DNA of 32,678 bases from a virus. Below the pieces are notes generated by a model that saw only the letters and a list, made by a program, of their open reading frames with translations, was not told where the DNA came from and made no database searches. The stretch covers positions 1 to 32,678 of IMG/VR virus record IMGVR_UViG_3300010354_000324; one strand, written 5' to 3'. Both the position numbers and the translations under genes were made by a program. Positions 1 through 32,678 of the stretch are shown here, one piece after another; within the stretch, counting starts at the first letter, position 1, and every line of letters starts with the position of its first letter.

Positions 1-526
1 CCTCTGCAGAAGTTGCTTTCTTTAGTTGTCTTAATATTTTATCCAAATAATCTATTAAAGTATTTTGAAATCTGTCGTCTTTGGATTCTTGTTCTCTTAC
101 ATTTTCTTCATTTACATTAGCAACAGATGCACTTACTTCTGTATTCTTTTTTATATCTCTATTTTGTTCGTCTACGCCTTCAATAGAAACTTTTATACTA
201 GAAACATTTTTTAATATTTCTGTGGTTTGTTTTTCTTTATTATCTTTATCTTTATTTTCAGATGAAGGATCCACAGATTTAACACCGGATGCAACAGATC
301 CCTGTGAAAGAACACTGAAAAACTTCTCAGCATCTTTTAGTATTTTGCTGGTTCGTAATTGTACAACCGCATACAATTCTTCTCTAAATTTTTCTAAACC
401 ACCTAAAGGATTATTCAAACCTAAAAGTTCTTTTATTTCGTCTCTTATAGATTCAGGTAATCCCATTCCTGCTGCATTTTGTGCAAAGGGGGAGTTATAT
501 TGTGTTTTGGGTGAATTGGGAGTCAT
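1..526 (-). CDS. Probable tail tape-measure / hub structural protein, N-terminal part (runs off the window)
   Basis: Seen: an open reading frame of 175 complete codons on the minus strand, from ATG at 526-524 to the window edge, with no stop. The product begins MTPNSPKTQY. It is hydrophilic and largely helical, with a charged Asn/Lys/Glu/Asp-rich linker at about residues 95-115 and another charged helix at about 140-170. No catalytic motif or signal peptide is visible. Its start overlaps the stop of the 61-codon frame upstream as ATGA, so translation is probably coupled. Known: in long-tailed phages the gene directly after the tail-assembly chaperone is normally the tape measure (gp29 is the T4 equivalent). 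Inference: position plus helical, low-complexity composition suggest the tape measure. I cannot recognise the sequence itself, and another hub or structural protein is possible. The C-terminal part lies outside the window. Confidence 0.5.
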   Translation of the reverse strand, partial: MTPNSPKTQYNSPFAQNAAGMGLPESIRDEIKELLGLNNPLGGLEKFREELYAVVQLRTSKILKDAEKFFSVLSQGSVASGVKSVDPSSENKDKDNKEKQTTEILKNVSSIKVSIEGVDEQNRDIKKNTEVSASVANVNEENVREQESKDDRFQNTLIDYLDKILRQLKKATSAE

Positions 527-708
527 TTCTTATTTTTCTTTTTTCTTGCTTCTTCTTTTTCCTTTAAATACTTTAATAATAGTAACTTATATACATTTTT
601 TTCCCAAGGAATCATATTATCAATTTCACTCAATCTAAAATTATGTTCCTTCATTAATATAAAGTTAAGATTATAATAAGACTTTAAAGTATCACCCCCG
701 AAGCTCAA
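523..708 (-). CDS. Small tail-assembly chaperone-like frame (gp51-like position), probably expressed by -1 frameshift from gp26
   Basis: Seen: a 61-codon frame with no ATG at its 5' end. The only upstream start available is TTG at 708-706, overlapping the gp26 stop (TTGA); the first in-frame ATG is codon 19. The frame stays open upstream to about 726, across a T TTT TTC heptamer at 717-711 in the end of gp26. Its core, around DNMIPWEKNVYKLLLLKYLKE, is a conserved-looking helical motif, followed by a Lys/Glu-rich tail. Known: small proteins in this position in T4-like phages are annotated as gp51-type hub-assembly factors, although T4 gp51 is much longer (249 aa); tail chaperones of lambda and many other phages are made as G and GT by -1 frameshifting. 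Inference: this is the T-like extension of gp26. It could instead start independently at TTG or at the codon-19 ATG. It ends as ATGA with the next gene. Confidence 0.7.
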   Translation of the reverse strand: MSFGGDTLKSYYNLNFILMKEHNFRLSEIDNMIPWEKNVYKLLLLKYLKEKEEARKKKNKK

Positions 709-1409
709 TCGAAAAAATCTATGAAACTATCTAACCTCACTTTCACAGGATTACCTGTAAATGGAGAAGTTACATTATTTTCGTATACTAATTGTGGAAA
801 ATTTTCAAAAAATTGTGCTAGTTTTATAAAAATATTTTGCGGTAAAGACTCTACAAATTCTTGTAATTCTTTTTTAGAATATTCTTTACATGTATAACTT
901 GTATTTTCATCGTAAATCTTATCTATACATTCTAAAAGAATATCAAAAATTTTATCTGAATTGTTTTTATCGTATGATTCTTGTATTGTTTTAAATGATG
1001 GGTATTTTAATATTATACCCATTTTATTTGTAATTTCTATTTTGTTTGATAAATCTTTTGGTTTTTCAACTTTAACGTCTAATAAATTTACATCAACCGG
1101 AAATGTTTTTTTAGTATCAGGACAACGAACAACTACTTCTATTTTTTCGCCTAAAGATTTTTCTCTAATTTTTAAAAATAAATATTCTACATCAAACGAA
1201 GGTAATTCTTCAATATTGACATCTTCGTTTATTATGCAGTTTTGTAGAACGGAATATACGCCTTTGATTATTTCTTTTTTGTCTTTAGTTTCTAAGGCCA
1301 TGAGAAGTAATTTTTCTTCTTTTACTAAAAACGGTCTATATTCTATATTTTTGTTATTAGATATTAAATTCAGTTCATATGTGGGCACGCTCATTTTTGG
1401 CAAAGGCAT
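705..1409 (-). CDS. gp26: Baseplate hub assembly protein gp26 homologue
   Basis: A 234-aa soluble protein; T4 gp26 is 208 aa. The N-terminal part (residues about 9-50) carries the family signature: a Tyr-Glu-Leu strand, then YRPFLVKEEKLLLMALE. A second conserved part around residues 85-115 contains VVVRCPDTKKTFPVDVNLL. In T4, gp26 and gp51 are needed to assemble the central hub and are not clearly part of the virion. The ATG at 1409 has a good AAGGAG ribosome binding site eight bases upstream; the second Met (residue 6) is less well placed. It follows the tube-like gene after 15 bases in the same leftward operon. The last codons read GAT TTT TTC GAT TGA and contain a U UUU UUC slippery heptamer that would shift ribosomes into the following 61-codon frame. 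Assignment to the gp26 family is confident; the exact T4 role is by homology. Confidence 0.85.
   Translation of the reverse strand: MPLPKMSVPTYELNLISNNKNIEYRPFLVKEEKLLLMALETKDKKEIIKGVYSVLQNCIINEDVNIEELPSFDVEYLFLKIREKSLGEKIEVVVRCPDTKKTFPVDVNLLDVKVEKPKDLSNKIEITNKMGIILKYPSFKTIQESYDKNNSDKIFDILLECIDKIYDENTSYTCKEYSKKELQEFVESLPQNIFIKLAQFFENFPQLVYENNVTSPFTGNPVKVRLDSFIDFFD
711..717 (-). promoter_or_regulatory. Candidate programmed -1 ribosomal frameshift site (U UUU UUC)
   Basis: On the minus strand, gp26 codons GAT TTT TTC GAT TGA contain the heptamer T TTT TTC in the X XXY YYZ phase needed for a simultaneous -1 slip. The stop is one codon beyond the heptamer. After the slip the ribosome reads TTT TTT CGA TTG AGC and continues in the 61-codon frame, which otherwise lacks an ATG at its start. 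A run of five G residues follows about a dozen bases downstream. I did not find a convincing stem-loop or pseudoknot by eye. Confidence 0.7.
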
Positions 1410-1424
1410 TATGTAGTCTCCTTA

Positions 1425-2108
1425 TTATTTTAATTCAAATTCTTCAAAGGCGAATGTAGTATTTATCTTTATATAATTATTCATATCGCCGTATTCTAAA
1501 GTTGACGGTCTAAAAAGAGTCGGATATATGTTATATATTTCCATATTAATTATTGGATTATAATTTAAATCCATTGCGGTTATTTTCATATTCCCCAAAA
1601 TTCTATCATAATAATTAACATCATAGCTTCCTGTTGCAATGTCTTTAGTTACTATATCGTTTGCCCAATTTTCTAAAAAACTTAACACTTCTGGCTTAGA
1701 GTTATTAGTGTAGTTTTCTCTAAATGTTATATTTATTGTATTAGAACCGTAATTTCTTGTATACGGTATCAGAAATATTGGTCTGTTTCCTATTTGATAT
1801 TCGGTCGTGGCTATACCACTCTCAGGAAACTCTACAGATTCACACAGAATATGATTTATTGTTTTTCCTTTGTATGATAATTCTACTTTATATCTATTTG
1901 TTCTTAAGAGGGAAAAAACATCTTGTGATATTGTATTTCTTATATTGAGTGGGTTTTTTGATAAATAAGTTTGTGCTTGAGTTTCAGAAATCTTTTCTGC
2001 TTTAAATTCGCTCCATAAACCTTTAGGAGAAATTTTTTCTTTTACTCCTTGAAACGGATCAGGAAGAACGTCGGGGGGAAATGGTGGTTTTGGATCAAAT
2101 AAGCCCAT
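1425..2108 (-). CDS. gp54: Tail tube-fold protein, gp19/gp54 family; probable baseplate tube initiator gp54
   Basis: A 227-aa protein. From about residue 65 it follows the T4 gp19-type tube fold: NRYKVEL, a turn with ESVEFPESG, the IGNRPIFLIPYTRNYGS segment, NITFREN, a helix FLENWANDI, and a C-terminal IYNIYPTLFRPSTLEYGD followed by a strand ending TFAFEEFEL. The first 60 residues are a Pro-rich and helical extension (FDPKPPFPPDVLPDP). In T4 the major tube gp19 (163 aa) lies beside the sheath gene, whereas gp54 (320 aa) lies with the hub genes and starts tube polymerisation on the baseplate. Here the gene sits among hub genes, next to gp26 and near gp48, so gp54 is the better name; the length is intermediate. 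Family is confident, the choice of paralogue less so. The start abuts the preceding stop and has only a weak A/G-rich binding site. Confidence 0.7.
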   Translation of the reverse strand: MGLFDPKPPFPPDVLPDPFQGVKEKISPKGLWSEFKAEKISETQAQTYLSKNPLNIRNTISQDVFSLLRTNRYKVELSYKGKTINHILCESVEFPESGIATTEYQIGNRPIFLIPYTRNYGSNTINITFRENYTNNSKPEVLSFLENWANDIVTKDIATGSYDVNYYDRILGNMKITAMDLNYNPIINMEIYNIYPTLFRPSTLEYGDMNNYIKINTTFAFEEFELK

Positions 2109-2630
2109 TTATTTTCTTTTTAAATTGTTTTTTATAACTTGAACTATGTACTTAACTGGCATTTTTATGTTTATTATTCTTTGTTTTACTATTTTATATA
2201 TTCTATTTTTAGGAACATTTTTAAAAGAATTATATTCGTTTAATGCAAATGTTGCCCAATCACCATCATTTAAAACTTTAATTTTGCTTTTAATATTTTT
2301 TATATCATATACTTCAAGAGTTGCTGCCATAATTTTTGAATATTTGCTTCTTAATAATTTATTTATTACAACTCTTGGTTCATTTTCATATTTAAGATCA
2401 TACATCATATTCAACAATCTTACTCTTTCCCTCGGAGGAACCAATCTCAAATTAACTGCAAACATTTTTCTACCAATAAGCCTAACCCCCAGCACTACTG
2501 GTATAGAATCATAGAAGAATTTTGTTTGGGGTTTGTGTACAAATGATAAAACTGTTCCTGGAAAATTTTTTTTAAAATTTTTATAACTTTCTATCTTATT
2601 TAGTACTGTTTTTGGGTTAAAAAAGTTCAT
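2109..2630 (-). CDS. Conserved hypothetical protein of T4-like phages
   Basis: A 173-aa basic protein of unknown function. A recognisable block at about residues 25-75 reads FPGTVLSFVHKP, FFYDSIPVVLGVRL, FAVNLRLVPPRERVRLLN. I know the same pattern (short strand, YYD-x-FP, large hydrophobic strand, NLHYLPP, Arg-rich helix) from uncharacterised proteins of T4-like cyanophages that lie near structural genes. The second half is Lys/Arg-rich helix and strand, including an LNDGDWATFALNE segment. No catalytic motif, membrane segment or signal peptide is seen. The start lies 14 bases inside the end of gp4, and the stop touches the start of the tube gene, so it is translated as part of the gp4-tube-gp26 operon. 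High Lys/Arg content fits nucleic-acid binding, but that is a guess. Confidence 0.75.
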   Translation of the reverse strand: MNFFNPKTVLNKIESYKNFKKNFPGTVLSFVHKPQTKFFYDSIPVVLGVRLIGRKMFAVNLRLVPPRERVRLLNMMYDLKYENEPRVVINKLLRSKYSKIMAATLEVYDIKNIKSKIKVLNDGDWATFALNEYNSFKNVPKNRIYKIVKQRIINIKMPVKYIVQVIKNNLKRK

Positions 2631-3045
2631 TTTCGGTTAATATTTTAAACTCCCATTGTTTTTCTTTTGCATAATTTTTTGCCGCTTCCCACTTACAGTT
2701 ATTTTTTTCCCATTCCATCATTTCTTTGATGTATTTTCTAGTATTTTTTCTTTTTTGTGGTTTTTGAGTTTGTTTTGCTGGCTTTATTTCTATTAAATAT
2801 GTTTTTATGATTCCATGTTTATCTTTGGTTTGAATTACAAAATCCACATAGTATTTATGTACTTTTTTGTCTATTGTAAAATAATATGGTATTGCTATTT
2901 CTTCTGATGACCACTTTAAAATGTTTGGATTTGTATCACAAAATACCATAAATTTTCTTTCCCACAAAGATCTATAAATAATACCAGAAGAATTACCTAT
3001 ATATTTTTGAGGATTTATTGGTCTGTATTTACCTTTATATGGCAT
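2617..3045 (-). CDS. gp4: Head completion protein gp4, nuclease-fold
   Basis: 142 aa from the Met chosen here; T4 gp4 is 150 aa. The protein starts MPYKGKYRPINPQKYIG and continues with IIYRSLWERKFMVFCDTN and ILKWSSEEIAIPY, the family hallmark. D68 (YYVDFVI) and E86-x-K88 (YLIEIKP) fit a PD-(D/E)XK nuclease core of the TnsA-N type. In T4, gp4 closes filled heads before tails are attached. The frame stays open 18 codons upstream to an ATG at 3099, but that would overlap gp48 and add a hydrophobic, non-conserved leader, so the start at 3045 is preferred. Neither start has a Shine-Dalgarno sequence; a minus-strand TATAAATA box at 3058-3051 lies six bases before the ATG, which could make the message leaderless. 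It is the first gene of the leftward operon. Confidence 0.88.
   Translation of the reverse strand: MPYKGKYRPINPQKYIGNSSGIIYRSLWERKFMVFCDTNPNILKWSSEEIAIPYYFTIDKKVHKYYVDFVIQTKDKHGIIKTYLIEIKPAKQTQKPQKRKNTRKYIKEMMEWEKNNCKWEAAKNYAKEKQWEFKILTENELF
2973..2980 (+). promoter_or_regulatory. Possible T4-type late promoter box for gp48 (TATAAATA)
   Basis: An exact TATAAATA on the plus strand, 88 bases before the gp48 start and inside the oppositely oriented gp4 gene. T4-like late promoters have only this -10 box. It is the nearest exact copy upstream of the rightward operon. In such A+T-rich DNA a chance match is quite possible. Confidence 0.35.
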
Positions 3046-3050
3046 AAAAA

Positions 3051-3058
3051 TATTTATA
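3051..3058 (-). promoter_or_regulatory. Candidate late promoter box for the leftward operon (TATAAATA)
   Basis: TATAAATA on the minus strand (seen as TATTTATA on the plus strand) in the short divergent gap between gp4 and gp48. It ends six bases before the gp4 ATG. With T4 late-promoter spacing, transcription would start at or next to that ATG, giving a leaderless gp4 message. The same bases overlap the start of the gp48 ribosome binding site (AGGAGA at 3058-3063). Confidence 0.5.
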
Positions 3059-3067
3059 GGAGAAATA

Positions 3068-3865
3068 ATGCCACCCCCAACAGTAAGAAATATTAGCATA
3101 AATGTGGGCTCTGCTTCAGCACAAGCATTTCCAAATTCATATAGTTTATTAAAAATATACGAAGCCGATTATCAAGATGCTGTGTTAGCAAAAGGTAGCA
3201 AAACTGTATATGGATTACCTGTACCAAAAGGGGCAAATGATATACACGAACACGATTGGGCACCATTAGAAATGGGTGCAATCGGACAAGGATTACGACA
3301 AATGTTTGGTTCTGCAGGACCAGGAAGAGCAGTTACAGCCCAAGATGTTGCTCAGGCAGCAGCACTAGGTGCTGCTAGATCAGTTGGGGCTGGTGGGTTT
3401 GTTGATATTGCACAAGCAATAAATGGTAGGGCAACGAACCCATATACACAATTAACATATAAATCTCCAGCCCTGAGACAGTTTCAATTTACTTGGTCTC
3501 TATGTCCAGTGTCATATGAAGAAGCGGCGAATATATGGCGTTTAATCTCAGATCTAAGACAACTTTCGTATCCATCGTTGAATGGTCCTTTATTTAAATA
3601 TCCTAAATTGTGTATGGTTGAAGTTGCAGGCAGAAGCACTTCAACTGGTGGTAAAACTTTTATAAGAACACAACCTAGTGCCATAACGTCAGTACAAGTT
3701 TCATATGATACACAAGGTGGTCTATATGTCCATAGAGATGGAGAACCGATTACTACAACTTTAACCGTTTCTTTACAAGAAACAAGACTCCTATCAGCCA
3801 ATCAAATGTATCAATTATATGGTCGTTCTGAGGATAGTGGTTCGTCAACAGGGGGATTATCATAA
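3068..3865 (+). CDS. gp48: Baseplate tail tube cap gp48 homologue
   Basis: A 265-aa protein; T4 gp48 is 364 aa. After an N-terminal segment about 35 residues long comes an unusual Ala/Gly-rich helical stretch at roughly residues 70-120 (GQGLRQMFG, AAALGAARSVGAGG). Then the family core: NPYTQLTYKSPALRQFQFTW, LCPVSYEEAANIWRLISDLR, a strand with PLFKYPKLCMVEV, and ITSVQVSYDTQGG...HRDGEPITTTLTVSLQET near the C-terminus. Gp48 sits on the hub and, with gp54, starts the tail tube. The start has a clear AGGAGA at 3058-3063. The stop overlaps the next start (TAATG). The Ala/Gly-rich part is higher in G+C than the DNA around it. Confidence 0.8.
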   Translation: MPPPTVRNISINVGSASAQAFPNSYSLLKIYEADYQDAVLAKGSKTVYGLPVPKGANDIHEHDWAPLEMGAIGQGLRQMFGSAGPGRAVTAQDVAQAAALGAARSVGAGGFVDIAQAINGRATNPYTQLTYKSPALRQFQFTWSLCPVSYEEAANIWRLISDLRQLSYPSLNGPLFKYPKLCMVEVAGRSTSTGGKTFIRTQPSAITSVQVSYDTQGGLYVHRDGEPITTTLTVSLQETRLLSANQMYQLYGRSEDSGSSTGGLS

Positions 3866-4614
3866 TGTTTGAAAACCACCCAACAATATCCTATGACGTA
3901 AAAGAGTTATCTAACATATTACTGAGATATGATGCGATAAATGTTTTTACAGACCAACAATTTATAGAAAACTATTATATAAAAGATGAAGATACTGCGG
4001 AGTCTTTAGCATTAAATCGATATGATAACAGTTTATATTCTTGGATTATATTATTAATAGGACAAAAATATAATAAAGAATTAGATTGGCCTTTGAACAG
4101 TAGTAAATTTAATGATTATTTAGTACAAAAATATAATTACTCTGTTATATTTTTATCAGAAAGTTCTATAGATTTTTCTTTTTCTGATGTTAAAAAAATA
4201 AAATATGGGTTAAAAACATATAATGTTAATGATTATGATAGAACACTTAATAAGATAAATTTAACATCAAAATTACCAACTAGTTTATCTACAACAGATA
4301 TTGTTAGTCTTTTAGATGAAGATGGAGCAACTATAAAACAAATCAGTATTGATAAAATTGTTTATGAGGCTAAAGATGCACTACATCATTTTGAGCAAAA
4401 TAATGAAACATTGAATGCTAGAAATTATCTAACCGGTTACATAGACGGATCAATATCAACCTATGTTGTAACAAATGCAGAGCATGAAGAAAAAATTAAT
4501 AACGATAAACGAGATATAATAATATTAAAACCAGACTATATTATAGTTTTGATAAATCAAATAAATAATATTTTAAAAGAAGTAGAAAAAAGAAAAGATA
4601 TAGAGAATGTCTAA
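3865..4614 (+). CDS. gp53: Baseplate wedge protein gp53 homologue
   Basis: A 249-aa protein; T4 gp53 is 196 aa. The N-terminal 100 residues show the gp53 pattern: a disordered start, NVFTDQQFIENYYIKDEDTAESLALNRYDNS, then LYSWIILLIGQKYN followed by LDWPLNSSKFNDYLVQKYN. That is the 'not fast enough, does not wait' tryptophan-rich wedge signature around YSWIILL and WPL. The C-terminal 130 residues are less conserved and end in a charged helix (LKEVEKRKDIENV) after an INQINNI segment. In T4, gp53 joins the wedges to the hub and permits the hexagonal baseplate to close. It follows gp48 with a one-base TAATG overlap and overlaps the gp27-like gene by eight bases. The family call is firm. Confidence 0.82.
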   Translation: MFENHPTISYDVKELSNILLRYDAINVFTDQQFIENYYIKDEDTAESLALNRYDNSLYSWIILLIGQKYNKELDWPLNSSKFNDYLVQKYNYSVIFLSESSIDFSFSDVKKIKYGLKTYNVNDYDRTLNKINLTSKLPTSLSTTDIVSLLDEDGATIKQISIDKIVYEAKDALHHFEQNNETLNARNYLTGYIDGSISTYVVTNAEHEEKINNDKRDIIILKPDYIIVLINQINNILKEVEKRKDIENV

Positions 4615-5911
4615 TACATATTTAAATCCTGCATCAATTAGTCCAGTTATACTTAAAACTGCAGAAGGTAAAACTTTAGACATAACCTCTGTTGTAAAAA
4701 AAATAGAAGTATATGAAAGTATATTTTCTAATTTTTTAACAGCAACTCTTTCAATACTTGATACCCCCGAAACCAGATTGATACAACGTGGGCTAAAAAC
4801 TGCTTTGGATGAAATTTTTTTTTCATTTGCTGGAAAAAGAATAGATGGTAGTTCTGAAAAAACTATTAATATAAATTTAATGGTTTACAAAACACAAACC
4901 GAAAACGCAGATACAAATCAAACAGGACAAACAATAGTAATTCATTTAGCTCCACGTCATTTTTTTAAAAATATGACATTGGATGTATCTAGACACTATT
5001 CCGGAAAAATTACTGATAATGTTAAAAAATTGGCCACAGATTTACAGATAACGATAGATGATATTGAGGCATCTAGCGATGAAATGATTGGTAATTACAA
5101 TTATAAAAGCCCATTAGAACTCATAAATAAATTTGCAACAATTTGCAGACCGGATAGAAATAAAAACGATGTAAATTATTTATTTTATCAAAAAATAGAT
5201 TCTTTTCACTTTAGATCTGTTGGTTCTTTGTTAGAAAAAAAACCAACAGTGGGCACAAATTCATCTAATGGATTCACTGTAGAAATGCCATTTAAGTTGC
5301 CTCTAAAAAAATTAAAAAATAATGTTTTAAGTTATGATATTTCTAGACAGTCACCAATAGAAAATGCTAAAAAAGGAATGTATACTAGTTCAGTATTAAC
5401 TTTTGACATGACTTTAAAAAGATACGTTGAAACAACATATTCATTAAAAAATGAATTTTCTAAACAAACACACCTAACAACGAATCCAATAATAGATCCC
5501 AACAAGTGTCAAAATTTTTCAGAATTATTACAAAATTCGTTTCTAACAAGATATACCCAAAAAGGTAGATTCACAATGTTATGTGAAGACCCACCAGAAT
5601 CTCAGGACAAAGTTGGTGGCCCAGATGATTGGTTATTAAAAAGAATATCTCTTATACAACAATTAAATCAGTTAAATCTGGTTTTTAGTATACCCGGAAC
5701 CTCTGAAAATATATCAGCCGGAGATGTGTTTTATTTTGGTAGACCAATACAACAACAACTTTCAAATGATAAGCCAGAAAAAGACATATTACACAATGGA
5801 AAATTTTTAGCAACAGAAGTAAAACATACATTATCATATAACCTTAATACAGTAATAGCAGAATATAAAACTACAATAAAAGGCACTAAAGATTCTATAG
5901 GAGAAGAGTAA
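4607..5911 (+). CDS. gp27: Baseplate central hub protein, gp27-like
   Basis: A 434-aa protein; T4 gp27 is 391 aa. The start SNTYLNPASISPVILKTAEG, then DITSVVKKIEVYESIFSNFLTATLSILDT is the first tube-like beta domain of hub proteins. A second one, with ETININLMVYK and IVIHLAPRHFFKNM, is followed by KSPLELINKFATICRP. Near the C-terminus are a segment GRFTMLCEDPPES and a final beta domain ending TVIAEYKTTIKG. Gp27 forms the trimeric ring that adapts the six-fold tube to the three-fold spike gp5. The next two genes are the two parts of the spike, which supports the call. It starts within the last codons of gp53 (AGAGAATGTC) and ends as TAATG with the next gene. Related hub proteins of cyanophages have a similar size. 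Confidence 0.75.
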   Translation: MSNTYLNPASISPVILKTAEGKTLDITSVVKKIEVYESIFSNFLTATLSILDTPETRLIQRGLKTALDEIFFSFAGKRIDGSSEKTININLMVYKTQTENADTNQTGQTIVIHLAPRHFFKNMTLDVSRHYSGKITDNVKKLATDLQITIDDIEASSDEMIGNYNYKSPLELINKFATICRPDRNKNDVNYLFYQKIDSFHFRSVGSLLEKKPTVGTNSSNGFTVEMPFKLPLKKLKNNVLSYDISRQSPIENAKKGMYTSSVLTFDMTLKRYVETTYSLKNEFSKQTHLTTNPIIDPNKCQNFSELLQNSFLTRYTQKGRFTMLCEDPPESQDKVGGPDDWLLKRISLIQQLNQLNLVFSIPGTSENISAGDVFYFGRPIQQQLSNDKPEKDILHNGKFLATEVKHTLSYNLNTVIAEYKTTIKGTKDSIGEE

Positions 5912-6774
5912 TGGGTGAAAGATCTACGATGGGAGAATTTTATTGGTTTTTTGGTGTAATAGAAGACAGAAGAGATTTTGACCTTCAATTAGGAAGAGTT
6001 CGTGTAAGAATATTAAATGCACATAGTGCTTACACAAACGATATAAAACGAGAGGAATTACCTTGGGCACAAATTATAATGCCAGTAACAAGTGCATCTG
6101 TATCTGGTATTGGCATGTCTCCAACTGGAATAGTAGATGGTGCATATGTTTTTGGTTTTTTTAGAGATGGTCATTTATGTCAACTTCCTGTTATTTTAGG
6201 TACTTGGCACGGAATAGTAGAGGATCTAAAACCACAAGATATAGGCTCAGATGTAAAACAAAATGATAATCCTAATTTTGGAAAAGTTATACAAACTAAT
6301 GCAGGTGATGGTTTTAAGGATCAAAGAACAGAAGAGGAATTAAAATTATATCCTAAAACTGTAAAAACTTTAAAATTTCCAGATGGTAAAAAAGTTGAAG
6401 GAAATGATCACGGCGTTCAACTAGAAGACGAATACCAAAAGAAAAATCCTTTAGATCAATTTAAGGAAAAAACCGATGTTAGTGCTGTTGCAATTAATGA
6501 TGAAGAAGGGTTAAAAAAAACAATATATAATTATAAGAAATTAAGAAGACCCGATGGATTAATTGATAATGGATTTATCCACATGGATATGGTGCAAGAC
6601 ACTTTTAAATGTGGTATTACAAATGAATCAAAAATAAGTGTAGTTCCTAATCCAATAGATTCTACTGCTAAAACTTCTCTGTCTATCGAATGGAAACCTT
6701 ACAGCGAATCTCCACAAGCATTAGATGATGGTGGAAACATAATTTATAACAAGAAAAATAGAGTAAAGATATAA
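5911..6774 (+). CDS. gp5: Spike protein gp5, N-terminal OB-fold part (no lysozyme domain seen)
   Basis: A 287-aa protein. Residues about 8-110 are the gp5 OB-fold: EFYWFFGVIEDRRDFDLQLG, GRVRVRIL, then LPWAQIIMPVTSASVSGIG, GMSPTGIVDGAYVFGFFRDG, and LPVILGTWHGI. In T4 gp5 (575 aa) the OB-fold is followed in the same chain by a lysozyme domain and a beta-helix. Here the chain continues instead with about 175 hydrophilic residues (LKFPDGKKVEG, KTIYNYKKLRRPDGLIDNG) that show no lysozyme Glu/Asp pattern I can recognise, and then stops. The beta-helix is encoded by the next gene. AGGAGA at 5899-5904 supports the first ATG (5911) over the second one, six codons on. The product should sit on the gp27 trimer at the tail tip. 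Confidence 0.82.
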   Translation: MGERSTMGEFYWFFGVIEDRRDFDLQLGRVRVRILNAHSAYTNDIKREELPWAQIIMPVTSASVSGIGMSPTGIVDGAYVFGFFRDGHLCQLPVILGTWHGIVEDLKPQDIGSDVKQNDNPNFGKVIQTNAGDGFKDQRTEEELKLYPKTVKTLKFPDGKKVEGNDHGVQLEDEYQKKNPLDQFKEKTDVSAVAINDEEGLKKTIYNYKKLRRPDGLIDNGFIHMDMVQDTFKCGITNESKISVVPNPIDSTAKTSLSIEWKPYSESPQALDDGGNIIYNKKNRVKI

Positions 6775-6780
6775 AATATT

Positions 6781-8607
6781 ATGGCAGAATCACAAAATAA
6801 CGGTCAAAATAAAATACCACCAATAACAAATACACCACCAAGACAAACAGATGGTGGTGGAAATCCACAACCAAAGGTTCCTAAAAAATTTGAAGGTGGT
6901 GTTTGTGATCCTAATACCATACCTTTAAATCCAGAACAGATACAAATAGAAACACAGCTAAAGAGTCGGTCGCCCATTTTACCAACTCCAACAGAAACTA
7001 CACCTGTAGATATTACACAGCAACCAAAAAATATATTTTTGAATAGAAAAGTTGAACAGCAAGAAGCACAATTAACTATTCCCGCTGTAGGTTCCAAAAC
7101 ACAAAATTTAGAAAACAATAAAAAAGATACAATTATACCGGTAGAAAATCTTTTAAATGAATTTGTTGATATTGATGTTGTAAATAATCCAGAGTTAATT
7201 GGTAGTATTATAAATGATGTTGCTGTGGGTGATGTTCCCGCTGGAGGCCAAACTGGCACTGGAGTGGGCGGAGGGGCAGGTGGTGGAGGAGGAAGTGGTG
7301 GCGGTGGTGGTGCTGGGGGAGGCGGAGGAAGTGGTGGCGGTGGTGGCGGTGGTGCTGGGGGAGGTGGTCGAGGAGGATCCTCAATATCAGCACCAGATCC
7401 ACAATTAGGAAAATCAAATGGCCAACCAGTAGAAAAAAGAAAATCTTGTGTAGAAGGAATGCCGGATAGATCCATTTTTCCTTTTAATTCTGTTCTACAA
7501 ACAGAATCCGGACATGTTGCAGAAATGGATAACACTCCAGGAGGAGAGAGAATACATGTAATTCATAGAACAGGCACAAATATAGAATTTTTACCTGCAG
7601 GATCTATGAGTACTGTTGTAACTAGGGATTTATGGTTCTCGGTATTTAGAGATGCACATTTGCACGTTGACGGTTACACAGATGTCACTATAGATAAAGC
7701 ATTAAGAGTTATTGTAAATAAAGATAAAATTAAAAATACACCAGAAAAATCTGTAAATTTTGATGTTTATGTTGGAGGAAACTCTAATGTTAATTTATAT
7801 GTTAAAGGAGGAAACGTAAATGTGACATTAGAAGATGGTGATGTTAATATGCACCTAGAAAATGGTGACATGAATATTAGACAAAACAAAGGCAACTATA
7901 ATCATTTTGTTAATGGAGATTATAATTTAGAAGTTACTGGCAATATGCATACTGTTGTGGGTAAAAGTGAATTAAGGGAAATAGGTGAAAGCAGAGAAAC
8001 CATTATAAATGGTAAATATGATTCTTTAAAATTAAGTAATGTGTCGGGAGAGATTCATATTAGTTGCTACCTATACGAATTACTTGGTTCTATGAAAAAA
8101 GAACAATTATATGGAAACTGTTTATTGACTGTTGGGGATAATTATAATGTTCACGTTATGGGAAATCATAATTTAGAAATTATGAATACATTAACCACGC
8201 AGTCAAAAATATCACATATTTTTACAAATTCAGACTATCTTTTAACTATAGGTGGGGTTGGACATTTTTATACTCACATGTGGGAAAGAAAAACTGCTCG
8301 TTTAAGAAGACCAGACGATAATCTTTGCCCAGATGTATTACAAAGCAAAAACAAATCTTTAGCCTTAATAAGACCGGACATTTTAGCACTAGAATACAGT
8401 GAACCGAGGGATTGTACTCCCAATCTGATTATAGATTTAGATGAAGTTTTTTCTTCTGATTTGGATTCTTCTATAAAAAATAAAAAATTTATTCAAAATG
8501 ATGCAATGTTTAGTAGAAACAAAATAGGAATAAAAAATAGAAGCGGCTATCCGCTTTATGTGGCAAGTTCTTGGAAAAAGACACAATCTAGGAAAAGAGA
8601 TAATTAA
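6781..8607 (+). CDS. Spike/needle protein: Pro-rich N-terminus, poly-Gly linker and gp5/VgrG-type beta-helix
   Basis: A 608-aa protein. Residues 1-150 are Pro/Gln/Thr-rich. Residues about 152-200 are almost entirely glycine with a few Ser/Ala. From about 220 comes the gp5/VgrG needle signature: VLQTESGHVAEMDNTPGGER, RIHVIHRTGTNIEFLPAGS, then short repeats of a beta-prism (NSNVNLYVKGGNVNV, EDGDVNMHLENGDMNI, NGDYNLEVTGNMHTVVG, VGDNYNVHVMGNHNLEI) to about residue 480. The last 110 or so residues lack the repeat and are charged, so they may form a tip or a cap. Known: gp5 beta-helices trimerise into the membrane-puncturing needle. Here it is a separate gene six bases after the OB-fold part, with no clear Shine-Dalgarno sequence, so translation may depend on its neighbour. 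Confidence 0.8.
   Translation: MAESQNNGQNKIPPITNTPPRQTDGGGNPQPKVPKKFEGGVCDPNTIPLNPEQIQIETQLKSRSPILPTPTETTPVDITQQPKNIFLNRKVEQQEAQLTIPAVGSKTQNLENNKKDTIIPVENLLNEFVDIDVVNNPELIGSIINDVAVGDVPAGGQTGTGVGGGAGGGGGSGGGGGAGGGGGSGGGGGGGAGGGGRGGSSISAPDPQLGKSNGQPVEKRKSCVEGMPDRSIFPFNSVLQTESGHVAEMDNTPGGERIHVIHRTGTNIEFLPAGSMSTVVTRDLWFSVFRDAHLHVDGYTDVTIDKALRVIVNKDKIKNTPEKSVNFDVYVGGNSNVNLYVKGGNVNVTLEDGDVNMHLENGDMNIRQNKGNYNHFVNGDYNLEVTGNMHTVVGKSELREIGESRETIINGKYDSLKLSNVSGEIHISCYLYELLGSMKKEQLYGNCLLTVGDNYNVHVMGNHNLEIMNTLTTQSKISHIFTNSDYLLTIGGVGHFYTHMWERKTARLRRPDDNLCPDVLQSKNKSLALIRPDILALEYSEPRDCTPNLIIDLDEVFSSDLDSSIKNKKFIQNDAMFSRNKIGIKNRSGYPLYVASSWKKTQSRKRDN
7288..7365 (+). repeat. Tandem duplication encoding the poly-glycine linker
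   Basis: Two adjacent near-identical units: 7288-7323 (36 bases) and 7324-7365 (42 bases). Each starts GGAGGAAGTGGTGGCGGTGG and ends GCTGGGGGAGG plus one base; the second has an extra two-codon GGC-GGT insertion. Both stay in frame and encode glycine-rich linker. The stretch is an island of very high G+C in A+T-rich DNA. Confidence 0.85.
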
Positions 8608-8611
8608 TTTT

Positions 8612-8619
8612 TATAAATA
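8612..8619 (+). promoter_or_regulatory. Candidate T4-type late promoter (TATAAATA)
   Basis: TATAAATA lies in the 41-base gap between the needle gene and the gene at 8649, 37 bases before its ATG. The extended sequence TATAAATATTATTATA recurs exactly before gp13 (29499-29514). No -35 box is seen, as expected for T4-type late promoters. It would serve the run 8649 through gp25, gp6 and gp7. Confidence 0.7.
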
Positions 8620-8648
8620 TTATTATAATCACAATTTAGGAGTTAGAG

Positions 8649-9284
8649 ATGCCACATTTTGACAATTATTTCACTATAGGAACATATGTTTTTTCTTTTT
8701 TGATAGGTGGAGTAATTGTATTTTTAGCAAATTTTAAAAAAATAATAGCAAAATTTAGAGAACTCCAAACCCCACAAATAGAAACTAATTTTATAAGAAT
8801 ACATAGCCAAATAGATGAACTGTTAACAGAATTAAGGCTTAAATTACAATGTTGCAGAACTGGTATAATAAAATTCCACAACGGTGGCCATTTTTTTGAT
8901 GGAACATCTATATTAAAATTTACAACTACACATGAATCGTGTGAACTTGGGGTTGTTTCTTCTATGGATAGCCCACAAGGACAACTTATAACCAGATACG
9001 TAGATAAAATTAAACTGCTAGAGAAAAATGATGCAGAAATATATTACACCATTGATTTAAAAGACTCTTATTTTAAAGGTTATCTCGAATCTAGAGGAGC
9101 AGTGTCTTTTTCAATTTTACCTTTTGAGTGTGAAAAAGGATTTAAAATGGGTTACATACTTGCAGAGTGGTGTGATTACACTGGTGTAGAAAATACAGAT
9201 AAAAATAAATTAAAAGAATTAATTAGATATTATTCTAGAATGATAAACACATTATTGATAAATAAGAAACAATGTCAAACCTAA
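8649..9284 (+). CDS. Membrane-anchored protein with FHNGG motif, possible GAF-like domain; function unknown
   Basis: A 211-aa protein. A single hydrophobic segment at residues about 8-29 (TIGTYVFSFLIGGVIVFLA) is followed by positively charged residues, which predicts an N-terminal inner-membrane anchor with the rest in the cytoplasm. Residues about 35-68 form an amphipathic helix. A compact domain follows: CCRTGIIKFHNGGHFFDG (68-85), TTTHESCELGV, a helix with SPQGQLITRYVDKI, ESRGAVSFSILPF and FKMGYILAEW. Alternating strands and helices with a small-ligand-like layout suggest a GAF-type fold, but this is from memory of similar 'FHNG' proteins and is uncertain. AGGAG at 8638-8642 and a late promoter precede it, and it overlaps gp25 by 13 bases, so it is expressed with the baseplate. 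No baseplate homologue in T4 is known to me. Confidence 0.75.
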   Translation: MPHFDNYFTIGTYVFSFLIGGVIVFLANFKKIIAKFRELQTPQIETNFIRIHSQIDELLTELRLKLQCCRTGIIKFHNGGHFFDGTSILKFTTTHESCELGVVSSMDSPQGQLITRYVDKIKLLEKNDAEIYYTIDLKDSYFKGYLESRGAVSFSILPFECEKGFKMGYILAEWCDYTGVENTDKNKLKELIRYYSRMINTLLINKKQCQT

Positions 9285-9661
9285 AAATAACAGACATAGA
9301 TTTAAATTTTACTGCTCACCCCATAACCGGAGACGTTTCCATAAAAACTGGAGATAGTGCTATAAAACAAAGTTTAAAAAATTTGCTATTAACTTCTGTA
9401 TTAGAAAGACCATTTAATACAAGATTAGATATCAACTTAAGAGAATATTTATTTTTAAATTTTAATATAATCTATCAAGATGAATTAAAACAACAAATTT
9501 CAAATCTTATAGAAGAACAAGAGCCAAGAATCCAAATAAATAATATTGAAATTATCTATGAGGAAACTAAAAACTCTTTAACTATTTCTTTAGATTATAC
9601 TATAAAAAATGATAATAAGATAATACAAACATTAGATCTCATAGTAGAAAGAACCAGATGA
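9272..9661 (+). CDS. gp25: Baseplate wedge protein gp25 (lysozyme-like fold)
   Basis: A 129-aa protein, close to T4 gp25 (132 aa). Conserved elements: DIDLNFTAHPITGDV at the N-terminus, the helix AIKQSLKNLLLTSVLERPFN, and E84-P85-R86 (EEQEPRIQINNI), the EPR motif that in gp25 and in type VI TssE forms the core-bundle contact with the sheath. The last strands read LTISLDYTIKN and IQTLDLIVERTR. In T4, gp25 with gp6 and gp53 makes the wedge core that triggers sheath polymerisation. The start lies 13 bases within the preceding membrane-protein gene and the stop overlaps gp6 as ATGA. Firm call. Confidence 0.92.
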   Translation: MSNLKITDIDLNFTAHPITGDVSIKTGDSAIKQSLKNLLLTSVLERPFNTRLDINLREYLFLNFNIIYQDELKQQISNLIEEQEPRIQINNIEIIYEETKNSLTISLDYTIKNDNKIIQTLDLIVERTR

Positions 9662-11487
9662 GTAAAAATATTCAAAAAATAGATTTTAATTCTATAAAAC
9701 AAAATTTATTAGCATTTTTTAAATCTCAAGATAGATTTACTGGCTATAATTTTGAAGGATCTGGTTTAAATATTTTGTTAGACGTTTTAGCATATAATAC
9801 TTATTATCAGATGTTTTATAACAATATGACTTTTAATGAAATGTTTTTAGACACAGCAACTAAAAGATCATCCATAGTTTCTTTGGCCAAAATGTTGGGT
9901 TATACGCCAGGATCTGCTAAAGCTTCAATTTGTAAAATAAATGTAATTACTACTACAACACCAACATCAACACTAATACCAAAACACACCGTCTTTAGAG
10001 CTGCACATGAAAGTGAAGTTTTTGAGTTTGTAACATTACATGATTATTATTTAAAACCTGAAACATTTAATTCTAATGGAACAATAGCAACATTAGAAAC
10101 AGGTGCAATTGAAATAAAAGAAGGAAAAATTAAAACTTTAACATTTATTCATGATGAGGGTATGCCTTACAGAAAATACATATTACCCTTTGATAATATA
10201 GATCTAAGTACAATTGAAGTGAATGTTCAAGAATCTCAAACAGACTCTGATGGTGCAACTGACGTGTGGTCCGAAGGTAAAGAAATAACAAAAATAACTG
10301 GAACTTCTAATGTATATTTTATAGAAGAGACGCCATATGGCCAATATTGTTTGTATTTTGGTGATAATGTCATAGGTAAAAAGTTAAAAGATAGCAATCA
10401 AATTACAGTTAAATTTTTAGTCACAAATGGTGCATCTGCAAACGGTATAGGAGATAATGATAACCAAAATACATTTACAGTTCCCTCTTTAAATTATACC
10501 GTAGATGTTTTAGTGCCCGCGACTGGGGGGGATTCCAAAGAAACAAAAGAATCAATAAAATTAAAAGCACCAAAATCATTTACCGCACAAGAACGAGCAG
10601 TCACATTAGATGATTACAAAAATATAGTACTTAAAGATTTTCCAAATATAAAATCAATTTCTTGTTGGGGCGGAGAGGACAATGACCCACCTCAATACGG
10701 AAAAGTATTTCTCTCAGTAAAACCACAAAATGGAACAACTCTGACAAATGAAGAAAAACTCAGTATATCTAATTCCCTAAAACAAGGAAAAAATATAGTC
10801 GGAATAGAGCCAGTTGTTATTGACCCAGAGGTTATCTATATTTTATTAGACGTTTTGATTAAAACAGATCCAGTAAAATTAAAAATATCTGCAACAAATT
10901 TATTAAATAAAATAAACAAACAAATTTTAATCTATATTAAAAACAATATAGAAATTTTTGATGGAGATTTTTTCACTAACGAATTAATAAATCAAATTGA
11001 TTCATTAGACGAATCAATATACTCAATAAATATCGTCACTAGAATGGAAAAACGATTCATACCCGATTCAACTCAATCTTTAAATTATGAAATAAATTTT
11101 AGAAATTCCTTTAATTATAATGAAAATTGCACAACTCCAGTAATTAACAGCACCTCATTTTATTATTATGACCCAACTTACACAAAAAGCAGGATATGCA
11201 TTCTGGAAGACGATTCGGCTGGAAATGTAAATATAGTATACAATAATGAATCAGATGAAAAGGTAGTACTAAAAAAAATTGGAACTATAGATTATGTTAA
11301 AGGTATAGTATACTTGACCGCATTTCAACCAATAAAACTAATTGACTCTAATCCAATGAGCATATATGCAGCACCAAAAGAGAAAGATATATATGCAGAT
11401 AAAAATAATTTGCTTGCACTAGATAATCTAGATGGCAAATCTATAGCAATAAGAATTGAACCTCTTCCATATAGAGGAAGAACATGA
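9658..11487 (+). CDS. gp6: Baseplate wedge protein gp6 (baseplate-J-like)
   Basis: A 609-aa protein; T4 gp6 is 660 aa. Signatures in order: KIDFNSIKQNLLAFFKSQ and FTGYNFEGSGLNILLDVLAYNTYY near the N-terminus; a helical region with TATKRSSIVSLAKMLGYTP; a beta domain around residue 200-250 including YCLYFGDNVIGKKL; the baseplate-J core SFTAQERAVTLDDYKNIV, IKSISCWGGEDNDPPQYGKV; and a C-terminal region with FFTNELINQIDSL and RIEPLPYRGRT. Gp6 dimers interlock to form the inner ring of the baseplate. It is coupled by ATGA overlaps on both sides (gp25 and gp7). Slightly shorter than T4 gp6 but complete; I see no missing core segment. Confidence 0.92.
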   Translation: MSKNIQKIDFNSIKQNLLAFFKSQDRFTGYNFEGSGLNILLDVLAYNTYYQMFYNNMTFNEMFLDTATKRSSIVSLAKMLGYTPGSAKASICKINVITTTTPTSTLIPKHTVFRAAHESEVFEFVTLHDYYLKPETFNSNGTIATLETGAIEIKEGKIKTLTFIHDEGMPYRKYILPFDNIDLSTIEVNVQESQTDSDGATDVWSEGKEITKITGTSNVYFIEETPYGQYCLYFGDNVIGKKLKDSNQITVKFLVTNGASANGIGDNDNQNTFTVPSLNYTVDVLVPATGGDSKETKESIKLKAPKSFTAQERAVTLDDYKNIVLKDFPNIKSISCWGGEDNDPPQYGKVFLSVKPQNGTTLTNEEKLSISNSLKQGKNIVGIEPVVIDPEVIYILLDVLIKTDPVKLKISATNLLNKINKQILIYIKNNIEIFDGDFFTNELINQIDSLDESIYSINIVTRMEKRFIPDSTQSLNYEINFRNSFNYNENCTTPVINSTSFYYYDPTYTKSRICILEDDSAGNVNIVYNNESDEKVVLKKIGTIDYVKGIVYLTAFQPIKLIDSNPMSIYAAPKEKDIYADKNNLLALDNLDGKSIAIRIEPLPYRGRT

Positions 11488-14400
11488 ATAATGTAATACA
11501 AATACTTACACCAAATATAAATGAAATAAATTACGGTAAAACTTTACAGTTATCATATGTAGTAACTGATTTAGATGTCAATTTTAAATCAGTTGTTTTT
11601 TTATTAAACGATGAGATTGTAAAAACAGAAAATCTTACAAAATCTATTTTTAATATAACACCAATTAATGGTACTAATTTTATAACAGCATATTGTGTAA
11701 ATAAAAACGGTAAAAAAATAGTAGATACAGAAATACAAGTTTTATTTAATTGTATAACAGAGAATATAACAAAAGATACCACGGTATATGATTTAATCCA
11801 ATATCAATTACCCGAATATATTAGAACCGATTATCCCAAATTTGTTGATTTTATTAGTGCTTATTATGAATTTTTAGAAAAATCAAATGACCCCAATAAA
11901 GTAATATATAATTTAGAAAATTATAGAAATATAGACGATATACCTGATTTTGTTTTAGATAAAATAAAACAAGAGGTAATGAAAGATTTTAACGTAGAGT
12001 TAACAATTGATCGTGAAACAGGTAATCCTATAAACTCAAGAAATGTAGTTAAAAATATAAAAGAATTTTATGACTCAAAGGGTACGGAAAATTCTATAAG
12101 ATTCTTATTTAGAATTTTATATGATAAAGAAATAGATATATACTATCCTAAAACGGATATATTTAAACCATCTTCAAATGTTTATTCTAGAAAAAATATT
12201 TTAAATTGTTATTTGCAAGAATCAACCGATATAGATGCAATAAAAAATGGTATCATATATCAAGAAAATAGCGATTCAGAATATACGGTGTCCGCTAGAG
12301 TTTCAGATATAACAAAAACACTATTTCAGGGTAACTATTATGGCGAAATAGTTCTTAAAGAATTATCTGGTTCTTTTGATTCAACTAAACAAACTAAAGT
12401 TAAAACTATAATAGACGGTGCAGAAGAAATTTTAATATTAAATGTAATTTACTCTGATGCTGCAACTGGAGTATATGGCTCTACTCGCCTCTCTGAATGG
12501 TTAAGAGATAGTAGATCTGGTAAAGATAATATAGATGTTTTATTGGCGGGTGATAGTAATACTGGTCATGGTGTATATGGTTGGAATGGTGGATTGATGT
12601 CTGGTATGATTGAAAACGGAATAAAAATGTATGGAACTCCAATATTTGGTACATACCAAACAGGTGGATTAGTTCCTGGCGGTTATAAGTGTTTTGTGTA
12701 CTTACATTTTGATCAATATAATCAAGCATATTATAATAGTGATAATAAAGTTTTACCTGGTTCTTTGTATGGTAGATCAGAGTTAACAAAACATTTTTCA
12801 ACTGGAGTTGGTGTAACGATTCCTAATGGTATTGGTACGTTTGATCCACAAACAACTGATACTTATATTGGTTATAGTAAAGGGTTAAAACCAAACACAT
12901 ATTCTTTAGATTATCTTTGGTGTGATAAAGAAATGAATGGTTTTAATTTTGGACTCTCTCTTAGAAGTATTCCCAATTTTGATGTTGGAGGCAGTTTATA
13001 TAATATAGGTTATGTAGTACCCGAACCAAGAAATTGCCCTCTATTATTAGAAAAAGTTTTAAGATATAGAATAATAGGTGGTAAATTTAATGCAACAAAT
13101 ACTGATATCATCCCAGATTTTAAATTAAATTTAAATGGTAAAAATAGTGCGGGTAGTAATCGGTTAGATGGTGGGCAAGTAAAAAGTTTATTTAGTTCTA
13201 GTAGACAATTTAGTGGCGATCCTGCGCCACCCCCACAAAGTATACCAATATATAATGATTATTGGATACCACATGAATTTGAAATAACAAATAATACAAA
13301 TCATTATGTTGGAGGTTATCCACCAGCGTCTCGTGATGGTGTTGATGCGTATTATTTTACTGGAAATTTCGTATATGGCAGTGACAGCAACGGAACCCCT
13401 TTACAAGGAAGTACTTATAATTCAAGAATGCGTAAGAACTTTTCGGCTGCTTTACAAAGCATCTATTCTCCTATACAAGGTGTTTCTGTTTCAAATGTCG
13501 AGTATTATCCCGGCGGAACCATGATTCAAATTGGTTATGATATTATAAATACACCACATGAAACATGGGCACTGATAATACAAGAACATGTTGAAAGACA
13601 AAAACAAGCTGGCGGATCTGGTAGAATTTGTTTTTGGCTACAGGGTGGGTTAAATGACGCAAATGCTTGGAGAAACAATCCCTCCGCGTATCCAGATAAT
13701 AATCCAAAACAATATAAACAACAAGTATTAAAAATAATACAAAAAATAAAAAATGTTTGGGCAAAAATTGGTTATGATAAAAATAATTTATGTTTTGCAA
13801 TTATGTGTTCACATGAACCAAGCACTGATTTAAATTTAGAAGAATATAGGGATACACTTAAAGAAATAGATGAACCGGATGTTACAATAATAGACATACC
13901 AGAAATTATTAATAAAACAGAATACTCTCAATATTATAAAGATAATGGATCACACTTTGTTCCAATAGGATACAACACAATAGCCAAAAAAATATTTGAA
14001 AAACTTTTAAATTACACTTCTTCCTCTACAGATGAAAATTTAACTGAGACAAGTTTTGTTTCTAGCAATAAAGTTATTCAAGATAGTAATTATTACCAAG
14101 ATTTTTCATATGACATTTTATCAGACATTAATTCAAATGAACATTTGCCTATAGTCAAGAAAATTGTTCACCCTGCCGGATTTAAAGTGTTTGGTTCATT
14201 TGAAGGTAAAACCAATTTAGATCTACAAATCACAACAACTATAGAACAATTAGAAGAAACAAAACAACTCTCTGCTGTAATTGGAAATTATGTTCCATAT
14301 GTCGTAAGTACAAAAATAGATTTATATGAAGTTCCAATTATTACTGGGTATGATGAAGCAGCAAACCCAATAATAGATTATATTTCGCCCTATGATAATG

Positions 14401-14738
14401 GATATAGGTGGGGACCAAATGGTGTTACAAAACCGACTAGCATTTATGATTTAACAATTATTCATATCATGGAAACAAATGAAGCAGATGTGATTGCCGA
14501 AGTTGCATTATCTGGGACAAAAACGGAAATAGAAAGCAATTTAGTTGTTATAAATACTGACGCTAATGTGTTTTTACCAGTAGCCAAACTAGAAGATTCT
14601 GGAAAATTCTGGGTTGTTGGAAAACACTGGAATCAGGTTGTTCAAGAAAATGTTAATACAGATGATCAACTTAAAACATTTTTAGAATTTACTATAAGTG
14701 ATATAACTAATATACCGGTTAATGATAATACAGGATAA
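11484..14738 (+). CDS. gp7: Baseplate wedge protein gp7 with inserted SGNH/GDSL-hydrolase-like domain
   Basis: A 1084-aa protein. Residues 1-95 look like an Ig-type beta domain. Residues about 98-320 carry the gp7-type segment TVYDLIQYQLPEYIRTDYPK, FVDFISAYYEFLEKS, then NVVKNIKEFYDSKGTENSIRFLFRIL and a short SGSF beta unit near 294. Residues about 855-1084 resume with KVIQDSNYYQDFSYDI and KKIVHPAGFKVFGSFEGK. Between them, roughly 325-850, lies an insert with SGNH marks: VLLAGDSNTGHG (catalytic Ser358), FWLQGGLNDANAW (Asn724) and DNGSHFVPIGYNTIA (His824, Asp820). The Asp is four rather than three residues before the His, a deviation from the usual DxxH. About 360 residues separate the Ser and Asn blocks, so a further beta-rich domain may be inserted there. 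A carbohydrate esterase role is inferred, not shown. The start overlaps the stop of gp6. Confidence 0.82.
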   Translation: MNNVIQILTPNINEINYGKTLQLSYVVTDLDVNFKSVVFLLNDEIVKTENLTKSIFNITPINGTNFITAYCVNKNGKKIVDTEIQVLFNCITENITKDTTVYDLIQYQLPEYIRTDYPKFVDFISAYYEFLEKSNDPNKVIYNLENYRNIDDIPDFVLDKIKQEVMKDFNVELTIDRETGNPINSRNVVKNIKEFYDSKGTENSIRFLFRILYDKEIDIYYPKTDIFKPSSNVYSRKNILNCYLQESTDIDAIKNGIIYQENSDSEYTVSARVSDITKTLFQGNYYGEIVLKELSGSFDSTKQTKVKTIIDGAEEILILNVIYSDAATGVYGSTRLSEWLRDSRSGKDNIDVLLAGDSNTGHGVYGWNGGLMSGMIENGIKMYGTPIFGTYQTGGLVPGGYKCFVYLHFDQYNQAYYNSDNKVLPGSLYGRSELTKHFSTGVGVTIPNGIGTFDPQTTDTYIGYSKGLKPNTYSLDYLWCDKEMNGFNFGLSLRSIPNFDVGGSLYNIGYVVPEPRNCPLLLEKVLRYRIIGGKFNATNTDIIPDFKLNLNGKNSAGSNRLDGGQVKSLFSSSRQFSGDPAPPPQSIPIYNDYWIPHEFEITNNTNHYVGGYPPASRDGVDAYYFTGNFVYGSDSNGTPLQGSTYNSRMRKNFSAALQSIYSPIQGVSVSNVEYYPGGTMIQIGYDIINTPHETWALIIQEHVERQKQAGGSGRICFWLQGGLNDANAWRNNPSAYPDNNPKQYKQQVLKIIQKIKNVWAKIGYDKNNLCFAIMCSHEPSTDLNLEEYRDTLKEIDEPDVTIIDIPEIINKTEYSQYYKDNGSHFVPIGYNTIAKKIFEKLLNYTSSSTDENLTETSFVSSNKVIQDSNYYQDFSYDILSDINSNEHLPIVKKIVHPAGFKVFGSFEGKTNLDLQITTTIEQLEETKQLSAVIGNYVPYVVSTKIDLYEVPIITGYDEAANPIIDYISPYDNGYRWGPNGVTKPTSIYDLTIIHIMETNEADVIAEVALSGTKTEIESNLVVINTDANVFLPVAKLEDSGKFWVVGKHWNQVVQENVNTDDQLKTFLEFTISDITNIPVNDNTG
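12450..14040 (+). other. SGNH/GDSL-hydrolase-like domain inside gp7
   Basis: Approximate limits of the inserted part of the gp7 gene (residues about 325-850). Block I is GDSN (356-359), block III is GLND (722-725), block V is DNGSH (820-824). The block II glycine is not certain. Edges are judged from where the gp7-like sequence stops and resumes. Confidence 0.72.
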
Positions 14739-14743
14739 TTAAA

Positions 14744-16543
14744 ATGCCATTCTATAAAGATTCTTTTAAAACAGATATAGTAAAAACAGTTTATAATGAC
14801 TTAATTAATGGAAAACATTATTTATTTTTGGGTAAAACAGACGTTTGGGGAAATGTGGATTCTCCTGATACAATTGTTGACACCTTTGAAGAAGATAATA
14901 ATGCATTAAGAGACATGTTTTCTGCCATACAACTAAAAGCAGATGACGTTTATTATGCTATTAGAAAAAACACATGGACTTCTGGAGTTGTTTATGATGA
15001 ATTTTCTGCAACAGAAAATTTACTAAATAAAAATTATTATGTTACAGTTGAGCCATCCTCCGGTCTTGCTTGTAATGTATATATTTGTATTAGCAATAAT
15101 TCGGGTGCAGTAAGCCAATACAGTCCACCAACCACTGCACCAACAAATAATAATTTAATAGTAACAAACGATGGTTATATATGGAAATTTGTTTATAATA
15201 CATTACGAAGTGGTATCTCTACTGATCTTTATACTAAAGTAAAAACGGATAGTTTAATTCCATTTAAGGACTCAGGAGATAACTATTTAACAACAAATGT
15301 ATCATTTGGTAGCATAGAAGGAATAGATATAACTAAATTTGGAGAAGCCTTTCCATATGCGGTTAATTTAAATGAAAACGCTTCTTATACTATAATAGAT
15401 TCTGATACTGAAGAAAATTTAGTTTTAACTTTAAATTCATTAGACACAACCATAAATAGAACTTCTGGATTTTATGACAACAGAACATATTCATTAATGA
15501 TTTTAGATGCAACAACAAAAATTGTATTGAATGTTCATACGATAGATAGTCTATCAATATCATCAAATGTAATAATTTGTAGAGTGTGTGAACAAATATC
15601 TAAAGATAATGCATACAACAATCAAATATATAAAATAGTTCCTAAAATAACAATAAGCGGAAACTGTTCAAATTTAATAGCATATCCATCTTTAGACACA
15701 ACTACTAGAAAAATTACAAAAATTAATATTTTTCAATATGGTTCAGGTTGTTCCGATATCACTGCAGAAGTTATAGGAAATTATGAATTGGCTCCAAGAA
15801 TTTCGCCCACAGGTGGAGTTGGATTGTCCCCACTACACGATTTAAAATGTAATAACATCATAATATATAAAAAATTTAATCCAACATCATCGGATACTTA
15901 CAATAAACTCGACAGTCTGAATGGAATATTAAGCACACCATCTTATACATATACGGCAGATGGGCCAACTGTGTCAATGTTGGGTTACGATAGTAACAAT
16001 TTTAGGCAATACGGTTTAATTAAAAGAGAAGAATATGTTGGAACTTCTGATAATGATTTTATAATTAATGATACAGAAAATTTAAGAAATTATGACATTT
16101 TAACTCTATATAAAGGATCCTCACCAACTTCCCCTGAACCATTTTATGATGTTGAAGACATAACTAATACTAATGGTTTAAACGGAATAACAGAATTTAC
16201 AATAAATGATTATGTAGCACAAATAAATTCCAGTAGTGAACTATTAGCCTATGGCAGAGTGTTGAGCATTTCGTTCGATAAAACCTCTGCTACAACACAC
16301 AATTTACCAAAAATAGCGGTTCAAACACTCTATGGAACATTTTCATCATCAACTACAGTAAATAATTTAAAAAAATATAACCCAACTACAGGAACAACAC
16401 AAGATACTCTAATAAATACATATGCTATAACTAGTAAAAATATGTTATCTTTGAGAGGTCGAGTGTTGCATATACAAAATTTTACACCAAAACAGTTAAC
16501 AACAGACGGCTCAACTACTATAAAATTCTTTATAACAATCTAA
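14744..16543 (+). CDS. gp8: Baseplate wedge protein gp8 homologue
   Basis: A 599-aa protein, much longer than T4 gp8 (334 aa). The N-terminal 180 residues match the family: a start with KTDIVKTVYNDLINGKHYLFLG, then ALRDMFSAIQLKADDVYYAIRK, TWTSGVVYDEFS, NYYVTVEPSSG, VYICISNNSGAVSQYSPP and NDGYIWKFVYNT. These are the conserved wedge residues around the WTSGxVYD and DGYxWKF motifs. The remaining 400 residues add further beta-rich domains (SGFYDNRTYSLMILD, TTRKITKINIFQYGSG, YGTFSSSTTVN), as in enlarged gp8 proteins of aquatic T4-like phages. Gp8 dimers bind gp10 and gp7 in the outer wedge. AGGA at 14732-14735 precedes the ATG by eight bases. Confidence 0.85.
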   Translation: MPFYKDSFKTDIVKTVYNDLINGKHYLFLGKTDVWGNVDSPDTIVDTFEEDNNALRDMFSAIQLKADDVYYAIRKNTWTSGVVYDEFSATENLLNKNYYVTVEPSSGLACNVYICISNNSGAVSQYSPPTTAPTNNNLIVTNDGYIWKFVYNTLRSGISTDLYTKVKTDSLIPFKDSGDNYLTTNVSFGSIEGIDITKFGEAFPYAVNLNENASYTIIDSDTEENLVLTLNSLDTTINRTSGFYDNRTYSLMILDATTKIVLNVHTIDSLSISSNVIICRVCEQISKDNAYNNQIYKIVPKITISGNCSNLIAYPSLDTTTRKITKINIFQYGSGCSDITAEVIGNYELAPRISPTGGVGLSPLHDLKCNNIIIYKKFNPTSSDTYNKLDSLNGILSTPSYTYTADGPTVSMLGYDSNNFRQYGLIKREEYVGTSDNDFIINDTENLRNYDILTLYKGSSPTSPEPFYDVEDITNTNGLNGITEFTINDYVAQINSSSELLAYGRVLSISFDKTSATTHNLPKIAVQTLYGTFSSSTTVNNLKKYNPTTGTTQDTLINTYAITSKNMLSLRGRVLHIQNFTPKQLTTDGSTTIKFFITI

Positions 16544-16556
16544 AGAGCAAAACAAT

Positions 16557-18611
16557 ATGGCATTTAAACACCAAGACGAATTAAAAAACTCACCATACTT
16601 TGATGATTTTGACGATACAAAGAATTTTTTACAAATTCTTTTTAAACCGGGAGTAGCAGTTCAGGCAAGAGAATTAACACAACTTCAGTCGATACTACAA
16701 AATCAAATATCTAAAATATCAGATCATATTTTTAAAGATGGATCTCAAGTCTTTGGTGCAAAGGTCACATTAACAAATTATTTTTATATTAGAATAAAAA
16801 ATAATTCAATTAAAGATGCAACGAATACTGTTATAAATTCAGATTTTACGGATAAAACTGTTTGTGAAAATTATTTTAAAAATAAACAATTTGCGCCAAC
16901 ATCATTTACTTATAATAGCACTTCATATACACAAAGAACAGGAACTTCTGGTATAGTAAATATTGAAGACGATGTTGATTTTCAGGTTAAAATTATAGAC
17001 GTTTTACCTGAAACCGTTTCTGACAATTTAATTATTGTATTTAAATTTATAAAGGGCAATCTCAATAAATTAAAACAACTAACTGATATAAAATTAATTG
17101 AAATAACTAATTCTAACTGGAATTCAACATCAGTTGATGCGTTAGAAGTTAAAGACAATTCAAATCAAAATCCAATAAATTTTGAAATAGAACCATCTGT
17201 TACACAAGCAAGTGAATTGTTACTGGACAATATGAATACTGTAATGGTTGCATCAGTTTCTCCTGGTATATTTTATAAATTTGGTCGATTTGTAAATACT
17301 GAAGAATCGACGACTGTATTGTATAAAATAAGCACAAGTTCAAATGCTCTACTTGAAATAGAGAGCACAATGAATAATGGCTTAAAAACGCCAATAACAG
17401 GTAAAGAAGAATATGTTGGCAGAAAATTATTTTCATATCCATCAAAGAAAATAGGATTTGATATAACAACAAAAATTGTAGATTTTAGAGAAGATATAAC
17501 TCTTGTTGATAATGCAATAGGATCTTATAACGAAAAGGCCCCAGGTGCAGATAGATTAAAAATAGATTTTACGTTAACAAATAAAGATTTTGATATAGAC
17601 GTATTAGAAAATTATAATGCAGAATCTTTTGTTGAAGTTGCACGCGTGAGTAAGGGTGCACCAGATTTTATCAAAGGTGGAGCAGATTATAGTGAAATAT
17701 TAAAATTATTTGCCCAGAGAACATATGAAGAATCCGGTTCTTATACGGTTCTTCCATTTTTAATTGATTTTAAAGAACATTTAAGAAAAGATTTATATAT
17801 TTTTAGTTCAGCTTCAATTGCTCCTCAAATTGAAGTTGGAGATTTAATAGTACAAAAAACAATAGGAGCAAACGACGTATCTATTCGATTTAGCGGGTCT
17901 ACTGCATCCACACCTATTTTATTATTTCCAACACAAACAAAACCAGCAGGAAATTATAAATATGGCACAGAAATACAAAGTGAACCTATTGGTATTATAG
18001 AGAGAATAGATCGTTTAGGTGGCAAAGTGTACATAAGATCATTAAACGGGTTATCATTTAGTTCTTTTAGTTCTGGTAAAGAATTTTCTGTAAAAACTGT
18101 AGATACTGGTACATTTAGCCAAACAGTAACACTAGATGCCTCAGTTCAATTTATATTAGACGATATAGGTATTTACCCACCATCAAACACAACAGAACCG
18201 GGTGATGAATCTAAATTTGTCATAAAAGTAAATCCAGGTAAAGCGTACATTGAAGGATTTTCTTACGAGAACCTTATACCACAAAATGTAACGTGCGATA
18301 AAGCCAGAGATACATTTTTAAATTCATCTGTTATTAATTCACAAATTAATAATTTAATTTATATGAAACCTGTTGTCGATTCAACATTAAACAACACTCT
18401 TATAGCAGAAGATATATTTGAGGAAAAAATAAAGGTTCACGGAAATGTGGTGGAAATAGAATTTAGAGGAACACCCGAAAGCTCCTTTGCACAAGGCCAA
18501 TTAACACATTGGGCACCATTTAAAGACGGAACTATGGTTAATACACAAACACCATATATTAATATAAATAATAAAGAACATATAGCATTCGTATCAGGAA
18601 CAATCTCATAA
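16557..18611 (+). CDS. Virion structural protein, baseplate periphery (DUF4815-like)
   Basis: A 684-aa protein. The N-terminal block (SPYFDDFDDTKNFLQILFKP, then GVAVQARELTQLQSILQNQISKISDHIFKDGSQVFG) is the highly recognisable start of a family found in T4-like cyanophages and other aquatic myoviruses, which I associate with DUF4815. Later elements: PSKKIGFDITTKIVDF, a DTGTF beta unit near residue 516, and FVIKVNPGKAYIEGFSYENL. In many relatives this domain lies at the N-terminus of one very long protein whose C-terminal part resembles the next gene here. Position after gp8 and before the fibres suggests a role in the outer baseplate, comparable in place to T4 gp9-gp11, but without clear homology to them. 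The binding site is a weak AAAGAG at 16542-16547. Confidence 0.72.
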   Translation: MAFKHQDELKNSPYFDDFDDTKNFLQILFKPGVAVQARELTQLQSILQNQISKISDHIFKDGSQVFGAKVTLTNYFYIRIKNNSIKDATNTVINSDFTDKTVCENYFKNKQFAPTSFTYNSTSYTQRTGTSGIVNIEDDVDFQVKIIDVLPETVSDNLIIVFKFIKGNLNKLKQLTDIKLIEITNSNWNSTSVDALEVKDNSNQNPINFEIEPSVTQASELLLDNMNTVMVASVSPGIFYKFGRFVNTEESTTVLYKISTSSNALLEIESTMNNGLKTPITGKEEYVGRKLFSYPSKKIGFDITTKIVDFREDITLVDNAIGSYNEKAPGADRLKIDFTLTNKDFDIDVLENYNAESFVEVARVSKGAPDFIKGGADYSEILKLFAQRTYEESGSYTVLPFLIDFKEHLRKDLYIFSSASIAPQIEVGDLIVQKTIGANDVSIRFSGSTASTPILLFPTQTKPAGNYKYGTEIQSEPIGIIERIDRLGGKVYIRSLNGLSFSSFSSGKEFSVKTVDTGTFSQTVTLDASVQFILDDIGIYPPSNTTEPGDESKFVIKVNPGKAYIEGFSYENLIPQNVTCDKARDTFLNSSVINSQINNLIYMKPVVDSTLNNTLIAEDIFEEKIKVHGNVVEIEFRGTPESSFAQGQLTHWAPFKDGTMVNTQTPYININNKEHIAFVSGTIS
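18563..18570 (+). promoter_or_regulatory. Possible late promoter box (TATAAATA)
   Basis: Exact TATAAATA at the end of the previous gene, 54 bases before the 18624 ATG. T4 late promoters often lie inside the upstream gene. The box is within an A+T-rich Ile/Asn codon run, so a chance match cannot be excluded. Confidence 0.4.
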
Positions 18612-18623
18612 TAAAGGATCAGT

Positions 18624-21600
18624 ATGGCAAATTTTACTGAATTAACTAAAACAATCGGCTCTCCTGTTGATGATGGTATCGAATATGAATTCAGAAGATT
18701 ATCTCAAACTGTCACGAATGTTATTAAGGCAGTTGTAAGTCAACCTTTTTACACGGATGTTAAAACTGCATACGATCCTTCAAAAACCAACACGTTCTCT
18801 ACATCGTATTTGAGCAACACAAGTCCATCTTTAGTAAAGCAAGCAGACTATACTGGAAAAATATGTGCAACCGGTGAATTAGTTAGAGCCACTTTATCAG
18901 ATTTTACTCAAACATTATTCATTAAAACAACAAGTGGAACCTTTGAAGCTAAAAATGGTCCAATATTTAATAACGGTAGAGGACTTAATGGTGCTGAAAT
19001 TGCGAATGGTTCTCAAAACGTATTCTCTTATGGATCAAGTATTAAAAATGTTAGATTTTTAACTTCTGTTCAAAAAATAACTGCATATTTTAGCACAGAT
19101 GAATGTGAACATTATAATCGCGGAACAACACAATTAGCATGTGATACCGGAAAACAATATCCAGAAAAACATTATTTTGATTATGGAACACCAATTGTAG
19201 GAAATACTGTAAGAATTAGAAATGGTGGAGTTAGCCAAGGTGGAACAAGATATTCCAATCAAAATGAATCAAACGGGTTCGATATTAGACAGATACCAAT
19301 TCAAACATATGGTAAAATATTATCAGTAATTTTGGGCACAAATAGTATAACGTTGATAGTTGAGATGAATCAACTTTTATCAGAAGATGCAATTACAACT
19401 ATTGGTGGATTGGATTATGTTTTAAATCTTTTCTATATTGAAGAAATACAAGACGTTCCTTGTGCTCGTTATAGGGTAGATAGAGTAGAAACTCTTGTAG
19501 ACAATAATATTTTACAAGAAGTAACTTTTTCCGAAACAAATGCCTTTACATATAATCCCACATTCCCAGGCCAACCAGCATATAAAGTAATTCAATATGA
19601 TAATACAAGCAGTGTGATCAGAGAAGGCCAAGAATATCTGGTTCGAACTGAAGCAAATGTGTTAGGTTGGGCGGCAGGAACTAGATCTTTATTCGTACAA
19701 TGTCTTAGTGGTATATTTAAGAAAGAAAATGGCCCAATATATCAATTAGATTCTACAGGAAATCTTTCATCTCTAGGTCTCGGAGGAAACGCATACGATC
19801 TAAATGCCTCAGATTTTAGCAAGAAAAGTGGATTTTTTGTTAACATATCAGAAGCATATAAAGGTGATATGACTGTTGGTGAAAACATAGTACAAAGAAT
19901 TGATACACAAGATGGATGGATAAAAGAACAAAATTATGAAATTGGTTCAACAGTAAGACAATATATTAATGAAAATGAATATATCAGTGGTAAAGTTATT
20001 AAATGGATAACACCAAAAACCGGAACTCAAAGTTTTATTAATCCACCAAAATTAGTAGTTAGAATGGATGATGAAAGTAAACAATTTACATTCACTCCCG
20101 GCTCACAAAAAATAGTTCCAGAAACCATACCCTTTGTTGATACACAAGATTGGTTATATAATTTAGATAAAACATTTATTCAATCTAAGAGTGGAACATT
20201 TAACACCGATCAAATAGTAAACAATAAAACAGAATTTAGTCAAATTTTAGAAACAAAAGGAAATGAAACATATTCAGTTGGAGCAAGAATTGCCCCAACC
20301 AATGCAGAAATAGGTTCTTTAAGTATAAACGCTTTAACTATACCCGCAGGAGGAACTGTTTATTCTAATGCCGGAACATATGGATTATCGGTTGCAAATA
20401 TAAAATCTATTGGCGATTATACTCTAGATGACGTTCTAACATTCATGGATCAATTATCTTTAGAGGGGGCAGTCATATTTGAAGTAGATCCAGTTTCCGT
20501 TAAATATTGCAAAGTAACACTAAAAACAACTACTGACGAATTAAGAGATAATGATGCTTTAATTTTGGGCGGATCGACAACTTCAAATGCTAAGATAGTT
20601 GCTCTTACAGATATTGACTCTGGACAGGTTGATGGTGATGGTAATCCTATATTTGTCACAGAATTAATAATTGAAAGAAAAACTACAGACGTTGTTTTAA
20701 AGAACGCAGATACTATAGTATCTGTTATAAGATCCGGAATACAATATAGTTTAAGAACTGCAGTTGAAGTTGACACAGTAGAACCTTATGCATCAATTCA
20801 CTTAAACGATAGATCAGAAACCGGATTAATATATCCATTACAAAATGCAAAATATTTTGAAAAGGTAAGAGATGCGAATGGAAATAATTTACAAAATATA
20901 AAGGTTACAAAAACTTTAAGTGGAACTTTTAGTGTTGGCACAATAACAATAGACACCACAAAAATTCCAAATGGCACACTAACTTCTGGGTATCTAATCT
21001 ATCAAAACAGTTCAAATAATATAGTAAAAACTTCAGACTCAAGTATTATTGTTCAGGACATCGAAACCAAAGCGTTAGATTTAACAGCACCTGCAGATTT
21101 AGATCCTGAGAATAAAAATTTTATATTTACAGGTGAATTTGAAATAAATATTGCTGCTATAACAAGAACTAAAAATTATGAATCTAACACCGAAACAAGA
21201 GCCCTCAAGTGGCAAGAATATATTACAGTAAACAATCAACAAGTAACAGTTGATGAATTTTATCTATATTTGACAAAATCAGATGTTCAAGAACTGGTTT
21301 CTGTTGCATATGGAGCAACAGATGTTACACAATATTTCTTATTCACTTCTGGAGAAACTGATGAGATATATGGGTTTGGTAAATTATTATTAAATAAAGA
21401 AAAGAGAACAGAATTCTTCTCTGCAATTGGACTAGATGAAACTGTAGCAAAAACTACCCCGTTCGACTTAAGTATATCCTATAATTACTTTGAACACAGT
21501 GGCAGCGGTCCGGTTGTAAGAGAATCCTACACATATGGAACCGGCGTGTTAATGCCTTTAGATGATATTGGTTATTTTCCATCAAAGACTGGAAAAATAT

Positions 21601-24494
21601 TCCATAAAAGCTCTATAATAGATTTTAGGCCAGTTGAAACATTGACAGCTCCCATAAGTAATAACGAAAATCCTTATGATAACACGGCATATTATGATAT
21701 AGTATTTACTTCTATACCCAATTCAAGATTTGTTATTAAAAATGAACATTATTTAAATAGAGTAGATAAATTATATCTTGATAAATCAGGAACATTTACC
21801 CTAGATAAGGGAGTATCTTCCATAGAGGCAGTAGAACCCGCAACTAATAACAAATTAGGAATGTTATTGTATACAGTTCAAGTTCCCGAATACACATTAA
21901 ATGTTAAAGACATTACATTTAGAAAAATAGAAAATAGACGATACACCATGCGTGATATCGGTAAACTCGATAAGAGAATATCAGAAATAGAATATTATAC
22001 TGTACTTTCTTTATTAGAAAAAGAGGCAACTGATCTTGTTGTTAAAGATGCAAACGGATTTACAAGAGAAAAAAATGGAGTTGTTGTTGATTCCTTCGTT
22101 AGCCATGCAGTTGGTGATGTTTATAGTGTACAATATAATGCATGTGTAAATCCACGAGAAGGCTACCTAAGACACCCATTTAAAACAACAAGATTGTCTT
22201 TAGTTCCTGATCCCGGTTCAACAAATAATTTCGTTGAACAAAATTCTGCAATTATAAAATCTGCATTTTCTGGGGCAATACAAGGCACAGGTCTTTACAT
22301 ACTACAACCAGAAAGTATAGAAACATTTATTACACAACCTTTAGCCACACAAACCGTATTAATTACAGCACTAGATAGTTTCCAATACGATGGAGAGGTC
22401 ATATTGAAACCTTCTTCTGATGATTGGGTGGACACTACGGTAAAGCCAGAGGTTAAAATTGATCTAACTGGTGGATTGAATGAGGCAATAGATAATATTA
22501 ATCAAGCACTATTTAATAATAATATTGCTCCATTCGGTACTTTCTTTTCAGATTGGCAAACAACAGATACAACAAGAACTACTCCGGGTCGCGTATCCCA
22601 AGGAAGAAGTATGTTTCAAGTTTGGGATGTAACTAGAGAACAAGAAAGAACAAGAACACAAGGACAATTAACATCTTCAGAGCGTAATGTAAGTTTGGGT
22701 GAAAGAGTAACCGATGTGTCTCTCGTTCATTTCATGAGACCCCAGACAATAAAAATATCGGCTACACAGTTAAGACCAAACACTAGAGTTTATATTTTCT
22801 TTGATAATATTGATATTAAAGAATATTGTAGATTTAATAGAAACGGCACTTATGTAAATTTTGTGGGAAATTTCCCTAAAACAGACAAAAATGGAAACAT
22901 AGAAATATTATTTGATTTACCCTCTAATAAATTTAGAACAGGAGAAAAATTATTTGTAATTACAGATAATCAAGTAAACGATAAAACAGATATAAATACC
23001 ACAATGTATGCCACTGCCGCATTTGCTGCTAGTGGTTTAAGTGTCACAAAAGAAACAACATCAACAACTGTAAGAGATTTTAGATTTAATAATACTCAAA
23101 CATTACAAGAAAGAACTGTAAGATCTAGAGAATTACAATTCTTATACAGTTTTGACCCTCTGGCACAAACATTCTTTGTAAATGAAGAATTATATCCAGA
23201 TGGGGTTTATGTTGAATCTTTAGATTTGTGTTTTAGCACTAAAGATCCAGTTATTCCTGTCAAAGTTGAACTCAGACCGACAGTAAACGGCTATCCAGAT
23301 ATTAATAGAATTTATCCAAATGGAGTTGCTGTAGTAAATGCAGCAAATGTAAAAGCATTAAATGACGCTGATGCTTTACCCGATATAAATGATTCCAACA
23401 AATTTACTAAATTTACATTTGATGCTCCAGTATATCTGTCTCCTGGCGAACACTCTTTTGTTGTTCGTTCTACAAGCAGAGAATATGCATTATATGCTGC
23501 AAAACTAGGAGATAGAGATGTTAGAGACGAAAACTTAAGAGTTCTAGAGAACCCATATTTAGGAGTTTTCTTTAGATCCGCAAATGCTTCTACTTGGGAA
23601 CCAGACGGTACAACTGATCTGATGTTTAAGATGAATAAATTAATATTTGATTCAACTGCATCACCAACAAACCCCGCATCTAAGACCTTTACTTTAGCAG
23701 CAGATGCCAGCATTGCAGCAGATTTTAATAATACGTTTGAAAATGGTGATGGTGATTTATTAACATTTAATACATATAATTTGGCACTTAAAGCAGTCGA
23801 TTATCCTAATTGTAGAGTAAATTATTCAGTTGATTACTATGAAGGATCTACAAATATAGATACTACAAATGTTCCTTTGAACACAGATATTGTTTTAGGT
23901 AATGCAGGTGCTATTAGAAGAGCCTCACCACAACAACAATTTAAAGTTGTAGTTAATACAACTCTAACGAATCCACATATTTCTCCAATATTTGATTTAG
24001 AAAAATCTGGAGTTCTATTTATTCGTAATATGATAGACGTTTCTGAAATAGGTGCAGATGGAAGAGCGTCTGCTACTATAATAGAAAATGAAACAAAACC
24101 ATTTGCTGCGATAAAACAATCAACAGCAGAAGGAAAGAATCCTGCAACAATGCGTTATATGACAAGAAAAATAACATTGGCTCCAGGATTTGATGCATCA
24201 AACATTAAAGTTCTTTTAACAGTATACAAACCACAAGGAACAGATCTTGCCGTTTTTGTTAAAACACAAGGTGCATCATCATCAGGACAATTTGAAAATC
24301 AACCATATGTCCAACTGACTAGAAGCGGAAATGATTTTGTGTCACTAGATGATCAAGATTATAGAGAAATTGAATATACGTTCCCAGAAGACATTGATGC
24401 ATTTGATAAATTTAGTATTAAGATATGCCTATTTTCTAATAATTCATGCAATGTACCTAAAGTCAAAGACATGAGAGGAATCGCAATACAATGA
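18624..24494 (+). CDS. Very large virion structural protein (1956 aa), baseplate/fibre-attachment type
   Basis: A 1956-aa protein. The N-terminal region (FTELTKTIGSPVDDGIEYEF) is followed by a series of small beta units marked by SGTF or SGIF at about residues 104, 362, 523, 766 and 1055. Around 1120-1160 is RRYTMRDIGKLDKRISEIEYYT, a helix pair typical of long structural proteins of T4-like cyanophages. From about 1370 on comes a set I recognise from the same proteins: MRPQTIKISATQLRPNTRVY, FRTGEKLFVITDNQVN, AASGL, FDPLAQTFFVNEELYPDGVY, then KVELRPTVNGYPD. The last part (residues about 1690-1956) contains beta domains with EIEYTFPEDIDAFDKFSIKI. Function is inferred from position and family: outer baseplate or fibre anchor. 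AAAGGA at 18613-18618 is the binding site. Confidence 0.75.
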   Translation: MANFTELTKTIGSPVDDGIEYEFRRLSQTVTNVIKAVVSQPFYTDVKTAYDPSKTNTFSTSYLSNTSPSLVKQADYTGKICATGELVRATLSDFTQTLFIKTTSGTFEAKNGPIFNNGRGLNGAEIANGSQNVFSYGSSIKNVRFLTSVQKITAYFSTDECEHYNRGTTQLACDTGKQYPEKHYFDYGTPIVGNTVRIRNGGVSQGGTRYSNQNESNGFDIRQIPIQTYGKILSVILGTNSITLIVEMNQLLSEDAITTIGGLDYVLNLFYIEEIQDVPCARYRVDRVETLVDNNILQEVTFSETNAFTYNPTFPGQPAYKVIQYDNTSSVIREGQEYLVRTEANVLGWAAGTRSLFVQCLSGIFKKENGPIYQLDSTGNLSSLGLGGNAYDLNASDFSKKSGFFVNISEAYKGDMTVGENIVQRIDTQDGWIKEQNYEIGSTVRQYINENEYISGKVIKWITPKTGTQSFINPPKLVVRMDDESKQFTFTPGSQKIVPETIPFVDTQDWLYNLDKTFIQSKSGTFNTDQIVNNKTEFSQILETKGNETYSVGARIAPTNAEIGSLSINALTIPAGGTVYSNAGTYGLSVANIKSIGDYTLDDVLTFMDQLSLEGAVIFEVDPVSVKYCKVTLKTTTDELRDNDALILGGSTTSNAKIVALTDIDSGQVDGDGNPIFVTELIIERKTTDVVLKNADTIVSVIRSGIQYSLRTAVEVDTVEPYASIHLNDRSETGLIYPLQNAKYFEKVRDANGNNLQNIKVTKTLSGTFSVGTITIDTTKIPNGTLTSGYLIYQNSSNNIVKTSDSSIIVQDIETKALDLTAPADLDPENKNFIFTGEFEINIAAITRTKNYESNTETRALKWQEYITVNNQQVTVDEFYLYLTKSDVQELVSVAYGATDVTQYFLFTSGETDEIYGFGKLLLNKEKRTEFFSAIGLDETVAKTTPFDLSISYNYFEHSGSGPVVRESYTYGTGVLMPLDDIGYFPSKTGKIFHKSSIIDFRPVETLTAPISNNENPYDNTAYYDIVFTSIPNSRFVIKNEHYLNRVDKLYLDKSGTFTLDKGVSSIEAVEPATNNKLGMLLYTVQVPEYTLNVKDITFRKIENRRYTMRDIGKLDKRISEIEYYTVLSLLEKEATDLVVKDANGFTREKNGVVVDSFVSHAVGDVYSVQYNACVNPREGYLRHPFKTTRLSLVPDPGSTNNFVEQNSAIIKSAFSGAIQGTGLYILQPESIETFITQPLATQTVLITALDSFQYDGEVILKPSSDDWVDTTVKPEVKIDLTGGLNEAIDNINQALFNNNIAPFGTFFSDWQTTDTTRTTPGRVSQGRSMFQVWDVTREQERTRTQGQLTSSERNVSLGERVTDVSLVHFMRPQTIKISATQLRPNTRVYIFFDNIDIKEYCRFNRNGTYVNFVGNFPKTDKNGNIEILFDLPSNKFRTGEKLFVITDNQVNDKTDINTTMYATAAFAASGLSVTKETTSTTVRDFRFNNTQTLQERTVRSRELQFLYSFDPLAQTFFVNEELYPDGVYVESLDLCFSTKDPVIPVKVELRPTVNGYPDINRIYPNGVAVVNAANVKALNDADALPDINDSNKFTKFTFDAPVYLSPGEHSFVVRSTSREYALYAAKLGDRDVRDENLRVLENPYLGVFFRSANASTWEPDGTTDLMFKMNKLIFDSTASPTNPASKTFTLAADASIAADFNNTFENGDGDLLTFNTYNLALKAVDYPNCRVNYSVDYYEGSTNIDTTNVPLNTDIVLGNAGAIRRASPQQQFKVVVNTTLTNPHISPIFDLEKSGVLFIRNMIDVSEIGADGRASATIIENETKPFAAIKQSTAEGKNPATMRYMTRKITLAPGFDASNIKVLLTVYKPQGTDLAVFVKTQGASSSGQFENQPYVQLTRSGNDFVSLDDQDYREIEYTFPEDIDAFDKFSIKICLFSNNSCNVPKVKDMRGIAIQ

Positions 24495-24712
24495 GCGACT
24501 TCATACCAATAAAAGACCATCCTTTTTTTAAAAAAGATCCACATTCTAAAGCAATTTTAAATTTTAACAGTGAAAAAAAATCAACTTTAGAAAATATTAA
24601 AAATTTATCTAATAAATACATACAAATAGAAAAAAAAATAGAAAATATTGATAACAATATAAATGATCTAAAACAATTATTAGAAAAAATAATTAAAGAA
24701 AAGAATAACTAA
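24491..24712 (+). CDS. Small coiled-coil protein between structural and fibre genes; unknown
   Basis: A 73-aa protein. After MSDFIPIKDHPFFKKDPHS the rest is a single charged amphipathic helix (residues about 28-72; KKIENIDNNINDLKQLLEKI) with regular hydrophobic spacing, so a trimeric or dimeric coiled coil is likely. It overlaps its neighbours on both sides by four and one bases (ATGA, then TAATG), which argues it is translated and needed with the fibre gene that follows. It might be a fibre or assembly cofactor. I do not recognise a family. Base use is as A-rich as its surroundings. Confidence 0.7.
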   Translation: MSDFIPIKDHPFFKKDPHSKAILNFNSEKKSTLENIKNLSNKYIQIEKKIENIDNNINDLKQLLEKIIKEKNN

Positions 24713-27700
24713 TGGCCATAGAAGAAATAACAGCATTAAATTTAACAGATACGTTCTCAACATGGTTTGTAGCCACTAATGAATTGATTAGTGGGTACAA
24801 TAGTATAACTATACATTCTGCCATAGAGGGTAATGGAATTAAAATTGATGCTGGAACGAATGGCGAAACAACCTTTTCAATAAATTTAAAAACAAATTCC
24901 GGATTAACATTTTATTCAGATAAAACAGTCGGAATAGATATATTTTCTCTCCCAGAGGACACTGTTGTAAATAACAACGATTATTTGTTGATAGATGTTA
25001 ATGGTGACGATAATACAAATAATAATAATGAACTAAGAAAAGTAAAAGCAAGTAATATTTTACCATTAAACATAAATGGAAATCATATTTTTTCAAACGA
25101 TTCTTCTGATTCATATGTATCCTTTGAAACTGATAGTTTATTCTTAAATTCACAAAATATATTAGTTGAAAATTCTTATATAACATTAAATTACAGTTTA
25201 GACACTAATGGTGAATTTTTACCAAAAAACCAAGTTGTTTCTGGATTAAAAGTTGCAACTAAAGAACAAATAGCAAAATTTGAATATAATGGTGCAAAAA
25301 ATGCATGGCTCTCAACTGCAGATTTAGGCTTTACAACCGGATCTAAATTTGTAAACGTTTCAGATAGTACTGAAACATCTACTGAAGCAACATTTACCTT
25401 TGGATTGGTTGATGAGCAAACATTTGTTTCTCTAAAAATACAAAAAGGTTCTATAACAGATGATCAATATTGGGAAATAACCACCGACCCAACACAAGAC
25501 ATATTACAAATGTCATTCAAAGATGACAGCAGTAATGGAGAAAACCAAGATGTTATACGCTTATCAAAATTATCATCTGGTGAGGGTGGTGGTGGATTAT
25601 TATATGTAAATGATAAAATTTATATTGCAAACATAACAGGATCATCACAATTTAAAACCGAGCCAACCTCCACGTTTACAAATTATGTAATTCCAATAGC
25701 CAATACAAGTGGTATATTAGATTATAGATGGTTAAATAGATATGTTGCCACAGAAATAAGCGGAACCGTTTTAGAAGGAGATGTGGTAAGATTTACTACA
25801 GATACAGATTCTGTTAGAATAACTCGTGCAGATGCAACCACAGAAGAAAATAGCAATTTTATTGGTATAGTTGAAAGAATTTATAATGGAAAATATTATG
25901 TTGTTTTATCTGGACAATTTAATGCAACCGCAAGCATAGATTTATCTTTAACTTTTGGTGAGACATATTATCTTTCAGAAACAGCAGGCGGTGTTACAAC
26001 TACCAAGCCAAGTGGAATAGCAAAACCCGTATTAATTGCAACAGGAACTAAATCTGGAATTCTGTTAACACAAGGAAACGGACAACTACCAACATTCAAA
26101 GACATCTATATTGTAGATGATGCATCCACACTTAGCCCAACAATAGTAAATGATACTTTAAATTTTAAGGGTGGAACTGGAATAGGTATAAGAACAAACA
26201 GCAATAATGAAATAGAAATTTATGCATCTGGTGGTGCTGGAACACAAAACACATATGCCACAGTTAATAGTATTGCAGCAATTTCGACTGCAGACAATAT
26301 ACAGTTTACTGGCTTAAATGGTATCCAAATACAAGTAGCAAAAACACATACTGATACCGAAGTTGAAATTGAAGCACCCGCTGGATTTGGTATAATAGAC
26401 GTTGTTGCCGATTCTTCAGACGATGTTCAATTTACTCTGACTTCTTCTGTTTCAAATGACACATTAGAATTAATTGCTGGAACCGGTATAACACTAACGA
26501 ACCACGCCTACAACGGAATTACTATAACTGCAACTGGCGTCTCTGTTCCTGCCGCAGGCAGTGTTGGAAACACAGAATTGGCTAATATGGGTGCATTTTC
26601 GATTAAAGCCTCTGATGATGCTGGAACACCAATAAATGTTTCTCTAAATAATTTTCCAAATTATTATTTAAGCACTGATGGTAGTTTTTATGTGCAAAAC
26701 AGCGTAACTAGTGTATATGAATTATCATACGGCGAAGAACCAAATGGCGGAGGCGTTCCTGGAGCTATAGCAGGATTTGTTGTTGGTAGAATCGTAGACA
26801 CCAATGGCGATAAGAGTTCTGTAACTGCATTAAATAGATCAGATTTACGCAAATTAATAGGATCTTCGCCTACAGGCTATCTTGAAGAAAATCAAAATGC
26901 ATATAGTATTGTTGATGTTATAAATGGAGCAACAACAACAACCTTGGCTGCTGCTTCTCAAACAGATATTTTAACACTACAATCTGGATCAGGTATAACA
27001 TTAACGGCATCAGAAAATACAGATGGCTCATCAGTGGTGGTTATATCGGCAGATAGTACATCATACTTTGCAAGTTTAGGTTCTGGTTTTAACAGCATAT
27101 TAACATCACATGGAACATTTAATGCAGGGGATACTGGTGCTGTTATCGAAATTCCAGACACAAATACAATTAAAGCAGAAGTCGGTTCAACTGATAGTAA
27201 TTTTGATTTATTATTGTCTGTTAAAGATGCCTCAATAACAAATACACATTTAGAATTGATGCCTGCTAATAGCGTAAAAGTTGGCAAAAATACTACAGAT
27301 GAAGGAAATGTTGATTTAGTTTTACCCGCTAATTCGGTTTTAGGTAGATTATCTAATAATGAAATAGCAGCACTAACTCAAACAGATTTAAATACTCTTC
27401 TAGAAGATTACTTCTTTGATTCAATCACAATTCAAAAAATAAATGGTTCAAGTGTAACAGTAAATCCAGATGAACGATCAGGAAATGTTATAATCAAAGA
27501 AGGAAGTTACATTACAATAAACAATACTGCTGCGGGTGAAATTACAATTTCGTCCTCCGCTCCAGCAGCATATGGTATTAAAACTATACAAACAGCAGAT
27601 GATTCGGTTGCCAGAGCAGCTGCCGCATTAATTTTAGAAAGCACAACACAAAATTATGAAACACTCGCAGGCAATATCGATCTAAAACCTGCATCCGCTT

Positions 27701-29115
27701 CATCAAGACAATACAAAAATATAAACATATCTTATAATTATAATAATTTAACAAAAACATATAAAGCAATATTTGAAATGGAACCCATGCCAGCATCCAC
27801 TGTAAAATGTGCTGGTACAGATTTAGACACAAATGGAAATTATATTCCAACAAATGTGTATCTGACAGAAAATCAAATTCTTGGAAGAAAATCTGGAAAT
27901 AATTATTTAAGCGGCATAGATATGAATTATTTTAAAGATTTGATCGGCATCAAATCTTATAGCAAAGTTAATATATCTAATGATTATACAGGATTTGCTG
28001 ATGATTATATCGAAACAACATCAAACAATTCTTCCTTTACTATCGCTGCTGGGTATAATATAATAATTACTAAAGAGGATTCTAGCACAGTAAAAATAAG
28101 TGCATTTGATGTATTGAGCAATTTGTCCGAAGACTTAACACCCGATCTTGGTGGTAATTTAAATATTAATAATAAATCATTTGTTCAAAATAATAAAGAA
28201 TTAATAACATTTACTAATTCTTCTTCAACTGGTGATTTTTATGTTAATCTTAATAATACAACAAGTCCAACATTAAGTGTTAATAAAATTTCAGGTGCAA
28301 CTACAAGTTGTGATTTAATATTAAGCCCGTATGGGGCAGGGTATGTTCAAATTAATGGTGGACTGATAAGTTCTAGTGCAGCAAATGCCATGACCCTAAA
28401 ATCTGGCACAGGCACCTTTAATTTAACAAATGCTGGTGCAACAGAGAATACATTATATTCTTCAACAACAGCAAATATTCATGTAGCAGCAAATGAAAGA
28501 TTAAATTTCTCTTTTGCAGCAACAAATACTAAGGATCTAACTATAGAAAAGATAGTAGACGAAGTGCTAATGTACACAAGCACAACCAGCGCAAACGATC
28601 TGGTTCTCGGTTCTAAGTATAATGGATCAGCATCAACCGGGACAATATACTTACGTGCTAATGTTGATGTTGATAGCGTTTATTATATAAGTAATACTGC
28701 AAAAAATATAAACATAGATGGTCAATTGAGCATTTATGCAGCAAATGCATTCTCTGGTGGTAACAATAGTGTAAGAATAAAGAAACTCAACAAAACCATA
28801 ATGAGTTATGGCACTGCATATATTGACGGAATTCCTGCAGACGCTAAAGCAGTTATATATGATATATTAATAACAGACAAAAATAATCCAAATATTAAAA
28901 GAATGTTTACAACAAATGTATTTAACACGGATACTTTAGCATTAAGTTACAGAACTTTAATTTCAAATGAAAGATTATCAGAATTAGCAACAACCGATGC
29001 TAATATAAAATCTTTATATTTTACCAAAGGAGCAACAACTTTGGCACTAAATACTACCATAGGTGGATTGGTATTAAATTATGAATTTGATGTTGTGATG
29101 ACAATAATAAATTAA
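24712..29115 (+). CDS. Long tail fibre protein (1467 aa)
   Basis: A 1467-aa, Ser/Thr/Asn/Gly-rich protein. The start (LNLTDTFSTWFVATNELISGYN) is the attachment module found at the N-terminus of fibre proteins in T4-like aquatic phages. The shaft repeats a beta motif of the form L-x-x-G-x-GI-x-(I/L)-x, followed by polar spacers and a V-x-I strand, for example GTGIGIRTNSNNEIEIYASG, GTGITLTNHAYNGITITATG and GSGITLTASENTDGSSVVVI, at about residues 40, 487, 534, 586, 757, 930 and 1112. Near the C-terminus are KKLNKTIMSYGTAYIDG and a beta region ending YEFDVVMTIIN, the probable tip. Such fibres reach out to the host surface; T4 gp34-gp37 are the functional counterparts, without close sequence identity. 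No separate chaperone gene or intramolecular chaperone is apparent. No chaperone-type cleavage motif is seen. Confidence 0.8.
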   Translation: MAIEEITALNLTDTFSTWFVATNELISGYNSITIHSAIEGNGIKIDAGTNGETTFSINLKTNSGLTFYSDKTVGIDIFSLPEDTVVNNNDYLLIDVNGDDNTNNNNELRKVKASNILPLNINGNHIFSNDSSDSYVSFETDSLFLNSQNILVENSYITLNYSLDTNGEFLPKNQVVSGLKVATKEQIAKFEYNGAKNAWLSTADLGFTTGSKFVNVSDSTETSTEATFTFGLVDEQTFVSLKIQKGSITDDQYWEITTDPTQDILQMSFKDDSSNGENQDVIRLSKLSSGEGGGGLLYVNDKIYIANITGSSQFKTEPTSTFTNYVIPIANTSGILDYRWLNRYVATEISGTVLEGDVVRFTTDTDSVRITRADATTEENSNFIGIVERIYNGKYYVVLSGQFNATASIDLSLTFGETYYLSETAGGVTTTKPSGIAKPVLIATGTKSGILLTQGNGQLPTFKDIYIVDDASTLSPTIVNDTLNFKGGTGIGIRTNSNNEIEIYASGGAGTQNTYATVNSIAAISTADNIQFTGLNGIQIQVAKTHTDTEVEIEAPAGFGIIDVVADSSDDVQFTLTSSVSNDTLELIAGTGITLTNHAYNGITITATGVSVPAAGSVGNTELANMGAFSIKASDDAGTPINVSLNNFPNYYLSTDGSFYVQNSVTSVYELSYGEEPNGGGVPGAIAGFVVGRIVDTNGDKSSVTALNRSDLRKLIGSSPTGYLEENQNAYSIVDVINGATTTTLAAASQTDILTLQSGSGITLTASENTDGSSVVVISADSTSYFASLGSGFNSILTSHGTFNAGDTGAVIEIPDTNTIKAEVGSTDSNFDLLLSVKDASITNTHLELMPANSVKVGKNTTDEGNVDLVLPANSVLGRLSNNEIAALTQTDLNTLLEDYFFDSITIQKINGSSVTVNPDERSGNVIIKEGSYITINNTAAGEITISSSAPAAYGIKTIQTADDSVARAAAALILESTTQNYETLAGNIDLKPASASSRQYKNINISYNYNNLTKTYKAIFEMEPMPASTVKCAGTDLDTNGNYIPTNVYLTENQILGRKSGNNYLSGIDMNYFKDLIGIKSYSKVNISNDYTGFADDYIETTSNNSSFTIAAGYNIIITKEDSSTVKISAFDVLSNLSEDLTPDLGGNLNINNKSFVQNNKELITFTNSSSTGDFYVNLNNTTSPTLSVNKISGATTSCDLILSPYGAGYVQINGGLISSSAANAMTLKSGTGTFNLTNAGATENTLYSSTTANIHVAANERLNFSFAATNTKDLTIEKIVDEVLMYTSTTSANDLVLGSKYNGSASTGTIYLRANVDVDSVYYISNTAKNINIDGQLSIYAANAFSGGNNSVRIKKLNKTIMSYGTAYIDGIPADAKAVIYDILITDKNNPNIKRMFTTNVFNTDTLALSYRTLISNERLSELATTDANIKSLYFTKGATTLALNTTIGGLVLNYEFDVVMTIIN

Positions 29116-29129
29116 TGGAGATTTAAAAA

Positions 29130-29480
29130 ATGAAGGTAAAATTAAGTGATGTTTATGTTTCTGTTCCAGTTTTAACAAAGTTATTAGATTTAGAGTTGCC
29201 AATCAATGTTTCATATAAAGTTATGAAACTTGTAAATAATCTTAATACTGAGTTAAAAAATATAGAGGAACAGAGGGTAAAGTTGGTTAAAAAGTATTCA
29301 AATAATGAACAAAATACTGTGACAGAAGAAAAGAAGCAAGAATTTTTAAATGAATTTTCTGTTCTTTTAAATGAGGAAATTGAAGTAGATTGGAACCCAG
29401 TTCCGACCGAAACACTTGGCAACGATCTAAAATTATCAGTAAATGATTTAGGTAAGATTGCTTATCTATTTTCTGAATAA
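29130..29480 (+). CDS. Conserved hypothetical, helical phage protein (116 aa)
   Basis: A 116-aa protein: KLSDVYVSVPVLTKLLDLEL, a helix SYKVMKLVNNLNTELKNIEE, charged helix to EEKKQEFLNEF, then VLLNEEIEVDWNPVPTETLG and a final helix. This layout (two or three helices, then a short strand with VDW/VDF and a PxP turn) is familiar from small proteins found near head-tail genes of many phages (possibly the DUF1617-like group), of unknown role. GGAG at 29118-29121 precedes the ATG. It fills the place between the fibre and gp13 where T4 carries wac (fibritin), but it is not fibritin: there is no long coiled coil or foldon. Confidence 0.72.
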   Translation: MKVKLSDVYVSVPVLTKLLDLELPINVSYKVMKLVNNLNTELKNIEEQRVKLVKKYSNNEQNTVTEEKKQEFLNEFSVLLNEEIEVDWNPVPTETLGNDLKLSVNDLGKIAYLFSE

Positions 29481-29487
29481 TTTTAAA

Positions 29488-29523
29488 TCTCCTTATATAT
29501 AAATATTATTATATAAGGAGATC
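29488..29523 (+). promoter_or_regulatory. Hairpin enclosing a late promoter and sequestering the gp13 ribosome binding site
   Basis: A perfect 13-base inverted repeat: ATCTCCTTATATA (29488-29500) pairs with TATATAAGGAGAT (29511-29523) around a 10-base loop TAAATATTAT. The right arm contains AAGGAG, the ribosome binding site for the gp13 ATG at 29527, so a transcript reading through from upstream would hide it. The TATAAATA box (29499-29506) straddles the left arm and the loop; a transcript starting there would lack the left arm and leave the site open. Confidence 0.75.
29499..29506 (+). promoter_or_regulatory. Candidate T4-type late promoter for gp13-gp17 (TATAAATA)
   Basis: Exact TATAAATA 28 bases before the gp13 ATG, in the only sizeable gap of this region. 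The extended 16 bases TATAAATATTATTATA are identical to those at 8612. It is the best promoter candidate in the window. Confidence 0.72.
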
Positions 29524-29526
29524 TAA

Positions 29527-30342
29527 ATGAGGCCAAATTCAAGACAAGAATTAAAAGAATACTGTCTAAGACGGTTAGGATATCCCGTTATTCAAATAAA
29601 CGTAGACGATGCCCAGATAGAGGATCGTCTAGATGATGCTTTACAATATTTTTCGGAATATCACTTTGACGGCGTAGAACGGGTTTACATGTTAAGACAG
29701 GTTACTCAAACAGATATAGACAGAAGATACATTGATTTAAAAGATGAAGTGTTAGAAGATACAAGTAAAGGTATAAAAGCAGCACCTGCATTGGATCCAG
29801 AAGGTAGATCTGTGGTAAGTGTTGTAAAGGTATTTCAGTTATTTGATACTTTAGGTGGAACCGGAATGTTCGATGCAAAATATCAAATTGCATTGAATGA
29901 TTTGTATGGGTTAAGAACAAATACTTACAGCGATAGTCTTATATCGTATGATATTACCAGAAGACATATGCAGATGTTACAAGATATGTTAACTCCAGAA
30001 AAAACTTTAGAGTTTAGCAGAGTTACAAATAGAATTTATATCAATATGGATTGGAAAACGCAAACACATGTTGGTGCATATTTACTTTTTGAAGCATATA
30101 AAATATTAGATCCCAACATATATACTGAAATTTTTAATGATTGGTTGCTTAAAAAATATTGCACAGCAATAATTAAATTTCAATGGGGCCAGAATTTATC
30201 AAAATATTCGGGAGTCAGTTTACCCGGAGGAGTTACGTTTGACGCTGCAACTATTCTAACAGAATCCAGACAAGAGATGCAACAAATAGAAGAACAGATA
30301 CAAAGTAAATACGAACTCCCACCCGGATTCATGGTAGGCTAA
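29527..30342 (+). CDS. gp13: Neck protein gp13
   Basis: A 271-aa protein; T4 gp13 is 309 aa. The start is diagnostic: RPNSRQELKEYCLRRLGYPV, INVDDAQIEDRLDDALQYFSEYHFDG. Later come YGLRTNTYSDSLISYDITRR, a region INMDWKTQTHVGAYLLFEAY, FNDWLLKKYCTAIIKFQWGQ NLSKYSG, and GGVTFDAATILTESRQEMQ near the end. Gp13 and gp14 form the neck that joins filled heads to tails. AAGGAG lies in the right arm of the hairpin just upstream, so translation is probably regulated by transcription start. Firm call. Confidence 0.92.
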   Translation: MRPNSRQELKEYCLRRLGYPVIQINVDDAQIEDRLDDALQYFSEYHFDGVERVYMLRQVTQTDIDRRYIDLKDEVLEDTSKGIKAAPALDPEGRSVVSVVKVFQLFDTLGGTGMFDAKYQIALNDLYGLRTNTYSDSLISYDITRRHMQMLQDMLTPEKTLEFSRVTNRIYINMDWKTQTHVGAYLLFEAYKILDPNIYTEIFNDWLLKKYCTAIIKFQWGQNLSKYSGVSLPGGVTFDAATILTESRQEMQQIEEQIQSKYELPPGFMVG

Positions 30343-30345
30343 TAA

Positions 30346-31038
30346 ATGACAACAAATCCATTTGTAAATAATTTATCATATAAACCAACACAAGATTTAC
30401 TTGAAGATCTTTCAATTGAATCTATAAAAATGTATGGGCTAGATGTTTATTATTTACCTAGAAGATTTTTAAATAAAGATGTTATATTCGGAGAAGATCA
30501 ACTAAGTTATTTTAAAGATACATTTAAAATTGAAGCATTTATAGAAAATGCTACAGGATTCGAAGGAGAGGGGCTTCTTATATCTAAATTTGGAATGGAA
30601 GTCCAACACAATGTAACTTTAACAATATCTAAAAAAAGATTTTTAGAAGAAGCAAGTAAAATGCCTGCTTTTACAGATAGACCTATATTATTGACTGCAC
30701 CTATGATAGGTGATCTTATATATTTTCCATTGTCAAAAGCATTGTTTGAAATAAAATATGTTGATTCACACAATGTGTTTTTCCAACAAGGAAAACTATA
30801 TACATATTCGGTTAATTGTGAGCTGTTTAAATACTCTATGGAAGAAATTAACACCGGCCACACAGAAATTGATAAGATTGAAGAAGATATTGTTGCAACT
30901 GTTGGCACAGATTCTGATCCGGATGGTAAGTATATTAAAGATATTAAGACCGAAGATGATAATGATGAATTGCAATTAGAGGCAGACAATATTATAGATT
31001 TTACGGAAAAAGATCCATTCTCACAAGGTAATTACTGA
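30346..31038 (+). CDS. gp14: Neck protein gp14
   Basis: A 230-aa protein; T4 gp14 is 256 aa. The N-terminal two thirds follow the family: QDLLEDLSIESIKMYGLDVYY then LPRRFLNKDVIFGEDQLSYF, FKIEAFIENATGFEGEG, LLISKFGMEVQHNVTLTISK, and APMIGDLIYFPLSKALFEIK. The C-terminal 45 residues are strongly acidic (Asp/Glu-rich, with DEDIVATVGTDSDPDGK-like content) and less conserved. In T4, gp14 binds gp13 and gp15 to finish the neck. It follows gp13 after three bases and overlaps gp15 as TGATG. Firm call. Confidence 0.9.
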   Translation: MTTNPFVNNLSYKPTQDLLEDLSIESIKMYGLDVYYLPRRFLNKDVIFGEDQLSYFKDTFKIEAFIENATGFEGEGLLISKFGMEVQHNVTLTISKKRFLEEASKMPAFTDRPILLTAPMIGDLIYFPLSKALFEIKYVDSHNVFFQQGKLYTYSVNCELFKYSMEEINTGHTEIDKIEEDIVATVGTDSDPDGKYIKDIKTEDDNDELQLEADNIIDFTEKDPFSQGNY

Positions 31039-31709
31039 TGTTTTCAACATTCTATCATTCATTAGTAAGAAAAACAGTTGCATCATTTGGTACATTATTC
31101 AATAATGTTTATATTGAAAGGTCTACCACTTCAGGAAATAAAACACAAAAAATTAAAGTTCCTTTATCGTATGCACCAAAAGAGAGAATGTTTCATAGAT
31201 TAAATATTGGGCCGGATATGCAGCAAGCATATTCTACACAAATAGTTTTACCTCGTATGTCTTTTGCTATAACCGGAATGGAATATGATGCTGAAAGAAA
31301 AAGAAATTTAATACAAAAAAGATATAGCATAAATTCTAATAACCAAGTAAAATATCATTATAGTGAAGTTCCATATAATATACAGTTTTCTTTATATTCA
31401 TATGTTAGGAACGTAGACGATGGTTTGCAAATAGTAGAGCAAATATTACCATATTTTAATCCTCAATTTAATATCACAATAAAACCAGATATTTTATCCG
31501 ATACGAATGAAAGATTAGATATACCGATAGTATTGGGGCAGATTATTCCAACTGAAAACTATGAAGGAAATTTAAAAGACGATCTTCATAGAGTATTGAC
31601 TTGGGAATTACAATTTACAGCAAAAGTAAATCTATATGGTCCAGTAAAGGATACAGGTCTAATAAACAACATAGATATAAACCTATTCACGTGGGATGAA
31701 AATGAGTAA
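31038..31709 (+). CDS. gp15: Tail sheath stabiliser / tail completion protein gp15
   Basis: A 223-aa protein; T4 gp15 is 272 aa. Family signatures: FYHSLVRKTVASFGTLFNNVYI, then KTQKIKVPLSYAPKERMFHR, the segment IVLPRMSFAITGMEYDAERK RNL, VPYNIQFSLYSYVRNVDDGLQ, VEQILPYFNPQFNITIK and LGQIIPTENYEG. Gp15 forms the hexamer that caps the finished sheath and binds the neck. Overlaps gp14 (TGATG) and the next small gene by eight bases. Firm call. Confidence 0.92.
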   Translation: MFSTFYHSLVRKTVASFGTLFNNVYIERSTTSGNKTQKIKVPLSYAPKERMFHRLNIGPDMQQAYSTQIVLPRMSFAITGMEYDAERKRNLIQKRYSINSNNQVKYHYSEVPYNIQFSLYSYVRNVDDGLQIVEQILPYFNPQFNITIKPDILSDTNERLDIPIVLGQIIPTENYEGNLKDDLHRVLTWELQFTAKVNLYGPVKDTGLINNIDINLFTWDENE

Positions 31710-31872
31710 AAAAATAGTAAATATTAATATTAAACCTGTTATCTATGATAGAGATACGAATGGTGATATCGTTATAGATATAAACGGACAAGCAGTTGTT
31801 TTGACTCCATATGATCAAGTTTTGCCAACAGATAATTATGACTATAAAGTAGAAATTACAGAATACCCATGA
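31702..31872 (+). CDS. Small hypothetical protein (56 aa) between gp15 and gp16
   Basis: A 56-codon frame from ATG at 31702 to TGA at 31870-31872. Product: MSKKIVNINIKPVIYD, a turn with RDTNGDIVIDINGQAV, LTPYDQVLPTDNYDYKVEI. It is predicted to be mostly beta strand and carries no known motif. It begins inside the end of gp15, and its stop overlaps the gp16 ATG (ATGAGTG), so it sits in the coupled gp14-gp17 operon. Its short length leaves some doubt, but without it there would be a 159-base hole in an otherwise gap-free operon. Confidence 0.72.
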   Translation: MSKKIVNINIKPVIYDRDTNGDIVIDINGQAVVLTPYDQVLPTDNYDYKVEITEYP

Positions 31873-32336
31873 GTGACAAATTAAATGAAATTTTTGATAT
31901 GACTTCTCTACAAAAATCTGAAGAAATTGTTCCAGATAGTATTGGAGAAATAATAAATTCTTCTAAGTCTGAAATAAAGGTGTCAGAGTCTAATGATTTC
32001 CAATTAGATTACAATGAAGTTAGAAAAAATTTAAAAGATTTAATATCTAAGGGTTCTGCTGCAATAGATGGAATCTTACACATAGCATCTGAAGGCGAAT
32101 CCCCACGTGCATATGAGGTTATAGGTCAGTTAATAAAAAGTGTGGCAGATACAAATAAAGACCTTTTAGATCTCCATAAGAAAGTAAAAGATATAACCGA
32201 TGTAAATGTTACTAACAATAACCAAACACAAACAAAAATTGATAATGCAATTTTTGTAGGAAGTACTGCAGATTTACAAAAAATGTTACGTGGTCAATTA
32301 GATCAAATTAAAAAATTAAATAGTGATGAATCATAA
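31869..32336 (+). CDS. gp16: Small terminase subunit gp16
   Basis: A 155-aa protein; T4 gp16 is 164 aa. The conserved centre is DFQLDYNEVRKNLKDLISKG, then SAAIDGILHIASEGESPRAY, EVIGQLIKSVADTNKDLLDL and HKKVKDI, a helical domain with a coiled-coil-like core that makes the ring. The C-terminus includes NNNQTQTKIDNAIFVGSTAD and a short helix. Gp16 recognises DNA and stimulates gp17 during packaging. ATGA overlap with the 56-aa gene; the gp17 start lies 11 bases before the gp16 stop. Firm call. Confidence 0.9.
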   Translation: MSDKLNEIFDMTSLQKSEEIVPDSIGEIINSSKSEIKVSESNDFQLDYNEVRKNLKDLISKGSAAIDGILHIASEGESPRAYEVIGQLIKSVADTNKDLLDLHKKVKDITDVNVTNNNQTQTKIDNAIFVGSTADLQKMLRGQLDQIKKLNSDES

Positions 32337-32678
32337 AGACTCTTATCTAGGAAACCCGAATTTAAAGAAGAGTAATACTTCTGTAAATTTTACACAAGAA
32401 CAGATAGCAGAGTACGCTAGATGTATGAATGATCCTGTTTATTTTATGAAAAATTATATTAAAATTGTTAATACGGATAAAGGATTAATAAATTTTGAAT
32501 TATATCCATTTCAAGAAAAATTAGTAAATTTAATTCGAAATAATCGTTTCGTTATAGCAAAAATGCCTAGACAGTGTGGTAAATCTACCACAATCATTTC
32601 GGATATTTTACACCAAGCCCTATTTACACCAAATCAAAATATTGCAATTTTGGCCAATAAAGAAAAATTGGCCAAAGG
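32326..32678 (+). CDS. gp17: Large terminase subunit gp17, N-terminal part (runs off the window)
   Basis: Only 117 complete codons are present. The start ATG at 32326 lies inside the end of gp16. After about 20 residues comes QIAEYARCMNDPVYFMKNY, then LYPFQEKLVNLIRNNRFVIA, and the ATPase Walker A MPRQCGKSTT (residues 80-89, with the RQCGKST P-loop and Lys86). LANKEKLAK follows at the edge. This matches the T4 gp17 ATPase start; the Walker B, nuclease and C-terminal parts are outside the window. Gp17 pumps DNA into the prohead and cuts concatemers. Position directly after gp16 agrees. Confidence 0.93.
   Translation, partial: MNHKDSYLGNPNLKKSNTSVNFTQEQIAEYARCMNDPVYFMKNYIKIVNTDKGLINFELYPFQEKLVNLIRNNRFVIAKMPRQCGKSTTIISDILHQALFTPNQNIAILANKEKLAK

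Follow-up and report, generated by a model that had tools for sequence, protein, structure and literature searches.

Does a baseplate wedge protein of a T4-like phage itself carry an enzyme that modifies the host surface? The question is raised by a 1084-residue open frame (11484..14738, + strand, as are all its parts given below) in the window, i.e. the whole 32,678-nucleotide stretch of IMG/VR record IMGVR_UViG_3300010354_000324 that was analysed. An earlier note on this DNA had read the frame as gp7-type sequence interrupted by an SGNH-like domain. The gene order gp25-gp6-gp7-gp8, which is that of T4-like phages, is present (PHROG_261, gp25-like; PHROG_219, gp6; the 1084-residue ORF; PHROG_438); the ORF overlaps the gp6 stop, and gp8 comes next. 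In Pfam and PHROG scans the flanks of the ORF match the baseplate wedge families PF23786 (E=1.4e-12), PHROG_26741 and PHROG_17744. A profile of five relatives including the window protein (A1) matches T4 gp7 residues 645-841 at E=1.4e-7, and a profile of 39 gp7 proteins matches the C-side HPAG region to T4 gp7 866-916, a match that is weak alone, but in order. By these profile matches, found on both flanks, the ORF is a true T4 gp7 homologue. In pelagimyophages T4 gp7 is reportedly missing, with VrlC in its place (PMC7029224); the profile match places the window protein as a relative of gp7 itself.

The ORF begins with an N-terminal extension (residues 1-97, 11484..11774) that is Ig-like by eye and, by sequence comparison, is found also in the gp7 of locus L012. 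The gp7 core on the N-side of the insertion (residues 98-320, 11775..12443) is equivalent by profile match to T4 gp7 645-841. The core on the C-side, identified by sequence and profile comparison, occupies residues about 859-1084 (14058..14735, SSNKVIQDSNYYQDFSY...HPAGFKVFG), and gp7 sequence does resume after the insert at KVIQDSNYYQDFSY (about 863-876), as had been proposed. The intervening segment had been put at about 525 residues; the interruption stands, and its extent is now refined by homologues to residues about 325-844 (12456..14015), which align end to end with free-standing viral proteins at about 20-28% identity.

These free-standing homologues were recovered from 2.9 million viral contigs with degenerate DNA patterns for D-V-L-x-x-GDSN covering both Ser codon types, and further ones were gained by alignment-based searches. 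Several GDSN-pattern matches (L090, L096-L100 and L102) were chance matches and were set aside. Among the free-standing genes for which the neighbourhood was inspected, one (L115) sits amid portal, major-head and tail-fibre-like genes, and another (L093) adjoins tailspike and tail-fibre genes. A Planctomycetia MAG protein (L108:7389-9797) carries the module flanked on both sides by RCC1-like repeats, recognised by eye, and is viewed as the cellular equivalent of the module carried by the phage; since the module lies within this RCC1-like protein and within gp7, its insertion has taken place in at least two distinct scaffolds. No Pfam or PHROG model covers the module family above threshold, and an HMM search of the insert against both, one of the checks proposed earlier, gave a weak Lipase_GDSL_2 match (E=0.0088) to a C-terminal sub-segment and otherwise nothing but PHROG matches to the gp7 part at the end of the insert. 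There was no real match to the insert by phmmer or to the module in a profile search of PDB sequences. Likewise, neither the insert nor four homologues had a tblastn match in 50,697 isolate phage records, nor did the insert have one in plasmids, and single-sequence searches of viral contigs with the insert returned nothing beyond the near-identical contig described below.

The motifs GDSN (356-359), GGLND (721-725) and DNGSH (820-824) lie within 11484-14738 in that order, at the coordinates first given for them. In a 22-member alignment (A7), counting the members that cover each site, block I of the module (GDSN, 12549..12560) keeps the nucleophile Ser358 in 21 of 21, and block II Gly677 (13512..13514), a residue additional to those pointed out before, is kept in 22 of 22. 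Conservation is also complete (22/22 each) for Gly722 and the oxyanion hole Asn724 of block III (G722-L-N724, 13647..13655) and for the catalytic His824 of block V (13953..13955). Ser, Gly, Asn and His are thus invariant and in SGNH order. Most homologues, L110-L128 among them, were found via the peptides Q[QP]NRY[IQ]W and GPFACLW, not via catalytic motifs, so that conservation of GDSN, Gly, GxN and His among them is unselected. The Asp of the DxxH catalytic motif is not conserved: the -3 position is Asn in the window (Asn821, with Asp820 at -4) and Gly, Glu, Asp, Pro, Ser or others in the relatives.

Structure prediction and fold search, proposed in the earlier note as a check, gave a confident SGNH core in the window with SGNH enzymes as its matches. 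The AF2 model of the window module, built from 22 sequences, has a pTM of 0.73, with the core mostly at pLDDT 80-97 and the nested region mostly below 50; its elements follow the order beta1-Ser, helix, nested region, beta2-Gly, helices, beta3-Asn, helix, beta4, helix, beta5, His, helix. In this predicted topology Ser, Gly and Asn come directly after beta-1, beta-2 and beta-3, and His before the last helix, which are the canonical SGNH places; this bears indirectly on the refuting condition of the earlier note, that Ser358, Asn724 and His824 would lie apart. The flavodoxin-like alpha/beta/alpha fold of the AF2 models is matched by Foldseek to SGNH enzymes with probability 1.0. The best match of the window module is Ape1 (4k3u, E=7e-6), followed by TesA and other SGNH enzymes, with a lipase and an acyltransferase also among the weaker matches; a search of predicted viral structures gave two uncharacterised uncultured-phage proteins at E=2e-24 and 7e-19. 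A homologue from a better populated branch (L111) gives a confident AF2 model of the whole module (pLDDT 86.3, pTM 0.91), and its best Foldseek matches, over the whole module, are Ape1 of Campylobacter (4e-12) and of Neisseria (7e-12); further matches of about 130 columns are to CBM6-type beta-sandwiches. An SGNH-like domain in gp7, as first suspected, is therefore upheld by the four residues invariant in the homologues together with the AF2 and Foldseek results.

The distance of about 360 residues between the Ser and Asn blocks is explained by a predicted CBM-like beta-sandwich nested after the Ser block and ahead of the Gly/Asn blocks. A second, nested domain had been guessed at from this spacing, and it is now backed by independent homologues and predicted structures at residues about 385-662 (12636..13469), limits that are set by analogy with Ape1 104-221. 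A CBM-like domain after the Ser block is an Ape1/CE3-like feature; it is seen in the L111 fold topology, with CBM6-like and Ape1 matches, and is of low confidence in the window model. The nested domain is the most divergent part of the module (16% identity to the window vs 24-36% for the core), a fast divergence that is as expected for a specificity domain, to judge from the alignment.

The closest known layout is that of the peptidoglycan O-acetylesterase Ape1 (PDB 4k3u, Neisseria; 8gkd, Campylobacter), where a CBM-like sandwich likewise separates the Ser block of an SGNH core from its Gly/Asn blocks: Ser80, CBM35-like 104-221, Gly236, Asn268, His369 (PMC6174289). However, there is no detectable sequence similarity to Ape1, with about 10% identity in the structure alignment; the nested domain has about 280 residues in the gp7 module and 118 in Ape1; and the gp7 module is borne on a virion protein. 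Because the DxxH Asp, present in Ape1, is unconserved in the gp7 module family, the module is not assigned to the Ape1 family. The CE20 esterases (Fl8CE20_II) likewise have an SGNH domain split by a fast-evolving beta-sandwich, an ancillary domain that helps form the active site, and are active without a direct Asp on His (PMC12313940). CE20, however, has extra N- and C-terminal sandwiches, and CE20 structures are absent among the fold matches listed for the module.

Phage tails are well known to carry SGNH enzymes. E. coli phage G7C gp63.1 and Klebsiella prophage fibres are SGNH receptor-binding proteins active on acetyl esters (PMC13123978); these too are virion-borne esterases at the host surface, but on separate spikes or fibres rather than the wedge, and no sequence match to them was found. 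The Tal protein (gp59) of Staphylococcus phage 80alpha has an SGNH-type domain that is also on a baseplate protein, but C-terminal on the gp27-like hub of a siphophage and not a wedge insertion (PMC7048315). Enzymes of this kind on tails, a hub-borne SGNH domain in the baseplate and nested sandwiches within SGNH cores thus all have precedents. An SGNH domain in the gp7 wedge protein was found neither in the open-access literature searched, which is weak evidence, nor in the other gp7 proteins examined, and gp7 as an SGNH carrier appears to be new.

The place of the insertion in gp7 is itself variable. Among the 39 gp7 proteins in which both flanking motifs could be placed, the gap from the end of the N-side profile match to the D-x-x-YYQ-x-FSY motif is 6-390 residues elsewhere and 547 in the window, and the site is nearly empty (6 residues) in Nitratidesulfovibrio phage SRB7757 and Ochrobactrum phage OC. 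T4 gp7 has the same core, but just about 25-35 residues at the equivalent site and no SGNH module; the L012 gp7 has the N-terminal extension in common with the window, yet a different beta-rich insert at the site. Because of this range of lengths and the differing inserts, the gp7 site is, by sequence comparison, a length-variable insertion port of which the SGNH module is one occupant. The module profile found no SGNH module in other gp7 loci, in a scan that took in the 80 best T4-like gp7 proteins, or in the cyanophage gp7 stretches read; Pfam gave no GDSL domain in the 39 gp7 proteins, and among 85 gp7 proteins just one other has even a loosely G[DQ]S..G.ND-like pair with suitable spacing. 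Giant cyanophage gp7 proteins, with about 6400 residues in S-RIM8, have the same gp7 core with extra domains such as YHYH and, in one of those scanned, LamG, and, in the stretches read, differ in that the module was not found.

Could the arrangement be an artefact, either an assembly chimera or unrelated sequence in which the motifs occur by chance? The gp7 module is known from one virus, on two nearly identical contigs, and the second IMG/VR contig (identical over 13.7 kb around the gene, 99.98% over 14.9 kb) may be from the same virus population. However, the frame is open, the insert is in frame at a recurrent insertion site, and homologues and a predicted fold would be hard to reconcile with chance. 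The module GC3 of 0.16 is within the flank range of 0.12-0.17; on this uniform GC3 and the second contig an assembly chimera was rejected as unlikely, and an artefact of either kind is hardly credible.

The insert is thus probably a catalytically intact SGNH Ser-His esterase whose conserved blocks I and II are separated by a carbohydrate-binding-like beta-sandwich; it would act from a variable gp7 loop to remove O-acyl groups from a surface glycan. By analogy, the most plausible function is removal of acetyl groups from a glycan on the host surface by the baseplate, because the Ape1 glycan O-acetylesterases are the closest solved structures and esterase activity is proven for SGNH receptor-binding proteins of phages; the location of free-standing relatives in virion-structure or tailspike clusters also supports the esterase reading. 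The putatively exposed gp7 loop would display the esterase on the baseplate wedges. T4 wedges contain six gp7 monomers (PMC3004832), and one module per gp7 would give several copies per virion, or six esterases if the arrangement is as in T4. The nested domain would bind the surface polysaccharide and select the glycan, the Ser358-His824 pair would strip O-acyl (probably acetyl) groups with Gly677 and Asn724 forming the oxyanion hole, and acyl removal may help the baseplate to reach or engage its receptor.

An unlikely reading is that the module, with its SGNH fold retained, works chiefly as an adhesin by which the baseplate binds glycan, and catalyses little or nothing. The CBM-like nested domain, the missing DxxH Asp and other gp7 inserts that are non-catalytic by annotation, e.g. 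LamG, would all suit an adhesin; but loss of catalysis would not need Ser, Gly, Asn and His all to be kept in a family with 20-28% identity to the window, and CE20 esterases are active although they too are without this Asp (PMC12313940). That the module is instead a peptidoglycan O-acetylesterase as Ape1, aiding the tail lysozyme by clearing lysozyme-blocking acetyls from the cell wall, is improbable. Ape1 enzymes are the top structural matches, but an identity of about 10% is too low for transfer of substrate, the Ape1 DxxH is lost, and gp7 is peripheral in the baseplate; because gp7 is expected to remain outside the cell, an outer glycan is the likelier substrate. SGNH proteins range over lipases, thioesterases and acyltransferases, and the weaker fold matches of the module take in TesA, a lipase and an acyltransferase. 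This would allow transfer or removal of a non-acetyl acyl group, or a non-glycan ester target such as a lipid; such a role is very improbable, as both the CBM-like nested domain and a topology like that of Ape1 favour a glycan.

If the wedge is itself a glycan esterase, as favoured here, surface-modifying chemistry would be built into the contractile apparatus instead of residing on fibres that can detach, and one could test directly whether a baseplate alters its own receptors; in T4 the gp5 tail lysozyme is the sole known virion enzyme (PMC3004832). So far uncharacterised viral structural proteins would also gain a predicted activity through the module family. A broader proposal, which is unlikely, is that T4-like baseplates in general use the gp7 loop that follows T4 position about 841 as a plug-in port, into which host-interaction cassettes, whole enzymes among them, can be swapped. 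The portable SGNH-CBM cassette, elsewhere a free-standing virion protein and also found inside the planctomycete RCC1-repeat protein, would then make the wedge an enzyme, and glycan engagement would help to trigger the baseplate switch.

Among the 39 gp7 proteins scanned, LamG occurs in 3 and beta-propeller-like SGL/lactonase matches in 2, which suggests, at the level of sequence matches, other cassettes in gp7. The cyanophage gp7 proteins at L129:10003-24486 and L131:10327-24816 have strong YHYH matches (E about 1e-30), one of them with LamG, and further very long gp7 proteins are encoded at L046:5980-11562, L015:5923-11793 and L018:5899-11787.

Elsewhere in the window, a 1467-residue ORF of the tail cluster (24712-29115) has no Pfam, NCBIfam or PHROG match and is possibly a host-contact fibre, judged by its position. 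The gp5-like hub is split over adjacent ORFs: 5911-6774 carries the gp5 OB domain (PF06714), and 6781-8607 matches their shared PHROG (430) in its C-terminal part. Pfam reported no lysozyme domain in either. Similarly, ORF 16557-18611 and its neighbour 18624-24494 match consecutive stretches of a single family (PHROG_358, DUF4815); by these matches, what other phages encode in one gene seems to be split in the window.
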